In this document: positions 1-62,887 of the stretch, in pieces | How positions within the stretch are numbered: the first letter of the stretch is position 1 | Layout of the letters: each line of letters begins with the position of its first letter | DNA from: Brasilonema sp. UFV-L1 | GTDB taxonomy: Bacteria; Cyanobacteriota; Cyanobacteriia; Cyanobacteriales; Nostocaceae | Assembly (NCBI RefSeq): GCF_012912105.1 | Contig: NZ_QMEA01000099.1 | Span: 1 to 62,887 of the forward strand | Length of the DNA: 62,887 nucleotides | Direction of reading: 5' to 3' | The notes under the pieces: model-generated | The model's input: only the letters and a program-made list of their open reading frames with translations | Database searches by the model: none | What the model was told of the DNA's origin: nothing | Program-made: the position numbers and the translations under genes

Positions 1-1170
1 AGACAGTCCCTACCTCCCCCCACTCGCACCACAAGTTGGTGGACACCTGGTAAAATCATAGCCATAGCGGTAGTAATGGCTACTGCTGTTGGTGTAGGTA
101 TATGGGGAGCAAATCAATTATTTGATTCTTCATCCCTCTGGCGTAATGATCCAAAACTTTCCTTAGAAGAACGACAACGTAAGGGAAAATTAGATGAACG
201 CCGTCAACAACTGGGTATCGACAATAAATTCTTTACTAGCTTAGTCAATCAAGTTTTTTGGGAAAAAAATCCAAGTTTACGCAACCGCACCTTGACAGAT
301 AAGCCAGAAGATGCTGAACTGCGGACACAATGGGACAGCATGGCAGATGAATTGCTGGAAAAGCTCGCGGTATTGAGTTCGAATGCACGGAAACAATTGG
401 GTAGTTTCACGCAAGCAGAGCGCGATCGCGCTAAAGTGGAAGTTAACCAAATCAACGTTGGTAGTCGCTCTTTATATGATTTAGCAGATGCTGCTTTTTT
501 GCAGCAATTTCCAGAACAGCGCGGCAAGAATTTTATCGAGCAGCCAATTGGACAAGTCTGGCAAGGGTTTGTTGCTGACAAACTCAATGCTATCCTTGCT
601 GGCAGTGCTTTTAAGAAAATCGTTTTTGACAAAGGTGCCATCAGTAGTAGAGTGAGTGGCACCCTTAAACCAGGAGAAGGTAAAGTTTTTATCGCTGAGC
701 TTCAAGAAGAGCAATTGATGAAAGTCAAGCTGGATGGTAATTCTAAAAATTTACTTTCCGTGTATTCCCCTAGTGGAAAATTCCGATTTTTGGAAGATTC
801 TACACGACGCACTTTATCTATTAAACTTCCAGAAACTGGATTTTATGAATATAGTATTGTTTCTACAGGGTCGAAAACGTCAAATTATACGCTTGTCATC
901 ACCGCAGAAAATCCTGCCCCACCTCCATCGCCTACACCAACTCCTATAGAAACAGTCACACCCACACCAATACCCTCACCGACATCCACGCCTACTCCTA
1001 CAGTTACAGCGATACCGATACCGATACCGACACCAACATCCTCACCCACGCCTACAGAACCCACGCCTACAGATACACCAACACCTACGCCCACACCGAC
1101 ACCGACATCTACGCCCACACCGACATCCTCACCGACATCTACGCCCACACCGACACCGACAACACAATAA
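1..1170 (+). CDS. C-terminal part of a membrane-anchored protein, probably a Ser/Thr protein kinase (5' truncated by window)
   Basis: The reading frame is open from base 1, so the start lies outside the window; the ATG at 76 is internal. A single hydrophobic segment is encoded at about bases 50-120, followed by an extracytoplasmic region of about 270 residues and a Pro/Thr-rich tail of repeated PTPTP and PTSTP units (about bases 915-1165). This arrangement resembles the C-terminal extension of cyanobacterial PknB-like Ser/Thr kinases, in which an N-terminal kinase domain is followed by one membrane helix. The kinase domain itself is not visible, so the assignment is inference. The Pro/Thr tail probably spans or binds cell wall. 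It could also be another single-pass membrane protein. Confidence 0.55.
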
Positions 1171-1302
1171 GCAATACAAAATTCCAAGTTAAGCCGGTAA
1201 ATTAGCTTCTGAATTGAGAATTTCAAGAAAAAAAGCTTGTGTTTTCAGTGAATACATTTTTGGTCTCGGTTTCTTCTGTGTTCACAACTTATCTAAAGGA
1301 AA

Positions 1303-1785
1303 ATGGTAGAAAATAAGTTTTTAATTCGTTTGGCAAAATCTGATGATTTGGATGTCTTGGTTGAATTTAATCGAGCAACAGCACTTGAAACCGAGAATAA
1401 AGACCTCTCTATAGAAATTGTCACTGCTGGTGTAGAAACGTTATTGAAAAATCCGATTTTGGGTTTTTATATTGTTGCAGAAAATCAGAATAAAGTTGCA
1501 GGTTCTCTGATGGTGACAACAGAGTGGAGCGACTGGCGAAATGGGATATTTTGGTGGATACAAAGTGTTTACGTTAAGCCAGAATTTCGTCGTCAAGGGA
1601 TTTATCGAAGACTCTACGAGTTTGTGAAAGAAAAAGCTAGAAAAGAACAAAATGAACTAAGAATATGTGGTTTTAGACTTTATGTGGAGCATCAAAATAC
1701 TGTTGCACAAAAAACTTATGAAGCTTTAGGTATGAAAGACACAGGCTACAAGTTATATGAGGAACTTGAGTTGGGATTACAGTAA
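1303..1785 (+). CDS. GNAT family N-acetyltransferase
   Basis: The 160-residue protein has the GNAT fold. Motif A is visible as VYVKPEFRRQGIYRRL (acetyl-CoA pyrophosphate loop, RRQGIY) near residues 90-105. Motif B follows as LYVEHQNTVAQKTYEALGM near residues 127-145. It would transfer an acetyl group from acetyl-CoA to an amine, but the substrate cannot be predicted. An AAAGGA ribosome-binding sequence about 8 bases upstream supports the ATG at 1303. The gene stands alone, and the next gene is convergent beyond a strong hairpin. Confidence 0.85.
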   Translation: MVENKFLIRLAKSDDLDVLVEFNRATALETENKDLSIEIVTAGVETLLKNPILGFYIVAENQNKVAGSLMVTTEWSDWRNGIFWWIQSVYVKPEFRRQGIYRRLYEFVKEKARKEQNELRICGFRLYVEHQNTVAQKTYEALGMKDTGYKLYEELELGLQ

Positions 1786-1859
1786 TCCTTGCTTTGGCTC
1801 AATACGGTTCAATTAAACAGAATTGATTTAGCATCAACCATTGTAGAGAACGCCACATC

Positions 1860-2000
1860 GCTCAACGGGGAAACCCCTTCGGGGAAGACCTCCGGTCTCG
1901 CTGCGCGTTCCGCCAGTTGCCTGTTGTCGGGAAACCCTCCCGCACTTCTGTTGTCGTCACCGCGCACGCAAGTGGCGCAGTTGCATCCCGTCGTTCTACA
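1860..2000. repeat. Dispersed GC-rich palindromic repeat
   Basis: This intergenic stretch is built of short inverted modules (GGGGAAACCCC, TTCGGGGAA, CGGGAAACCCTCCCG). Similar modules recur near 8490-8590, 24040-24130, 49740-49850 and 54250-54560. It has no coding signal of its own; short open frames across it are incidental. Confidence 0.6.
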
Positions 2001-2080
2001 CACTGAAAATTGCCACCATTGGGCCCTAACAGCAACCGTATTGCGCTTTGGCTGGCAGTTTTGATACCAAGTTGTAAAAA

Positions 2081-2139
2081 CCTCACCCCCATCCCCTCTC
2101 CTTAGTAAGGAGAGGGGTGCCCGTTAGGGCGGGGTGAGG
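2081..2139. terminator. Branched strong hairpin between convergent genes
   Basis: A 9-bp outer stem (CCTCACCCC with GGGGTGAGG) encloses two hairpins. The first is a 12-bp perfect stem with a one-base loop at 2093-2117 (CCCCTCTCCTTA). The second is GCCC-GTTA-GGGC at 2119-2130. It sits between the 3' ends of the acetyltransferase and the haemagglutinin-type gene, so it may act as a bidirectional terminator or be a dispersed repeat. There is no U-tract, so the terminator role is inference. Confidence 0.5.
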
Positions 2140-2200
2140 TGTAAGTCATGAATGCAATACACGTATCAATTGGGTAGAAAGCAGGTTGGTTGTCGCGGGG

Positions 2201-5188
2201 TTATTTCGCCGCAGCACAACTCGTAGATGTTTGCGGCTCTCGTTGTACACCAGTTTTGGTAGGATCATAAGCGACCAGCACCACCTCACCTTTTTCATTA
2301 AATATCCATCCTCGTGCTGGTATTATGGGTTTGTCAGTTGGACGCTTAGATGGCTGATGATGAGTTGTACTTGTTGAACTCACCTTACTGGCGACGGGCT
2401 TGACTAAATCCACACGTACATTGTCACCACTGATGACTTCCTTTGGATCAGTTGGAAATCCACCACGTCCGGTGATGAGAAATTCGCCACCTCCTCGTAG
2501 ACAGGGATTTTGAGCTATTTGCTCTGCTGGGTCGATAACAGTCTCTAATAATTCAAATAACCCTTGGCTGGGGTCAATCTCGGGTGTGTTAAATTGCACC
2601 GTACCACTGAACTGGGCACCAGCTTCAGAAGTAGCAGAGATGACGGTATCTGGTGAAAGAAATCTGCCTCCTTTAGTTGTAATGATGACATTCCCTCCAT
2701 AACCTAGCTGGGCATTGGCAGTGATTTTGCTATTTTCCAGGACAACTAGGTTGTTAGTGTTAATCTTAATGTTGCCTCCATCAGCCGTGCCAGTGGCATT
2801 AGTGGTGATTTTGCCGTTGTTGCGCAAGATTAAATCGCGAGAATTCACGGTAATGTTGCCTTGTCCCCCACTCGTGTTAGCTTCAAGCGAACTGTTATCA
2901 ACCTTAATAGTATCAGCCACAATCTCCAAATTACCAGCGTTACCCGCGCCAGAGGAGTTGGTAGTTATATTTGCACCGCCGGCTACAGTCAATGGACCTT
3001 TAACAGTAATGTTGATGTTTCCAGCGTCACCTTTACCTTTAGTGGCTGTAGATATATATGCTGTATCTGGTGGATTTTGTAGTACTTCCAGAGAGCGTGC
3101 GGTAATCTTGATTTCTCCACCCCGACCTGTGCTATTTTCCTGCGCCTCGCTTTGAATAACTCCTTCAAGCCGAAAAGAATTTGCACGGATGTTGATTTTT
3201 CCCGCGTCACCCGTGCCAAAGGTGTTAGTCGTTATACTTGTTTTGTTGATCACAACAGAGTCTGCTACATTAAAGTTGATTTCTCCAGCTTGACCTGCGT
3301 TTTTCGCCGTGCTAGAGACACTTGAGGTGTCCATCTGCAAAGAATTTGCATTGATGTTGATTTTGCCAGCGTTCCCCGTGTCATTGGATTCGGTACTTAT
3401 ACCTGTACCGACGGCTGTAGTCAATAGACCTTTAACAGTAAGGTTAATGTCTCCAGCGTTACCCTTACCATCAGTGGCTGTAGATATAACTGTACCTTCT
3501 TGTTCTGTATTTTTTGGTAATTCCAGAGAGCCTACGGTAATGTTGATTTCTCCACCCCGACCTGTGCTATTGTTCTGTGCCTCGCTAAGAATCTTTCCTC
3601 CAAGCCGAAAAGAATTTGCACGGATGTTGATTTTTCCCGCGTCACCCGTGCCAGAGGTGCTAGTCGTTATAGTTGTTTTGTTGATCACAAGAGAGTCTGC
3701 GACATTAAAGTTGATTTCTCCAGCTTGATCTGCGTTTTTCACCGTGCTAGTGAAAAACGAGCCGTCCATCTGCAAAGAATTTGCATTAATGTTGATTTTG
3801 CCAGCGTTCCCCGTGTTATCGGATAGGGTACTTATACCTGTACCGGCGGCTGTAGTCAATGGACCTTTAACAGTAAGGTTGATGTCTCCAGCGTCACCCT
3901 TACCATAAGTGGCTGTAGATATAACTGTATCTTTTGTCCTATTTTCTGTATTATTTTTTAGTAATTCCAGAGAGCCTGCGGTAATGTTGATTTCTCCACC
4001 CCGACCTGTGCTATTTTCCCGCGCCTCGCTAAGAATCTTTCCTTCAAGCCGAAAAGAATTTGCACTAATGTTGATATTTCCCGCGTCACCTTTGTCATGT
4101 GTCTGAATACTCAGACTACTGCTATTCTCTAACTTGATGTTGTTAGCTTCCAGTGTAATTTGTCCGCTGTTTCCTAAACCGAAGGTGTCAGAGGTGACGC
4201 CAGACTGATTGAAAACTATAGAGTCACCGACAATGCTAATATCTCCCCCATTTCTATCAGCAAGCGTATCAGATAAGAGAATTGATTTATCGGTGACATT
4301 GATATTCTTAGCTGTAAGCGCGATCGAACCACCGCCATCTCCTGTGACATTCACGAACGATTGACCAGAAAACTGGATGTCTCGAAAACTGGGTGTGCCT
4401 TGATAACCAAGTGAAAAACCTTCTTGTGCTGGGACAAGATTCACAACCTGATTGCTGTCAAAACTGCCGATTTCAATACGTCCTCCTTGTGACCTGAGTA
4501 CACCACCCTCAAGTGAGACATTCCCTCCTACGAGTGCTAAGGTTTTTCCTGGACTGACTTGCAATCCCGTAACGCTCGAGTCAAATTTGTCACGGTTTAG
4601 TGAGTTGATAACATTATTATAGTCAACTCCGTGCCCCGGTCCTTGTACCTGAATCGGTTGAGGATTCTCCCCATACCTCAACCCAATTGGAAGATTTATA
4701 GTTAACAATGGTGGTGCTTGCGGATTAGTCGCACTAAACTCAAACCCATTATCAAACACAAAACTCTTCGCCGTACTCCCCAAAAATGAACCACCAATAT
4801 TTAATCTGGCATTTGGTCCAAAAAGAATCCCCGCAGGATTGAGTAAAAATAAGTTAGCTGTGCCATTGGCTTTAATCAAACCATCAATATTAGAAATCGA
4901 ACCACCCGTCACCCGGCTAATAATGTTTTGTATATTAGCTGCATTGTTGAAGTTAGCCGAACCACCTGTGGGTACAGAAAAATCTTTGAAACTATGAAAA
5001 AGGTTTGCTCCTCTTGTTGTACCATCATTGATATCAAAATTTTTGCCATCAGGAGTGGTAACTGTGGTGGATACAGTTCCATCCGCAGAAACTTGCGCTA
5101 TTGCTGTGGTGAGTGGCGCAAAAGTTGCGATGGTTGCTAGAGGTAAGGCGAGGAAAAAGAGTCTGTGATGCACCTGTTTCATACTCAT
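2201..5188 (-). CDS. Two-partner-secretion (filamentous haemagglutinin-type) exoprotein
   Basis: The 995-residue protein starts with a signal peptide (about residues 1-31, ending near TTAIA). A haemagglutinin N-terminal (TPS) domain follows, with the typical segments FHSFKDFSVPTGGSANF, ISRVTGGSISNIDG and ANLFLLNPAGILFGPNA in roughly residues 35-180. The rest is a beta-helix of short glycine- and asparagine-rich repeats. A unit of about 145 residues (435 bp) occurs about three times between bases 2850 and 4110. It would be exported to the periplasm and across the outer membrane by a TpsB/Omp85-type partner, which is not in this window. Likely role is cell-surface adhesion. The C-terminus (about residues 880-995) is not repetitive and ends with CAAAK. 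Confidence 0.88.
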   Translation of the reverse strand: MSMKQVHHRLFFLALPLATIATFAPLTTAIAQVSADGTVSTTVTTPDGKNFDINDGTTRGANLFHSFKDFSVPTGGSANFNNAANIQNIISRVTGGSISNIDGLIKANGTANLFLLNPAGILFGPNARLNIGGSFLGSTAKSFVFDNGFEFSATNPQAPPLLTINLPIGLRYGENPQPIQVQGPGHGVDYNNVINSLNRDKFDSSVTGLQVSPGKTLALVGGNVSLEGGVLRSQGGRIEIGSFDSNQVVNLVPAQEGFSLGYQGTPSFRDIQFSGQSFVNVTGDGGGSIALTAKNINVTDKSILLSDTLADRNGGDISIVGDSIVFNQSGVTSDTFGLGNSGQITLEANNIKLENSSSLSIQTHDKGDAGNINISANSFRLEGKILSEARENSTGRGGEINITAGSLELLKNNTENRTKDTVISTATYGKGDAGDINLTVKGPLTTAAGTGISTLSDNTGNAGKININANSLQMDGSFFTSTVKNADQAGEINFNVADSLVINKTTITTSTSGTGDAGKINIRANSFRLGGKILSEAQNNSTGRGGEINITVGSLELPKNTEQEGTVISTATDGKGNAGDINLTVKGLLTTAVGTGISTESNDTGNAGKININANSLQMDTSSVSSTAKNAGQAGEINFNVADSVVINKTSITTNTFGTGDAGKINIRANSFRLEGVIQSEAQENSTGRGGEIKITARSLEVLQNPPDTAYISTATKGKGDAGNINITVKGPLTVAGGANITTNSSGAGNAGNLEIVADTIKVDNSSLEANTSGGQGNITVNSRDLILRNNGKITTNATGTADGGNIKINTNNLVVLENSKITANAQLGYGGNVIITTKGGRFLSPDTVISATSEAGAQFSGTVQFNTPEIDPSQGLFELLETVIDPAEQIAQNPCLRGGGEFLITGRGGFPTDPKEVISGDNVRVDLVKPVASKVSSTSTTHHQPSKRPTDKPIIPARGWIFNEKGEVVLVAYDPTKTGVQREPQTSTSCAAAK

Positions 5189-5411
5189 TACCTTACAAGT
5201 TCATGATTATGAGGTTGGGAAAAAGACTGTAATTAGGACGAGTCAAAATAGTTGCTCTTGAATACTAATAACAGGTTTTTAAGCTCCGATGATGGTTTGT
5301 AAGATTTTTTGACAAAATGTTGTAAATTTTACGACAATTATGATTGCTTTCTATCAAGAAATCGTAACTTTCTCATTCTAGTTCCCTGACATTGAGCGGG
5401 GATACATAACT

Positions 5412-5456
5412 GTGGGCTGTTGCCTGAATATCATTCAGCAGGAGACAGCAGCCCAC
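5412..5456. repeat. Long stem-loop in the 5189-5642 intergenic region
   Basis: GTGGGCTGTTG pairs with CAGCAGCCCAC with one mismatch. Inside it, CCTGAAT pairs with ATTCAGCAGG, leaving a short loop. The hairpin lies about 220 bases upstream of the haemagglutinin-type gene and about 200 bases upstream of the DUF202 gene, which are divergent. No other feature was seen in this 450-base gap. It may be part of a leader or a dispersed repeat. Confidence 0.4.
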
Positions 5457-5660
5457 GGTAGTGCGTTCCCATCCAGAGCATAGGAACCAGAGAGCTTTAC
5501 CGACTGTTACATGTTGCATTAGAATACTTTAGTCACTAATTATTATGGCAATATTGTTGAGTTACCTAAATTCCACTCCTGGCTACTAGTTGAAGAGTTA
5601 GTAGGCAACGTAAAAAGTATTGTCAGAAATTGCAACACCGCCTTGTTCAGTCTTTTATCC

Positions 5661-6101
5661 ATGCAGCTACCATTCAAATTTATGCAAGTTAATGAAGAAG
5701 TTTCAGAAAAAGAAAAGTTGAAAAAACCCAGTTCAGATAGAGTGCGGGAACATTTAGCAAATGAACGTACCTATCTTGCATGGATGAGAACTGGAATTTC
5801 CTTGATGGGGTTTGGTGTTGTGATTGTCCGCTTGCGCATCCTTCGTCCTCCTCTTGCACCTCAATCCCCTGGTGATGGTTGGAAGTTAGGTTTAGCCTTT
5901 TCATTAGTTGGTTTGTTGACAGTTATGCTGTCAACTCAGCATTACCTTGTTGTGCGCCGTGATATCGATCAGGATACCTACGAACCTGCAGACCGATGGA
6001 TTATCCTCTCTAGTCTTGCTGTTATACTTCTTGGAATTGGAGTTGTCTATTACGTCTTCACAATACCTTTGGAATCATTAAACACAGTCATAGTTGAGTA
6101 A
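5661..6101 (+). CDS. DUF202 family small membrane protein
   Basis: The protein carries the DUF202 signature VREHLANERTYLAWMRTGISLMGFG just after a charged N-terminus. Three predicted membrane helices follow (around the signature, KLGLAFSLVGLLTVM, and IILSSLAVILLGIGVVYYVF). Function in the family is not established (YidH-like inner-membrane proteins). The frame opens at a TTG at 5643; I prefer the ATG at 5661, but the ATG at 5682 is also possible and none has a convincing ribosome-binding site. It is monocistronic. Confidence 0.8.
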   Translation: MQLPFKFMQVNEEVSEKEKLKKPSSDRVREHLANERTYLAWMRTGISLMGFGVVIVRLRILRPPLAPQSPGDGWKLGLAFSLVGLLTVMLSTQHYLVVRRDIDQDTYEPADRWIILSSLAVILLGIGVVYYVFTIPLESLNTVIVE

Positions 6102-6287
6102 CAAAACTAGGTGTAGATTTTAGGACTAAGGTTAGTACACGGTACACCAGCGCTGCACGACGGTGTACCACCAACGTCTTTGCTCAGGCGTAGAGGGACC
6201 GTTACAAAATTGATAAAACTGATACAATAATTACCTGTGCTTAAAATACAATACTAATGTCTAAACGCCAGACAGAAATGCCTTTTT

Positions 6288-6333
<46 letters not shown>

Positions 6334-6366
6334 AGGAATTATGCTTTCACTGATAACTGCTCCCTG

Positions 6367-6822
6367 TTAAATGTAATACATTGGACCTTCTTGCAAACGA
6401 GCATCTCTTTGTTGACACAAATCTTGGAGTGTATAGTTGTGCAAAACTTTAACACAAGCAATGTTGGCTTGCTCCCAGATTTCGTGAACCAAATTCCTTT
6501 CCAAAGTGGGATTAACGAGTGGTTCTTTCTCTTTGCGTTCTCCTTCCACTAAAGTGACAATCTCCAGTAAGGTGATTTGCCAAGGTTCACGCGCCAAAAC
6601 AAAGCCTCCTCGCGAACCTCGATGACTCTTTACCAAACCTGCGCGCCGCAAACTGGTCAGAATTTGTTCTAGATAGCGCTCAGGTATCGGTTGCTTAGTA
6701 GTAATTTCACTCATAGTTAAAGGGGTTTTTTTTCCCTTGTTACTTGCTAGTTCTAAAAGTGCTAGCAGCGCGTATTCAACTTTGGAAGACAGATCCAAAA
6801 GGTTGTAGTTTTGGCTATTCAA
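6367..6822 (-). CDS. Rrf2 family transcriptional regulator, CymR-like candidate
   Basis: The 151-residue protein has a winged helix-turn-helix typical of Rrf2 proteins (KVEYALLALLELA ... ITTKQPIPERYLEQILTSLRRAGLVKSHRGSRGGF, about residues 14-75) followed by a dimerisation helix. It lacks the three clustered cysteines that bind an Fe-S cluster in IscR. Only two isolated cysteines remain, near residues 123 and 135. It is divergent from cysE with 268 bases between the starts. In Bacillus the cluster-free Rrf2 protein CymR controls cysteine synthesis, so control of cysE from the shared intergenic region is a reasonable inference. Confidence 0.85.
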   Translation of the reverse strand: MNSQNYNLLDLSSKVEYALLALLELASNKGKKTPLTMSEITTKQPIPERYLEQILTSLRRAGLVKSHRGSRGGFVLAREPWQITLLEIVTLVEGERKEKEPLVNPTLERNLVHEIWEQANIACVKVLHNYTLQDLCQQRDARLQEGPMYYI

Positions 6823-7090
6823 GTTTTTACTCTACATACTACCGTTAGTCGATGCATTAATCGTAATTTTATGATAAATTAATCCTTAACGGCAATGTCT
6901 CGATGTGATAAGGTCTCACAGGTTAATCAAAAAAAAATCGTAATTGTATCGACTTACCGTAGCTTATCTAACGCACTTTCTACAAATGACATAATTGATG
7001 ACATAACTGACACATCTAGTTTGTCTGTTGAGATTTGGTGTAGGAGCATATTTTGAATTGCTTATGAACTTCCCTAGATAGGAACAGATT

Positions 7091-7816
7091 ATGCTACTTG
7101 CTGATTTGCGAACGATTTATGAGCGTGATCCAGCAGCCCGTAACTGGCTGGAAGTGTTGTTCTGTTACCCAGGTTTTCAAGCTATACTCTTTCATCGAGT
7201 GGCACATTGGCTTTATCAAACGGGGATTCCCTTCATACCTCGGTTGATCTCTCATATCAGTCGGTTTTTTACAGGAATTGAGATTCACCCCGGAGCAAAA
7301 ATTGGTACGGGAGTTTTTATTGATCATGGTATGGGAGTGGTGATTGGTGAGACAGCTGTGGTGGGTGACTACAGCTTAATTTACCAAGGAGTTACCCTAG
7401 GTGGTACTGGCAAAGAGACAGGAAAGCGCCATCCTACTGTTGGCAATCATGTTGTTGTAGGAGCAGGTGCCAAAGTATTAGGTAACATTAATATAGGAGA
7501 TCATGTTCGTATCGGAGCAGGTTCAGTTGTCCTGCGAGATGTGCCTAGCCACACAACAGTCGTAGGAGTTCCAGGGCGTGTGACTCGTCAAGACTATGAA
7601 AACGCCGATGTTCTTGCTCACAATAAACTGCGAGATGTGGAAGCAGAAGTCATTCGCGTCTTATTTGAACGAGTTAAAGTTTTAGAAAAACAAATCCAAC
7701 AGTTAGAGATGCAGTCATCTTTACACGCATTGCAAGTCAGCAACTCACAAACGAACAATGGTAAGTGTAATAGTGATTTGGTGATTTCAGAGTTTTTAGA
7801 TGGTGCGGGGATTTAG
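7091..7816 (+). CDS. cysE: Serine O-acetyltransferase
   Basis: CysE makes O-acetylserine from serine and acetyl-CoA, the first committed step of cysteine synthesis, in the cytoplasm. The protein has the short EpsC-type N-terminal helical region (about residues 1-60) and a left-handed beta-helix of hexapeptide repeats (about 65-165). Within it are the active-site segments [16 protein letters not shown] and [15 protein letters not shown] with the catalytic His. The C-terminus is a longer, polar and probably coiled tail (about residues 185-241). It is divergent from the Rrf2 gene, and an ACAGATT stretch precedes the ATG without a strong ribosome-binding site. The length of 241 residues is normal for cyanobacterial CysE. 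Confidence 0.95.
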
Positions 7817-7948
7817 GTGATGAGGGCGATCGCCATTTAATGGATGAATGCGATCACAGCTTTGCTTACAGTACTGCGATAAGCCGGAGGCTTGACGCTG
7901 CGCGTATCGCATTTTCAAAGAATGAAATTTACCTACTTTGTAAAAGCT

Positions 7949-8278
7949 TTAACTCAGTTGCACAAGAAGCCACTGCCAACAAAAAAATACCAGCATTCCC
8001 AACACTATAGTTAATAGCAAATTCCTTGTGTAAAAGCTGATCAAAATTGCAGCGATCGCTCCCATCAAACGAGCATTGGTATAACTGAGCATCACTTCAC
8101 CCTTACTACTTATAAGAACTGTAGGAACCACAATTGCTGTTAAAACTGCAGGAGGGATATAGCGGAGCATTTGCGTCATGGAAGCAGACAGCTTAATCCG
8201 ACTACTCATCCCAAGCAATCCATAACGAATGAAAAACGTTATCAGTGCCATTCCAACGATAAGACACAGTTCATTCAT
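7949..8278 (-). CDS. azlD: AzlD family branched-chain amino acid export subunit
   Basis: This is the small hydrophobic partner (109 residues, four predicted helices) of the AzlC/AzlD branched-chain amino acid exporter. Typical features are MALITFFIRYGLLG near the N-terminus and the segment LRYIPPAVLTAIVVPTVL. In working operons azlC precedes azlD. Here the remnant of azlC upstream still overlaps the azlD start by 8 bases but is broken, so AzlD probably has no functional partner from this locus. Confidence 0.85.
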   Translation of the reverse strand: MNELCLIVGMALITFFIRYGLLGMSSRIKLSASMTQMLRYIPPAVLTAIVVPTVLISSKGEVMLSYTNARLMGAIAAILISFYTRNLLLTIVLGMLVFFCWQWLLVQLS

Positions 8279-8800
8279 GGCGCGACCTTTTTAATTGAAT
8301 TTTTTCTGTTCCAACTCCCGCTAAGATACCTGCCAACACTGCTACAATTAAGCTCAATTGATGTGGTAGCGAATGTACCGCTTCATTTTCCATGAGCCTT
8401 GGATGGACAACCCTATACAATGTCTACTCGTAAAACCCAAAATCTGGGTGTATTTTTGCGGTGAATCCAGCGCCGTGCCAAGAGTTGTTTGAGCGGAGGT
8501 TTCCTCCGATCAAAGCTATGCCCTACGGGCACGCTGCGCTATCGGGGGGTTCCCCCCGTTGAGGCGACTGGTTCTCCCGTTGGGCCCTACCCAAGAATTT
8601 GGGTAAAACTAGTTGACTGGAGGCCGCAAAAATACAAGGGTTGTCCATCCTTGTCAAGGGTTTGCCCAACCCATACTGAAACTATCCCTGTCACCATGAC
8701 CGTTACAACCATTGGCTGAGTGATGAGGTAGGGAACAACCATGCCGATGAACGTTACACACATAGCGAAATCTAGTCCCCAGCTTGCAGGAAAAAGAAAA
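8271..8800 (-). pseudogene. azlC: azlC remnant, 5'-deleted and split by a repeat element
   Basis: Two azlC pieces can be read on the minus strand. One, about 8672-8800, encodes PASWGLDFAMCVTFIGM followed by VVPYLITQPMVVTVMVTGI, which matches the late part of AzlC. The other, about 8271-8378, encodes LPHQLSLIVAVLAGILAGVG and then the stop overlapping azlD, which matches the AzlC C-terminus. Between them lies a repeat element (8379-8671). Everything upstream of about 8800, roughly the first two thirds of the protein, is missing, and the prmA-like gene begins there on the other strand. The family assignment is by recognition of these segments. Confidence 0.7.
8379..8671. mobile_element. MITE-like element, copy 1, inside azlC, with a nested repeat
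   Basis: Inverted ends ATGGACAACCC (8403-8413) and GGGTTGTCCAT (8638-8648) enclose a body with an internal inverted pair (GCAAAAATAC and its complement). The same body occurs in reverse orientation at 24102-24294. Similarity extends past the inverted ends on both sides (ATGGAAAATGAAGCG and GGTTGGGCAAACCC), so the true boundaries are probably 8379 and 8671. This copy holds an additional GC-rich palindromic block of about 120 bases (8464-8585) that the other copy lacks. No transposase is encoded, so it would be non-autonomous. Confidence 0.7.
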
Positions 8801-8801
8801 T

Positions 8802-9788
8802 ATGCCGTGGATAGAGTTAAGCCTCGATACAACACACGAGGCTATTGATTGGGTCTGTACGCTGCTTGCAGAGACTATCGATATTGATGACGTAAATATC
8901 GTAGAATATACAGAATCGAACCAACCCCACCCAGTTGCCCACGATATCACACACCCTCGATGGACATTCACTGTTTACTTATATCTACCACTAGATACCC
9001 AGTCGAGGACACGTGTAGAAAAAATCGTTCATCTGCTCTCGCCTTTACACCGTACTGGATTAACAACTGCAATACAGACGAGTGTGGTTGAAGAGAAACC
9101 CACTGACACAGACGGACTTCACTCCAGAGTTCATCGAATTGGGAAACGCTTCATTGTGCTGACTGCTGATGCACCATTACAATCGCAGACAGCAGACGAC
9201 ATCATCTTAAGAATAAAGACAACGCTCTCTTTTGGCAGCGGTTTACATCCAGCAACGATTATCAGCCTCCGACTGCTTGAGCGGTACATTGTTCCTAGTA
9301 TGAATGTCCTTGATTTTGGATCAGGTTCAGGTATTCTGAGTGTGGCAATGGCAAAGCTTGGGGCAAATGTCTTAGCACTGGACAACGATAGTATTGCTGT
9401 ACAAGCCACTCAAGACACCGTACTTCGTAATGGGGTAGACCAGCAAGTCACAGTCATGAAAGGAAGCTTGGGGGCGGGAAGTGATATGGGACATTGGATG
9501 GGCAAAAACACCACCGACAATGTGCCAAATATTAACGCTACAAAAGCTTTTGACCTCATTGTTGCAAATATTTTAGCAAGGGTACATATTGCTCTTGCTG
9601 ATGATTTTCAGCGCGCACTGCGTCAAACTTATGATCAAACTCATGCACACGCTGGACTTCTGATTACCGCTGGTTTTACGAAAGATCATGAGGATGATGT
9701 TAACGCAGCTTTAGCAGAAGCAGGATTTAAGGTTGTTGATTGTGAACGATTAGACGAGTGGGTTGGATTTGCCCATCGCCTTGTATAG
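8802..9788 (+). CDS. prmA: PrmA family methyltransferase (ribosomal protein L11 methyltransferase-like)
   Basis: PrmA uses S-adenosylmethionine to methylate ribosomal protein L11. The N-terminal part (residues about 1-110) matches the PrmA substrate-binding region in position. It is followed by FGSGLHPAT (the family's FGTGxHPTT loop) and the SAM-binding motif VLDFGSGSGILSVAMAKLGA. The motif IVANILARV stands in place of the family's ANIL segment. I start it at the ATG at 8802 (MPWIELSLDT), not at 8784. The region between SAM motif and ANIL is longer than usual (Gly- and Asn-rich insert around residues 220-240). A genome of this type normally has another prmA, so this may be a divergent paralogue. 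Confidence 0.75.
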   Translation: MPWIELSLDTTHEAIDWVCTLLAETIDIDDVNIVEYTESNQPHPVAHDITHPRWTFTVYLYLPLDTQSRTRVEKIVHLLSPLHRTGLTTAIQTSVVEEKPTDTDGLHSRVHRIGKRFIVLTADAPLQSQTADDIILRIKTTLSFGSGLHPATIISLRLLERYIVPSMNVLDFGSGSGILSVAMAKLGANVLALDNDSIAVQATQDTVLRNGVDQQVTVMKGSLGAGSDMGHWMGKNTTDNVPNINATKAFDLIVANILARVHIALADDFQRALRQTYDQTHAHAGLLITAGFTKDHEDDVNAALAEAGFKVVDCERLDEWVGFAHRLV

Positions 9789-9828
9789 CAACGAGACAGA
9801 TGAGGCAACTCTAGCCCTATAGTTTTAG

Positions 9829-10647
9829 CTATGGGTACACAGTCTCAGCAACGAACACAGGCTTATTTCTGTAATCTGCTTCCAACTGTCGTCTCACCCT
9901 CTCATCCCAAGTTATACCGTAGTCTCGTTCAATATCTGCAGCGACAAACGGACGAACAACACCCACCATCCCTACTGTCTGATTTTTGTTAATCACCTTT
10001 TTTGGTGTTCCGACTAATAAAACCAACAAATCTTCCGCACCTAGCGAGTAGCTTTCATCTACTGTGAACAAAACGGGACTTTGAATGTTATCAACATCGC
10101 CCGTAATTGCAACCCTTGTGCCATAGTACTTGCTAGGGTTTTTGGTAATTTGTCCAGGTCTTGGCGCTAATAAAATTGACTTAGCAATAATCGCAGGTTT
10201 ATTGATGTAGTTTTTATAAGATTCGTCCTCTAAATTAAGCTTATAATCGCGCTCAATGTTTGAAATATCTAAGTTACGAACATCACCCGTAACTTGAACT
10301 CTTGTTTGACTGTCAGTAGGTAAATCAAAAGGTAAACCCGAAGCATTCACCACTACTATAGGTTCGCCACTTAATAATCTCTGATCACTCACTGTAAAAG
10401 AGGTTAAACCAACTTTTTGAATCGGTTGGCTTCTCACTGTCACAGTTTCACCAACAAAATTTTTTGTGTTTTTGCTGACTTCATATGTATTAACAACTGG
10501 TGCAGGAGCTGGTGTATCACTGCTAAAACCAACTCTAGCCACTAGTGCGATCAATATTATAGAAACGAGAACTTTTGCGTCCCAAAGCTTTTGAAGTAAA
10601 AAATTCGTTTCACGATTGACTTTGTTTTTCATCTCTTGGTTATTCAT
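9829..10647 (-). CDS. Membrane-anchored protein with two repeated OB-like domains, function unknown
   Basis: The 272-residue protein has one N-terminal membrane helix (KVLVSIILIALVARVGF, about residues 26-42) and a Pro/Ala linker. Two related halves follow. The first runs from about residue 56 (KNFVGETVTVRSQPIQKVG) and ends with NIERDYKLNLEDESYKN and KPAIIAKSI. The second runs from about 167 (PSKYYGTRVAITGDV) and ends with DIERDYGITWDERVRR and KPVFVAETV. The duplicated pattern suggests two small beta-barrels of the OB type exposed outside the membrane. I do not recognise a named family. It is followed upstream by a long non-coding stretch. Confidence 0.7.
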   Translation of the reverse strand: MNNQEMKNKVNRETNFLLQKLWDAKVLVSIILIALVARVGFSSDTPAPAPVVNTYEVSKNTKNFVGETVTVRSQPIQKVGLTSFTVSDQRLLSGEPIVVVNASGLPFDLPTDSQTRVQVTGDVRNLDISNIERDYKLNLEDESYKNYINKPAIIAKSILLAPRPGQITKNPSKYYGTRVAITGDVDNIQSPVLFTVDESYSLGAEDLLVLLVGTPKKVINKNQTVGMVGVVRPFVAADIERDYGITWDERVRRQLEADYRNKPVFVAETVYP

Positions 10648-11520
10648 ACGCTCAGAGTTTTTTATTCAAGGTTTTCTTGTTAGTCTAAAAAATTAAATAT
10701 CACACTTATTCAATAAAAAGCAAGAATACTAAGGACTATTCCTACAAATCAAAATGCACTTTTTCATCTAGCTATCCACATAAAGAAATATCAAATTGAG
10801 TCTTGGAAGATATGCAAGCATAATATTAGCGAATCCATGTCATTTTCTCTTCTTACTGAGGTAATATAGTTCATATCCAATCAAAGAAATTGCCAATACT
10901 ATCGATAGATTCTTATCTTCCTATCGACGATAGGTTGAACAAGGAGCACAGCCATGCCTATGTTCCGCCTCCGGTCACAAGACAGAAATCTTCCAGCCAT
11001 AGTTAGATGTCTATGTTGACAAAAATTTTTTGTTTATTATAAAATTTAACGTCAATTAAAGTGTATTTTTTTATACCAATAGCAAACAAAGAATTTATGG
11101 GTAACATCAAAATCAATAATTTGCAATCTGCCAACCCATAACATTCTTAATTCAATTATGAATAAAGTGAACTACCTACACTGACCTGGCGGTGGACCAG
11201 GCAAGTCGTGCTGCTGGTGTTGTTGTGCCAGTTCAGGGACAAGTTAAGGAGGTGGCGCAGTGGTTTACAGGAAAAACATCCTCTGAAAGAGGACTGATAA
11301 CCTTGACTATATATAGTCATGCTCGGCTAAATTATTTTTGTTTTTAAAAAAGTTAACAACCCGTCCTTCCATCTTTATTTATATTAATATGACTATTCTA
11401 ATGACTTTATCTGACCTTTTCTGACTTGTTGAAACCGGAAAAATAGAAAATCATAATGTAGTCTCTATTAAGAAACAAAATTACATTAAGAAGGAGTCAG
11501 CAAGTCCTGATTCAGAATTC
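10648..11520. other. Non-coding stretch upstream of the first DAHP synthase
   Basis: No convincing gene was found in this AT-rich part of the 1.3-kb gap. A perfect 16-bp palindrome, TGACTATATATAGTCA, lies at 11304-11319. A short open frame around 11185-11300 (containing AVDQASRAAGVVVPVQGQ) reads like protein but has no start and could be a gene remnant. Confidence 0.4.
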
Positions 11521-11529
11521 AGAATACAT

Positions 11530-11689
11530 CCCCATAAATAAATTTAGGGGACGCATGAATCCATAAAAAACGGAGTCAGCACGCCAGGTCTCTCAACGCG
11601 CTTAACCCGCGCACGAGACTGGCTCCTTTGTCTAGTTTCACTGTCGGCACCCACGAGTACTCGTTCTAATAAGGCTGACTCCGTTTTTT
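11530..11689. promoter_or_regulatory. Structured leader candidate upstream of aroF
   Basis: A small hairpin (CCCC...GGGG, 11530-11550) is followed by a 16-bp perfect inverted repeat, AAAAAACGGAGTCAGC (11565-11580) with GCTGACTCCGTTTTTT (11674-11689). The enclosed 93 bases contain a further long stem (GCCAG-GTCTC with GAGAC-TGGC, loop flanked by GCGC) and the palindrome ACGAGTACTCGT. The 3' arm ends in six T residues, as in an intrinsic terminator. It lies 260 bases before the DAHP synthase start, so attenuation of aroF is possible. Part of it may be a dispersed repeat. Confidence 0.45.
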
Positions 11690-11933
11690 ACCGAATTTTT
11701 CCACGGGGATTTGATTTTGACGCTTTGTTTCATCGCACTACGTGTCTCGAAACAACTCTTTTTTTATTTTCATAACGGAGTTGGGGGCTTGAACCCCCAA
11801 GTCATCCGCCAGTCGCCACTTGCCATTCTGGCTCCTGGCTCCTGACTCCTGACTACTTTCAAAGGTCAAAAGCCAAAACGGCTGATTGCTGTTGAAGCAC
11901 TACAGCTAACTACAAAGACTCAAGTCAAAATTT

Positions 11934-11939
11934 AGGAGG
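11934..11939 (+). promoter_or_regulatory. Ribosome-binding site of aroF
   Basis: AGGAGG lies nine bases before the ATG at 11949. It decides the start MIIIMK over the second Met four codons later. Confidence 0.85.
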
Positions 11940-11948
11940 ATTAAAACA

Positions 11949-13049
11949 ATGATTATTATTATGAAATACCAAACTCCATTATCAGAAATTGAACGCGTCT
12001 GTGATGAACTCTCCAATCAGAATATTACACCAGATAAATCTGTTGGTAAGGATAAAGTTGTCATCGGTTTAGTAGGTGATACAGCATCTCTCAATCCGGA
12101 ACAAATTCAACAACTTAGTCCTTTTATTGAACAAGTTCTTCGAGTGAAAAAGCCATTCAAACGAGCTTCTTTAGAATTTCGTCATGGTGAATATAGTGAA
12201 GTTGTTGTCCAAACACCCAATGGTGCAGTCACTTTTGGTCAAAACCATCCTGTCGTTGTTGTTGCTGGACCTTGTTCTGTTGAAAACGAAGAAATGATTG
12301 TCGAAACAGCTTTGATTTGCAAGGCTGCAGGAGCTAAGTTTTTGCGTGGTGGTGCATACAAACCCCGGACTTCACCTTATGCTTTCCAAGGTCATGGTGA
12401 GAGTGCTTTAGAATTGTTGGCTAAGGCTCGTGAAGTGACTGGACTGGGTATTATTACAGAAGTTATGGATACAGCTGATTTGGATAAAGTTGCATCTGTG
12501 GCGGATGTAGTGCAAATTGGCGCACGCAATATGCAGAATTTCCCACTGCTACGGAAGGTGGGTGCGACTGGTAAACCTGTGTTGTTAAAGCGGGGACTTT
12601 CTGCCACGATTGAAGAATGGTTGATGGCAGCTGAGTATATTTTGGCAGCTGGTAATCCCAATGTTATTCTGTGCGAACGTGGTATTCGCAGCTTTGACCA
12701 AAAGTACACTCGTAATGTGTTGGATATTTCTGCAATCCCAGTTTTGCGCTCTCTGACTCACTTACCGATTATGATTGATCCGAGTCATGCGACTGGGAAA
12801 TCAGAATTTGTCCCGTCGATGGCGATCGCCTCGATTGCTGTAGGTGCAGATTCGTTGATGATTGAGGTTCACCCTAACCCTGCTAAAGCACTTTCAGATG
12901 GTCCTCAATCTTTAACACCTGAAAAATTTGAGCAACTTATGTTGGAAATCGCTCCTCTTGCTAAGTTCTTTGGTCGTTGGACAATGCTACCATTCGCAAC
13001 TACAATGTCAACTCATTGGCTTCATGAGTTTGTTGATTCAGCTAAGTAA
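11949..13049 (+). CDS. aroF: 3-deoxy-7-phosphoheptulonate (DAHP) synthase, type I-beta, copy 1
   Basis: The enzyme condenses phosphoenolpyruvate and erythrose 4-phosphate, the entry step of the shikimate pathway. The 366-residue protein has an N-terminal ferredoxin-like regulatory domain (about residues 1-75, VIGLVGDTASL) and a KDPG-aldolase-type barrel. Barrel motifs include AGPCSVENEEMIVETA, LRGGAYKPRTSPYAFQG, QIGARNMQNF, LLKRG, CERGIRSF, DPSHATGKSEF and EVHPNPAKALSDGPQSL. The domain order matches the Thermotoga maritima enzyme, whose N-terminal domain mediates feedback inhibition by aromatic amino acids. A close paralogue is at 43019-44122. It has its own long leader and is 11 kb from tyrA, so it may serve general or cluster-specific supply. 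Confidence 0.95.
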   Translation: MIIIMKYQTPLSEIERVCDELSNQNITPDKSVGKDKVVIGLVGDTASLNPEQIQQLSPFIEQVLRVKKPFKRASLEFRHGEYSEVVVQTPNGAVTFGQNHPVVVVAGPCSVENEEMIVETALICKAAGAKFLRGGAYKPRTSPYAFQGHGESALELLAKAREVTGLGIITEVMDTADLDKVASVADVVQIGARNMQNFPLLRKVGATGKPVLLKRGLSATIEEWLMAAEYILAAGNPNVILCERGIRSFDQKYTRNVLDISAIPVLRSLTHLPIMIDPSHATGKSEFVPSMAIASIAVGADSLMIEVHPNPAKALSDGPQSLTPEKFEQLMLEIAPLAKFFGRWTMLPFATTMSTHWLHEFVDSAK

Positions 13050-13201
13050 TATCAAGTCCGGTTAATCACTTATAAAAAAAATATGTCTGTCATACTGAGC
13101 GAAACGTAGTGTAGCGAAGTATCAAGGGAGATTCTATGTCTTTCAGACACGCTACGCTAACACTTCGTTCAGAATGACAATTAATCACCCGGACTTGATA
13201 T
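13049..13201. repeat. 153-bp palindromic element abutting the aroF stop
   Basis: Terminal inverted repeats ATATCAAGTCCGG (13049-13061) and CCGGACTTGATAT (13189-13201) bound an otherwise non-coding segment containing GCTACGCTAACACTTCG. The element starts on the last base of the aroF stop codon. It is probably a MITE-like repeat that now acts as the aroF 3' end. Confidence 0.6.
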
Positions 13202-13577
13202 AAATGCTCAAGCACTTAGGGAATTCAAAATTCAAAATTCAAAAAAAAAGATTCAACCTGTTTGAATTTGAGTGTGATTGCGGGTTATCAACTGGTGCAG
13301 AGTTTTCGTTGCCAAGTTTTTAAATCTTGCCAGGATGTTTGTAAGTTTATTCCTGTCACTCACGCACACTCGCAAAGCTAGCCGGGTGGAAGATTCGATC
13401 CGGCAAACTTTGCGCCATTTTGATTGGATCTCTGAAGTATGGCTGTCTTTGCTCCTTACACCAGCGTTCTTTTTGGTCAATATTTCCTTCTACCTCCTTG
13501 TACTAGTCACCACTAGAGAAAGACCTTTGTCAATTGTTGTTTAGTGTATCCTGGCAAGCAACAGGCACTTAGATAAG
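13202..13577. other. Intergenic region with a doubtful small open frame
   Basis: An open frame of 88 codons starts at a TTG at 13278 and ends at 13544. It would encode a basic peptide with one hydrophobic segment (WLSLLLTPAFFLVNISFYLL). There is no ribosome-binding site and an overlapping frame of similar length runs the other way, so I do not call it a gene. No other structure was seen. Confidence 0.3.
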
Positions 13578-14855
13578 ATGAATAGCATTTTAGTAAATCA
13601 CAGCCCAGTAATGCTAGCAGAGATTAACCCCGGAACATTAATAAACAATCGCTATCAGATTCAAAAACTTCTTGGACAAGGAGGTTTTGGAATAACTTAC
13701 TTAGCAGCTGATACTCAACGTTTCGGGGATTATTGTGTCCTTAAAGAATTTGTACCTACAAACACACAAGAGCATATACTTCTCAAATCTCGTGAGCTAT
13801 TCGAGCGCGAAGCGAAAATTTTATATCAAATTAATCATCCTCAGATTCCTAAGTTTCTAGCTTGGTTAACTGAGAAAGAGCGGATATTTATAGTTGAGGA
13901 ATATATTGAAGGAAGTACCTACTCTCAACAGTTGAACGCTCGTCTTGTGGCGAAAAAAAAGCCGTTTTCTGAGGCAGAAGTTATCCGGTGGTTGTTGGAT
14001 TTATTGCCAGTTTTAGACTATCTCCACCAACACAATATCATTCATCGGGATATTTCACTCGATAATGTCATGCTTTCCCGTAAGCTTTCTAAACCTATAC
14101 TGATTGACTTTGGAATAGTTAAGCAAAAAGTCACTCAAATACTGGCGGCTGATTCTTCAAATGTTTTGCACTCTGTTGCTGGTTCGGTAGTTGGAAAGAT
14201 GGGATATTCTCCACCAGAACAGATTCGTATGGGATATTGCTACCCCTGTAGCGACCTCTATGCACTGGCTGTTTGTGCCATTGTTCTCATCACTGGAAAA
14301 CCGCCACGTTTGCTGCTGAATCAATCTTTTCAGTGGGAATGGCTTTCCTACGTTAAAGTCAGTGATTCTCTCGCTCAGATACTAGAAAAAATGTTGGCAG
14401 ATAAACCCTCAGAACGTTATCAGTCAGCTAGAGAAGTTTTGAATCTGCTTCAGTTACAAAGTTTATCTGGCAGTATGGACTTGAGCGAGTCACATCAAAA
14501 AGTGCAAATTTACCCTGACTCTGTAAATCAGCTTGAGTTTTCAAAAACTGGATATTTTGAAGAAACAAAACAGCTAAGCCGAAAGTCACAAGACCCTCGG
14601 CAAAAGCTTCAAACAAAAACCTTATTTCCAGTAGAAAGTACAACGAGTATTAATCCAGATTTTTTGGAGTATTGTCTGAGGGAACTAACTAGTTTTATCG
14701 GACCTTTCGCTAGTTTTGTTTTTGAAGAAACTTTGACTCAAAATCCAGAAATGACACCAGAGGAATTGATAGAAGCTTTAGTAGAAGAAATTCCTTATCA
14801 GCAAAGAGCACAAGAATTTAGAAAGCGTATTCAAGAAGTCATTCGTCAGAAATGA
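13578..14855 (+). CDS. Serine/threonine protein kinase
   Basis: The kinase domain covers about residues 28-290. The glycine loop is LLGQGGFGITYLA, the ATP-binding Lys is in CVLKEFVP, the catalytic loop is HRDISLDNVML and the Mg loop is DFGIVKQ. The catalytic loop has Ser at the position usually held by Lys after HRDI, but the catalytic Asp and the metal-binding Asn are kept. A C-terminal domain (about residues 350-425) with FLEYCLRELTSFIGPFASF is typical of cytoplasmic cyanobacterial Pkn proteins and has no membrane helix. Substrates are unknown. The ATG at 13578 gives an N-terminus like that of relatives, ending in NNRYQIQKLLG. Confidence 0.93.
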   Translation: MNSILVNHSPVMLAEINPGTLINNRYQIQKLLGQGGFGITYLAADTQRFGDYCVLKEFVPTNTQEHILLKSRELFEREAKILYQINHPQIPKFLAWLTEKERIFIVEEYIEGSTYSQQLNARLVAKKKPFSEAEVIRWLLDLLPVLDYLHQHNIIHRDISLDNVMLSRKLSKPILIDFGIVKQKVTQILAADSSNVLHSVAGSVVGKMGYSPPEQIRMGYCYPCSDLYALAVCAIVLITGKPPRLLLNQSFQWEWLSYVKVSDSLAQILEKMLADKPSERYQSAREVLNLLQLQSLSGSMDLSESHQKVQIYPDSVNQLEFSKTGYFEETKQLSRKSQDPRQKLQTKTLFPVESTTSINPDFLEYCLRELTSFIGPFASFVFEETLTQNPEMTPEELIEALVEEIPYQQRAQEFRKRIQEVIRQK

Positions 14856-14961
14856 ATATTCAAAATGTAATCTTTTAGGGATTGGTGTCCACTCAGAGAT
14901 TGTGGACTACCAAATCAAAAACAACGAGTTAGAAGTTATGAATCAGCAATATTCTCTGTTC

Positions 14962-16506
14962 TTACACTGGTGCTTGAGAACGTCCAGGCGTGTAAATTTT
15001 ACGATTGCGTTCTACCAATCCATCCCACTCCACGATTAGAGTACTTCCTATTTGTTCTTGTTGTTTGGCGCATGTTGAGAACAAGTCAAGACACGAATGG
15101 TCTATGTAGGCTAGTTTATCGAGGTGAATATGCAATTCTGTTCCTGGAGAAACTTGCTCTAAAATACTGGCCAGTTTTGGCAAACTCACAAATGTTGCTG
15201 CTCCTTCTAGATAAATGTCCAGACGTTGATTTTCTCGATCACTAAGAGTTTGGATATTCAACGTGGACATTTTGTAGATGAGTAAGACAGCAGTGAGCAC
15301 AATACCAATGAGTACACCTGTGAGTAATTCGGTTGTCACAATTCCTATCAAGGTCGCAAAGAATATGACTAAAGGAAAACGTCCATATTTTCTGAGCTGG
15401 CGAATATGTTCTACTTCGATGAGCTTGTAACCTGTGTATACCAGGATTGCAGCCAAGCTAGATGTAGGAATCATTCTTAATAAGCTAGGTGCAGCAATGA
15501 CTAGAATCAGTAGCCATAGACCATGAAGCATCGCAGACAATCTGCTTTTAGCACCCGCTTCCACATTTACAGAACTGCGGACGATGACTCCTGTCATCGG
15601 TAAAGCACCGCAGAAACCGCACAGCATATTGCCAATTCCTTGTGCAGCTAACTCCCGGTCAAAATCTGTTCTTGGTCCAGTGTGTAGTCTATCTACTGCT
15701 GCTGCGCTAAGCAGGCTCTCTGCACTGGCAATGAATGCGATCGCCATTGCTTCGAGTAAAATGGGAGCATGAATCAGACGTGGCAAGCTATTCAGCGATG
15801 GTAGTTGAATTGCCTCCAAGAGATTTGAAGGGACATCAACATACTTAAGAGGTAGTCCGTACACTTGGGCGATTATAGTCGCAATTGTCACAGCTATGAG
15901 CGCACCAGGTATAAGCTTTAAACTGCGTGGCTTAAACTTTTCCCAGAGCAAGAGTGTGATGATTGTCGTGATACCTATGAGTGCTGCAATGTGATGAGCG
16001 CTACCATCCATTGGAAACACAGCTTTGTGGATAGCACTAGGAATGGCAATCAAATTATCGATTCCGTGGGTACGCGGTTTGTCATCAAGCATGACGTGAA
16101 ACTGCGAACCAAGAATCAGTACGCCAATACCTGCTAGCATCCCATAGATGACTGCTGGGGACATGGCACGAAACAACTTACCAGTTTTGAATATGCCTGC
16201 AAGGAACTGCAATAACCCCGCCAGCATAAGAATTGGACCGAGCATTTCAATGCCGTAGTCTCGTATGAGTTCTGCAACAATAACGGCAAGTCCAGCAGCA
16301 GGTCCGCTCACAAGCAATGGTGAGCCAGAAAAAGCATTGACAATTAGTCCGCCCACGATTCCTGTGACAATACCGCGAGCTGGAGGAACTCCAGAGGCGA
16401 TCGCAATTCCCATGCAAAGAGGGAGGGCGACGAGAAACACAACAAATGATGCTGATAATTCATTGGTCAACGAGGGTTTATTTTTAAGACTCATCAGGTT
16501 TCTCAT
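14962..16506 (-). CDS. SulP family anion transporter with STAS domain
   Basis: This is an inner-membrane transporter of the SulP family, which includes sulfate and bicarbonate (BicA-type) carriers. About eleven to twelve hydrophobic segments fill residues 15-400, starting with FVVFLVALPLCMGIAIASGVP and GLIVNAFSGSPLLVSGPAAG. A cytoplasmic STAS domain occupies about 415-500 (LDIYLEGAATFVSLPKLASILEQV, HIHLDKLAYIDHSCLDLF). The start at 16506 is chosen because AAGGAG lies seven bases upstream; a TTG further up at 16527 is less likely. Substrate cannot be fixed from sequence; bicarbonate or sulfate are both plausible. Confidence 0.9.
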   Translation of the reverse strand: MRNLMSLKNKPSLTNELSASFVVFLVALPLCMGIAIASGVPPARGIVTGIVGGLIVNAFSGSPLLVSGPAAGLAVIVAELIRDYGIEMLGPILMLAGLLQFLAGIFKTGKLFRAMSPAVIYGMLAGIGVLILGSQFHVMLDDKPRTHGIDNLIAIPSAIHKAVFPMDGSAHHIAALIGITTIITLLLWEKFKPRSLKLIPGALIAVTIATIIAQVYGLPLKYVDVPSNLLEAIQLPSLNSLPRLIHAPILLEAMAIAFIASAESLLSAAAVDRLHTGPRTDFDRELAAQGIGNMLCGFCGALPMTGVIVRSSVNVEAGAKSRLSAMLHGLWLLILVIAAPSLLRMIPTSSLAAILVYTGYKLIEVEHIRQLRKYGRFPLVIFFATLIGIVTTELLTGVLIGIVLTAVLLIYKMSTLNIQTLSDRENQRLDIYLEGAATFVSLPKLASILEQVSPGTELHIHLDKLAYIDHSCLDLFSTCAKQQEQIGSTLIVEWDGLVERNRKIYTPGRSQAPV

Positions 16507-16841
16507 TAGCTTCTCCTTGGATGTCAATATTTAATCGCTTGTTTTTGGATTCATCTCCTGACTAAGATACAGAGTCTTTACGGTTGACATTCCACAGAAA
16601 GTTTGATAATTGTCAAGGATGTCAGGAGTTTTTCAGTTTAAGAATCAATGTAAAGTGCAAAACACAATCATAGTTCTGTACCCTGTTAACACACCCTGCG
16701 AATAAAAGCTGCTTTTCTCAACCATCTTTTCTCGTAAAATCAGCGCTCTTTTAACGAAGCACCCATCAAGCTAACACAGTCATTGGATTGACTCATAGCT
16801 ATCGTTACTATTTATATTTCTTTATTTTTCTAAAAATCATC

Positions 16842-16890
16842 AAACCTTTCATGAAAGGTTTATGAATGAATCATGAGAAATTTCTCATGA
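16842..16890. repeat. Pair of AT-rich palindromes
   Basis: AAACCTTTCATGAAAGGTTT (16842-16861) and TCATGAGAAATTTCTCATGA (16871-16890) are both perfect 20-bp palindromes. The second is followed by TTTTTG. They lie in the otherwise empty 16507-17207 region between the SulP start and the IS607-type element. They could be operators, terminators or part of the element's left end. Confidence 0.5.
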
Positions 16891-17207
16891 TTTTTGAGAG
16901 CGTGCCCTAGAAAACTCTTTTTCTGAATTTTGCACACATTACCTGAACAAAGCTGTATAATTTCATCTGTACAGCGTTGCTCAGATGAAAAGGAGTCAGA
17001 ATTCAGAATTGCTGGAGCGGAGCCGGAGCCGCTCCGCCTCCGGTCAGAATACCCCATGCCTGAAGTCAGGGGTTTCAAGTAAAGTGCTGAGCATTTTTAT
17101 TCCTCCATACTTGAAAGTAGGGGCTTTAAACCTCGACTCATCCGCATAAGGAGTACAGGAGTCATTCTGACTCCTGACTCCTGACTCCTGAGTTCTTCTT
17201 CTGGTAA

Positions 17208-17798
17208 ATGTTTAAAACACCAAAAGAAGCATCTTCTTATTTTGGAGTTTGCTTGCATACACTGAGGCGTTGGGAAAAATCTGGAATTATTAAAGCAATC
17301 AGAACGCCATCAGGTCAACGACGATATGACATCACGAGCTACACGGGCATATCAACAAAGGGAGGAGGCAGGACAACTATCGTTTATGCCCGTGTTTCAA
17401 GCCGTGGACAAAAAGCAGACCTTGATAGACAAGTTGCTGTCCTTAAAAACCTGTATCCCGACGCCGAACTCATCACCGATATCGCCTCCGGACTCAATTT
17501 TAAAAGACCGGGACTTAAAGCCCTTTTGGGACGAGTGCGTGAAGGCAATGTCGGACTTGTTGTGGTTGCCCACCGTGACCGACTCGCCCGTTTTGGGTTT
17601 GACCTCATCGAGTGGTTTATTGAGCACGAGACAGCAAAACTCTTGGTTCTCAACCAAGACAACCTTTCTCCCGAAAGAGAACTTGTTGAGGACATCCTTG
17701 CCATTGTCCACGTCTTTTCGTGTCGATTATTGGGCTTGCGCAAATACAAATCTGCAATCAAAGAAGATCAGGATCTATCCAGAAACAGAACTTCATAA
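17208..17798 (+). CDS. tnpA: IS607-type serine recombinase TnpA
   Basis: The protein starts with a MerR-like helix-turn-helix (about residues 4-45, EASSYFGVCLHTLRRWEKSG). A serine recombinase catalytic domain follows, with YARVSSRGQKADLDRQ, whose second Ser is the likely nucleophile. Further features are VVVAHRDRLARFGF and the C-terminal helix VHVFSCRLLGLRKYK. IS607 TnpA moves the element through a circular intermediate with little target specificity. All catalytic segments are intact at 196 residues, so the element may still move. The 3' end overlaps tnpB by about 95 bases in another frame. Confidence 0.93.
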   Translation: MFKTPKEASSYFGVCLHTLRRWEKSGIIKAIRTPSGQRRYDITSYTGISTKGGGRTTIVYARVSSRGQKADLDRQVAVLKNLYPDAELITDIASGLNFKRPGLKALLGRVREGNVGLVVVAHRDRLARFGFDLIEWFIEHETAKLLVLNQDNLSPERELVEDILAIVHVFSCRLLGLRKYKSAIKEDQDLSRNRTS

Positions 17799-18891
17799 GA
17801 CATGGAAACAATGGCTAGCTGCTTGTCGGTATTGCTACAACCAAGCTATTTCAGCACAGCGTAATTCCTCTACCCGGATAAGTAAGCTTAAGCTGCGTAA
17901 TCTGGTTATGCAATCCAATTTGCCGGAATGGGTAAAAAAGACACCTTGCCACATTAGACAAAACGCAATCTTTGACGCTCATCTAGCTTATTCTGCAAGT
18001 AGAGAAGCTAAATTCCGAAGCATTAGAGATATCCAGCAGTGCATCAAGTTCAACAACTCGAATTTCACTAAAGGCAAGTGGTATAGCCAGATTACTAAAA
18101 ATTTGAACTATACAACCAGTGAGCCAATTCCGGTTAATTGTGAGTACGGAACGCAGTTAGTTTATCGACGTGGAAAATGGTTTGCTATATTTCCTGAAGT
18201 CATGCAAATTAGCACTTCTGTCTGCGACAAAGTAATAGCTTTAGATCCTGGAGTGCGAACATTTCTGACTGGCTATGACGGCGATAAAGTGATAGAGATC
18301 GGATGCAATGACATGGGTAGAATAACCCGTCTGTGCCAATATCTCGATAACTTGATGAGCCGTTCTAGCAAAGTAAATGCAAAACGTCGTAGAGCTATGA
18401 AACGTGCTGCAAACAGCATGCGTGAACGTATTCAGAATTTAATTAATGAAGTCCACAAAAAAGCAGCGCATTACTTAACTAGTAATTATCGAATCATTTT
18501 TCTTCCCACTTTTGAGTCTTCCCAAATGGTAGCCAAGGCAAAAAGAAAGATTCGGTCTAAAACTGTTAGAAGTATGCTCTGCTGGGCGCATTACCGATTT
18601 AAATTAACTTTAAAACATCAAGCGCTAAAGCGTGGTTGCATAGTGATTGATGTTAGCGAAGCCCACACTTCTAAAACTTGTGGAGTATGTGGTCATCGTC
18701 ACGCAAAGCTTGGTGGAAATAAAGTTCACAAGTGTCCAAACTGTGGAGTTCAAGTACCTCGCGATGCTAATGGTGCGCGGAACATTCTGTTACGCGCTTT
18801 GAGGGATACCTCCTATTCTGTTTCTCAAGACGGGATAGCTATTGTTTCATTCAGTGCGTTGTCAACCAACGTTCATGAATGTTCAGCATAA
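17704..18891 (+). CDS. tnpB: TnpB, RNA-guided RuvC nuclease of the IS607-type element
   Basis: TnpB is the ancestor-like relative of Cas12 that cuts DNA guided by an omega RNA made from the element's right end. Visible here are the N-terminal segment KIRIYPETELHKTWKQW and RYCYNQ, the RuvC motifs VIALDPGVRTFLTG (Asp), LPTFESSQM (Glu) and PRDANGARNIL (Asp), and a zinc finger CGVCGH...CPNCG. The three acidic residues and four cysteines are all present. The frame continues upstream as a shadow of tnpA. I place the start at the TTG at 17704, though it could lie a few codons further in. An omega RNA would be expected across the 3' end and the following bases. Confidence 0.85.
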   Translation: MSTSFRVDYWACANTNLQSKKIRIYPETELHKTWKQWLAACRYCYNQAISAQRNSSTRISKLKLRNLVMQSNLPEWVKKTPCHIRQNAIFDAHLAYSASREAKFRSIRDIQQCIKFNNSNFTKGKWYSQITKNLNYTTSEPIPVNCEYGTQLVYRRGKWFAIFPEVMQISTSVCDKVIALDPGVRTFLTGYDGDKVIEIGCNDMGRITRLCQYLDNLMSRSSKVNAKRRRAMKRAANSMRERIQNLINEVHKKAAHYLTSNYRIIFLPTFESSQMVAKAKRKIRSKTVRSMLCWAHYRFKLTLKHQALKRGCIVIDVSEAHTSKTCGVCGHRHAKLGGNKVHKCPNCGVQVPRDANGARNILLRALRDTSYSVSQDGIAIVSFSALSTNVHECSA

Positions 18892-18994
18892 ATGTATCAG
18901 TCAGTTCAACAAATGCATATGCAAAAAGCGTGCCCATCAGATGAACACGCCAGAATACTAGGTAGGCAGTCGCAACCCAACACAAAATGTTTAT

Positions 18995-19022
18995 GGTTGG
19001 GTTGACCTCAGGAAACCCAACC
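18995..19022. repeat. Inverted repeat GGTTGGGTT...AACCCAACC
   Basis: A near-perfect hairpin (stem GGTTGGGTT with AACCCAACC) of a type widely dispersed in cyanobacterial genomes. It lies 100 bases beyond tnpB and could mark sequence outside the insertion element. Confidence 0.6.
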
Positions 19023-19150
19023 TACACATTTTTGTTTTTTGGGCAAAACCCGAGAAGTATTAGGATCTGTACAGATCACTTAACTTTTGGTTACACCAAG
19101 AAACCTAAGCCAATATGATTGACTTAGGTTTTCCATAAAAAAATCTTTTT

Positions 19151-19356
19151 AGGACTTACTTTTGAGCAGGAAATACTAAATATGAGGTATGGGTTTGGGG
19201 CATGAAAACCTGATTCTTCGCTCATCTTGAGCGCGATACGCTTTGCGTCAAGCCAGAGGCTTATCGCCACCCATGTGGTGGTAATTGTCAAAAGCCTGGA
19301 ACGACCAAATTCCATTCATACACATGATGTCCTATTTGTGAGCGTGCGTAAGTCCT
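19151..19356. mobile_element. MITE-like element with AGGACTTAC ends
   Basis: AGGACTTAC (19151-19159) and GTAAGTCCT (19348-19356) bound 206 bases with no transposase. The middle contains the dispersed palindrome GCGATACGCTTTGCGTC. A second member with longer ends (AGGACTTACGCA) is at 49684-49902. Confidence 0.6.
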
Positions 19357-19385
19357 AGTCTTTAACTCACACTGGTCATGCCACC

Positions 19386-20996
19386 TTAATTATTTAATTG
19401 GGACAATTTACAGAGTGGATAAAGTGGACAGTCATTTTCTGTCAAAGTCGTTGTATTAGTTGCTTGGCTACTCGATGGTGTAGTAGTGCTTTCAACCGAG
19501 ATAACTTTTATCTGGACTGTCATATCATCAAAGTCTTGATCTCCTCCCCCGTACGTATCTTCAAAACCAAATGTATCCTCTGATAATGCTTTGATATGAG
19601 ATTTCTTATCAGGGTTTGCTTCAGTAGTTTTAAAGTAAGCCTTGGGAGTTACTGTTGTCTCATTTTTGGGGTCTTCCAGTAAAAATTGTTCTGGGGTTCC
19701 ATTTGCAATGAGGAACACTTGATAGTGACTTCCACCAAGCAGTTCGGATGTAAATGTCTGCTGAAGTGAATCCTCATTGTAGTTTGCTAACTTAACGCGA
19801 TTTCTAACCGCAGTTTCTGCATAATTAGGCTCCCCTGGTTTGACACCAGCAACGCTACCATCTGCGCTGGTGGGGAATATACCAAAGGTATTTTTATAGC
19901 CAGCAGTTCCTGGGTTAACTGTTATCTGAACATTGTATTTTTTATCAGGTTCAGTGACGATGACAGCACTATCTTTAGTAATTAAAGATGGTTGCAGCTT
20001 GCAGTTTGCCTTTGCCCAAATACAAGTGTTAGGGTCAAACTTTATCTTTGTACTTAAATCTGGTGAGTTTGTAAACTGACCTAAATTTATACTGTTGTTA
20101 GCAACATTGCTTGGTTTAGTAATCGTAATTCCGTTACGGACTACTTTAACATAGGCTCTGACTAAACCTGCGTTATTACCATAATCATTATCCCAGCAGG
20201 CAAAAGATAAATGACCTATAGTGAGAACTGTCATTTCCAAATGGGTTCCTACTGAAAAGAAAGTTTTGCCCCCGTCTAAAGTGCCAACTAGACTACCATA
20301 TTTAAAAATGTGGTTGAATAATCTGTCAGTATTTCCGTAGATAGTTCCATTGGATCTTCTACCATTAGTAGTCAGGTTAGTATTTGAATCTCCCGACGTT
20401 AAAGACCAGAAATCGAGAGGATGAACATCAACGGTGATTAAGTCTCCTGGTTGTAAATAAAGACCTGTTTTTAAAAGACGAGAGGCAGTGTTGTTGGATA
20501 CAGAATTGGCCTTAGCATCAACATCAAACTGCCATCTGTCTGTAAAAAGATAATTGCTAAGTTCTAGGGGAATATTAAATTGTTCTAAGTCCTTTTGCCT
20601 TTGGACTTCTACAGTTAGGGTAACAGCATTGGTACTAGTGCTGCTGTCACTCCCCCAAAAGACAAAAGAAAGATTCCCATCTGGTTGTAGAACGGTCATT
20701 TCCAAGTGGTTTGCTATGGGAAAAAAAGTTTTGCCATTGTCTAAAGTCCCCACCAGGCTACCGAAAGGAAATTCATAAAAATTCGTTGTTGATTCAGCAA
20801 ACGGGATAAATTCATTCAGTGGGTGTGTGCCATCATAGACACCATAAGGATTTCCACTTTCGACATTAATGATGAGTAAGTCCCCTGCTGTTAAAGCCGG
20901 AATATCTGTATTTGATATTTTGAACAGAGATGTTTTTGAGGAGTATTTACTGGTCTCAATTGTGAATTGTTTTTTTTCAACTGTTGTTGTTACCAT
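19386..20996 (-). CDS. Tandem lectin-like (LecA/PA-IL-like) domain protein with C-terminal DUF4114
   Basis: The 536-residue protein has no signal peptide. Two related beta-sandwich modules occupy about residues 5-135 and 145-290. Each has the order GDLL.I, then GSLVGTLD.GKTFFP, HLEMTVL and LSF..W. The second ends with CWDNDYGNNAGLVRAYVKV, where the D...NN pattern resembles the calcium and sugar site of the LecA (PA-IL) galactose lectin. The first module has lost the Asn pair. The C-terminal DUF4114 domain shows FGFEDTYGGGDQDFDDM. The lectin call is inference from pattern. A strong AAGGAGA precedes the ATG. The gene upstream is a paralogue without the DUF4114 part. Confidence 0.7.
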   Translation of the reverse strand: MVTTTVEKKQFTIETSKYSSKTSLFKISNTDIPALTAGDLLIINVESGNPYGVYDGTHPLNEFIPFAESTTNFYEFPFGSLVGTLDNGKTFFPIANHLEMTVLQPDGNLSFVFWGSDSSTSTNAVTLTVEVQRQKDLEQFNIPLELSNYLFTDRWQFDVDAKANSVSNNTASRLLKTGLYLQPGDLITVDVHPLDFWSLTSGDSNTNLTTNGRRSNGTIYGNTDRLFNHIFKYGSLVGTLDGGKTFFSVGTHLEMTVLTIGHLSFACWDNDYGNNAGLVRAYVKVVRNGITITKPSNVANNSINLGQFTNSPDLSTKIKFDPNTCIWAKANCKLQPSLITKDSAVIVTEPDKKYNVQITVNPGTAGYKNTFGIFPTSADGSVAGVKPGEPNYAETAVRNRVKLANYNEDSLQQTFTSELLGGSHYQVFLIANGTPEQFLLEDPKNETTVTPKAYFKTTEANPDKKSHIKALSEDTFGFEDTYGGGDQDFDDMTVQIKVISVESTTTPSSSQATNTTTLTENDCPLYPLCKLSQLNN

Positions 20997-21105
20997 GATT
21001 GTCTCCTTCAGCTTTATTGTAATGGTTCTTTAAGACGTTGTAGGCAGAGGTGCGGAACTTGCTCCGCACTCAATTCACCTGAAATTTCTGCCACCAATTG
21101 CTTTC

Positions 21106-22155
21106 CTATTTGCTAGCACTGAGGTCAGACTTTAACTTGGTGTTTAACTTGAGCAGATTTGTAGAACAGTCTAAAGTTGAGTCATCAATTTCTGTTCCGC
21201 TTGATGTTCCGGTACCTATCTGAGTATTGCTGCCATTTCCAGTGCTAATGACGGTTTTGATGTTTAGATTAGTAATTGGCACGCCATTACGAACTACTTT
21301 GACATAGGCTGTGATAAAACTTCGGTTATTACCCGTATCTCGATCCCAGCAGCAAAGAGAAAGCGTACCTGCACTTAAAACTGTCATTTCTAGGTGAACT
21401 CCTACAGGGAAAAAAGTTTTTCCCCCGTCTAAAGAGCCAGCTAGGCTACCTTCTCTATAGTTGTGTCCTTTATAGGAATGAAGACTCCACTGGGCTTTTC
21501 CAATGTCTGTGCGAGTAGCAGGACCGACAATTCGACCATTAGCATTGGCAAGTCTTTCTCCTGTATCCTGACTCCATAAATCTCTAGGAGAGACATCAAC
21601 TGTCAGTAGGTCTCCAGGTTGTAATTCAATAGCTGTATTTAAAAGAGGTTCAGGAAGGTAGTAGTTGTTGGATGCATACCAAGCTAACGAATTGGCATAA
21701 GAATGAACGGCAAAAGGAAATGTATTGGGAAAGTCATCAAAATTAATTTTTGCGGGTTCGGTTTCTTTTGATGTTGCGATGGCTTGCTCTTCAGCTTTCC
21801 CCCTTTCGACCTCTACTGTTACCGTAACCGCAGTGCTATCTGCACTGTTATCGGAACCCCAGAACACAAAAGAGAGATTACCTCCTTCATCTAAAACCAT
21901 CACCTTCAAATGGTTTCCTACCGGAAAAAAGGTTTTGCCCCCGTTTAGAGTGCCCACTAGACTGCCTACAGAAAATTCAAAATCACGATTGGTGGTGTTT
22001 TTACTGTTAAAATTGGGTTGTCTTTGGTTAGAGTCAATGGTTAATAAATCCCCTTCTTTTAATGCCAAATTCGTATTAAACAAGTTTTGAGAAGTTGAAT
22101 TTAAAAAATTGTTATTCGCGTTAATTGTAAATTCTTTAGTTTCTATGGTTCCCAT
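21106..22155 (-). CDS. Tandem lectin-like (LecA/PA-IL-like) domain protein
   Basis: The 349-residue protein is a paralogue of the adjacent gene over its two modules (about residues 5-120 and 140-295). It keeps GSLVGTLNGGKTFFPVGNHLK and GSLAGSLDGGKTFFPVGVHLE. Again the first module ends with a degenerate segment (FVFWGSDNSADSTAV) and the second with CCWDRDTGNNRSFITAYVKV, keeping the D...NN pattern. The C-terminus (about 300-349) is a polar, low-complexity tail instead of DUF4114. AAAGGAG lies eight bases before the ATG. No signal peptide is visible, so the protein is either cytoplasmic or exported by another route. Same strand and 109-base spacing suggest a shared unit. Confidence 0.7.
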   Translation of the reverse strand: MGTIETKEFTINANNNFLNSTSQNLFNTNLALKEGDLLTIDSNQRQPNFNSKNTTNRDFEFSVGSLVGTLNGGKTFFPVGNHLKVMVLDEGGNLSFVFWGSDNSADSTAVTVTVEVERGKAEEQAIATSKETEPAKINFDDFPNTFPFAVHSYANSLAWYASNNYYLPEPLLNTAIELQPGDLLTVDVSPRDLWSQDTGERLANANGRIVGPATRTDIGKAQWSLHSYKGHNYREGSLAGSLDGGKTFFPVGVHLEMTVLSAGTLSLCCWDRDTGNNRSFITAYVKVVRNGVPITNLNIKTVISTGNGSNTQIGTGTSSGTEIDDSTLDCSTNLLKLNTKLKSDLSASK

Positions 22156-22261
22156 AAGATACTCCTTTTTTGAACTAGAGTTTTTGGTGAATTCCTTTTA
22201 CATCAATAGTTCCAAGTGATCATTCATCAAGGCAAGGTATGTTAAACTAGGAACATGTTTG

Positions 22262-22561
22262 TATTTTTTATACTCAGCGTACCTTCGTTTCAAACTGTCA
22301 TTTCCAAGTGAGTTCCAACCAGAAAAAGGTCTTGCCTCCGTCGATAGTACCAATCAAACTACCTACAAAAAACTCAAAATTAGGATTGGTAGTAGTATTA
22401 GCATTCTGATAGACAACATCAAAATTTTGTCTTACTTGGTCAGAATTGATTTTTCATAAATCTCCTTCTGCTAAAGAGATTTTTGCCTCTGGAGTAAAAA
22501 AGGTTTTGGAAGTTAAATTGAGGTAGTATTTCTTCGCCTCAATTGTGTAACTTGATGCCAT
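22262..22561 (-). pseudogene. Broken third copy of the lectin-like gene
   Basis: Reading the minus strand from an ATG at 22561 with a good AAGGAGAAACA ribosome-binding sequence gives MASSYTIEAKKYYLN and continues to LAEGDL, then an in-frame TGA. The same frame then continues as KINSDQVRQNFDVVY and FEFFVGSLIGTIDGGKTFF. A frameshift follows, after which GTHLEMTV can be read before another stop. The fragment covers only the first module's N-terminal half. It matches both neighbours and is clearly a decayed paralogue. Confidence 0.85.
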
Positions 22562-24101
22562 TGTTTCTCCTTGTAGTTTTATTCGACTGTCTTGTGATTA
22601 TTCTTGACAGACCAAGTTTTCAAAGTTAGTCTTGTTTGGAATTAAATCTACTACTAGACTAACTTTTGAGCAAATAATGACGCTCAAATACAACTTGGTA
22701 TTATTTCCTCAAACACATATAGAATTCCTGTCTGATTCCTGAAAAGGATTTCAGACAAAATCCTTATAAAACGGGCTTTTCAGTTTCCGTCTGTTTTCAA
22801 AAACCTTTGGAGGATTTCCATAGATTAACTTACAACATATCAGCACTACAGTAAATACTCTCAAAAAATAAAAAACATTTTAATATTTCACTTGTTTTTT
22901 TTATATGTAAAAAATAATACGATTAGCCACTGCTCACAAAACGCAAAAATCTTGATTTAGACATAAAAAATCAATAAAAGCAAATTTATATTTAGTGTCA
23001 TATTTTACTTTTAATTTATTTTATTTTTTAAATAAAAAATATAAAAGAGGATTTACATATCGTGATATTAGGTATTTGATATCTTGTTTACAATTAGGGA
23101 CTTAACATATCAATAATGTCAAGAATGGGAGCAAATAAGGACTATACAAAAGCGCCTGAGATAACCTGCTCTCATGACAAGTATATTAATTTGTACAGTG
23201 CGTAACAGCCTTTTCAAGGTGTACTGATTCGCAATAAATTAAGGTTATGATGTGTTTATCAAAAAGTCATCAAATTTAAAAAACCTCCAAAAATCATAGT
23301 AGAAAACATATCTTCAGCGATCATGTGAAAGCGATCGCATCTTCCCTGTGTTAGACTTGATAAAGATTCCTAATTATTTGGTTGATGGTGGGCTGCTGGC
23401 ATCAACAAAGATTCTGCAAAAGCTATTGTTTTTCCATCAGCTAACTGTGCGAGTTCTTCTCGACTTGGCACAGAAATATGCCGTAGGAATCGCGCACCAT
23501 CCCAAGAGCTTGGTGCGTTAGACGTTCCGTCTAACGCACCCTACAATGACTACAATGACTTAGATTCTTTCAAAATTCAAACCGGCTCGCTATAAATTGG
23601 ACTTTAGACTAACAATAGGCGATCGCTCGCACCGTGCAGTGTGATTGATGGGTATAAAAAATGAAGGGATGCCTGTTGATAAAACAAACACCCCTTGGGT
23701 GGAAGATGAAAAAAGTACTACCTAAATTCACTGGAGTTTAAACTAAGGCAGGCGATCGCTGGCTTTTAAATTCAACTGCACTAAAAGCCAAGACGAATGT
23801 ACAGGTATAAAAAAAATGAAGGAGAGTCTACGGTTGATGCACAGGCATGGGTGCCAACGTCAGAGACAAATGACTAGCATGGGAAGGGGGTAAAGAAAGT
23901 GGCATTGTACAAAATTCTTGTGAAAGCCTAGATGGGCTTTGGGGCGTGCCAAATTGGTTCAACTTAAAGGAATTGCGATCGCACACCCAAAGACTTTTCG
24001 TGTGAGTCCGAGTTGCGCTCTGGGGCTTGGGCGGACAGGTGCGCGACTGTCGAGAAACCGTAACGGAGGTCGCTCATGGGGGAAACCCCCAAGACCTCAG
24101 C
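22562..24101. other. 1.5-kb region without an intact gene
   Basis: The first 700 bases are very AT-rich with no features. At 23370-23511 the minus strand holds the 3' end of a lost gene. A perfect 13-bp stem, GGTGCGTTAGACG with its complement and a three-base loop, is at 23512-23540. Two HIP1 sites (near 23621 and 23754) are each followed by related text, GGTATAAAAAA(AA)TGAAGG, which may be a duplicated segment. The last part (about 24000-24100) is dispersed GC-rich repeat. Confidence 0.5.
23370..23511 (-). pseudogene. 3' fragment of an unidentified gene
   Basis: The minus strand reads SSWDGARFLRHISVPSREEL and then AQLADGKTIAFAESLLMPAA before ending HHQPNN and a TAG. The composition is that of a real protein C-terminus, but the frame is cut upstream by the palindrome at 23512-23540. 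I do not recognise the family. Confidence 0.4.
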
Positions 24102-24294
24102 GGTTGGGCAAACCCAGCCTACGGCTCGCTACGCTAACGACAAAAATGGACAACCCTTGTATTTTTGCGGCTTCCCGTCAACTAGTTTTACCCAAGTTCT
24201 GGGCGTCGTAGCCGCAAAAATACACCCAGATCTTGAGTTTTACGAGTAGACATTGTTGTCGGGTTGTCCATTTTTGTCTATGGAAAATGAAGCG
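24102..24294. mobile_element. MITE-like element, copy 2, downstream of tyrA
   Basis: Perfect 18-bp inverted ends GACAAAAATGGACAACCC (24139-24156) and its complement (24261-24278) enclose a body that matches, in reverse orientation, the copy within azlC. Shared sequence continues outside these ends (GGTTGGGCAAACCC at 24102-24115; ATGGAAAATGAAGCG at 24280-24294). It lies just beyond the 3' end of tyrA. Confidence 0.75.
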
Positions 24295-24328
24295 ACTACC
24301 CCCAGCACTGTCCTCCCCAAGAGGAGTC

Positions 24329-25492
24329 TCACGATAATGAGAACATCCCAGTTTTGCTGACATTCTTTGTGGAGGAAACAGTAGAATTTTGTGGACTTGC
24401 AAAAGCAGAATGTTTTTGTTCAACATCCCTAGCTGCTAGTAGTCCACTCAGGGCATTGATGACATGAGAGCTTTCTTCTAAAGTGGAGTTGATTTGTTCT
24501 GCCAAACAGCTGTGGGCTGTTTTGAATTCATGAATCAGAGTATCGCGATCGCCTTGCATGACGAGTTGCGCCAACCGATTATAAGTATTCGCCAGTCTGC
24601 AAATGGCTTGTTGACGTTCTGGTGTAGCAAGCATAATGTCTACTATCAAAGGTGCAGACTGAGCAAATAAGCGGCTGATAAAGCCGATTTCCATACGGAA
24701 AACAGGGCTAGAAAAATCTAAGCTGCGGCGAATATCAAGCTCTTCTTGGGCCAAGAAAGTTCCTAAGCTAAACGTCGCAAAGTTGCGGATTGCTTGAATA
24801 GCAACCATAATCTCATCGTGTTCTTCCGCACCAGACACAATCAATTTACCACCCTCGTTCGAGATCAGATCCAACAGCCATTGAAAAGCCTCATCTTGAC
24901 GACCTGAACAAACCACAACATTTTGAGACAAGAACGATTGGACGCCTGGACCAAACATTGGATGCAAGCCCATGACAGGACCACTATGATGCTCAAGCAT
25001 CGCTTGTAATATTGGAGCTTTAATACTGGCGATATCAGCTAAAGCAGTCTGTGGACCAAGGTATTTAGCAATTTTGCCAATAACCTCTATCGTAGATTCG
25101 ATAGGAACACACAGTAAGACTAAATCAGCTCCTTTCAAGAGTGACTCTGCTTGTTCCCAATCACTCCGTGCGAGAATACTGACATGGTGACCTGCAGCAG
25201 ACAACCGAGAATTAAAGAAGCGTCCCATCAAACCACTTCCACCAATAAGAGTGACTCGTCGTGGCTCGACTTTAGCTGGAAGTGAAGATCCAGTGCCAAC
25301 TGCAGCAGCACAACCTGTGACAATGTTTTTCCAAATCGACTCTGGAACATCAGCCTGAGCGAGGGACAATGTAACATTAGCAAATTGTTCCTCTAGACAA
25401 ATGTGTTCTAATTCACCTAAGACTTCTATTCTTTTGCCTAGTAGATGAATAAGTTGTTGATCTATTTCTTGCAGTTTGTGTTGAAACATCAT
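24329..25492 (-). CDS. tyrA: TyrA, T-protein-like prephenate dehydrogenase with degenerate chorismate mutase domain
   Basis: The 387-residue protein aligns along its length with the E. coli T-protein. The NAD-binding segment is VTLIGGSGLMGRFF (about residue 80), and the dehydrogenase motifs include GLHPMFGPGV, EEHDEIM..IQAIRNFATFSLG and SPVFRMEIGFISRLFAQ. It would oxidise and decarboxylate prephenate to 4-hydroxyphenylpyruvate, the precursor of tyrosine. The N-terminal AroQ-like helix (LQEIDQQLIHLLGKRIEVL) keeps one arginine of the mutase site. The other Arg, Lys, Asp and Glu ligands of the E. coli enzyme are not seen, so the mutase half is probably inactive. A chorismate mutase gene precedes it by 197 bases. 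Cyanobacteria more usually rely on an arogenate dehydrogenase, which suggests this gene belongs to special metabolism. Confidence 0.9.
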   Translation of the reverse strand: MMFQHKLQEIDQQLIHLLGKRIEVLGELEHICLEEQFANVTLSLAQADVPESIWKNIVTGCAAAVGTGSSLPAKVEPRRVTLIGGSGLMGRFFNSRLSAAGHHVSILARSDWEQAESLLKGADLVLLCVPIESTIEVIGKIAKYLGPQTALADIASIKAPILQAMLEHHSGPVMGLHPMFGPGVQSFLSQNVVVCSGRQDEAFQWLLDLISNEGGKLIVSGAEEHDEIMVAIQAIRNFATFSLGTFLAQEELDIRRSLDFSSPVFRMEIGFISRLFAQSAPLIVDIMLATPERQQAICRLANTYNRLAQLVMQGDRDTLIHEFKTAHSCLAEQINSTLEESSHVINALSGLLAARDVEQKHSAFASPQNSTVSSTKNVSKTGMFSLS

Positions 25493-25689
25493 ACGAAATC
25501 CTAAGTTTACAGAGACGACAGGTATCCTGTCTGTTTTAACAAGAAAGAATAAAGATATAAGGAGTCAGAATGAGCGCATGAATTCTGTGTGACTGGAGTG
25601 TTAGTACTGCAGTTCTTGTTTATCACGTCTAGGCGACTGCTGTCCAGGCTTTTAGCCTATGGGAAAAACAAGAGCATTGAATGATAAGT

Positions 25690-26127
25690 TCACAGCACTA
25701 ACGCCAAATCTGGACGTAACTGAGCAGCACGACGCAGATAAACACAGCGTAATGCATTCTGGGGTAGAGGGGTGTTGAGGTGAATAAGCACTCGAATACA
25801 CTTCTCGAGGCTACCAACAACCTGCATTTGCTGCACGTCTAGCAGAAGAACTTGCTCCCAACCTGGACGACGACGCGCGACTGTTGCTGGAAATATCGCA
25901 TCTAAGTCAGGAGTTGCAGAAAAGATAACACTGACGATTTCAGTAGGATTTAAAAGATTGTTTGTTTCTAAGGCGTCCAATAACTCATCTACAGCTTCAG
26001 CAATTGCTTCTTTTGTATTTTGACTAACTGTAGTTGCACCTCGGAGTGCGCGCACCCGCCAGACTTCTGGTGTTTGTGATACGTTAGTCTGTTGGTATGT
26101 GTGTGTAGCAAATGTGAGTTTATCCAT
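25690..26127 (-). CDS. aroH: Chorismate mutase, AroH type
   Basis: AroH converts chorismate to prephenate as a trimer. The core starts at VRALRGATTVSQNT (Arg29 aligns with Arg7 of the Bacillus enzyme). It continues with SVIFSATPDLDAIFPA, GSLEKCIRVL (Arg of the active site) and VYLRRAAQLRPDL (Tyr near residue 130). The position of Bacillus Glu78 is Gln here (DVQQM), which I believe is usual in cyanobacterial AroH. The N-terminus is about 22 residues longer than in Bacillus. It is upstream of tyrA on the same strand and would supply the prephenate that the TyrA mutase domain probably cannot make. Confidence 0.93.
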   Translation of the reverse strand: MDKLTFATHTYQQTNVSQTPEVWRVRALRGATTVSQNTKEAIAEAVDELLDALETNNLLNPTEIVSVIFSATPDLDAIFPATVARRRPGWEQVLLLDVQQMQVVGSLEKCIRVLIHLNTPLPQNALRCVYLRRAAQLRPDLALVL

Positions 26128-26637
26128 ATTGATTTGATAGTTGAATTGATTTGATAGTTGATATGTTAATAACTTTTGGTGTTTTTTGAGAATAGGCGCT
26201 GCTCCATATTGTGTTAACAGTTAAGTATCATGTTTGTGTTTGTTCTAGGCACAGAAATTGCCATCTGTATACAACACCAAGTTTTGATAATTTCATGCAG
26301 TATGAAAATCTGATTAAGCACCTTTGAAGCGTTGTTATATGGTGTAGATGCTATGACTAAAAAGAAGGCAAGTATTTCAATTTGTGCAGAATAATAACCG
26401 GATTCAGGGAACTACTATCGCTGCCGAGTCAGTCAAAATTCGCTGATTCAAAAAGCTTACATGATAAACTTTGCGTTAATTTGGAATGTAAGCTTTATTT
26501 GGACCGTAGTGTACGAATAAATATCTTGAGTGTGGGTGCATCTGGGTGCTTTTTTAGAATTCTCTAATAGCTACAACTTCAAGTAGGTGTTTTCCTGATT
26601 TATTTGCCAAATATATATTCTTTTTAGATTCTTTTTA
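26128..26637. other. Intergenic region upstream of aroH
   Basis: About 500 AT-rich bases separate aroH from the PEP-CTERM genes. A short direct repeat, TTGATTTGATAGTTGA, is found at about 26131-26165 close to the aroH start. No gene was recognised; a 61-codon open frame at 26382 has no support. Confidence 0.4.
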
Positions 26638-26675
26638 GAAAAGAGATGCACCCTTGAAATTAAGCATCTCTTTTC
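26638..26675 (-). terminator. Hairpin terminator after the PEP-CTERM cluster
   Basis: A 12-bp perfect stem, GAAAAGAGATGC with GCATCTCTTTTC, and a 14-base loop lie 36 bases beyond the stop codon of the last PEP-CTERM gene. The A/T-rich arms would work as a terminator on either strand. Confidence 0.7.
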
Positions 26676-26710
26676 AATGGAGTCAAAAGTTTCCCCACTC
26701 AAAATCAGCT

Positions 26711-27340
26711 TTACACAGATAGTGTTTGTCGGCGCTGGCGACGACGGAAGATCAACCAAGCGCCCACTCCCAACAACGCAGACACTGATGCTGGCTCAGG
26801 AACCTTCTCTATCTGGGTTCGGATAGTTCCTGTAAACAGCCGGTTACCTATTGAATTAGGAAAGTTTACATTTGGGTAGATATTAATTGTTGCGGTACTT
26901 GGAACAGTAGTTGGTAGCTCTCTGGATCCACCAAACGTCCCTATTGGGTAACTAAAATAACTCAATAACGCGTACTCGGACTGTGGTTCCCGTTGAGAAG
27001 CGCGTACCTCCAAAAGAAAATCGTCGGTTTCTGGTGCTGTAATACCACTACCTTGGCGTACTAAAAAAACAACCGCATTAGCAGTTGTACCCTGGAAAAC
27101 ACCTTGGTCGCCTAAATCAATTTTGTATTCCCGGACTGCGTCGTAATATATAGTAGAGGTGGGTGAATCCTGAGTACCTTCAGTAGAATCATCGTAGACA
27201 ACGTAACCGTTAACTCCCTCGCCCTCAAAACTGTATTTAAACAGGGCAGCTTGAGCGGAATCTACACCGAAAGTTCCTAACGTCAGAAATGCTGCGGCGC
27301 TAGTTACAGCAGCTAGTGATAATTTTTGCAACAAAGCCAT
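26711..27340 (-). CDS. PEP-CTERM sorted secreted protein, paralogue 1
   Basis: The 209-residue precursor has an N-terminal signal peptide (MALLQKLSLAAVTSAAAFL, cleavage near AQA at residue 31). The shared opening ALFKYSFEGEGVNGYVVYDD follows, then a beta-rich domain. The sorting signal VPEPASVSALLGVGAWLIF ends in a basic RRRQRRQ tail. PEP-CTERM proteins are exported and processed by an exosortase, here not in the window. The mature domain is unknown. It is the last of four tandem paralogues (26.7-29.8 kb), eleven bases after its neighbour. Confidence 0.88.
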   Translation of the reverse strand: MALLQKLSLAAVTSAAAFLTLGTFGVDSAQAALFKYSFEGEGVNGYVVYDDSTEGTQDSPTSTIYYDAVREYKIDLGDQGVFQGTTANAVVFLVRQGSGITAPETDDFLLEVRASQREPQSEYALLSYFSYPIGTFGGSRELPTTVPSTATINIYPNVNFPNSIGNRLFTGTIRTQIEKVPEPASVSALLGVGAWLIFRRRQRRQTLSV

Positions 27341-27351
27341 TTGAGTTATCT

Positions 27352-27996
27352 CTAAAAAAGTGGATTGGAGACTTGAGGTTGTGTTTGTCGGCGCTGACGA
27401 CGGAAGAAAAACAAAGTGCTTACTCCTAACAAAGCAAACACAGTTCCTGGCTCAGGGATTTTCTCAAGTCGGGTGTAGACAGTTCCTTCAAATACCAATT
27501 CGCCGATTGTGTTAGGAAAATCTAGGTATGGATAGACTTGAAGTGTTGCAGTACTTGGAACACTAGTCGGTAGATCCGTAGATCCTCCAAATGTTCCTTT
27601 TGGATAGACAAAATAACTGACTAAAGTATACTCAGATGTTGGCTGCCGATCAGGACCACGAACTTCTAATTCAAACTCATCGGCTTCAGGTGCTGGAATA
27701 CCATCTTCATTGCGTGGCAAAAAAACAATTGAGGTTCCTTTTGTTCCCTGATAAACGCCTTTATCGCCTAAGTCAATTTTGTAATCAACAACATTATCAA
27801 CATAGGCTTCAACGTTCCGGTTTTCGCTTAAACCCGTCACCGCATCGTCGTAGATAATGTAACCATTTGCTCCTTCACCCTCAAAACTGTATTTAAATAA
27901 GGCAGCTTGAGCAGGAGATGTGCTAACTGTTCCTACTGCAAGAAATGCAGCAGCACCAGTCACAACAGCCATTGATAACTTTTTCAACAAAGCCAT
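27352..27996 (-). CDS. PEP-CTERM sorted secreted protein, paralogue 2
   Basis: This 214-residue copy has MALLKKLSMAVVTGAAAFL as signal peptide and ALFKYSFEGEGANGYIIYDD as the shared opening. The C-terminal signal is IPEPGTVFALLGVSTLFFF with RRQRRQ. Conserved within the four copies are a block ending YPKGTFGGSTDLPTSVPSTA and LEKIPEPG. A 19-base direct duplication around the start codon (two nearly identical ATGGCTTTGTTGAAAA stretches, 27978-28016) leaves a second upstream ATG, in another frame. I use the downstream one, which matches the paralogues. Confidence 0.88.
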   Translation of the reverse strand: MALLKKLSMAVVTGAAAFLAVGTVSTSPAQAALFKYSFEGEGANGYIIYDDAVTGLSENRNVEAYVDNVVDYKIDLGDKGVYQGTKGTSIVFLPRNEDGIPAPEADEFELEVRGPDRQPTSEYTLVSYFVYPKGTFGGSTDLPTSVPSTATLQVYPYLDFPNTIGELVFEGTVYTRLEKIPEPGTVFALLGVSTLFFFRRQRRQTQPQVSNPLF

Positions 27997-28079
27997 TACT
28001 TTTCAACAAAGCCATTACAAGGTTTTTCTTAATAACATTGAGTTTGCAAATCAAGTGAATCAGTTCAGGAAACCTGAAC

Positions 28080-28108
28080 AATCTGTCACTGCTCATGAGT
28101 GACAGATT
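28080..28108. repeat. Stem-loop between PEP-CTERM genes 2 and 3
   Basis: AATCTGTCACT pairs perfectly with AGTGACAGATT around a seven-base loop. It lies in the 385-base gap between two same-strand paralogues, so it may end or separate transcripts. Confidence 0.55.
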
Positions 28109-28381
28109 AAGGTTATTGCATTTGTCAATATACCTAAAGATTGAAAAATTTGCTAAAAACCGTAGCAGAAAACATAGTTTTTGGGTTAGTGATTGCGTAA
28201 TGTTTGTACTCATCATTCACTTTTCTGCTGCTCAAACAGTACAAAGCTTAGTTTTATACCTAGTTTTTGACTTCTTTTTCAACATATTTTCTAATTGACA
28301 AAAGCAATATTATTTTGATACGTCACGAATGGTCACTGATTATGAATGCTTTGAATAGAGATCAAAGCAATTCAGAAAAAA

Positions 28382-29053
28382 TTATTTGCTACAAGTTTGA
28401 ATTGAGACTTGCAGTGGTGTTTGTTGGCGCTGACGACGACGCAAGAGGAACAAAGCACTGACTCCGAACAATGCAGACACTGATGCTGGTTCCGGGATCT
28501 TCTCAAGCCGGGTTTGCACAGTTCCTGTAAATAATGTTTCACCTCTATTTGTAGCCGTCGCATTTGGTTGGACTTCCAGGCGTGCAGTGCTTGGTACACT
28601 AGTCGGTAGCTTAGTAGAACCGCCGAATGAATCCTTTGGGTAATAAAAATCAGCCAAGAAAGTGTAGTTGGACTGTGGCTGTCGATCAGGACCAAAAATC
28701 TGCAATTCCAAAACGTCAGATTCTTGTTCAGGAGGAATACTTGAGCTTATATCCGAGCGAGCAAAGAAAACATTAGCCGCACCGGTGCTTCCCTGAAAAA
28801 CGCCCTTCTCGCCTAGGTCAACTTTATACTCAACAACTGCGTCAGGATAAAGGTTGAAGGTGGTGTCTGATGCTGCGGCGTAATCTGGATTTGAGGGAGT
28901 TTCCGTTTCATAGATAAAGTAACCGCTTGCTCCTTCACCTTCAAAGCTGTATTTGAACAGGGCGGCTTGAGCAGGATCACTCATCAAGGTTCCTAGTACT
29001 ACACAAGCCGCGCTGGTTACAGCAGTCATCGATAGTTTTTTCAACAGTGCCAT
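28382..29053 (-). CDS. PEP-CTERM sorted secreted protein, paralogue 3
   Basis: The 223-residue copy starts MALLKKLSMTAVTSAACVVL and shows ALFKYSFEGEGASGYFIYET after the signal peptide. The conserved late block reads YPKDSFGGSTKLPTSVPSTA, and the sorting signal is IPEPASVSALFGVSALFLL with RRRQRQQ. Compared with the other copies it has an insert of about ten residues after the opening (NPDYAAASDTTFNLYPD). The tail after the basic motif is a little longer (TPLQVSIQTCSK). Confidence 0.88.
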   Translation of the reverse strand: MALLKKLSMTAVTSAACVVLGTLMSDPAQAALFKYSFEGEGASGYFIYETETPSNPDYAAASDTTFNLYPDAVVEYKVDLGEKGVFQGSTGAANVFFARSDISSSIPPEQESDVLELQIFGPDRQPQSNYTFLADFYYPKDSFGGSTKLPTSVPSTARLEVQPNATATNRGETLFTGTVQTRLEKIPEPASVSALFGVSALFLLRRRQRQQTPLQVSIQTCSK

Positions 29054-29121
29054 TTGAGTTATGTCTACAAAATGATTGTTTGCAAAATTTTTAGTGACTG
29101 AGAGTCGGCTAAGTTGAAATC

Positions 29122-29808
29122 CTAGCTGTTCTCTTGAGGTACTGCTGATTTGCGCTGACGACGATAGAGGATGAACAAAGCTCCCCCTACTACCAAAAAT
29201 GCCAGCGATGATGCTGGCTCAGGAATCTTCTCTACTCGGACAGATACAGTTCCGTCAAAAGCTGCGTCTCCCGTTGAATTCGGAAAGTCCCAGTATGGGT
29301 AAGCTCTTGCTCTTACCGTGCTGGGAAAACTTGTTGGTTGAGTATTCGCATCACCACTGGGAAAGGTTCCTTCTGGGTAACTAAAGCGAACTGATAATCC
29401 GTATTGTCCATCACGCAGAGCTTTCGGTATGTAAAAGATAAAGTCGTCTTCATTGTTACCGTCATAGCCAATATTTCCAGGGCGTGAAATAAAAACAACA
29501 GTTCTTGCCTCATCGCTGATCTGGCTCTGTGTTCCCCTCTTTCCTGTCTCCGTAATTTCTCCTGTATCTCCTTGAAAAGTCACAGAGTACTCTGTAACAG
29601 AGCCATCATAATCACGAAGATAATCAGTGTTGAGAGGTTGGTATCCGACTGTATCAGTGTCATAGATAAAGTATCCGCTTGCTCCTTCACCCTCAAAGCT
29701 GTATTTAAACAGGGCAGCTTGGGCTGGATTGCTGCCAAGCGTTCCTAGCGATAAAAATGCAGCGACGCTGGTAGCAGCTGCCATCGATAGTTTTTTCAAC
29801 AGAGCCAT
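29122..29808 (-). CDS. PEP-CTERM sorted secreted protein, paralogue 4
   Basis: This is the first gene of the tandem set and the most divergent. I start it at the ATG at 29808 (MALLKKLSMAAATSVAAFLS), which matches the paralogues, and not at the upstream ATG at 29871. The opening is ALFKYSFEGEGASGYFIYDT, then a longer middle with VTFQGDTGEITETGK. The late block is YPEGTFPSGDANTQPTSFPS, and the sorting signal is IPEPASSLAFLVVGGALFI with YRRQRK. The mature function is unknown. Confidence 0.87.
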   Translation of the reverse strand: MALLKKLSMAAATSVAAFLSLGTLGSNPAQAALFKYSFEGEGASGYFIYDTDTVGYQPLNTDYLRDYDGSVTEYSVTFQGDTGEITETGKRGTQSQISDEARTVVFISRPGNIGYDGNNEDDFIFYIPKALRDGQYGLSVRFSYPEGTFPSGDANTQPTSFPSTVRARAYPYWDFPNSTGDAAFDGTVSVRVEKIPEPASSLAFLVVGGALFILYRRQRKSAVPQENS

Positions 29809-30231
29809 TTCAGTTATCTCCACAAACACTACAAACAGATTATTGGCTGATAATCGTTGCTGATACTGCATTTTCTGCTTAAATCAGCTTGATATTTGTA
29901 ACTCTTATTATGTCATTTTCTGTAACCTTTATTACCTTCAAAAAAGGAAATCAAGGTAAAAGCGAAGAACTGCGAAAAACTAAGGATTTAATGACCTAAG
30001 ACTCGAATTCTTCGCTGTGATCACCAATTCGATTTATGAATGTTACAAACTCTCCTCTTCTTTTTATTTCGCTGCAACCAGAGGAAACTGCGTAGATAAG
30101 GAATTGTAAATGTGACAACAATAAAGCGAAATGGTATCTCTGAAAAAATGGTACGATTTCTATGCACAAGCCTTTGAAAAAATTCAAAAGACTTCACAAA
30201 TCGCTTTAGTCTTCTTCAAGAATTAGTTCAC

Positions 30232-31728
30232 CTATGCCATTGCCTCTGCTGGTTGAGAGTAGTACTCTTCAGATAAAACCGTATCTAGTGTTATTGCTGG
30301 GGTAATATCTTCGTTGACTGGGACTAATTTTAATTCAGGTTGAGTCATCAGACGCAAACCTTCAAAATCTGGTAGGTATCCAAATACCCCTCTCCACAAC
30401 TGCAAGAACACTGCTTGATGCTTTGGATCTAATTCCGCAGCAACTTTAGCTGTACCTGCCAATTCTTCGGCAACCATCAGTCGAACACCTTGCTCTGCTT
30501 TGGTTAAGAGTTCCACCATATGTTCTGCCACAAGATCACGGATATGGGGTTGAGCTGTCTGTAAGTCTTCTACTTCAGCAATAAAGCGCCTAGGTCCAGC
30601 GGAGGGATCGGCATCCATGTCCATATCCTCAGGTTTGGTGGTAATATGGTAGAAAGAAGATACAAAGATCAACAAAGTCAAGTAGTGGAATCGGTGAGTT
30701 TGATCATAGAAAGAATAAGCTTTTTCCTCTGTGACTTCATTTCGCAGTATGCTTCCTATACAAGCTGCAGACAAAATACCGCTGAAAAATGCCAAATGCA
30801 CTCCAGTAGAGAGCAGTGGATCTAGAAAACATGCGGCATCTCCTAACATGAAGTAGCCAGGACCAGCAAACTTCTCAGCAGAGTAGGAGTAGTCTTGTTC
30901 AACCTTGACTGGTGAGACTAATTCTGCTGTTGACACCAAATCGGTGACGTACGGGGTGTCAGCTATTCCCTCGGCATAAATTTCTTCCAAGCTTGCTTGC
31001 GATTTCCTTTGCTTGTAAATTTCCTTGTTCATGACTAAACCAGTGCTCAAGGTACCGTCACTCAAGGGAATTGCCCAAATCCACCCAGAACCATCATTAG
31101 TACGAGCACTGACAGTGGCATTTTCAGGCCAGATTTTGGAAAAGTCTGCATTCTTCCAATATCCCCAAATCGCTATGTTTTGGAATTCCTTATGATAGCG
31201 TCGGTTATGCAAGTATTGTGTTGACATCAAACCATATCGGCCTGATGCATCAACTAAAAAGTTGAAGGAAATCTCTCCAGAATTATCTACAGAAGACCAA
31301 GTAGCACTGGTTGGTCGATCGCCATCAAAAGATAGCTTGCGAATCTCGATTCCTTCAAAAAATTTAACTCCAAGACTTGTGGCGTGATCTAAAAGCAACC
31401 TGTCAAATTCACCGCGACGAACCTGGAAAGTGTACTTATCAAGTAGTCTTTGAAACTCAAGTCCCCACTGCCGAGGTCCCCACACAAAGTATGCTCCCTC
31501 TTTTTGCTGGAACCCATAAGATTCTACTTTCTCTCTCACACCCAATAGATCGAACATTTCCAAAGCTGCGGGCAATAAGGATTCGCCGATATGGTAACGG
31601 GGTGTGATTGCCTTCTCGACTAAAGTGACATCAAACCCTTGGCGGGCAAGGAGAGTAGCCGCAGTAGATCCAGCAGGCCCGCCTCCGACAACTAGGACTT
31701 GTGTAGAACTAGGTAGTTGTGTAGACAT
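30232..31728 (-). CDS. Flavin-dependent halogenase (phenol type)
   Basis: The enzyme would use reduced FAD, oxygen and halide to chlorinate an activated aromatic ring. The FAD-binding loop VLVVGGGPAGSTAATLLA is at the N-terminus, followed by RYHIGESLLPAA. The halogenase signature GWIWAIPL (WxWxIP) and the late motif FLDPLLSTGVHLA (FxPxxSxG) are both present. This separates it from ordinary monooxygenases. The ATG at 31728 (MSTQLPSSTQ) is preceded by TTGAGGAAAA; a TTG 15 bases earlier is less likely. It is the last gene of the cluster, 331 bases after the KASIII-like gene, with hairpins between. Free tyrosine-derived phenols or the finished core are possible substrates. No flavin reductase is nearby. 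Confidence 0.9.
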   Translation of the reverse strand: MSTQLPSSTQVLVVGGGPAGSTAATLLARQGFDVTLVEKAITPRYHIGESLLPAALEMFDLLGVREKVESYGFQQKEGAYFVWGPRQWGLEFQRLLDKYTFQVRRGEFDRLLLDHATSLGVKFFEGIEIRKLSFDGDRPTSATWSSVDNSGEISFNFLVDASGRYGLMSTQYLHNRRYHKEFQNIAIWGYWKNADFSKIWPENATVSARTNDGSGWIWAIPLSDGTLSTGLVMNKEIYKQRKSQASLEEIYAEGIADTPYVTDLVSTAELVSPVKVEQDYSYSAEKFAGPGYFMLGDAACFLDPLLSTGVHLAFFSGILSAACIGSILRNEVTEEKAYSFYDQTHRFHYLTLLIFVSSFYHITTKPEDMDMDADPSAGPRRFIAEVEDLQTAQPHIRDLVAEHMVELLTKAEQGVRLMVAEELAGTAKVAAELDPKHQAVFLQLWRGVFGYLPDFEGLRLMTQPELKLVPVNEDITPAITLDTVLSEEYYSQPAEAMA

Positions 31729-31879
31729 GATTGTTTTCCTCAATAGAATACAGCTTTGTGAATGAATTTTGGTAAAAACTGATTATTTTAAGAACACCTC
31801 GGTCTTAGTTGCGCTGTTTTAAAACTTTCACAGCTATTACCGAAGTTTGGTGTCAGGGTGGATTCACTTATTCCAAAGA

Positions 31880-31959
31880 CAACTCTCTAGAAAAGAGTTT
31901 TAATAGGTGGCATCCGTGCCCTTATCTGTATTATCTTCATAAAAAAACTCTTTTAGAGT
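31880..31959. repeat. Nested hairpins between the condensing enzyme and the halogenase
   Basis: AACTCTCTAGAAAAGAGTT (31880-31900 region) and ACTCTTTTAGAGT (31947-31959) each fold on themselves and also pair with each other (AAAAGAGTTTT with AAAACTCTTTT). The mutually exclusive pairing lies in the only long gap of the lower operon. It could be a terminator or processing site that sets halogenase levels apart. Confidence 0.4.
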
Positions 31960-32058
31960 CTAAATAATAGGGAACAAAACTTTTTTGTGCTACTCGTTAA
32001 GTAAAGGTTAGGAGCAAGGGATTAGAACATCCCCAGTTCCTAATCTCCAAACACCTAG

Positions 32059-33201
32059 CTAACGAGGAATGAGAATTTTATTCTCCTGTTGAGAAATACT
32101 AATTGAGGGAGCAGGAGCAGATCCGAGTGCAACGTCACCCCAGCGCATTACACTAGCACCTGCATTAGATGATGAACCCATTGTGTAGACAAGAACCACA
32201 TCGTTTTCCTTGATTTTGCCTGCGTGTGCAGCGTGGTAAAGATTAGCAACAGGGAACGTCGGCCCAATGTTGGCATACAAAGGATTGATATTGATTGTCT
32301 GCTCTGAGTCGATGCCTAATGCACGGGTGCAAACTCTTGAATACCAAGCACTAGGTGTATTGAAAACAAAAAAGTCGATATCACCCAAAGTTAGACCAGC
32401 ATCAGCGATCGCCCCATGACAGCACAGACGAATAAACTTCACTGTCGTCTCGTTGAACATCTTGCTTACACCTTTACCGCCCCGGATGAACATCTTGACA
32501 TTGCCTTGCTCATCGGTCGTGAATTCATTGTAGAAAGCACCACAGGTGACGGCGGTATTCGCTATTTTGGTACCGAGAATTCCTTGATCCTCTTTAAGCC
32601 TACTTACCACAAATGCTCCTGCACCATCGCCTGATAAAAATGCGAGAGTATCATTTTCGTCGGTATAGCGAGAGTAAGTCGTAGAAATGACCACCAGCAC
32701 ATTACGGTACTGTCTTGTTTGCACTAATGCACAAGCACTCTGGAGCGAAACCAATGCAGAAGTGCAGGTTGATTCAATATTCCATGCTGCACCTTGCAGC
32801 CCTAGTTTACCAGCTAAGAAAGCGGCATTGCCTGGTGTGACTTGCTCTGGAAACAAGGAGGTGACAAGCATAAGGTCAATGTCATCGGGGGAAAGCTTTG
32901 CCGCCTCAAGAGCATCGATAGCTGCACCATACTCCAGCGATAGCGAGGTTTCATCAGGAGCGACGACTCGCCGTTCAACAGTACCCCGGAAGGGGTCTGA
33001 CATATACGGCGCTACCTCTTGTGACCAGATGTCATCGTCGTTGTGAATTGTGGAGTTGTCAGGCACAAACAACTTTGCTAAAGTTTTTTGCTCAGCTCGG
33101 GCTATCAACTCTGGGTAATTTTCTCTGTAGTAATCGTTGGTGCGAATGATGCTGGGAAACTTAACTGAGATTGCACGAATACCTGCTGGACATAATTTCA
33201 T
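32059..33201 (-). CDS. KASIII-like condensing enzyme, furanolide synthase candidate
   Basis: The 380-residue protein has the thiolase fold of FabH-type enzymes. The nucleophile Cys146 lies in NIESTCTSAL, and GDGAGAFVV follows at 191-199. At the position of the catalytic His in the FabH PHQAN motif the protein has Asn281 (VFNTPSAWY). The third residue, Asn, is kept in YANIGPTF (Asn311). Loss of the His argues against plain decarboxylative condensation. In the cyanobacterin pathway, as I recall it, a KASIII homologue joins a coumaroyl-CoA unit to the ThDP-enzyme product and closes the lactone, and I infer that role here. Its ATG follows the upstream stop by two bases, so the genes are translationally coupled. 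Confidence 0.82.
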   Translation of the reverse strand: MKLCPAGIRAISVKFPSIIRTNDYYRENYPELIARAEQKTLAKLFVPDNSTIHNDDDIWSQEVAPYMSDPFRGTVERRVVAPDETSLSLEYGAAIDALEAAKLSPDDIDLMLVTSLFPEQVTPGNAAFLAGKLGLQGAAWNIESTCTSALVSLQSACALVQTRQYRNVLVVISTTYSRYTDENDTLAFLSGDGAGAFVVSRLKEDQGILGTKIANTAVTCGAFYNEFTTDEQGNVKMFIRGGKGVSKMFNETTVKFIRLCCHGAIADAGLTLGDIDFFVFNTPSAWYSRVCTRALGIDSEQTININPLYANIGPTFPVANLYHAAHAGKIKENDVVLVYTMGSSSNAGASVMRWGDVALGSAPAPSISISQQENKILIPR

Positions 33202-33203
33202 GA

Positions 33204-35012
33204 TTATTCTCCTTTTGATTCTAAAATGGCACCTTGTTTGATCAAACTCCGAATACGACCTCCAATTGGTGCAGGTCGGGAGGAGTCAATGGTCACATCA
33301 ACAACAAATGGAACTGTTGATGACATTGCTTTTTTTAACGCTAGTTCTAGGTCTAACTCTGTTTCCACACGCACACCATCCGCTCCCATAGCTTTGGCGT
33401 ACATGGCAAAATCTGCAGTTGGGATCGTCGTATCCACACCTTTGAATCCCTGCAACGACATCCCTTGGGCGCACATATTGTAGCGTCCATCGTTCAGTAT
33501 AATCCACACAGCGGGAACCTGAAATCTTACAGCTGTACTGATTTCATTGTTCATCAGCATTGCTCCGTCCCCAACAATGGCGACGACTTTGCTATTTCGT
33601 GCCAACGCAGCACCTACAACCCCGGTGACAGCATGACCCATAGCCCCGACACCAGTACTGATACGGTAACGACCTGGTTGAGTAAATCGCAGCAAATTTG
33701 TTGCCCAAGCAAAGGAATTACCCGCCTCAGCCATGACTAGAGCATCGCTTTGTTCAACAATGAACTGTTGAATCGCATTCATCAGTGCATCAGGTCGCAC
33801 TAAGCCATGTGTGTGTGGAGCGATCGCATTGCTTTCAGGATGAGGCAATGTTGATGTCGGTGACCAATTCAAGCGCTTTGGCAACTGTTTGAGCAGGTTT
33901 GTCAAAAACAATTTGACTTCAGAGTGGATAGAGAAAGTTGGTACTGATGGATAAGCCACTCCTGGGACTTCCGGATCGATATCCACATGAACAAACCCAC
34001 TAGCAGGAACCATCAACGGATTCCAGAATGAAGTCGGCTCACCCAGGCGTGTTCCTAAGACTAGGATGCGCTGCGGACGTTTTTCCTGCATATATTTCAA
34101 AACAGATTCATGTCCACTAAAGCCTGTGACACCGATATACTGGGGATGATTCTCTGGAAAGATGCCTTTACCACGGGGTGATGTCATCACCGCTGCGCCT
34201 GTTTTCTCAGCCAACTCAAGGATTTCCTGTGCAGCGTGTCGCGCACCAAAGCCAACCCAAATCGCAAAGGATTCTTCTGAGAACAACCGCACACATTCGG
34301 CGATCGCTTCTTCACCAGCAGTTGGTACAGAATAAGAAAACTCTGGCTGTGAAAATTGTGCTTTGAGTGGCGTCATCTGAAGAGGGGTTGGGATACTAAT
34401 ATGGGCGACAAAACCCCCTGGTTGTGCTAACCCAAGAGCAAGTCTGCGAGAAATTTCTGGGATTTCATCGCCAGATTCTACAGTCGTTGCATAATTGAAC
34501 AGTGGACCTGAGGTAAAAATACCTGAAATTGGCATCGTGTGAGCACTTGTTTCCTGACAAGCCCAACGACCGCGATTTCCAGAAGGAGTTGCAGCGGACA
34601 AAAGAATGACCTTTGCTCCATCTCCTCGTGCGGCGAAAAGCCCAGTGATTACGTTTGTAATGCCAGGTCCTGTAGTCGTGAACACCACGACAGGACGACC
34701 ACTTGCAAAATGAGCTTCGCAAGCTGCAAAAGCCGCTCCTGATTCATGGCGAAAATGAACGACTTCAATTGAACTGCGATCCAATGTTGCCCAAAGTGGC
34801 CCGATACCTCCCCCAGAGATACCAAAAGCATGGCGCACTCCGAGATTTTCGAGAACTTTGACCACAGCTTCTCCAACTGTCTGTTGTGGTGCTTCTAACT
34901 GGCTAGACTGTTGATGAGTGGATGGTGAGGAATCTGTAGGCGGCGAGAAAATAGAAGAACCAGCAGAATACTCAACTGAGGTATAGTTGGATTTGGTATT
35001 AGTAGGACTCAT
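33204..35012 (-). CDS. ThDP-dependent acetolactate-synthase-like carboligase
   Basis: The 602-residue protein belongs to the ThDP family of acetolactate synthase and ScyA. An N-terminal tail of about 45 residues (Ser- and Gln-rich) precedes the PYR domain, where Glu90 in FRHESGAAFA is the cofactor-activating residue. The PP domain has GDG at 481-483 with the paired Asn-Asp at 507-508 (IILNDGRYN). It would decarboxylate a 2-keto acid and add the resulting carbanion to a second carbonyl compound, giving an acyloin. In this cluster the likely keto acids come from tyrosine and a branched-chain amino acid (inference). It sits between the CoA ligase and the KASIII-like gene on one transcript. Confidence 0.88.
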   Translation of the reverse strand: MSPTNTKSNYTSVEYSAGSSIFSPPTDSSPSTHQQSSQLEAPQQTVGEAVVKVLENLGVRHAFGISGGGIGPLWATLDRSSIEVVHFRHESGAAFAACEAHFASGRPVVVFTTTGPGITNVITGLFAARGDGAKVILLSAATPSGNRGRWACQETSAHTMPISGIFTSGPLFNYATTVESGDEIPEISRRLALGLAQPGGFVAHISIPTPLQMTPLKAQFSQPEFSYSVPTAGEEAIAECVRLFSEESFAIWVGFGARHAAQEILELAEKTGAAVMTSPRGKGIFPENHPQYIGVTGFSGHESVLKYMQEKRPQRILVLGTRLGEPTSFWNPLMVPASGFVHVDIDPEVPGVAYPSVPTFSIHSEVKLFLTNLLKQLPKRLNWSPTSTLPHPESNAIAPHTHGLVRPDALMNAIQQFIVEQSDALVMAEAGNSFAWATNLLRFTQPGRYRISTGVGAMGHAVTGVVGAALARNSKVVAIVGDGAMLMNNEISTAVRFQVPAVWIILNDGRYNMCAQGMSLQGFKGVDTTIPTADFAMYAKAMGADGVRVETELDLELALKKAMSSTVPFVVDVTIDSSRPAPIGGRIRSLIKQGAILESKGE

Positions 35013-35044
35013 AGAAAAACCTCTTTTTTTTCTGAAGTTATTAA

Positions 35045-36565
35045 TCAGTTAGTGACAGTAGCTAAGTGCGGTGTTGATTCTGTTCGTAAAACTCGCTTCA
35101 GGACTTTACCTGTTGGGTTCTTAGGAAGTGAATCCACGAAGTCAATGATGCGGGGGACTTTGTAAGTTGCCATCCTCAAAGAACAGAATTCAATGATTTG
35201 TTCTTCTGTGAGTGCGTGACCAGCCTTAAGTACGATGTTTGCCTTGACTCTCTCTCCTTTCAAATCATCAGGTACGCCATAGACTGCACATTCAGCAACT
35301 GCGGAATGTTGATAGATAACATTTTCTACTTCACTTGGATAGACCTTAAATCCAGAAACGTTGACCATATCTTTTTTGCGATCAACGATATAGAAAAAGC
35401 CATCTTCGTCCACGCGACCGATGTCGCCAGTATGAAACCAACCATTTTTAATCACTTCAGCAGTTTCAAATGGGCGATTCCAATAACCAAGCATGACGTT
35501 TGGTCCCTTAATGACTATCTCACCCGACTCGCCAGGTTGTACTTGATGACCATAATCATCAACAATTTTCATTTCCACGTTTTCAATCGGAGTTCCAATG
35601 GAACCAACTTTATATTTCAGGTCATGGTTGTAACAAGCACATGGTGATGTTTCCGTCAAACCATACCCTTCATGAATGACTTTTCCGTATTTATCTAGCC
35701 ATTTCTGTGCAATTTCAGCGGGCATGGGTGCTGCTGCTGAGAAATAATAACGCAAGCTTTGAAGATTTTCAAAAGAGATGTCTGTATTCAGCAGTTCTAT
35801 AAAAATTGTCGGAACACCAAAGAACATTGTGACCTGATGGGTGCTGATAGCCTCAAGAACCTGCTCAAGCTTAAACCTGCGTTGCATGATAATGGTGGCG
35901 CAGACGTTGAGTCCAGCGTTGAGAATAGCGTTTTGACCAAAGCAGTGAAACAGTGGTAGAGAAAGCAGCAATCGGTCATCTGGTTGCATTCCACAGCAAC
36001 GATTATGGGAATACATATTGGAAACGATGTTACCGTGAGAAAGGGTAGCTCCTTTTGGGAAACCAGTTGTTCCTGATGTATAAACAATGCTAGCAGGAGC
36101 GTGGCGATCCATTTCCACAGCATGTGCTTCCTCTGAAGCACTTTCCATAACTTGTGCTAAAGTTATTCCCTTATTTGCTTGACCTTCTGCAATCAAAATG
36201 TGTTGCAGTTCGTATAAGTCTGCCTCTAGCACCTGTTCGCTTTGCAACTCTGTTGTGATGATGGCTTTAGCTGCACAATCATTGAGAATGTAGCTAACTT
36301 CAGCGCTTTTAAGCATCACGTTGACTGAGACAGCAACAGCACCAATTTTGAGAATTCCAAGATAAGAAATAATGAATTCTGGGATGTTTGGCAAAAACAA
36401 GGCTACGCGATCGCCTTTGTTAATTCCCAATCCCCGTAAACCATTTGCTACACGATTGGTTAGCTGGTTAAGCTGTTTGTAAGTAAAAGACTTATTCTCA
36501 AAAATCAGAGCTGTTTTGTCAGGAAATAACAGATGACCTCGTTCTATGTGATGTGCGATGTTCAT
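35045..36565 (-). CDS. Acyl/aryl-CoA ligase (4-coumarate-CoA ligase-like)
   Basis: The protein is an ANL-superfamily adenylate-forming ligase. Counting from the upstream ATG at 36571, the ATP loop YTSGTTGFPKG is at 164-174 and YGLTETSP at 303-310. GWFHTGDIGRVDEDGFFYIVD lies further on, and the catalytic Lys489 is in NPTGKVLKRV. Such ligases activate fatty or phenylpropanoid acids with ATP and CoA. Next to a tyrosine ammonia-lyase the natural substrate is 4-coumarate, which is inference; the sequence alone does not exclude a fatty acid. I start at MNIAHHIE (36565), two codons after the first ATG. It is 46 bases after the P450 gene on the same strand. Confidence 0.87.
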   Translation of the reverse strand: MNIAHHIERGHLLFPDKTALIFENKSFTYKQLNQLTNRVANGLRGLGINKGDRVALFLPNIPEFIISYLGILKIGAVAVSVNVMLKSAEVSYILNDCAAKAIITTELQSEQVLEADLYELQHILIAEGQANKGITLAQVMESASEEAHAVEMDRHAPASIVYTSGTTGFPKGATLSHGNIVSNMYSHNRCCGMQPDDRLLLSLPLFHCFGQNAILNAGLNVCATIIMQRRFKLEQVLEAISTHQVTMFFGVPTIFIELLNTDISFENLQSLRYYFSAAAPMPAEIAQKWLDKYGKVIHEGYGLTETSPCACYNHDLKYKVGSIGTPIENVEMKIVDDYGHQVQPGESGEIVIKGPNVMLGYWNRPFETAEVIKNGWFHTGDIGRVDEDGFFYIVDRKKDMVNVSGFKVYPSEVENVIYQHSAVAECAVYGVPDDLKGERVKANIVLKAGHALTEEQIIEFCSLRMATYKVPRIIDFVDSLPKNPTGKVLKRVLRTESTPHLATVTN

Positions 36566-36616
36566 AATCAAAAAGATTCTTTTCGTTTAATGATATTTAC
36601 TTACTTCGACGACAAG

Positions 36617-38038
36617 TTAATGAGTTATTAATGCCTTTTGAGTATTTTGTTGATTCATTTGACCAAGGTCTACTCTTGGCTCTAATGTCATCAGGATGCC
36701 GTGGCGTGTTTGCAAAGTGAGTAGTGGAGCTCTCTCAACTGGGTATTCAGGCACCAGGTTCAGACGAAACTGTTGAGATACCATTGCAACAACTAACTGA
36801 ATTTCAGTCAAAGCAAAGATATCGCCTAAGCACTGACGTGAGCCGCCGCCGAATGGAAAGTAAGCATACCGTGGACGATTAGCAGATTGTTCTGGCGAGA
36901 AGCGTTCAGGATCAAACCCTTCGGGGTTATCCCAGAAAGCCGGTAGGCGATGCGTTACAAATGGACTCAGTAAGAGCATTGAGCCAGCTGGGATATGATA
37001 ACCGCCGATCACGTCGTCTTTCAAGTTATTGCGGGCGTAGACCCAAGCACCTGGGTAAAGCCGCATTGCTTCCTGGACAATCATTTTGGTATATTTTAGA
37101 TTGGGCAAATCTTCAAAAGTTGGAGTTCGCCCATCGAGTACCGTAGAAAGTTCCTTTTGCAATTGCCTCTCTACACTGGGATACTTAGAAAGCAAGTACC
37201 AAATCCAGCTTAGCACTGCGCCAGAGGTCTCAAACCCAGCAGAGAATAGTCCTACTATTTGGTCATGCAATTGCTGATCGCTCAAACCCTCGCCTGACTC
37301 ATCGCGGCTACTCATCAACATTGAGAGTATGTCATTAGGAGCATCGTTACCTTGCTGGCGTTCTTGGATGATCCGATTAGCGGTTGTGCGTAGTGTGTTT
37401 ATTGCTTGTAAAAACTGACGGTTTTTCGGTGTGGGGAAGCTGATAGGTGGTTTGAAGACAGCCCACAGGCGATCGCTCAGGAACTTATATATAGTATTCC
37501 ATGCTTGAATCAGTTCGGTGGTGTCGCTGCTGGTGTCGATACTCAATGTCGTCTTCAGAAGCATCTTCTGCGTCAGCAAAAGCATTTCGTCATATGCATC
37601 AAGTGTTGCACCGCGCTCCATTTGGTGCCAGCGCTCTAGCATCTGGGCGATGGTTGCAGTCATGTCATTGACCATCGCTGCAATTTGCTGGCGGTGAAAA
37701 CTCGGCTGCATCAGGCGACGCTGGCGACGCCATGAGTCACCCTCGCTAATCACCAAGCCTTCACCGATGACCAGCTTCATTTCTTGAAAATTTTCACCTT
37801 TTGTGTAGTTCTGAGGATTTTCTTGCAGAACATGCTTCACACAATCTGGGTGAGCGATGAGGTAAAGTTGTTGCGGACCGATTGCTCCCAAGTGGACAAC
37901 ATCACCATACTCACGCGCAGCATTGGTCAGGAATTGCAACGGATTTGATGCCATTTGCAGAAAACAGCCAATAATAGGGAGACCGCGCGGACCTGGGGGA
38001 GCTTTGTAGATGTTTGCAGATATATTGTTTTTAACCAT
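36617..38038 (-). CDS. Cytochrome P450, first of three by position
   Basis: The 473-residue P450 shows the proline-rich hinge PPGPRGLPIIG, the I-helix oxygen motif SAGFETSG, the ExxR motif in EAMRLYP and the haem loop FPFGGGSRQCLGD with Cys403. No membrane anchor is seen, so it is a soluble bacterial type resembling cyanobacterial CYP110 proteins (family by impression). No ferredoxin or reductase is encoded nearby, so it must borrow redox partners. With its two paralogues it could hydroxylate the aromatic rings or make a methylenedioxy bridge in the product. It lies 15 bases after the next P450 gene. Confidence 0.93.
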   Translation of the reverse strand: MVKNNISANIYKAPPGPRGLPIIGCFLQMASNPLQFLTNAAREYGDVVHLGAIGPQQLYLIAHPDCVKHVLQENPQNYTKGENFQEMKLVIGEGLVISEGDSWRRQRRLMQPSFHRQQIAAMVNDMTATIAQMLERWHQMERGATLDAYDEMLLLTQKMLLKTTLSIDTSSDTTELIQAWNTIYKFLSDRLWAVFKPPISFPTPKNRQFLQAINTLRTTANRIIQERQQGNDAPNDILSMLMSSRDESGEGLSDQQLHDQIVGLFSAGFETSGAVLSWIWYLLSKYPSVERQLQKELSTVLDGRTPTFEDLPNLKYTKMIVQEAMRLYPGAWVYARNNLKDDVIGGYHIPAGSMLLLSPFVTHRLPAFWDNPEGFDPERFSPEQSANRPRYAYFPFGGGSRQCLGDIFALTEIQLVVAMVSQQFRLNLVPEYPVERAPLLTLQTRHGILMTLEPRVDLGQMNQQNTQKALITH

Positions 38039-38053
38039 TATACTTTGCTTGTT

Positions 38054-39463
38054 CTACTTTGTGTGTAATGTGAATTCGTGGGTTTTTCGTGACTCCAATG
38101 TCATCAAAAGACCGTGGCGCGATCGCAGTGCGAGCCTTGTATCAACTTCGACTGGGTGTCCGGGCACTAGCTTTAGGCTTAAGTGCTGGGATATCATAGC
38201 GACAATCAACTGGATTTCTGTCGTGACAAAAACATCACCTAAGCACTGACGTGGTCCGCTACCGAATGGAAAGTAAGCATAGCGTGGACGGCTTGCTGAG
38301 CGTTCCGGTGCCCAACGCTCAGGCTCGAAGTTTTCGGGATTTTCCCAGAAAGCTGGGTGGTGGTGTGTCACATATGGACTCAGCACGATCATTGAACCAG
38401 CTGGGATATGATAGCCGCTTATTTGATCGTCAGCTATGTTGGTCATGCTTAAAATCCAGACAGCTGGGTAAAGCCGCATCGTTTCCTGAATAACCATTTT
38501 GGTATATTTCAGGTTGGGAAGATCTTCAAAAGTAGGGGTACGTCCACCTAGGACTGTTGCAAGTTCTTCTTGAAGCTTGCTTTCTACATCTGGATACTGA
38601 GAGAGCAAGTACCAAACCCAACCAAGCGAGGTTGCAGATGTATCAAACCCAGCAACAAATAACGCTACAATTTCGTCGCGCAGTAATTGATCGCTTAAAC
38701 CCTCACCGGACTCATCACGCGCACTCATGAGCATTGAGAGTACGTCATCGGGGTGATTGCTGCTTTGTTGGCGTTCCCGGATGATTTGGTACACAACTGT
38801 GTCAATTGTCTGCACTGCTTGCAGAAACCGAACATTTTTCGGTGTAGGTACACTCAAAGGTACTTTGAGAAAAGCCCAAATGCGTTCTGTGTGGAAAGCT
38901 AACACAGTATGCCACGCCTGGATGATCTGTGCAGTTTCGCTGCTGTTGGGATCAAGACTTAACAATGCTTTGATCACAATCTTCTGCGACAGTTCCAGCA
39001 TTTCGGCTGCAACATCGATCTGTGCATTCTCCATGCTGCGCCAATGTTCTATCAACTCCTCAATCACCTTGGTCATGAGGGTGACCATTGCTGCAATCTG
39101 CTGACGGTGATGAAAAGCGGGCTGCATCAAGCGACGCTGACGCCGCCAAGCCTCACCCTCGCTGTTTATTAAACCGTTGCCTACTAGTAGTGTAAAATCT
39201 TTATCTTTAAAGTTCGCACCTTTTATATAGTTGTGATAATTATCTTGGAAGACATGCTTCACACCGTCTGGGTGAGCAAACAGATAAAGTTGTTGTGGAC
39301 CTATTGTCCCTAAATGAACAACATCACCATACTCACGCGCAGCATTGGTCAGAAACTGGAGCGGATTTGACGCCATTTGCGGAAAGCAGCCAATAATTGG
39401 GTAACCGCGTGGACCTGGGGGAGTTTTCTGGATGTTTGGGGAGATACTTTGTTTTATCATCAT
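38054..39463 (-). CDS. Cytochrome P450, second of three by position
   Basis: The 469-residue protein is closely related to its neighbours. It begins MMIKQSISPNIQKTPPGPRG and has the I-helix motif VAGFDTSATS, with Asp where the other two have Glu. The ExxR motif is ETMRLYP and the haem loop FPFGSGPRQCLGD has Cys407. The Asp in the oxygen motif suggests a different proton-delivery site from the other two, so a different reaction is possible. Ends and spacing place it in the same transcript as the P450 downstream; a 262-base gap holding a repeat separates it from the one upstream. Confidence 0.93.
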   Translation of the reverse strand: MMIKQSISPNIQKTPPGPRGYPIIGCFPQMASNPLQFLTNAAREYGDVVHLGTIGPQQLYLFAHPDGVKHVFQDNYHNYIKGANFKDKDFTLLVGNGLINSEGEAWRRQRRLMQPAFHHRQQIAAMVTLMTKVIEELIEHWRSMENAQIDVAAEMLELSQKIVIKALLSLDPNSSETAQIIQAWHTVLAFHTERIWAFLKVPLSVPTPKNVRFLQAVQTIDTVVYQIIRERQQSSNHPDDVLSMLMSARDESGEGLSDQLLRDEIVALFVAGFDTSATSLGWVWYLLSQYPDVESKLQEELATVLGGRTPTFEDLPNLKYTKMVIQETMRLYPAVWILSMTNIADDQISGYHIPAGSMIVLSPYVTHHHPAFWENPENFEPERWAPERSASRPRYAYFPFGSGPRQCLGDVFVTTEIQLIVAMISQHLSLKLVPGHPVEVDTRLALRSRHGLLMTLESRKTHEFTLHTK

Positions 39464-39550
39464 GCTTTCCTTTATTCATCAAGGATTTACTATCAGATGT
39501 ATATCTTAAAAAAAATAGCGCTAACCAGATGAGATTTAATTATTCTTTTG

Positions 39551-39671
39551 ATACCAAGTTGTATGTATAAGGTAAACATATCGGTTTGGTGAGGTAGACT
39601 GTTGAGAATTCAAGTTAACTCTCAACAGTTAACAATTCCAATAAGTTACATATTTGAAGACAACTTGGTAT
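39551..39671. mobile_element. Palindromic MITE-like repeat inside the P450 operon
   Basis: ATACCAAGTTGT (39551-39562) and ACAACTTGGTAT (39660-39671) bound 121 bases. An inner hairpin pairs CTGTTGAGA with TCTCAACAG near 39600-39629. A half-end, GATACCAAGTTGTA, also occurs near 2064. It separates two of the P450 genes and could act as a terminator or processing site. Confidence 0.6.
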
Positions 39672-39725
39672 GAAGAACGCCCTCGTTATCTTCTTGCTTG
39701 TTCACTGCAACAATGACAAGCAAAT

Positions 39726-41150
39726 TTAGACTTTTGATGGATACTCCAATCTGGAGTGCTTAACAAAACTGGGACGTGGCTCTAATATCATTGGCAGACC
39801 ACCGCGTGCTTGCAGTACGAGCTTCGGCTCAAGTTCGAGCTGATATCCTGGTGCTGGGCGCAAACGATATTGTTGAGCTATCATGGCGAGAACCAACTGA
39901 ATTTCAGTCAAAGCAAAGACATCGCCCATGCACTGACGTGGTCCACCACCGAATGGGATATATGCGTGACGCTGACGCTCAAAGATTCGTTCTGGCGCAA
40001 AGCGCTCAGGCACAAAATCTTCAGGATTTTCCCAAACCTCTGGGAGGTGGTGCGTCACAAACGAACAGAGCATGATCATCGAGCCACCAGGGATATGATA
40101 GCCACCGAGTTCATCATCGCCTATGGTGCTGCGGCTGTTAATCCAGACAGCTGGATAAATCCGCATCGCTTCTTCAACAACCATTTTGGTATATTTCAGG
40201 TTGGGCAAATCCTCAAAGGTTGGGGTTCGCCCACCCAGAACTGTAGCAAGTTCTGAGTGTAATTTCTCTTCTACCGCTGGATACTGGGAAAGCAGATAAA
40301 ATGTCCAAGCAAGCGAAGTACCTGATGTTTCAAACCCAGCACCAATTAAAGCACTGATTTCATCACGCAACTGCTGGTCGCTCATCCCTTTTCCGGATTC
40401 ATCACGCGCCATCATGATCATTGATAAGATGTCATTAGGATCATCGTTGCTTTGCTGGCGTTTCTGGAAGATTGGCTGGAGGATTCCATCGACTGTGCGT
40501 ACTGCTTGGAGAAACTTGCGGTTTTTTGGTGTAGGAATGCTCAAAGGTAGTTTGAATACAGACCAAACGCGATCGCAGTGAAAGTCAAACGCGGTACTCC
40601 AACCACGAATCAGCTCAGCGCTTTCTTTACTGTCAGGTTCAAGACTCAATAACAACTTCAGAATGATTTTCTGTGTCAGCAACAACATCTGTTTAAACAT
40701 GTTGATTGGCTGAGCATTCTCCATACGACGCCATTCTTCAAGCATCTGGGCAGTGATATCAGTCATGACGGTTGTCATATTTGCGACCTGCTTACGATGT
40801 AAGGCGGGCTGCATCATACGACGCTGGCGTCGCCAGAGTTCGCCTTCACTACTGACCAGACCATTGCCGATGATGGCGGTCATCGCCTCATCTTTCTGAT
40901 AGTTCGATCCTTTGGTGTAGTTTTGTGTATTCTCTAAGAGCATATGTTTCAGACTTTCCGGATCAGTGACCAGGTAAAGCTGTTGTAAACCCATCGCTCC
41001 TAGGTGGACAACGCCACCATACTGACGCGTAGCATGAGTCAAAAACTGGAGTGGATTTGATGCTATTTGCGGAAAGTTACCAACAATGGGGAGACCGCGT
41101 GGCCCTGGGGGAGCTTTACGAATTACTGGGGAGATACTTTGTTTGATCAT
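39726..41150 (-). CDS. Cytochrome P450, third of three by position
   Basis: The 474-residue protein starts MIKQSISPVIRKAPPGPRG. It has the oxygen motif GAGFETSGTS, the ExxR motif in EAMRIYP and the haem loop IPFGGGPRQCMGD with Cys407. It is transcribed directly after the ammonia-lyase (33 bases between) and before the repeat element. It differs from the other two mainly in the substrate-recognition regions, for example VNMTTV-like text near residue 165 and the acidic C-terminal segment LELEPKL. Substrate is unknown. Confidence 0.93.
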   Translation of the reverse strand: MIKQSISPVIRKAPPGPRGLPIVGNFPQIASNPLQFLTHATRQYGGVVHLGAMGLQQLYLVTDPESLKHMLLENTQNYTKGSNYQKDEAMTAIIGNGLVSSEGELWRRQRRMMQPALHRKQVANMTTVMTDITAQMLEEWRRMENAQPINMFKQMLLLTQKIILKLLLSLEPDSKESAELIRGWSTAFDFHCDRVWSVFKLPLSIPTPKNRKFLQAVRTVDGILQPIFQKRQQSNDDPNDILSMIMMARDESGKGMSDQQLRDEISALIGAGFETSGTSLAWTFYLLSQYPAVEEKLHSELATVLGGRTPTFEDLPNLKYTKMVVEEAMRIYPAVWINSRSTIGDDELGGYHIPGGSMIMLCSFVTHHLPEVWENPEDFVPERFAPERIFERQRHAYIPFGGGPRQCMGDVFALTEIQLVLAMIAQQYRLRPAPGYQLELEPKLVLQARGGLPMILEPRPSFVKHSRLEYPSKV

Positions 41151-41183
41151 CTTGCTTTACGTCCTTTCTTCATTCAGGAATGC

Positions 41184-42893
41184 CTATGACTTAAAACTAG
41201 ACAAGATGTCGTTAACAGCTTCTACAATCTGACCGCCAGATGCAATATCTTCTGCAATGCGAGCAATGTGTAAGTCTAAAGCTTGTTCGTGGTCGTTCCA
41301 AATGTAGGGGCGGTCAGCAGAAGGTGCTTGTCCAACAACATCGCGCACGGCGAGATAGAGTTCTCGGGTTGCAGGTGATAGGGTGTCGCGGGCGTCATAA
41401 TGGTTAGCTACTGCATAGGTGCGTAAATCAACCGCTTGCACTCCAAACATGAGGGCGATCGCCATATACTGTTGGAAAATATCTACTGAGCGACGCGCTA
41501 AATTTGCAGAAGCAAAACCTTGGCTGTTGATATTTTGGTTGAACTGTTCAGCGTGGGTGGGGAATCTATCGGCGATAGAATTTCCATAGAAGGTCAACAA
41601 AGGCATAATCGAGTTGCCTGTGATTTGTAACCCCTTGAGTCCCATGTTCACAACACGCTCTTGGTTCCCAACTAACGAAGCGGGCAGTCCATTGTTAAAT
41701 TCTGGCGCTACCAAATAGGCTATTTGCACATCCAGATGTTTAGCTAACAAGCCAATGTAATAGCGCAGTTGATCCATTCCCACACCAACGTATTGACCCA
41801 AGAAATTGCCACCATGATAACTAGCTTGGTTCTTAACATCAATCAGTGGGTTGTCAGTCGCAGAATTAATTTCTATTTCAATTTGTCTGGCAATCTCTTC
41901 AATACCATCTACAATTGGTCCCATATACTGTGGCAGGCAGCGCAACGAATAACGGTCTTGAATTGGATGTTCACCGCGATAGTCGTGAGAACCGTCTAAC
42001 TCTTCACGTACTAGGCGTGAACCTGCAAGCAGATTTAGCATTTGTGCTGCTGCCTTTTTCTGCCCTGGATGTGGTTTTAGCTCATGAATAAATGGGTGGA
42101 AAGATTGATTTGTACCATTCAAACCTTGGATTGCGAGAGCGTGCGCACCCATCGCGAGGGCTAATAAAATTTTGGTGTCATATACACAGTTAGCAGCAAT
42201 GGCTGTCATGACTGAAGTACCATTCATCATTGCCAACCCTTCTTTAGGAAGTAGTTGCAATGGTTCTAAATTCAGTCTAGACAGAGCTGTTGGTGCGTCT
42301 AGTTCTTCACCGTTAAAGTCAACTTTATAATTGGAATCCAGACCAACCAGCGACCCACAGATGTAAGCTAAAGGCGTTAAATCTCCACTTGCACCGATTG
42401 AACCCAACTCATGTATATGGGGTGTGACACCAGCATTTAAAAACGTTTCCATACGCTGGATAAATTCCAAGCGAATACCAGATGCACCATACAAGTGAGA
42501 GTTGGCTCGTAACAGCATTGCTGCCCGCACATCAGCGTTTGATAACTTTTGACCTGCTCCTACTTTGTGATAGCGCATCAAGTTATTTTGGAGGAGTGCC
42601 GCACATTCACGGGAAACCACGACGTTTGCCATACCCCCGAAGCCACTTGTCACACCGTAAATTGCCGCTCCTGACTCTACAGCTTCGTGGATGTAATCAC
42701 AAGATGCTTGAACACCTTGCAAGATATTCTCATTATCAGTAACACGTACTAAGAAACCACGACGTGCAACATTGGCTACGTCTTCTATTGTCAGGTTTTG
42801 TTCGCCCAAAACGACGGTTTTTTCTGAACTCCCATATAGGGGAGATGACAAACGAGAAGTTGTGCTTTTGGTAAAGGATGCTGTTTTTTTCAT
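41184..42893 (-). CDS. Aromatic ammonia-lyase, predicted tyrosine ammonia-lyase (MIO enzyme)
   Basis: The enzyme removes ammonia from an aromatic amino acid to give the cinnamic acid analogue. The MIO prosthetic group forms from Ala168-Ser169-Gly170 (GSIGASGDLTPL), and the catalytic Tyr79 lies in YGVTSGFGG. The whole chain is very similar to the Anabaena variabilis PAL, but Phe107-Leu108 of that enzyme is Tyr108-His109 here (LMRYHKVGAG). A His at this position is the established switch to tyrosine in bacterial TALs, so the product should be 4-coumarate. Numbering uses the ATG at 42893, which aligns with the PAL start. An upstream ATG at 42932 and a TTG at 42938 are in frame. It follows the DAHP synthase gene. 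Confidence 0.9.
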   Translation of the reverse strand: MKKTASFTKSTTSRLSSPLYGSSEKTVVLGEQNLTIEDVANVARRGFLVRVTDNENILQGVQASCDYIHEAVESGAAIYGVTSGFGGMANVVVSRECAALLQNNLMRYHKVGAGQKLSNADVRAAMLLRANSHLYGASGIRLEFIQRMETFLNAGVTPHIHELGSIGASGDLTPLAYICGSLVGLDSNYKVDFNGEELDAPTALSRLNLEPLQLLPKEGLAMMNGTSVMTAIAANCVYDTKILLALAMGAHALAIQGLNGTNQSFHPFIHELKPHPGQKKAAAQMLNLLAGSRLVREELDGSHDYRGEHPIQDRYSLRCLPQYMGPIVDGIEEIARQIEIEINSATDNPLIDVKNQASYHGGNFLGQYVGVGMDQLRYYIGLLAKHLDVQIAYLVAPEFNNGLPASLVGNQERVVNMGLKGLQITGNSIMPLLTFYGNSIADRFPTHAEQFNQNINSQGFASANLARRSVDIFQQYMAIALMFGVQAVDLRTYAVANHYDARDTLSPATRELYLAVRDVVGQAPSADRPYIWNDHEQALDLHIARIAEDIASGGQIVEAVNDILSSFKS

Positions 42894-43018
42894 TGTAAGT
42901 TTACTTGGATTTTGTAGTGGTTGATTAAACATCTCCAAAAATCAAACTTGAGTCTATATAGGATAAAGTCTTCATGCTTATTTTCGGAGATGCCTGGTGA
43001 GAAAAATGATTAACTTGT

Positions 43019-44122
43019 TCAAATACGCGCGGTGGAAGAAATTTTTGGAGCAAACTTAGGCAAAGTTGCACTGGTGCTATGGTTTTGATTCCAACGACCG
43101 AAGTATCTGCTTAAAGGAGCTATTTCTTGCATAAATAGCTCAAATGCTTCGATTGTCAGAGATTGAGGTCCATCTGAAAGCGCTTTTGCTGGGTTGGGAT
43201 GTACTTCAATCATCAAGGAATCTGTACCAGCTGCAATTGACGCCATTGCCATTGATTGCACAAACTCTGATTTGCCAGTGGCGTGGCTTGGATCAATCAT
43301 GATGGGCAGGTGAGTGAGCGTACGCAATACTGGAATTGCAGATATATCCAGGGTATTGCGGGTGTACTGCTTGTCAAAGGTACGAATTCCCCGCTCACAC
43401 AAAATCACATTTGGATTGCCTGCTGCCAGAATGTACTCAGCTGACATCAACCAATCTTCAATCGTCGCTGATAGTCCCCGTTTTAAAAGTACTGGCTTAC
43501 CAGCAGCTCCCACCTTCTTCAGTAGGGAGAAATTCTGCATATTGCGGGCACCAATTTGCACCACATCTGCCACATCTGCAACCTTGTCTAGGTCAGCTGT
43601 ATCCATGACTTCAGTGATAATCCCCAAACCTGTCACTTCACGAGCTTTTGCCAACAAGCCTAGAGCACTTTCACCGTGACCTTGGAAAGCGTAAGGAGAA
43701 GTCCGGGGTTTATATGCTCCGCCTCGTAAAAACTGTGCTCCTGCTGCTTTAACTGCTAAGGCAGTTTCAACAATCATCTCTTCGTTTTCTACAGAACAAG
43801 GTCCTGCAACGACGACTAGAGGATGGTTTTGCCCGAAGGTGACAGCCCCATTTGGTGTTGGTACAACTACATCACTTGGCTCACCATAACGAAATTCTAA
43901 AGAAGCCCGCTTAAAAGGCTTTTTCACGCGTAGAACCTGCTCAATGGAAGGACTCAAGTTTTGAATCTGTCTTGGATCAAGCTCTGATGTATCGCCTATT
44001 AACCCAATGACTGTTTTGTGACTACCTAACGAGATTTCTGGGATGATGTCTAAATTGCGAATTTCTTGACTGATTTGCTCAATTTCTACAGTCGTTGTGC
44101 CGGGCTTCATGATGATGATCAT
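43019..44122 (-). CDS. aroF: 3-deoxy-7-phosphoheptulonate (DAHP) synthase, type I-beta, copy 2
   Basis: This paralogue of the gene at 11949 has 367 residues and the same domains: an N-terminal ferredoxin-like regulatory part (VIGLIGDTSELDPRQ) and the catalytic barrel with AGPCSVENEEMIVETA, GGAYKPRTSPYAFQGHG, QIGARNMQNF, LLKRG, CERGIRTF and DPSHATGKSEF. All active-site segments match copy 1. Differences concentrate at the N-terminus and in the last 25 residues (here NHSTSATLPKFAPKISSTA). It is the first gene of the biosynthetic operon, directly before the tyrosine ammonia-lyase, so it would raise shikimate flux when the cluster is expressed. Confidence 0.95.
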   Translation of the reverse strand: MIIIMKPGTTTVEIEQISQEIRNLDIIPEISLGSHKTVIGLIGDTSELDPRQIQNLSPSIEQVLRVKKPFKRASLEFRYGEPSDVVVPTPNGAVTFGQNHPLVVVAGPCSVENEEMIVETALAVKAAGAQFLRGGAYKPRTSPYAFQGHGESALGLLAKAREVTGLGIITEVMDTADLDKVADVADVVQIGARNMQNFSLLKKVGAAGKPVLLKRGLSATIEDWLMSAEYILAAGNPNVILCERGIRTFDKQYTRNTLDISAIPVLRTLTHLPIMIDPSHATGKSEFVQSMAMASIAAGTDSLMIEVHPNPAKALSDGPQSLTIEAFELFMQEIAPLSRYFGRWNQNHSTSATLPKFAPKISSTARI

Positions 44123-46486
44123 AGTTCAAATCCTCTTTAGAGATTGCAAGTAGTCGTGTGTGTGCTTGATATAAACTCAGTGATTTCAGTTTGATTTCGG
44201 AGTTACACCTTGATAGAAATCTGATTAGGTAAAATGCCTCATCTTCTTATGCAACAGAAGTTCAGCTTGTTGTCATCCTTCTATATTGTTAATGGGTGTA
44301 AGGCAAAATCTACATTTATGTTCTTTGTGGATGGAAAGGAAAAAGAATACTATCAAATTAACTGCTTTCTGGACGGAGCCTATTAAAATGGTGAAGGCGA
44401 TCGCCTTTCATGCTGTTGAACAATTGGAGTGGTTCACTTAACTGATATTGCATGATTTGGTAGATGCACATAAAGTAGTAACTTGTGAAGTTGGTCGGAT
44501 AATTCCTTTTGGAAGTCTCTAATTACTAATCACTTCGGTTCCGGTGTTTTACGCAAAAATAAAAGATAATTTTTTCTAATCAATATTTCGTTTATCTCTA
44601 AAAAAAGATTAGTTTTTACTATCCAAGGACTATCTTTCATACATTTGGTAAAAACACTGAGTTTTCCTATTCGAGAACTTAGAGTACAGGCTTAGCTTCC
44701 TACAGGATATTCACAGTTTCAATTTCTTGGAAACAGTAAATTGATTGCATTTTAAGATCATGAGTCAAGCCGTCCACTTTATTCAAATATTGACTCACAC
44801 ATGAAAAATTCACACGCTAAAGATATCATGCCTGCTAAACATTTGGCATAGCTGTGTGGTCAGTTTAAGGCTTTTTTGTGTCTTCTTTTCGAGAAGCTAG
44901 GAATTGCAAAATAGTCTGTCTACAAGGCATATTTGATGCTTACTCTTTGAGCAAGCTATGCAAATGTGTAGTCTGCTCATAGAGAACACATTTGAAAGCA
45001 GCAAGGCTCACATGACTTTTAGACAGTCATAAGGAACTCATGACGACTGAAATTTTGTAAATCGACTGAAGTCAACGTTGTAATGTATAGCTCGTTGCAC
45101 TGAAATAAGCAATGACAATTTTATACAGAATTCTAGAGTGTTTCTTGAGATTGCTAGAATCTACAAATTATCATTGATGGTTAATCAACTTTCTGCAAAA
45201 TTCTACAGTTGACTGACACATCTTTTTCAAGCCTGTTCAATGAATCATTTCAATTTTCCAAAACAAACTATTTATAGTTTGCTTTATCTATAGAGAAATA
45301 TTTTTGCTCAAGAATAACTTTCGTCAATATTCTCTATTATTTTGAACTGTTAATAGCTTGATTGAGGTGGGTTTTGAGTTCAACAAACTTATACCTGCCA
45401 CTACAGGTACTAAAGACCAATAACTTTCCATTGTGGCATAGCTCATTAACATCATGCACTCCTAACTTATGCTTTGATAAAAACTTAAAAGTTTTCGGTT
45501 TTCATCAGTGTTGAGAGTTCAAAAAAAGATAAATTTGGCATTGTTCATCTTTTCTAAAATCTATACAGAAAGTTCTTGTTTGTCAATACTCTGAGTAAAT
45601 TTTCTGAAAAAGAAATATACATGTCAAAAAAAGATGAAGAATTGATGAAGTGTAGAAAAGACAGTCTTTCTCTTTTTTCTACAAAATATGCGAATCGCCA
45701 TAAGCATATACATTTACTAGCTGATTGTCAGATACAACAAGCAGCTACTAAGAACAACGAAACACATAATAACCCAAGTTGCTAGTTATCAAAAAGCGCC
45801 TTGTTTTAAGTACAAAATTCCAACCAAGTATTTTTCATTACTTGGAAATGTACTTTCTGTATCAAAATGATACGGTTTGAGGGCACTAATTAGCAACTTA
45901 CGTTAATAGACATAATTAAGTTGTGTCTGCATATTCTTTGTTGTCACTGCCTCAGAAAAAAACTTACAGCGATTTAAATGATGAAACTACAACAGTTTAT
46001 AAAGCGGACAACACCCACTCTGTAGAAAATTGTTGTCAAATCCTGATTAGGATGTTTGAAAAGTATCGACTATGTCATCGTGTTCACAAAGCGTGCCATA
46101 GACATCGGTAGCGAAGCACAATAACAGGTGTAGCATGGTGGTTGAAAAATAAACAACTTAACTTTAATAGGTTATGGCTCATGAAACTTATGCAGTAAAC
46201 AAACGTCAGGTACTCTGGGCTTTTATTCCCACATCTTTGGTAAGACTTCAGCTTCAGTGGGTTAGTGTTACGCAAAATATCGTAACTTCGTAACATTTCT
46301 TAAAATAAGGAGTTGACATTTAAGCATTTACTTATCTATACTACGAGATAGTTAAGTATTTGGTTAAATATTTGGATGAGGCTAATGAGAGGATGAATGA
46401 GAAGATTTTTGCTTTTTCAAGCAACGAAGTGATGAACTGACAATGCCTGCTAGCCTAGTTTACCTGCTCCAAAATGCATAATCGCT
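44123..46486. other. 2.36-kb AT-rich non-coding region upstream of the cluster
   Basis: This is the longest gene-free stretch in the window and holds the promoter of the biosynthetic operon. One HIP1-like site is at about 44396-44404. A possible small open frame at 45621-45785 (MSKKDEELMKCRKDSLSLF, 54 codons) has only weak initiation signals. A short hairpin AAAACTT/AAGTTTT is near 45482-45496. I see no recognisable gene, tRNA or promoter box that I can defend. Confidence 0.4.
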
Positions 46487-46810
46487 ATGAGTAGACTTGC
46501 TGTCAGTACTGATGTCTTTGCGGCGATCGCAGATCCAACAAGACGAGCGATATTAGATCAGTTACGTGCTGGTGAGCAACCAGTCAAACAGTTGGCTGAG
46601 CCTTTCGCCATGAGTTTACCAGCGATTTCTCAGCATTTGCAAGTGCTGTGTGAAGTTGGTTTAGTACAGATGCGAAAAGCAGGACGACAACGCCTATATC
46701 GGCTGAACCCAGAGCCTTTAAAGCAAGTTTCTGACTGGATTGCAGATTACGAACAGTTCTGGCAAGAAAAACTGGATATCCTTAGCAACTATCTGGAGGA
46801 AAATGTATGA
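46487..46810 (+). CDS. ArsR/SdpR family transcriptional regulator
   Basis: The 107-residue protein is a compact winged-helix repressor. It contains VFAAIADPTRRAILDQLRAG, then VKQLAEPFAMSLPAISQHLQVL as the recognition helix and the wing KAGRQRLYRL. It has no Cys-based metal site (no ELCVCDL motif), so it is of the metal-independent type commonly paired with an SRPBCC protein. The downstream gene is exactly such a partner, and the two overlap by four bases (ATGA), so they are co-translated. It probably represses its own pair. Confidence 0.9.
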   Translation: MSRLAVSTDVFAAIADPTRRAILDQLRAGEQPVKQLAEPFAMSLPAISQHLQVLCEVGLVQMRKAGRQRLYRLNPEPLKQVSDWIADYEQFWQEKLDILSNYLEENV

Positions 46811-47418
46811 TCCGAGACTTGAAGAAAGAAGTTTTCTATCCTCATCCGCCACAACGGGTTTGGCAAGTCCTCACCAACCGTCGTGCTTTGGCTGCATGGT
46901 TGATGGAAAATGACTTTGAGCCGCGTGTCGGACATAAATTTCGATTTCAGGACTCCACACTGCCAGGACTAGATGAAAGTATTGATTGCGAAGTTATTGA
47001 ATTAGATGAGCCAAAGCGGCTTTCTTACACTTGGCAAGACAAATTCATGCCCAAGCCTTCCATTGTCACTTGGGTTTTGGAACCACAAGAAGGCGGTACC
47101 CAGTTGCGGTTGGAACATAGAATTTTGGAAACCACTGTAACTAAGTCGCCAAAACCGTCGCAAGGTGAGTTTATGCAAGAGCAAACCACAACAAGCGCTC
47201 TGTATGGAAAGTCACTGGCTCTACAGACAAAATCACCATCTGCCCTGCAAACAAGAACTTTAATCAAAACGAGTGGCGAACATCAATTGCTCAGTTCTTG
47301 GTCGATAGGTATGGAATTTCAAGCATCGACTAGCGTGATTCTTACTTCCTATCTCAGTAGCAGATGGGAGTACAAACTTGAACATGTATTACCGCAAGTT
47401 CTTGTACAAGGAAAATAG
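46807..47418 (+). CDS. SRPBCC (AHSA1-type) domain protein
   Basis: The N-terminal half is a typical START-like AHSA1 domain (EVFYPHPPQRVWQVLTNRRA, LAAWLMENDFEPRVGHKFRF, LSYTWQDK, VTWVLEPQEGGTQLRLEH). It forms a hydrophobic pocket for an unknown ligand. After residue 115 the sequence departs from the family and becomes polar and Ser/Thr-rich for about 50 residues. It returns near the end with SWSIGMEFQAS...WEYKLEHVLPQVL, which resembles the usual C-terminal helix. An insert in the loop before that helix is the simplest reading. It overlaps the ArsR gene and is transcribed with it. Confidence 0.82.
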   Translation: MIRDLKKEVFYPHPPQRVWQVLTNRRALAAWLMENDFEPRVGHKFRFQDSTLPGLDESIDCEVIELDEPKRLSYTWQDKFMPKPSIVTWVLEPQEGGTQLRLEHRILETTVTKSPKPSQGEFMQEQTTTSALYGKSLALQTKSPSALQTRTLIKTSGEHQLLSSWSIGMEFQASTSVILTSYLSSRWEYKLEHVLPQVLVQGK

Positions 47419-47654
47419 AAATTTTTTGTCAGGGAATTTTGTCAGGGAATTGAGCTAAGAATTCTTTTGATAAATAAATACGAGTGAAGCCATTGTTCAT
47501 TGGCTTACTTTTTCATGACAAAACACCACTGCATACTTGGCAACTTCAAAAGTTAGGGAGATAGGAGTTGCTGGTTCTGTTGCTTGTCCTCAAGTCAATG
47601 CTTGCAGTATGACAACCTTTCGTCAAATAAGTTTTTAGTTTGAGCTAAATATGT

Positions 47655-47987
47655 ATGAATGAGCAAAATTTTGTTGACACAAATACTGGACACTGGCAAG
47701 AAATTGAGCAACTACCAGGAACAAAAATACTGTCATTGGCTGAACCAGTGTCACAAGGCTCAATCCATAAATTACAAATGGCTGCTGGTACTGTCATTCC
47801 AGTTCATGTTCATCCCTGTGATGAGTATGTCTATGTTCTTAGTGGAACTATCGAAACAGGTGGACGTGAATGCACAACAGGTACATTTTGGTTTACACCT
47901 GCTAACACCAAAAATGGTCCTCATAGGGCAATGACATCTGTCGAAATCTTGACAATTCGTCTTGGTCAGATGGGAATTTTTGAGTAG
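47655..47987 (+). CDS. Cupin domain protein (ChrR-like)
   Basis: A single 110-residue cupin. Motif 1 is PVHVHPCDEYVYVLSG with His, His and Glu as likely metal ligands, and motif 2 is the late FTPANTKNGPHRA with the fourth His. These small cupins can bind metal and act as dioxygenases, isomerases or anti-sigma ligand domains; the role here is unknown. It is preceded by about 230 bases of non-coding DNA and is followed by the clpP genes. Confidence 0.85.
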   Translation: MNEQNFVDTNTGHWQEIEQLPGTKILSLAEPVSQGSIHKLQMAAGTVIPVHVHPCDEYVYVLSGTIETGGRECTTGTFWFTPANTKNGPHRAMTSVEILTIRLGQMGIFE

Positions 47988-48093
47988 TTTTCTACTTGAA
48001 ATAAGGTAAAGATAATTTTTTGAAAAGACCCTAGCTAGCTATTTTGACAGTTGGGTTAATTTGCCATTCTCTATTTCTTGGGAGACAAACGTT

Positions 48094-48750
48094 ATGAAGA
48101 ATTCTTCTCAATTCAGTATTCCAATAGTAATTCAGCCATCTGATAAGGGAGACAGAGCCTTTGATATTTATTCACGTTTACTTGCAGAGAGAATTATCTT
48201 TTTGAAAAGTGAAGTGACTGACGAAACAGCTAATCTCATTGTTGCACAATTGTTGTTTCTTGATGCTGATGATCCAGAGCGAGATATCTTTTTGTACATT
48301 AATAGTCCAGGAGGTTCAGTAACAGCGGGAATGGCAGTTTACGATACCATGAATCAAATTCGTGCAGATGTTTCTACTGTTTGTGTTGGTTTTGCGGCTT
48401 CAATGGGAGCATTCTTACTTTCTTCAGGTACAAAAGGCAAAAGATTTGCTCTGCCAAATGCTCGAATTATGATTCATCAACCTTCAGGAGGTGCCCAGGG
48501 AGTCGCTACTGATATTGAGGTTGCAGCTAAAGAAATTTTGCGTACTAAAGCAACAATCAATAAGATACTAGCTGAGAATACTGGTCAATCATTAGAGAAG
48601 ATTGAACTTGATTCAGACCGCGACTTTTTCATGAGTGCTGAAGAAGCACAAGCTTACGGCTTAATTGATGGCGTTATCCTGAAAACGCCCACTTCTATTC
48701 AATCTTCAACTAATTTTCCAATGGATAAACATCAGTTAAATGGAGGCTAA
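48094..48750 (+). CDS. clpP: ATP-dependent Clp protease proteolytic subunit
   Basis: ClpP is the serine protease chamber used with ClpX or ClpC. The 218-residue protein has the complete triad: Ser103 in [11 protein letters not shown], His128 in MIHQPSGG and Asp177 in DSDRDFFM. I start at the ATG at 48094 ([10 protein letters not shown]), preceded by GGGAGA, and not at the TTG-type opening at 48061. The N-terminus and C-terminal tail are somewhat unusual, so it is an additional ClpP paralogue. A related broken copy follows directly. Confidence 0.93.
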
Positions 48751-49041
48751 CATTTGTTTTGAATTTGTCTTACTCCCTTCGGTGGTCTAAGATTACCTAT
48801 ACTCACACCGAATGCACCAATTGCGTTATTGCAATTTTTGTAAGGTGGGCACTGCCTAGGCTTCGCTCAAAACCTTATTTTTACATTGTGGACAGTGCCC
48901 ACCCTACGGTTACTGAGTGACTTTAGTTTCCGGCAAAATGCAACACAATTAAAAAGCAAATTACAATCTTTTGATATAAAAATGCCCTTAACAATTAGGG
49001 CAGATTACTTGCTGTCGAATTTTCCTTTGGAGAAAATAGCT

Positions 49042-49647
49042 ATGAACCCTTCTCAACTTGGCTTTGCAAATGTTATTCATCCACCACAATTAGGAGAGAG
49101 ACCACTTGATATTTATTCTCGTTTACTTGGAGAAAGAATTATCTTTTTACGTGGAGAATTAACATAAGATATAGCAAATCTAATTGTAGCACAAATGCTA
49201 TTTCTGGATGCAGAAGACCCAGAAAAAGATATTACATTGTATATCAATAGCTCTGGAGGCTTATTAACAGCAGCATTCGCGGTTTATGATGCTATGACTC
49301 AACTTCGTACAGATGTGTGTACTGTATGCATTGGTACTGCGGCTGCTACAGCAGCATTCTTGCTTTCTTCTGGTACTAAAGGTAAAAGGTACTCTCTTCC
49401 AAATGCGCGAATTACAATCCGTCAAGCATCAGGAAGCACTGAAGGAAAAGCAACTGAAATTGAGGTAGTAGCCAGAGAAATTTTGTACCTCAAAGAATCA
49501 ATTAACAGAATACTTACCGCCAATACTGGTCAATCAAAACAGCAGATTGAACAAGATTCAAACCGTGACTTTTTCATGAGTGCTGAAGAAGCAAAAGCTT
49601 ACGGTTTAGTTGACACTATTATCCAGAAAACAGCAGTTCCATTGTAA
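49042..49647 (+). pseudogene. ClpR-like Clp protease subunit, interrupted by an in-frame stop
   Basis: From an ATG at 49042 (MNPSQLGFANVIHP, with GGAGAAAATAGCT before it) the frame reads 41 codons to GERIIFLRGELT, then TAA at 49165-49167. It continues without shift as DIANLIVAQMLFLDAEDPEK to 49647, a full ClpP length. The clpP neighbour reads [10 protein letters not shown] at the same place, so one nucleotide change to a stop fits. The catalytic Ser is Ala (GTAAATAAF) and the His is Arg (ITIRQASG), so even a read-through product would be a ClpR-like, inactive subunit. Confidence 0.85.
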
Positions 49648-49683
49648 TTTATAAGTAAGTCGGCGTTGAAAAATAAATCTATT

Positions 49684-49902
49684 AGGACTTACGCAAGAAC
49701 TCTCTAAAACTCTTATTCCTATGCCCTGCGGGCACGCTGCGCTAACGTGTCCTTTGCGTCCTACCCTGCGGGAAGCCCTTCGGGGAAGACCTTCGGTCTC
49801 GCTGCGCTAACGCAGTCGCCTCTGTCGGGAAACCCTCCTGCAGCGCTGTCTCACCGCTGCGCGTCTATGCGGTTCGTTTTTTCATAAATTTGCGTAAGTC
49901 CT
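49684..49902. mobile_element. MITE-like element with AGGACTTACGCA ends
   Basis: Perfect 12-bp inverted ends AGGACTTACGCA (49684-49695) and TGCGTAAGTCCT (49891-49902) enclose 219 bases. The interior is made of the GC-rich palindromic modules seen elsewhere in the window (GGGCACGCTGCGC, TTCGGGGAAGACC). No coding capacity. Related to the element at 19151-19356. Confidence 0.75.
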
Positions 49903-50109
49903 GTCTATATAACGTGTCAAGTCAGCAAATGGTTTATAAATAGCTCATTTGACAGTTTTTTACAGAACTAAACATAGATAGGTTTTATCGTGCCGACTTA
50001 CTTATTTCACTATCTTTCCAGCTGATAAAAATTAAAAAATAGTTGAGTAGTTGGGTTTCATTGCTTCAATCCAATGTCCTAAATCTAGTGTGTCAAAAGG
50101 ATGTAAAAC

Positions 50110-51138
50110 TTGAAAATTCTAATCATTGGTGGCACTAACTTTATTGGTCTTCATGTCGTTCCTCACCTCTGTGCGATAGGTCATGAAGTGACTTTATTTC
50201 ATCGAGGAAAAACCATAGCTGAATTACCATCAAATGTGCATCAAATTTTGGGCGATCGCACTCATCTACATGAGTTCAAAAGCAAGTTTAAGGAAATTTC
50301 TCCTGAAGTCGTCCTGGATATAATTTCCTACACAGAACATGATGCACTCACACTGATGAACACGTTTAAGGGAATTACACAGCGTGTCGTCGCAATCAGC
50401 AGCATGGATGTGTATCGTGCCTATGATGTGATTCTGGGTAGAGAATCTGAAGTTGTTCCAGTACCTTTAACTGAAGATTCACCTGTGCGTCAAAAATTTT
50501 ATCCTTTTGAGGATATGCCAAATAGACCCTTAAACACGCCTGTTAATTACGAAAAAATTCTGGTTGAACAGGTTGTCATGTCAGACTCTGACTTACCTGG
50601 TACTATTGTTAGATTACCAATGGTATACGGTCCTAACGACCCCCGACACCGTCTATATTCTTATCTCCAACGAATGGATGATAACCGCCCTGCTATTGTC
50701 TTGGAAGAAAGTCTTGCCAGGTGGCGGGGTTCTTATGGATATGTGGAGAATGTGGCATATGCGATCGCTCTAGCTGTGTGTGATCAACGTGCGAAAGGTC
50801 GCATTTATCATGTCGCCGACACAGAAGTATTTACCGAGGCTAAACGCATAACTAGAGTTGGCAAAGTAGCAGGATGGCAGGGTGAAGTCATTTCTGTATC
50901 TAGAGACAAATTACCAGCAGAATGGAAGCTGACGGTGAACACAGAGCAACATTGGTTTGTGGACTCTACTCGCATCCGCCAAGAGTTGGGATACAAGGAA
51001 ATTGTATCCTTGGAAAAAGCACTACAACGAACCATTGACTGGGAGCGAATTCATCCACCTGAAGAACCTGAGGAGTTGGCAGAACCTTGGTTACTGGACT
51101 ACGGAACAGAAGATGGGATTTTGGCAAAGCTTGTATGA
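50110..51138 (+). CDS. NAD-dependent epimerase/dehydratase family protein
   Basis: The 342-residue protein is an extended short-chain dehydrogenase. The Rossmann loop ILIIGGTNFIGLHV is at the N-terminus, followed by LFHRG and a central VAISSMDVYR. A pyrophosphate-binding C-terminal part follows (RLPMVYGPNDPRH). The canonical Tyr-x-x-x-Lys is replaced by VNYEKI, so the catalysis may differ from sugar epimerases. The start is a TTG at 50110, with AAGGATG before it; no ATG is suitably placed. The stop overlaps the start of the next gene by four bases. Substrate is unknown. Confidence 0.85.
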   Translation: MKILIIGGTNFIGLHVVPHLCAIGHEVTLFHRGKTIAELPSNVHQILGDRTHLHEFKSKFKEISPEVVLDIISYTEHDALTLMNTFKGITQRVVAISSMDVYRAYDVILGRESEVVPVPLTEDSPVRQKFYPFEDMPNRPLNTPVNYEKILVEQVVMSDSDLPGTIVRLPMVYGPNDPRHRLYSYLQRMDDNRPAIVLEESLARWRGSYGYVENVAYAIALAVCDQRAKGRIYHVADTEVFTEAKRITRVGKVAGWQGEVISVSRDKLPAEWKLTVNTEQHWFVDSTRIRQELGYKEIVSLEKALQRTIDWERIHPPEEPEELAEPWLLDYGTEDGILAKLV

Positions 51139-52928
51139 AATTTTGCGGTACAATCTTTTCCCTGATCTCGCGTTTTTGGTTACCAATCATCTTGATTGTG
51201 ACAACAACACTTATAGTTTTGGCTTATCACTCAGTTCACTTTCAAACACAATCCACTCCAGTTAATCAATTGGTAACTAGTATCCTTGGCGAACCCCAAA
51301 CCTTTAACACTGCTTTTAATCAAGCTGGAGTTAATATTTTTGGCTTGACTTATGAGGGGTTGGTCAAAGAAAACCCAGTCACTGGTAAAGTCGAACCAGC
51401 CTTAGCCGAATCTTGGCGAATTTCCGACGACAAATTACGGATTGTTTTTAACTTGCGTTCTGGGTTGAAATGGTCTGATGGTAAGCCTCTAACAGCTGAT
51501 GATGTGGTGTTTACCTACAAAGATATTTACCTTAACGAAGAGATTCCCACAGTTGTCATTGATACATTTCGCATAGGTGAAACTAGGGCATTGCCTAAGG
51601 TTCGCAAATTAGATGAGCATCGGATTGAGTTTATTCTACCAGAACCTTATGTTCCTTTCTTGGGTATGACAGTGGCTGATGTTTTACCTGCTCATGTTTT
51701 CCAAGCGTCGGTGAAAGCGAAAGACAAAGAGGGGAAGCCGATGTTTCTAACTAAGTGGGGCACTGATACTCCTGTCGATCAACTGATTACCAACGGTCCT
51801 TATATACTAGAGCGTTACGATATTGGTCAACGTTTGGTGTTCCGGCGCAACCCTTACTACTGGCGCAAAGATGCTCAAGGCAATTCCCAGCCTTATATTG
51901 AACGCATTGTTTGGCAAATTGTGGCATCGACGGATACTTCCTTGCTCCAATTTCGTTCCGGCGGGTTGGATGTTGAAGCGCTGGAACCGCAACACTTTTC
52001 TTTACTGAAGCGGCAGGAAAAGCAGGGGAATTACAAAATCTATGCCCAGCCTAGCTTCCGACCAGAGTTTCTTGTTTTCAATCTCAATAAAGCGACAAGA
52101 GATGGAAAACCATTAGTTGATCCAGTAAAGTCACGTTGGTTTAATACAGTGGAATTTCGACAAGCTGTCGCCTACGCTATCGACCGTCAAACGATGCTTA
52201 ACAACACGTTTCAGGGCTTGGGTAAAGTAGAAAATTCTCCAATTCTCGCGCAAAGTCCTTATTATCTTTCACCAACCGAAGGGTTAAAAGTTTACGATTA
52301 CAATCCACAAAAAGCGAAGGAACTGTTACTAAAAGCCGGGTTTAAGTACAACGACAAAAATCAGCTACTAGATACTCTTGGCAACCGCGTCCGCTTCTCT
52401 TTAATTACTGGTGCGGGAAGCAAAACAACAGACGCAATCGGATCGCAGATTAAACAAGACTTGAGCAAAATTGGTATTGCAGTCGATTTCGTCACAATGG
52501 TAAATAATGCTCTTGTAGACAAGCTCTTGAACTCCCAAGATTGGGAAACTTCTTTTGGAAGTTTTCTTAGCAGTTTAGAACCGAACGATTTAGCAGGTGT
52601 CTGGACTCCTCAAAACGGAGGTCCTTTGTTTAATCTAAGCCCTCGAACGGGACACAAGCCGATACAAGGTAGGGAGGTGGCTGATTGGGAAGCAGAAATT
52701 GGAAAGCTTTACAGCCAAGCTGCACAAGAATTTGATCAAGCAAAGCGTAAAGCAATTTATGCCAAAACTCAGCGGCTTGCTCAAGAGTATTTACCGTGTA
52801 TTTACTTGATTAACCGTTTGGAAATGTTGGCAGTGCGCAATAGCATCCAAGGCATTAAATACTCCGCCAAATACACCCCTATTGCTCACAAATTTTGGAA
52901 CATTCATGAAATCAAAGTCACACAATAA
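51135..52928 (+). CDS. ABC transporter substrate-binding protein, family 5 (peptide/nickel type)
   Basis: I start at the ATG at 51135, overlapping the upstream stop (ATGA), giving 597 residues. An N-terminal signal anchor (about residues 5-35, FWLPIILIVTTTLIVLAY) exports it to the periplasm. The family 5 opening is GEPQTFNTAF...GLTYEGLV and the central signature VKFSDGKPLTADDVVFT-like text is present as GLKWSDGKPLTADDVVFTY. Further typical segments are LITNGPYILERY and VAYAIDRQTML. It binds peptides, metal chelates or similar ligands. No permease or ATPase is adjacent, so its transporter must lie elsewhere. It is co-transcribed with the epimerase. Confidence 0.92.
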   Translation: MKFCGTIFSLISRFWLPIILIVTTTLIVLAYHSVHFQTQSTPVNQLVTSILGEPQTFNTAFNQAGVNIFGLTYEGLVKENPVTGKVEPALAESWRISDDKLRIVFNLRSGLKWSDGKPLTADDVVFTYKDIYLNEEIPTVVIDTFRIGETRALPKVRKLDEHRIEFILPEPYVPFLGMTVADVLPAHVFQASVKAKDKEGKPMFLTKWGTDTPVDQLITNGPYILERYDIGQRLVFRRNPYYWRKDAQGNSQPYIERIVWQIVASTDTSLLQFRSGGLDVEALEPQHFSLLKRQEKQGNYKIYAQPSFRPEFLVFNLNKATRDGKPLVDPVKSRWFNTVEFRQAVAYAIDRQTMLNNTFQGLGKVENSPILAQSPYYLSPTEGLKVYDYNPQKAKELLLKAGFKYNDKNQLLDTLGNRVRFSLITGAGSKTTDAIGSQIKQDLSKIGIAVDFVTMVNNALVDKLLNSQDWETSFGSFLSSLEPNDLAGVWTPQNGGPLFNLSPRTGHKPIQGREVADWEAEIGKLYSQAAQEFDQAKRKAIYAKTQRLAQEYLPCIYLINRLEMLAVRNSIQGIKYSAKYTPIAHKFWNIHEIKVTQ

Positions 52929-52960
52929 GGCATCCAGATTAGGATTTTAACGGAGGTTAT

Positions 52961-53719
52961 ATGAGTCTTTTCTGTTTAGTTCACGGCGCTTTGCAAGGCG
53001 CGTGGTGTTGGGATTTGCTGATTCCCGAATTGGAAGCACGAGGTCACAAAGCAGTCGCAATGGATTTGCCTATCGAAGATGCATCCGCTACTTTGTCCGA
53101 TTTTGCAGATGCAGTCGTTCAAGTGATACCAAAAGATGAGGACGTGATATTAGTCGGTCACTCAATGGCTGGTACTGTTATTCCCATTGTCGCCACCCAA
53201 CGTCGAGTTCGTCGGCTTGTGTTCCTCGCCACGCTCATTCCGCATGTAGGAACAAGTGTCCTCGACCAGTTCTATGATGAGGTTGATCCCAATGCCCTTA
53301 AAGCACTAGGTTACGAACTGCCAGAGGCGAGTAAGTTCGAGCAGTTCCGTGATGAGCCTGATATGTACAACCCAGCTGTGCTTGGCGCTGCGCTTGGCAA
53401 AGACTCTTCAGGGAGCGAAGCACTAGCAATGGAAGTTCTGTTTCACGACTGTGAACCTGATGTGGCGCGTTGGGCAATCTCCAAACTGCGGAATCACCAA
53501 TCAATGGCACACATTTTCGAGGTCACTCCCCTGCAAGCTTTCCCGGATGTGGAGTACACCTATATTGTCTGCACTGATGACCGAACAATTTCCCCCACAT
53601 GGTCGCGGTATGCTGCACGCAAACGTTTGGGAGTTGACGCCATAGAACTGCCTGGAGGACATTGCCCCTATCTGTCTCGCCCTGCCCACCTTGCCTCAAT
53701 ACTTAGCGCTGAGTGCTAA
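52961..53719 (+). CDS. Alpha/beta hydrolase (hydroxynitrile-lyase/esterase-like)
   Basis: The 252-residue protein starts at FCLVHGALQGAWCWD (oxyanion loop). The nucleophile Ser lies in LVGHSMAGT, the acid in CTDDRTISP and the His in GGHCPYLSRP, so the triad is complete. The compact form with this HGA opening resembles plant methyl-esterase and hydroxynitrile-lyase relatives and many bacterial esterases. The substrate cannot be stated. ACGGAGG lies seven bases upstream of the ATG. It is convergent with the DUF2808 gene, and the stop codons overlap. Confidence 0.9.
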   Translation: MSLFCLVHGALQGAWCWDLLIPELEARGHKAVAMDLPIEDASATLSDFADAVVQVIPKDEDVILVGHSMAGTVIPIVATQRRVRRLVFLATLIPHVGTSVLDQFYDEVDPNALKALGYELPEASKFEQFRDEPDMYNPAVLGAALGKDSSGSEALAMEVLFHDCEPDVARWAISKLRNHQSMAHIFEVTPLQAFPDVEYTYIVCTDDRTISPTWSRYAARKRLGVDAIELPGGHCPYLSRPAHLASILSAEC

Positions 53720-54360
53720 AAAAACCGATTATGACCAAAGTTGTAAAATTGCAACCTTCCATAGCCAAGAAATTGACCATGAGCTTGCTCTCCCGGTGGA
53801 AACGCTGTGACTCCAAATAAATATACGCCAGCAACCGTTGGGTTTTGCACTGGTTTGAGAGCTATTGTGATGGTTCTCCCTGGAGAGACTGGCGGATCAA
53901 AAGTGAGTGATATTGTTTTCGTTTTGCGGTCGCTTGTTACATCTTTGAGAGCAAGTTTTTGACCTTTGTTAGAATCCGTTCCTTCAAAAGCGGAAGTGTC
54001 TTTGAGGTCAAAGCGTACACGATCTACTCCCTCACGCTGGTTAATCGTGATTTTTTGCAGCGGTTCTCCAGCGTTTTCTGGCAAGCTAATGGTAAAATAG
54101 TATGTTGCGCCCCATATATAAGTATCTTTGTAGGTTGTCACTGCACTTACTAGTTGCGGCGGTTGGACAAAATAGACTTTACCATCTCGTAACTGAACTG
54201 CTTGGCTCAAGTCCGCAGTGTATCCGCCTATGACTGCTGTACAAGCGATCGCGCAGAGTGTCTGCCCCAAGGAGGCGATAGCTAGCCCCTTAGGGGGCGC
54301 TGCGCAAACGCTGCTGCGCGGAGCGCAGATCGCTTTACCTAATAAAAATGCTATGCGCAT
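53716..54360 (-). CDS. DUF2808 exported protein, signal peptide carrying an in-frame repeat insertion
   Basis: The mature part is a cyanobacterial DUF2808 domain (VQPPQLVSAVTTYKDTYIWG, ATYYFTISLPENAGEPLQKI, VSPGRTITIALKPVQNP, GVYLFGVTAFPPGEQ, GYGRLQFYNFG). The N-terminus is odd: MRIAFLLGKAI is followed by 27 residues of Cys- and Pro-containing text, and then ACTAVIGGYTADLS. Removing the 27 residues restores a normal signal peptide. The extra codons are an 81-bp repeat (54251-54331). Whether the longer leader still exports the protein is unknown. The family's function is unknown. Confidence 0.82.
   Translation of the reverse strand: MRIAFLLGKAICAPRSSVCAAPPKGLAIASLGQTLCAIACTAVIGGYTADLSQAVQLRDGKVYFVQPPQLVSAVTTYKDTYIWGATYYFTISLPENAGEPLQKITINQREGVDRVRFDLKDTSAFEGTDSNKGQKLALKDVTSDRKTKTISLTFDPPVSPGRTITIALKPVQNPTVAGVYLFGVTAFPPGEQAHGQFLGYGRLQFYNFGHNRFF
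54251..54331. repeat. 81-bp repeat inserted at a HIP1 site
   Basis: The insertion splits a GCGATCGC octamer: the sequence before it ends AAGCGATC and the insert ends with GCAGATC. Joining the flanks gives ACAAGCGATCGCTTTA and an uninterrupted signal peptide. The insert consists of the GC-rich palindromic modules (GCGCTGCGC, CCCCTTAGGGGG) that are dispersed in the window. Its length is a multiple of three and it has no stop in the coding frame. Confidence 0.75.
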
Positions 54361-55261
54361 TGTTCTGCATCCGGAGGAGCTATCACAGGTGGCGAACTTG
54401 CCTTACGGTTTGATTTTACAGTGTGGAAGCAGAAAGCTCATCCCCTTATAGAGGTAGGGACGCTAAACACATGCCACTTGCTACAGCGAGGCGCTTCAGG
54501 GTCCCCAGCGAGTGGGGATGGATGGAGTCCCCTCCTGCGCCGTGCTGGTCTCACCAGATACCAAGTAAGAGAGAATGCGCTTGTGCTCTACTTTTCAGTG
54601 CCAGATAAATCGCTTTTTTGATATGATTTTTTTTATCATCTACTTTATGGTAGATAAAATTATTTTTTTTCACTACATTTTCAGATATTTTTTCTCTAAA
54701 AGCTTTACATCATAAAGATTCTACCCTGCTCTTAAGTTGTTCATAACACACCTCAAAAATATATTTGTTTGAGAAATAAACGTAGAAAAAGAATCTTTTT
54801 CTGGTTGCAAAAATGACAAAATTGATTGACAATGTTGGTTGCTGACTTAACTCATAAAAGTTATTTCGTGCCTATTTATAGGTCGAAATACTTGTGCTCC
54901 ACTTGCAGAAGTTTTTCTTGGAGATTTACCGGTAAAAATCTTTACAGAGGGAGTTATTCCTGATGCTAATTCACTCAATGACTTGGATAATAGGCTGCTG
55001 AAAGATAATGTCTTCAGCTACTACTCTTTTGAGGTTGAAGAAATTGTTAAAGCTCCAGTCAGTTCGTAGTTTGAAGTGACGTTTGAGCCTATATTCTGCA
55101 GGTTATCTCTATAAGATTTGAGACGACACAAGTTTGACCATCTGAAAGTGTTGCTTTGCAATACTTGACGAATACTCAAATCTCAAAAAATATCTGCTCA
55201 TACAATATTACCTTGCAAAAACTAGGTTTTAGGATTTGAAGCAACGAGGTATAACCCATCA
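54361..55261. other. 900-bp intergenic region with repeats and a gene remnant
   Basis: The first 200 bases carry dispersed GC-rich repeat text. An AT-rich stretch with imperfect hairpins follows (about 54620-54680). At 54851-55069 the plus strand is open for 73 codons (…TCAPLAEVFLGDLPVKIFTE…VKAPVSS, then TAG) but has no start codon or ribosome-binding site. It reads as a protein C-terminus of unknown family and is probably a remnant. Confidence 0.4.
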
Positions 55262-56974
55262 ATGAGACTTCTAAAACAATCATCTCTTCTAGCAGCTCAA
55301 GTTGTCATGCTAGGTATTTTTCCGACAGCAGCGCTAGCATTAACTTTCAAACTAGAGGAAGCAACCATTTCTGATGCCAAGGCAGCATTTGAGTCAGGTA
55401 CTTTAACAAGTCAAGAACTCACACAAATGTACCTTGACCGAATTACTACATACGACCAAGCAGGACCAAAGCTAAATTCCATTGGTTTTCTCAATCCAAA
55501 CGTGCTGCACGAAGCAGCACAGTTAGATGTGCTGCGTACTCAAGGCACTATTCTCGGTCCACTGCACGGTATACCAGTGGTCGTGAAAGACTCATACAAT
55601 GTTAAGGGTTTGCCAACAACCAATGGCGTCGAGGCTTTCAAGTCGCTGATCGCGACGGAGGACGCCTTCGCGGTCAAGAAGCTTAAGGAAGCCGGAGCAG
55701 TCATCCTGGGCAAGGCGAACATGAGTACCTGGGCTTTTTCTTACGATGGGGTGAGCGAGGCATACGGTTCGGTGATTAACCCTTATGCGCCAAACCGCAC
55801 GCCTGGCGGCTCCAGCAGTGGTTCGGGAGTATCGGTAGCAGCTAATCTGACGATGTTTTCTATGGGTGGCGAGACTGGTGGTTCAATCCGTGTACCCAGT
55901 ACCCACAACGCCCTGGTCGGTCTTAAACCCACTGCTGGTCTAATCTCTGTCGATGGTATTTGGCCCCTAACACCAGAGCGGGACGTGATTGGTCCGATGG
56001 CTAGAACGGTTGCAGACGTTGCCATTGCGATGGATACGTTGGTTGATTACGACCCAAACAACATCTGGAATCCTTACATCCCAAACAACACCCGCCCTAA
56101 TTCCTACATTAATTTCCTTGACGACACTTCGCTCCAAGGTAAGACACTGGGTTTACCCCGACCTTACATTGGTAAGGGCGATCCCGAAAAGGGGGAAAGC
56201 TATCCCATAGATCCGCAGGTCGCCGCAGCGTTTGAGCAAGCCAAGACGGTATTAGAAGCGCAAGGAGCTACGCTGATTGAGGTTGACATTCCTGCTCACA
56301 AAACTTGGTTCATCGATTTTGGTCCACAAGACTATCCCAGTTCCAACAAGCGAGTGGATCAGAGTCGGGCTTACTATTACGAACAACTCATCAAGGAGTA
56401 CAACAACGACGAAATTAAATCATTCGTTGACTTGCTCAATATTATCCCAGAGGATAACTTAAACTACTCATACGTCGAGGGTATTGCCGGAGTCATTGCC
56501 GGTGGAGAAGCTAAGCCGTGGGAGGAGCTTCCAGAAGTAGCCCAAGCACTGCAAGCTCTCGCCAGGCTCAGGACAGAACAGTATGAAGACTTTATGGCAG
56601 CGAACAGCATTGATGCCTTCGTCTTCCCAACGCTCAACTACCTTGCGCCACCACAGGGAGATGCAGGAGACGAGATCTACCAGGTCTACGGTGAGCTTCC
56701 TGCACGGTTTGAGGCAAACATCCTCGGTTTGCCAGCTATTACAGTCCCAATGGGATTCTCGACTGAAGGAATTCCCATGTCTTTGGAGTTCTTGGGCAAC
56801 TACTTTGGCGAAGCAGAAATTATCAGCTATGCATATGACTACGAGCGTGCTACACAGCTTCGTCGTCCTCCCATACTTGTACCTGAACCTTCTACATTAC
56901 CTGCTCTGGTGTTGCTTAGTTTGGGATTTCTCACATTTAGGCTCAAGCGTCAGCAGTCGTTTCTCCGTAGGTGA
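55262..56974 (+). CDS. Secreted amidase with PEP-CTERM sorting signal
   Basis: The 570-residue precursor has a signal peptide (residues about 1-26, ending ALA). An amidase-signature domain follows, with the catalytic Lys in VVVKDSYNVKG, the bridging Ser in GGSSSGSG and the nucleophile Ser in GGETGGSIRVPS. The extreme C-terminus is a PEP-CTERM signal, VPEPSTLPALVLLSLGFLTF with RLKRQ. An exported, exosortase-sorted amidase would hydrolyse amides at the cell surface; the substrate is unknown. The fusion of a full enzyme to PEP-CTERM is less usual than the small domains nearby. A terminator-like hairpin lies 200 bases downstream. Confidence 0.9.
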   Translation: MRLLKQSSLLAAQVVMLGIFPTAALALTFKLEEATISDAKAAFESGTLTSQELTQMYLDRITTYDQAGPKLNSIGFLNPNVLHEAAQLDVLRTQGTILGPLHGIPVVVKDSYNVKGLPTTNGVEAFKSLIATEDAFAVKKLKEAGAVILGKANMSTWAFSYDGVSEAYGSVINPYAPNRTPGGSSSGSGVSVAANLTMFSMGGETGGSIRVPSTHNALVGLKPTAGLISVDGIWPLTPERDVIGPMARTVADVAIAMDTLVDYDPNNIWNPYIPNNTRPNSYINFLDDTSLQGKTLGLPRPYIGKGDPEKGESYPIDPQVAAAFEQAKTVLEAQGATLIEVDIPAHKTWFIDFGPQDYPSSNKRVDQSRAYYYEQLIKEYNNDEIKSFVDLLNIIPEDNLNYSYVEGIAGVIAGGEAKPWEELPEVAQALQALARLRTEQYEDFMAANSIDAFVFPTLNYLAPPQGDAGDEIYQVYGELPARFEANILGLPAITVPMGFSTEGIPMSLEFLGNYFGEAEIISYAYDYERATQLRRPPILVPEPSTLPALVLLSLGFLTFRLKRQQSFLRR

Positions 56975-57174
56975 TTGGTTTTCCTGTTGGGTCCAAATGT
57001 TAGCGTGCGTAGCGGATGTTTGGGCAGTCGTGAGAGGATGTCAAAATTGACTTTTCCATACTCTACGTTTTCATCAAACTTATTTGTTATTTATCTTCAA
57101 TTTACTTTACATTTTTTAATGCCACTTCTTAATGTATGGCAATCTTATTTGATTTGTGAAAGTTGAAGACACAA

Positions 57175-57209
57175 ATCCCCGACTTCTCGCGAGAAGTCAG
57201 GGATCTTGT
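57175..57209 (+). terminator. Intrinsic terminator-like hairpin after the amidase
   Basis: ATCCCCGACTTCT pairs with AGAAGTCAGGGAT (one mismatch) around CGCG, followed by CTTGTTTTT. It is also a known style of dispersed repeat in this type of genome. Confidence 0.7.
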
Positions 57210-57400
57210 TTTTCACGTTGGCGTAGCGTACACGCAGAGCTTATGATTTAGGACTGCTACAAGACTGGAGTTGTGTAAAGAATACCGAAATTGCTTTGCA
57301 AAGTGATAATAAATTTGTAAAAGATAATTGACATCTGTTGTCACAGCGCTTTGTTACGTTAGAAACTAGAGATATTAAAGATACGCAATTATTCAAAAAT

Positions 57401-57886
57401 ATGAACTCAGTTTCTAGCGTTGAACTTAAGCGACCCATTTGGCAGACCATTGCCGTATTCACTTTAGGCTTTTGGCTTAGTGCGAGCCTCTTTCTAGACT
57501 GGGTAATTATGCCTAGCTTGTATGTTTCTGGCATGATGACTCAATCCAATTTTGCAACAGCCGGCTATGTCCTTTTCTGGAATTTTAATCGTATTGAATT
57601 ATTGTCTGCTGGGTTAGTGTTAACCAGTGTGTTAGCTGTGTGCAACAGCCAATCCAACTGGCGGCGCAGTGCAATTATTGCGTCCGTGCTACTACTTGCT
57701 GTAGCTTTGGTTGACACCTACCTGTTAACTCCGCAAATGTCTGCCATCGGACTCAATCTGAACCTATTTCAGACAACTGCTGAAACTCCAGCAGGTATGA
57801 ATATACTGCATGGTAGTTACTGGATTTTGGAAACAGTCAAGCTATTAGTAGGTGGCACACTTTTGGGCTGGTGTTGGCGGCGTTAA
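57401..57886 (+). CDS. Four-helix membrane protein of unknown function
   Basis: I start at the ATG at 57401 (MNSVSSVELKRP) and not at the frame opening at 57338. The 161-residue protein has four hydrophobic helices: IAVFTLGFWLSASLFLDWVIM, LFWNFNRIELLSAGLVLTSVL, AIIASVLLLAVALVDTYLL and ILETVKLLVGGTLLG. The layout and the short TAETPAGMNILHGSYW loop resemble small DUF4149-like cyanobacterial membrane proteins, but I cannot fix the family. It ends 51 bases before a convergent GDT1-type gene. Confidence 0.7.
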   Translation: MNSVSSVELKRPIWQTIAVFTLGFWLSASLFLDWVIMPSLYVSGMMTQSNFATAGYVLFWNFNRIELLSAGLVLTSVLAVCNSQSNWRRSAIIASVLLLAVALVDTYLLTPQMSAIGLNLNLFQTTAETPAGMNILHGSYWILETVKLLVGGTLLGWCWRR

Positions 57887-57937
57887 ATCATGAATGAGGA
57901 ATGATGAAGCATGAATGATAAAAAACTTCATACATCA

Positions 57938-58237
57938 TCATTCATCAACTTCCAGCGAAGCTTCCTCATTGTTAAGAAATAATAGGCGTACTGCGAGGAT
58001 GGCAAATCCCACGGCAGCAATTGCTTTCAATAACCTTGTGGGTAATATCTCTGACACTGCCCCCCCTGCTAAGGCTCCTAAAAAGCTGGTCAGAAGCAGT
58101 GCGCCAGCTGTACCGAAAAACACTGCACGCGGAGATTGACAACGGCCTGAAAGCGCAATTGCCGCTAACTGACTTTTATCACCCAATTCTGACAAAAAAA
58201 CTGTAATAAAGCTCAATCCTAAAAGATGCCAATCCAT
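57938..58237 (-). CDS. Half-size GDT1/UPF0016 membrane protein, copy 1
   Basis: The 99-residue protein has the UPF0016 motif FLSELGDKSQLAAIAL in the first helix and two further helices. Full-length members of this family have two such halves and move manganese or calcium in exchange for protons. Half-size pairs are thought to work as heteromers, and I recall such a pair in Anabaena described as manganese exporters. I start at the ATG at 58237 (MDWHLLGLSF). The frame opens at a TTG within a heptameric repeat. The partner is upstream on the same strand. Confidence 0.88.
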   Translation of the reverse strand: MDWHLLGLSFITVFLSELGDKSQLAAIALSGRCQSPRAVFFGTAGALLLTSFLGALAGGAVSEILPTRLLKAIAAVGFAILAVRLLFLNNEEASLEVDE

Positions 58238-58245
58238 AGTTAAGA

Positions 58246-58283
58246 AATTCAAAATTCAAAATTCAAAATTCAAAATTCAAAAT
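58246..58283. repeat. Heptameric tandem repeat (ATTCAAA)n
   Basis: About five ATTCAAA units in tandem lie between the two half-size GDT1 genes. Single or double units of the same text also occur near 13226, 23572 and within the recJ insert near 62789-62806. Confidence 0.85.
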
Positions 58284-58310
58284 ATGGCACTTCGTGCCAC
58301 AAAGGAGCGA

Positions 58311-58736
58311 TCAAAATTGGGCTACGTCCCAAAATAGCATCAGGGAAATCAGCAACAGCATGACTCCTGATGCTTTTTCTATGGTTTTCGGTGAGAGTTT
58401 GCTAGCTATCCAACTCCCTAGCATCACACCCAATAGACTTGTCGTGACGAGGGCGGCGGCTGAACCCAAAAACACGACCGATGGAGATTGTGATTGTGCG
58501 CTCATCAACAGGGTAGATAGCTGTGTCTTGTCACCAATTTCCGCTAGAAAGATGGTCACAAAGGTCGTGGCGCAAATGACTGCTGGGGTTTGCGGCTTCT
58601 GATATTTACCAGAAACCAAAGGTGAGGACTGCTCAACTAACGTAGTTGTAGAATTGCAGTCTGTTTCGTCTTCTAGCTTTAGCTGCTTTTTAATCTCAGA
58701 TGTGGAAAGGTTTAAAGGTTTAGAGTCAAGTTTCAC
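58311..58736 (-). CDS. Half-size GDT1/UPF0016 membrane protein, copy 2
   Basis: The protein carries the companion motif FLAEIGDKTQLSTLLM and three helices (TTFVTIFLAEIG, VVFLGSAAALVTTSLLGVML, ASGVMLLLISLMLFWDV). A polar N-terminal extension of about 50 residues is not found in the other half. The start is not clear: GTG at 58736 (VKLDSKPLN) is my choice over a TTG at 58742. The two halves together contain both acidic metal-site motifs of a full-length transporter and should form one unit, probably for manganese export. Confidence 0.87.
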   Translation of the reverse strand: MKLDSKPLNLSTSEIKKQLKLEDETDCNSTTTLVEQSSPLVSGKYQKPQTPAVICATTFVTIFLAEIGDKTQLSTLLMSAQSQSPSVVFLGSAAALVTTSLLGVMLGSWIASKLSPKTIEKASGVMLLLISLMLFWDVAQF

Positions 58737-59004
58737 GGGCAATATTTTCTGAATGTCAAGTTATTTTCATATTTGTATCATTTTCTCAAGATTCTTTACA
58801 AATGGCAAGCCAGGAGCCAGGATTTAAGAGAGCTTAGTTTGATACTGATGTACAAATTGTCACTAGGACTAAAGTCCTAGCCTAGTGTAGCAAAAATGTG
58901 AATAACGACCCTAGCGGCAAAAAATACTGTGTTGTAGAGTAGGGGAAATTCTTTGAGTGAATTGTAGATAGATACAAGATATCCTGTTACTTACACTTGC
59001 TGCC

Positions 59005-60216
59005 GTGAATCGCCTGATTCAATTCCAATCTCACCCGTTTCGCTTACTGCTCCACCTAGAGTGGATTCTCTTGGGGATTACTCTGCTTCTCCCGACACGT
59101 CCGCCACATATCCCCCAAGTCTTGCCTCAGCCACTAGCATTCTTCTTTATTATCTGCTTTGGAGCAATGGGTTTATGGTTACCAACGGTTAACCTGTTCT
59201 CAAAAGTGTTTTATACGGGATTAGGGTTGGTATTGATTTTGTTGGTTAATGTGATAACTGGTCCAACAATTAAATTCCCACCACTGCTGTTGATTTTAGT
59301 CATTCGCAGTTGCTTGGTCTTCAATTTCACTGGACGCTTGCTCGTAGCAGGTTTGGGATTTATATCCTTTGTTGTCACCTCGTTGATTCCGCTAGTCACA
59401 CACCCACAATTAGAAAATCGTTGCCAAAAACCAGTTGTTGATATCTGGAATCTTGCGTTAAACGCAGGGCTGATGTTTGGCTTAGTGCTGGTATTTGTGT
59501 TGTTGTTGGTGAATGCTTTGCTAGCAGAACGGCAAAGTCGAGAGAAATTGGCGATCGCTCATCAACAACTAAAAGAATATGCCCTCCGTATTGAAGATCA
59601 AGCGACTCTCCAAGAACGCAACCGTATTGCCCGTGAAATCCATGATGCTTTAGGACACTCGCTCACAGCTCAAAGTATCCAGTTAGAAAATGCTTTGCTC
59701 TTTCTGTCATCAAATCTTGATAAAACCAGAGCCTTCTTGGAAGAAGCCAAGCAACTTGGTAGCAGTGCGTTGCGAGAGGTGCGCCAATCTGTAGCAACGC
59801 TACGTTGTGATCCTTTGCATGGAAAATCCCTGGAATCTTCACTATTGCTGTTGCTTGGAGATTTTCAGCGCCAAACAAATATTATTCCAGAATGTAAGCT
59901 CAGTCTACCCCGACAATTACCCGCTGAAGTGAGCACAACAGTATACCGGATTGTTCAAGAAGCCTTAACAAATATTTCTAAGCATAGCGCCGCCACTCAA
60001 GTCAAAATTAACTTACATACAACTGCTGATTCTTTGTACTTACATCTTTGTGACAACGGTAAAGGCTTCAACCCAAACCAAAATACCACAGGATTTGGTA
60101 TTCAAGGAATGCGAGAACGAACGTTGACTCTGGGAGGTCAATTTCACATTGTCAGTACGCCCAAAGCTGGTTGTCAAATTATTTGCAATATTCCCTTATT
60201 GAGGCTTGCGCAATGA
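59005..60216 (+). CDS. Sensor histidine kinase (NarX/DesK-type, HisKA_3)
   Basis: The 403-residue protein has five or six membrane helices (about residues 15-175) with almost no periplasmic loop, as in the intramembrane-sensing DesK group. A coiled linker leads to the H-box EIHDALGHSLTAQS with the phospho-accepting His. The ATPase part has the N-box QEALTNISKHS and the G-box GFGIQGMRERT. The start is a GTG at 59005. It overlaps the response-regulator gene by four bases (ATGA), which marks a cognate pair. The signal is unknown; this group often senses membrane state, temperature or lipids. Confidence 0.92.
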   Translation: MNRLIQFQSHPFRLLLHLEWILLGITLLLPTRPPHIPQVLPQPLAFFFIICFGAMGLWLPTVNLFSKVFYTGLGLVLILLVNVITGPTIKFPPLLLILVIRSCLVFNFTGRLLVAGLGFISFVVTSLIPLVTHPQLENRCQKPVVDIWNLALNAGLMFGLVLVFVLLLVNALLAERQSREKLAIAHQQLKEYALRIEDQATLQERNRIAREIHDALGHSLTAQSIQLENALLFLSSNLDKTRAFLEEAKQLGSSALREVRQSVATLRCDPLHGKSLESSLLLLLGDFQRQTNIIPECKLSLPRQLPAEVSTTVYRIVQEALTNISKHSAATQVKINLHTTADSLYLHLCDNGKGFNPNQNTTGFGIQGMRERTLTLGGQFHIVSTPKAGCQIICNIPLLRLAQ

Positions 60217-60902
60217 TTCGCTTGTTATTGGTAGACGACCAAATCATTATTCGTCAGGGCTTAAAAAGTTTGTTGGAGTCAAAGCCCGATTTTCAGATTG
60301 TAGGTGAGGCAGAAAATGGTGAAAGTGCGATTTCTATTCTGGAAGGCTTCGCGAATACCCAAGCAGAAGGTTTAAAACCAGATTTGGTCTTGATGGATGT
60401 CCGTATGCCTGTCATGGATGGTGTAGCCGCAACTGAAGTCATTTCTCAGCGTTTTCCGAGGGTGAAAGTGTTAGTTTTGACGACTTTTGATGATGATGAA
60501 TATATCTCACAAGCGATGCGATTTGGAGCAAGGGGTTATTTATTAAAAGATACACCTTTAGAACAATTGGCAAATGCTATCCGATTGGTTCATCAAGGGT
60601 ACACTCAGCTGGGACCAGGGTTATTTGAAAAAGTCTTGTCTCCTTTACTACACTCTGCTACACCAAAACCTTCAACTGACTTACCTGGGCTTGCTGAACT
60701 GACTCCAAGAGAAAAAGAAGTTTTGCGTTTAATTGCTAGTGGTGCTAGCAATCGAGAAATTGCAAAATCTCTCTACATTACAGAGAGAACAGTGAAAAAT
60801 CACGTGACGAGTATTCTTAGTCGGTTAAATTTACGCGATCGCACCCAAGCTGCTATCTTTGCTAATTCTTGTCTATCGCTGTTGGAAAATTCTCCTAAAT
60901 AA
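60213..60902 (+). CDS. NarL/LuxR-type response regulator
   Basis: The 229-residue protein has a receiver domain (about 1-125). Phospho-acceptor Asp is in DLVLMDVRMPVMDG, and the signalling Lys is in GYLLKDTP. The C-terminal LuxR-type helix-turn-helix has LTPREKEVLRLIASGASNRE followed by SLYITERTVKNHVTSILSRL. I use the ATG at 60213, not the frame opening at 60171 inside the kinase gene. Targets are unknown; the nearest downstream gene is on the opposite strand. Confidence 0.95.
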   Translation: MIRLLLVDDQIIIRQGLKSLLESKPDFQIVGEAENGESAISILEGFANTQAEGLKPDLVLMDVRMPVMDGVAATEVISQRFPRVKVLVLTTFDDDEYISQAMRFGARGYLLKDTPLEQLANAIRLVHQGYTQLGPGLFEKVLSPLLHSATPKPSTDLPGLAELTPREKEVLRLIASGASNREIAKSLYITERTVKNHVTSILSRLNLRDRTQAAIFANSCLSLLENSPK

Positions 60903-60932
60903 TTAATTTCTGATTTTCATCTGTTGTTGACG

Positions 60933-61286
60933 TCAATAAGTACCTACTGCTTGATCGAAACGCAACATTTCTAAGCTTCTGTCCCCATAAACTCCTTCTA
61001 TCTGCTGACGACAGCAGTCAATCGCAAAATCGTTTAACTCTTCTGGTTCAATACCATACATATCCTGAAAAACTTCTGATTCTACACGGCAAAATCGCGG
61101 ACGATTTGCGTAGATGCGACATTCTCGCGAATCTTTGTCGAAATTTATACACCATCCTCCTTCACCAACCATGCTCAGATACAGTTCCAGTTCTTCTGGT
61201 AATAAATACTCATCCAAGTCAGGACGATCTGCTGGGTCAAGATGACAGCAGGCTCCACATTGCTTAACACATTGCCAAGTTGCCAT
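60933..61286 (-). CDS. YkgJ family cysteine-cluster protein
   Basis: The 117-residue protein has the family's metal-binding cysteines: CVKQCGACC near residues 6-14, a Cys in GGWCINF, CRIYANRPRFCR and a later CC pair near residue 91. Members are thought to bind zinc or an iron-sulfur cluster. The function is not established. It is conserved next to photosystem genes in cyanobacteria by my recollection, and here it is divergent from psb30 with 148 bases between the starts. Confidence 0.9.
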   Translation of the reverse strand: MATWQCVKQCGACCHLDPADRPDLDEYLLPEELELYLSMVGEGGWCINFDKDSRECRIYANRPRFCRVESEVFQDMYGIEPEELNDFAIDCCRQQIEGVYGDRSLEMLRFDQAVGTY

Positions 61287-61434
61287 GACGAAAACCTGTT
61301 CTAAATAAACTACATTGTTTCAGTCTGTATCGTTTTTTTTATAATTTTGTTAAGTAAATTAAAGATGACGGGCGATCGCCGGATATGATCTATTGCGGGT
61401 TTTGCAGTTACATCCCTTTTTTCAAGGAGGACAA

Positions 61435-61566
61435 ATGGACGCTATATTCAACACTCTAGGCAGTATTCATTGGGAAGTCATTTTCCAGCTACTTTTTGTT
61501 GCACTCATTATGTTAGCTGGTCCTGCAGTCATTTTTGTGCTGGCATTTCGCAACGGCGACCTATAA
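61435..61566 (+). CDS. psb30: Photosystem II reaction centre protein Psb30 (Ycf12)
   Basis: A 43-residue protein, [16 protein letters not shown] with one membrane helix ([20 protein letters not shown]) and a short positively charged end AFRNGDL. This pattern matches Psb30/Ycf12, a small subunit at the edge of the photosystem II core that helps stabilise it. AAGGAGG lies five bases before the ATG. The short length hides it from ordinary gene finding. It stands alone between the YkgJ-type gene and recJ. Confidence 0.93.
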
Positions 61567-61598
61567 GAGTACTCTTGCTATGAGTGCTGAGTTCGGAG

Positions 61599-62887
61599 TC
61601 ATTCCCACTCAGCATTCTGATTGCTCAAAGAAGTTGATAACGCTTGAAAAGCTGTTTGAATAATTTGGTCGTATTGGGGTTGAGAAACATCAACCTCTAC
61701 AGCTTCCTGACGACTAGTTCCCAGTAAACCGATGGTGTGTCCTAGCTGAACAGCTAAGATATGACCTTCAGGATTTCCGATTCTTAATTCTGGTACAGAA
61801 CCGTTTTTATAAATCCCACACTTGTAGTGACGTTGTTCGTACTCAAAGGCGCTTCTTAATGGCGCTGATTGTGCGGCGAAAAAAATGTGAGGTTGAGTTG
61901 GAAGTCTGACGCCAAGCAACTCCAACTCAATAGTTGTATTGCCATTGAAGTGGTTTTCTCTGAGTTTGTAAGCGATATCGAGTCGCGACGGTAGAGGAAA
62001 GTACTCACGCCAGCGCCAGGCGATCGCCTTAATTTTGTACTCTAAATCATCAATAGTTTGTGCTAAAGTCAGCTTGAGATGACCCTTACCCACAGTTGCT
62101 TGCTCAATGACTCGAACATGAGATGTCCAAAAAACTGGATCTGGGTTATCGATTCCACATGGCTCTAAAACATGAAGCTGTTGATAAAGCTGAGGATGAA
62201 TTTGACTGAGGTTGGCAGATGTGTCAATCCTCAGAAGTGGTTTGAGGTGCTGAGGTTCTAGACACTGATTTGCAAATTCACTCAGACTTGATCGCAACGC
62301 CTCTAAATTTTCGGATGGTAAAGAGAAGCCTCCAGCGGCTTTATGTCCGCCAAATTTGCCAAGCAAATCCCGACAATATTCTAAAGCCTCGAACACATGG
62401 AACTCTGGAATTCCACGTGCTGAACCGCGAATGTGCGTCTCATCCTCGTATGTCCCAATAAACACCGGAACACCGTAGCGTTCCACCAAGCGAGAAGCAA
62501 CGATACCAATCACACCATGATGCCAGTTAGGTTGTACAATTACCAAAACACGGTTTTGCTGTAGAGAAGCAAGGTAGCACGTCTCTACAATTTCTCTTGC
62601 CTCATTCTCAATTTGCTCACACATTTCCTGACGCTGGCGGTTAATTGCTTCACACTGCATCGCCCGCTCTTGCGCTATCCCCATATCATCAGTCGTCAGC
62701 AATTCAATGACAATCTGTGGATCCGCAATACGACCAATTGCATTAATTCTAGGACCTAACCGAAAGCCAATATCCTCCGGCTTCAATGATTTTGAATTTT
62801 GAATTTTATTCGCGTACCGTGCCCTTTGGGGATATTTTGAATTTAAGGAACTAGAAGTTATACTAATCCCTCCCATCTCCCCACCTC
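61599..62887 (-). CDS. recJ: Single-stranded-DNA-specific exonuclease RecJ, 3' portion (5' end outside window)
   Basis: The frame is open to the end of the window, so the N-terminal DHH domain is missing. What remains includes IGFRLGPRINAIGRI, the DHHA1 domain with IVQPNWHHGVIGIVASRLVE and LLGKFGGHKAAGGFSL, and the OB-fold region with GIDNPDPVFWTS (C-terminal). RecJ degrades single-stranded DNA 5' to 3' during recombination and repair. Before IGFRLG the text is not RecJ-like (YPQRARYANKIQNSKS). It comes from a repeat inserted near 62787-62887 that contains ATTCAAA units and keeps the frame open. Confidence 0.9.
   Translation of the reverse strand, partial: GGEMGGISITSSSLNSKYPQRARYANKIQNSKSLKPEDIGFRLGPRINAIGRIADPQIVIELLTTDDMGIAQERAMQCEAINRQRQEMCEQIENEAREIVETCYLASLQQNRVLVIVQPNWHHGVIGIVASRLVERYGVPVFIGTYEDETHIRGSARGIPEFHVFEALEYCRDLLGKFGGHKAAGGFSLPSENLEALRSSLSEFANQCLEPQHLKPLLRIDTSANLSQIHPQLYQQLHVLEPCGIDNPDPVFWTSHVRVIEQATVGKGHLKLTLAQTIDDLEYKIKAIAWRWREYFPLPSRLDIAYKLRENHFNGNTTIELELLGVRLPTQPHIFFAAQSAPLRSAFEYEQRHYKCGIYKNGSVPELRIGNPEGHILAVQLGHTIGLLGTSRQEAVEVDVSQPQYDQIIQTAFQALSTSLSNQNAEWE

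Follow-up and report, generated by a model that had tools for sequence, protein, structure and literature searches.

Three cyanobacterial furanolide clusters are named in the literature surveyed: cyb, ncl and mac. Cyanobacterin is a natural algicide, and its methoxy group makes an O-methyltransferase expected in the cyb cluster. In the published description, cyb combines core enzymes with a flavin halogenase, and CybG is an NAD(P)-binding protein (PMC8777810). The maculalactone (mac) cluster comes from Nodularia sp. NIES-3585, and in E. coli no difference was seen with versus without its extra genes (PMC13288894). A putative nostoclide cluster has been named in Nostoc strain 210A (PMC5987646). 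For the related case of scytonemin, exosortase deletion abolishes the product in Nostoc punctiforme, with polar effects left possible (PMC12188702).

Two loci recognized by gene content were used for comparison, standing in for CybB/C/E/F (BK059219): the mac-type locus L064 and a cyb-like copy that the window's own genome carries on contig C286. L064 fits the published mac cluster, with 11 genes in 15.5 kb that include tyrosinase, chorismate mutase, bilin reductase and NAD(P)-binding genes (PMC13288894). We infer that locus L009, from Nostoc strain 210A, is the putative nostoclide locus named in PMC5987646.

Gene content and extent of the cluster

The window, i.e., the whole 62,887-nucleotide stretch of Brasilonema sp. 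UFV-L1 DNA analyzed here, carries nine open frames on the minus strand at 30232–44122. They are transcribed (5' to 3') in the order DAHP synthase, lyase, P450a, P450b, P450c, CoA ligase, ThDP enzyme, furanolide-synthase-like protein (FS) and halogenase. Pfam and NCBIfam concur on every assignment; the genes, their common strand and the identities proposed in the initial annotation are confirmed. Its boundaries, 30232–44122, proved too narrow: the same strand continues from 29871 to 24329 with four secreted PEP-CTERM proteins (the EXP family), a chorismate mutase and a TyrA-like enzyme. Because these six genes come after the halogenase on the same strand, and genes of these kinds are also found after FS in the closest relatives, the span was enlarged to 24329. 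The cluster thus runs from ~24.3 to 44.1 kb and comprises 15 genes, all on the minus strand:

43019..44122, minus: DAHP synthase, precursor supply, macA-like (Pfam DAHP_synth_1, NF009933; upstream of the lyase in many relatives)
41184..42938, minus: aromatic amino-acid lyase, predicted tyrosine ammonia-lyase, CybB/MacB-like (Lyase_aromatic, 500 bits; ASG triad; YH pair)
39726..41150, minus: P450a, the most divergent of the three P450s (Pfam p450)
38054..39463, minus: P450b (Pfam p450; 79% identical to its L004 counterpart)
36617..38038, minus: P450c, adjoining the CoA ligase and common to other furanolide-type clusters
35045..36571, minus: 4-coumarate-CoA-ligase-like enzyme, CybC/MacC-like (AMP-binding, 351 bits)
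33204..35012, minus: ThDP carboligase, CybE/MacE-like (NF035927, ScyA-related, 1021.5 bits, over the cut-off; below the ScyA cut-off; tree)
32059..33201, minus: furanolide-synthase-like KASIII homologue (FS), CybF/MacF-like (Cys146, Asn281 replacing His, Asn311)
30232..31743, minus: flavin-dependent halogenase (Trp_halogenase/CmlS-like; motifs GGGPAG, KEGAYF, WIWAIP)
29122..29871, minus: secreted PEP-CTERM protein 1, EXP family (no Pfam domain; signal peptide and PEP-CTERM tail by pattern; family linkage)
28382..29053, minus: secreted PEP-CTERM protein 2, EXP family (no Pfam domain; patterns; alignment)
27352..27996, minus: secreted PEP-CTERM protein 3, EXP family (Pfam PEP-CTERM at E 7e-4, slightly under the gathering score; pattern; model with a confident beta-strand core)
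26711..27340, minus: secreted PEP-CTERM protein 4, EXP family (no Pfam domain; patterns; domain model with mean pLDDT 94)
25690..26127, minus: chorismate mutase, AroH type, macM-like (CM_1, 151 bits)
24329..25492, minus: prephenate-dehydrogenase-like enzyme (TyrA), 4-hydroxyphenylpyruvate supply (PDH_N and PDH_C)

Intergenic gaps from the DAHP synthase to TyrA measure 2–583 bases, and the next gene taken lies 2,173 bases farther on. The distance of two bases between the ThDP and FS genes, previously read as a sign of coupled steps, is correct but not special: a ThDP gene preceding FS on one strand occurs at 43 loci (39 distinct, as L060/L061/L062/L065 duplicate L011/L013/L017/L014), with gaps varying widely from −56 to +386. 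The adjacency of the two genes, not the size of the gap, is the conserved feature. Nothing in the window reached the gathering score of an RNA family, and promoter and terminator counts there were at the level of shuffled sequence.

The core enzymes and their predicted product

The lyase, CoA ligase, ThDP enzyme and FS are encoded together in open frames, with identities to their L064 counterparts of 80%, 74%, 65% and 66%, respectively. FS is also 63% identical to the cyb-like C286 copy and only 24% identical to this genome's FabH-like KASIII. In the FS tree (quick search, without bootstrap; fragments or contig-end loci L007, L010 and L018, repeats L060, L061, L062 and L065, and rows under 330 residues omitted), the window FS fell inside an 11-row clade with a support of 99, and C286 FS in a different one. 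Tree and identity both group the protein with synthases of characterized-type clusters, apart from FabH. The FabH motif HQAN, of the Cys-His-Asn triad, is absent, and NTPS stands in its place; in the alignment, the Cys is conserved in 70 of 70 FS rows and Asn occupies the FabH His site in 60 (counts without the myxobacterial row L015). A FabH identity was rejected on the tree and on the loss of the condensing His, and the KASIII-like protein of the initial annotation stands as furanolide-synthase-like. The Asn-for-His replacement offers a simple sequence mark of the family. The search for FS homologues gave 92 places, of which 90 lie in genomes other than that of the window; flanking genes were read at 59 of the 90, and 38 of these 59 loci were without the pair of lyase and close ligase, so FS alone does not fix the product.

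The ThDP enzyme scores 1021 bits against the 1000-bit cut-off of the NCBIfam "ScyA-related" family and 924 bits against the 1020-bit cut-off of ScyA, and by these scores it is classed as ScyA-related, not ScyA. The corresponding tree was again a quick search without bootstrap, omitting L007, L010, the repeats L060/L061/L062/L065 and rows of 480 residues or fewer. The sequence comparisons by which the annotation could have failed, namely assignment of the two proteins to FabH or ScyA, thus turned out in its favor. It is very improbable that the KASIII/ThDP pair serves a scytonemin-like pathway, or another of the ScyA type, instead of furanolide synthesis. Such a pathway would account for the ScyA-related enzyme and for the PEP-CTERM secreted proteins, both of which the scytonemin (scy) locus shares in kind with the window. 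However, a protein passing the ScyA cut-off is encoded on contig C9 of the same genome, in a scyA-scyB-scyC set; within the 20 kb read around that set, neither a lyase nor a CoA ligase nor an FS turned up, whereas the window cluster has all three. Moreover, the likeness of EXP to the proteins in the ScyD/E/F positions is limited to 27–51 residues of the C-terminal tail. The scytonemin reading was accordingly rejected on the NCBIfam scores and the separate scy locus.

The lyase carries YH at what we take to be the selectivity pair, as does the cyb-like copy, whereas the mac-type lyase has FL. Since the pair differs from that of the maculalactone-type enzyme, tyrosine is the likely substrate, as judged from one residue pair; YH/FL is a candidate predictor of tyrosine versus phenylalanine use.

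Together, these features make it very likely that the window holds a cluster for the biosynthesis of a furanolide, an alpha,beta,gamma-substituted butenolide. The reactions we infer from gene content are as follows. DAHP synthase, chorismate mutase and TyrA would make more tyrosine and 4-hydroxyphenylpyruvate available; the lyase would form 4-coumarate and the ligase coumaroyl-CoA. The ThDP enzyme would join 4-hydroxyphenylpyruvate and a second alpha-keto acid into an acyloin, which FS would acylate with coumaroyl-CoA before ring closure. P450c and the two other P450s would then oxidize the product, and the halogenase would chlorinate a phenol ring. The four secreted proteins, with their exosortase-type tails, would work beyond the cytoplasm, where their most likely task is to hold the excreted product or process it further. 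The product is probably a chlorinated relative of cyanobacterin; because no O-methyltransferase lies nearby, we expect a hydroxylated, chlorinated furanolide with a free phenol, not cyanobacterin.

Comparison with described clusters and the tailoring genes

Like the window, mac combines DAHP synthase, lyase, CoA ligase, ThDP enzyme, FS and chorismate mutase, and it also includes hypothetical proteins, one of which has a secreted look in L064. It differs in having a tyrosinase and PcyA, while L064 has an FL-type lyase and neither P450 nor halogenase; the window has instead three P450s, a halogenase, TyrA, the EXP family and a YH-type lyase.

The cyb-like C286 locus shares the core enzymes and a flavin halogenase with the window, which at the family level encodes a CybI-like halogenase. 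This is also what the published cyb description would lead one to expect if the window were the cyanobacterin cluster itself, a reading that is extremely improbable. The second core set, on C286, is accompanied by an O-methyltransferase, an NAD(P)-binding (NmrA-like) gene, two Rieske oxygenases and a halogenase, whereas no methyltransferase, Rieske oxygenase or CybG-like gene was found among the 15 genes of 24329–44122, which carry P450s and EXP genes; the separate clades of the two FS proteins point the same way. The earlier cyanobacterin-type interpretation holds for all four core enzymes, which resemble both maculalactone-type and cyb-like ones, but not for cyanobacterin proper, as the fitting tailoring genes are on C286. 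The two loci suggest that a single cyanobacterium can carry two furanolide clusters with different tailoring sets.

In nostoclide-like Nostoc clusters, P450c, core enzymes, EXP, chorismate mutase and TyrA are arranged as in the window. Nostoc-type loci L005, L006, L008 and L009 differ in having one P450, a multicopper oxidase linked with EXPb and no halogenase; in the window's genome, the oxidase/EXPb pair is located on contig C234, off the cluster. P450c is 94% identical to its L004 counterpart, 80–82% to those of the four Nostoc loci and 58–60% to those of L066/L072/L073. P450a was found in the window only among the loci read; the L004 contig ends just upstream of P450b.

The halogenase retains the Lys and WxWxIP motifs, and its closest solved relatives are RadH (the nearest), 8zop, CmlS and 3e1t. 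A halogenase was detected in 2 of 17 kindred clusters and unseen in 15, one of which has the slot hidden by a contig break; the number of halogenases detected is a lower bound, with three candidates scored per genome. With its three P450s, this halogenase and the EXP family, the window variant is unusual. Because 315 bases separate the halogenase from FS and it was unseen in 15 of 17 kindred clusters, its pathway role rests on position. One may ask whether the halogenase and extra P450s are idle or serve another product. The real product would then be a nostoclide-like furanolide free of chlorine, the kind of compound to be expected from the Nostoc relatives that have no halogenase. In L004, the closest relative (FS 92% identical), no halogenase lies between FS and EXP, and the same holds for Nostoc loci with a readable slot; the gaps flanking the window halogenase (315 and 360 bases) compare with 2–80 bases at six of seven core junctions. 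However, L014, a distant Xenococcaceae MAG whose FS branches early within the same clade, shows the identical order FS–halogenase–EXP–chorismate mutase–TyrA, so the slot may be old, and the idea of a recent insertion is weakened. In addition, the lyase–ligase–ThDP–FS locus L139 of another genome, a member of a different FS clade by identity (61%), includes a halogenase 55% identical to that of the window, whose own frame is open with its motifs present. On balance, we consider the non-chlorinated alternative unlikely and retain the chlorinated furanolide as the predicted product.

The secreted EXP proteins

The four EXP copies are arranged in tandem, and a search of this genome found copies in the window only. 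Strong EXP matches accompany one FS clade in 16 of 16 positive genomes of the taxonomic family, a linkage tested in the direction from EXP to FS, with FS searched in 28 of the family's 217 genomes. L017 belongs to the 11-row FS clade; neither the 20 kb read at this locus nor the EXP search of G254, the genome it comes from, showed any EXP.

No relatives with known function were found for the four secreted proteins. Neither of two EXP models compared with the PDB had a hit that reached E 0.001 (best 50 of 596 and best 50 of 393), and a profile search of PDB sequences with EXP returned nothing useful (best E 0.043). Among the best 50 of 393 for the second model were many avidin/streptavidin chains (E ~0.8–2.2, TM up to 0.42), too weak for a ligand-binding barrel to be claimed; a likeness to dirigent proteins was considered and found unsupported. 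Among the papers listed by a literature search, none linked furanolides, cyanobacterin or nostoclide to PEP-CTERM or exosortase.

The tie between one FS clade and a secreted protein family allows a tentative proposal, which we hold possible rather than probable. One clade of the furanolide pathway may have an exosortase-dependent stage outside the cytoplasm, in which dedicated beta-strand EXP proteins, paired in several members with a secreted multicopper oxidase, bind the excreted phenolic lactone and steer its oxidative coupling or hold it at the cell surface, as is thought for ScyE and the exosortase in scytonemin. The window, with four EXP genes, three P450s and a halogenase, would then make a further oxidized, chlorinated product, in a genome that would also give a second furanolide. 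The locus makes the role of the secreted part testable. Broken gene copies were observed at two other loci: L155 has its ThDP frame split in two and a fragmentary ligase, and in L159 both the P450 and the multicopper oxidase are split in two.

Furanolide core, borders and catalytic residues

The initial annotation had placed nine same-strand ORFs at 30232-44122 (DAHP synthase, lyase, three P450s, CoA ligase, ThDP carboligase, KASIII-like enzyme and flavin halogenase) and read them as a candidate cyanobacterin-type cluster. All nine are present at these coordinates on the minus strand, each enzyme class is agreed by Pfam and NCBIfam, and the ThDP and KASIII-like genes are indeed two bases apart. 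The proposed end at 30232 has to be moved, since the same-strand gene run continues downstream with four tandem paralogues, followed by a chorismate mutase of AroH type and a prephenate-dehydrogenase-like protein; 2.2 kb separates the cluster's downstream end from the next gene taken. Upstream, the stretch 44123-46486 holds no ORF of at least 100 aa, and beyond it lies a divergent ArsR/AHSA1/cupin group that shows no obvious connection to the cluster. The cluster is one of 15 genes rather than nine.

Genes of the window cluster discussed by name
26711..29871, minus strand: four copies of a secreted PEP-CTERM family (EXP)
30232..31743, minus strand: flavin halogenase
32059..33201, minus strand: furanolide-synthase-like KASIII homologue (FS)
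33204..35012, minus strand: ThDP carboligase
36617..38038, minus strand: P450c
38054..39463, minus strand: P450b
39726..41150, minus strand: P450a

The furanolide class was upheld. The machinery that the annotation had named as minimal comprises the same four enzyme types as the published definition: the lyase (CybB), the CoA ligase (CybC), the ThDP enzyme (CybE) and the furanolide synthase (CybF) (PMC13288894, PMC12395478, PMC8777810). Two stand-ins for CybF, chosen by gene content, served as FS references: the maculalactone (mac)-type locus L064 and the cyanobacterin (cyb)-like contig C286 of the same genome. Neither of the other families named for the two central enzymes, FabH and ScyA, was borne out. 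The window FS shares 66.0% identity with the mac-type and 63.4% with the C286 FS, against 23.6% with a FabH-like KASIII encoded on contig C199 of this genome, in which the HQAN motif is kept. On the ScyA-related model NF035927 (cut-off 1000) the ThDP protein reaches 1021.5 bits, and on ScyA it reaches 924.4 bits, below the cut-off of 1020; the ScyA, ScyB and ScyC cut-offs are exceeded by proteins on contig C9 of this genome.

In a 72-row FS tree (a quick tree, no bootstrap), the window falls in an 11-row clade (SH-aLRT 99) with L004, L005, L006, L008, L009, L011, L012, L013, L014 and L017, and the C286 FS lies in another clade together with the mac-type FS. All 70 aligned FS rows retain the nucleophilic Cys (146), and 69 retain Asn (311). 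At the site that corresponds to the condensing His in the HQAN motif of FabH, 60 rows have Asn, 4 have Thr, 3 have Tyr and 3 have His. Loss of this His would fit an enzyme that performs no decarboxylative Claisen step with malonyl-ACP; it would also be compatible with an acylation and Morita-Baylis-Hillman-type cascade, as reported for CybF (PMC13288894, PMC8777810).

The window lyase carries an ASG triad and a YH pair in its selectivity loop (NNLMRYHKVGAG), which governs substrate selectivity in tyrosine and phenylalanine lyases; the same loop reads NNLIWYHKVGAG in the C286 lyase and NNLVWFLKSGAG in the mac-type lyase. CybB is reported to use tyrosine, and mac expressed in E. coli yields tribenzyl-type maculalactones (PMC13288894). 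Because of these loop comparisons, the CybB substrate and the mac products, the YH pair would point to tyrosine as the substrate of the window lyase.

Elsewhere in the window, a second DAHP synthase gene (11949-13049, plus strand; 83% identity to the cluster copy) lies 30 kb off on the opposite strand. Two similar-looking neighbouring ORFs, one with DUF4114, occupy 19386-22155 (minus strand), with no cluster link seen. A TnpB/IS605 OrfB-like protein is encoded at 17326-18891 (plus strand), and a tandem pair of ClpP-like genes, the second with a shorter frame, at 48061-49647 (plus strand).

Reference clusters and tailoring genes

Gene content of comparison clusters
L064 (mac-type; genome G292; 11 ORFs, positions 1323 to 16860, 15.5 kb): 388-aa ORF, DAHP synthase, lyase, ligase, ThDP, FS, chorismate mutase, tyrosinase, secreted-looking TTHB210-like protein, NAD(P)-binding protein, bilin reductase
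C286 (cyb-like; L019:8941 to L020:3016): DAHP synthase, lyase, ligase, O-methyltransferase, ThDP, FS, NmrA-like protein, two Rieske oxygenases, flavin halogenase
L004 (Scytonema sp. RU_4_4): P450b, P450c, ligase, ThDP, FS, five EXP, MFS transporter, chorismate mutase, TyrA

L064 agrees in content and size with mac as published (11 genes, 15.5 kb; PMC13288894). C286, a second complete furanolide-type cluster of the window's genome, matches the printed outline of cyb, compared by outline rather than full gene list, including the NAD(P)-binding CybG and halogenase CybI (PMC8777810). Its halogenase is the tenth gene, whereas the letter I would suggest the ninth, if names follow order. The C286 cluster is a candidate for cyanobacterin itself. 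The cyanobacterin-type reading of the window cluster stands as to furanolide class, but the cluster is distinct from the cyb-like one of the same genome. Its tailoring genes, with three P450s and a halogenase but without a methyltransferase, and its family of secreted proteins make it a new variant. Its predicted product is a chlorinated, hydroxylated, non-methylated furanolide.

The closest relative is L004 (FS 92%), whose upstream part is cut by the contig end; no halogenase is present in its readable part. The Nostoc-type loci L005, L006, L008 and L009 have a single P450 between lyase and ligase, two to four EXP, chorismate mutase and TyrA. They also carry a multicopper oxidase, which has a TAT-like start and is paired with another secreted protein (EXPb); none of the four has a halogenase. 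L159 has Nostoc-type content, but its P450 and multicopper oxidase are each in two pieces, split around other ORFs (3148-5524 and 14667-18304), and L158 is without a P450 or a recognised chorismate mutase. Six loci (L011, L012, L013, L155, L156, L157) form a second group on the basis of gene content; they have ABC transporters, and four of them a methyltransferase match above 50%. In L155 (5891-9461) the ThDP gene is divided between two frames and the ligase is a fragment, with no lyase seen. P450c is the most widely shared of the window's P450s, P450b is common to the window and L004, and P450a was seen in the window only, L004 being unreadable at that point.

Of the 17 clusters that carry EXP (16 from the family, and L014 from a Xenococcaceae MAG), a halogenase was seen beside FS in two, namely the window and L014; among the other 15, the FS-EXP slot of genome G450 coincides with a contig break. 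L014 and the window share the order FS-halogenase-EXP-chorismate mutase-TyrA. A 55% halogenase also occurs in the more distant locus L139 (FS 61%). Halogenases of comparable similarity (E 1e-80 or better) occur in at least 4 of 388 genomes of the order, a lower bound as three candidates were scored per genome; three are encoded in the window's genome (C336, C286, C312). The window halogenase has both the KxG-motif Lys and WxWxIP, and its closest solved relatives are RadH, 8zop, CmlS and 3e1t. We consider it somewhat probable that the window product is chlorinated. The third halogenase, on C312 (L135:9187-10638; 59% to that of C286), adjoins a distant CoA-ligase-like protein, and no furanolide core match was found within the 16.9 kb read around it.

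The secreted EXP family

The four window EXP proteins (249, 223, 214 and 209 aa; 43-61% mutual identity) each have a signal-peptide-like start and, by pattern match, a PEP-CTERM tail; Pfam detects it in a single protein, just under gathering score. The pattern match finds the tail in 26 of 27 copies from the window, L004 and the Nostoc group (ten loci), in none of 11 from the second group and not in the single L014 copy. The EXP core was modelled with high confidence (mean pLDDT 94) as a domain made up mostly of beta-strands, with no significant relative among the PDB matches listed by Foldseek. Matches between EXP and proteins of the C9 scy locus are confined to 27-51 C-terminal tail residues. 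Two exosortase genes in the window's genome exceed the Pfam cut-off.

With a 24-member profile, 16 of the 217 family genomes gave strong EXP matches (≥190 bits). Each of the 16 also has an FS with 80% identity or more, located within ~6 kb of EXP in 15; in the 16th, G450, the two are on separate contigs, FS at a contig end. Seven more family genomes gave weak matches only (68-79 bits), three of them with an FS, at 57-59% and away from the weak match. An earlier order-wide search was strong in 4 of 388 genomes, with two further at 28-31 bits; the fourth strong genome, G233 (L014; FS 66%), is outside the 16. A strict rule linking FS clade and EXP is weakened because L017, in the window's clade, has no EXP found, and because the FS search in the family covered 28 genomes. 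Window-type FS occurs in two of seven genomes searched of the genome's own genus code (itself included), and all four EXP copies found in this genome belong to the cluster.

Nostoclides and cyanobacterin analogues are described as readily excreted (PMC12481558), and a pathway stage at or outside the membrane would be a reasonable reading. Contig C234 of the window's genome carries a multicopper oxidase (72%) and EXPb (61%) as a pair away from the cluster (L143:5164-7588); the same pair lies inside the furanolide cluster in Nostoc-type loci. Another secreted-looking protein stands beside furanolide-type genes at L064:13124-14065 (TTHB210-like) and L139:17069-17977; secreted proteins of differing families recur across these loci.

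FS homologues across the order

FS homologues (E 1e-60 or better) occur at 92 places in 73 of 388 genomes of the order. Among 59 FS loci read with flanks, a lyase occurs together with a close CoA ligase in 21. Another 16 have ThDP but not the pair, and the other 22 have neither the pair nor ThDP and often adjoin very large ORFs. Because 38 of the 59 are without the pair, FS alone is no furanolide marker; the marker is the four-gene set. Loci with FS and a ScyA-related ThDP, without lyase or close CoA ligase (L093:8403-12325, L094, L096, L099-L101, L104, L106, L109), often adjoin an ORF of ~325-350 aa, secreted-looking in L093. In L080, L083, L084, L088, L110 and similar loci, FS homologues lie in longer frames (~500 aa); these loci have distant CoA-ligase matches and very large ORFs nearby, without ThDP, and perhaps represent a different use of the FS fold.
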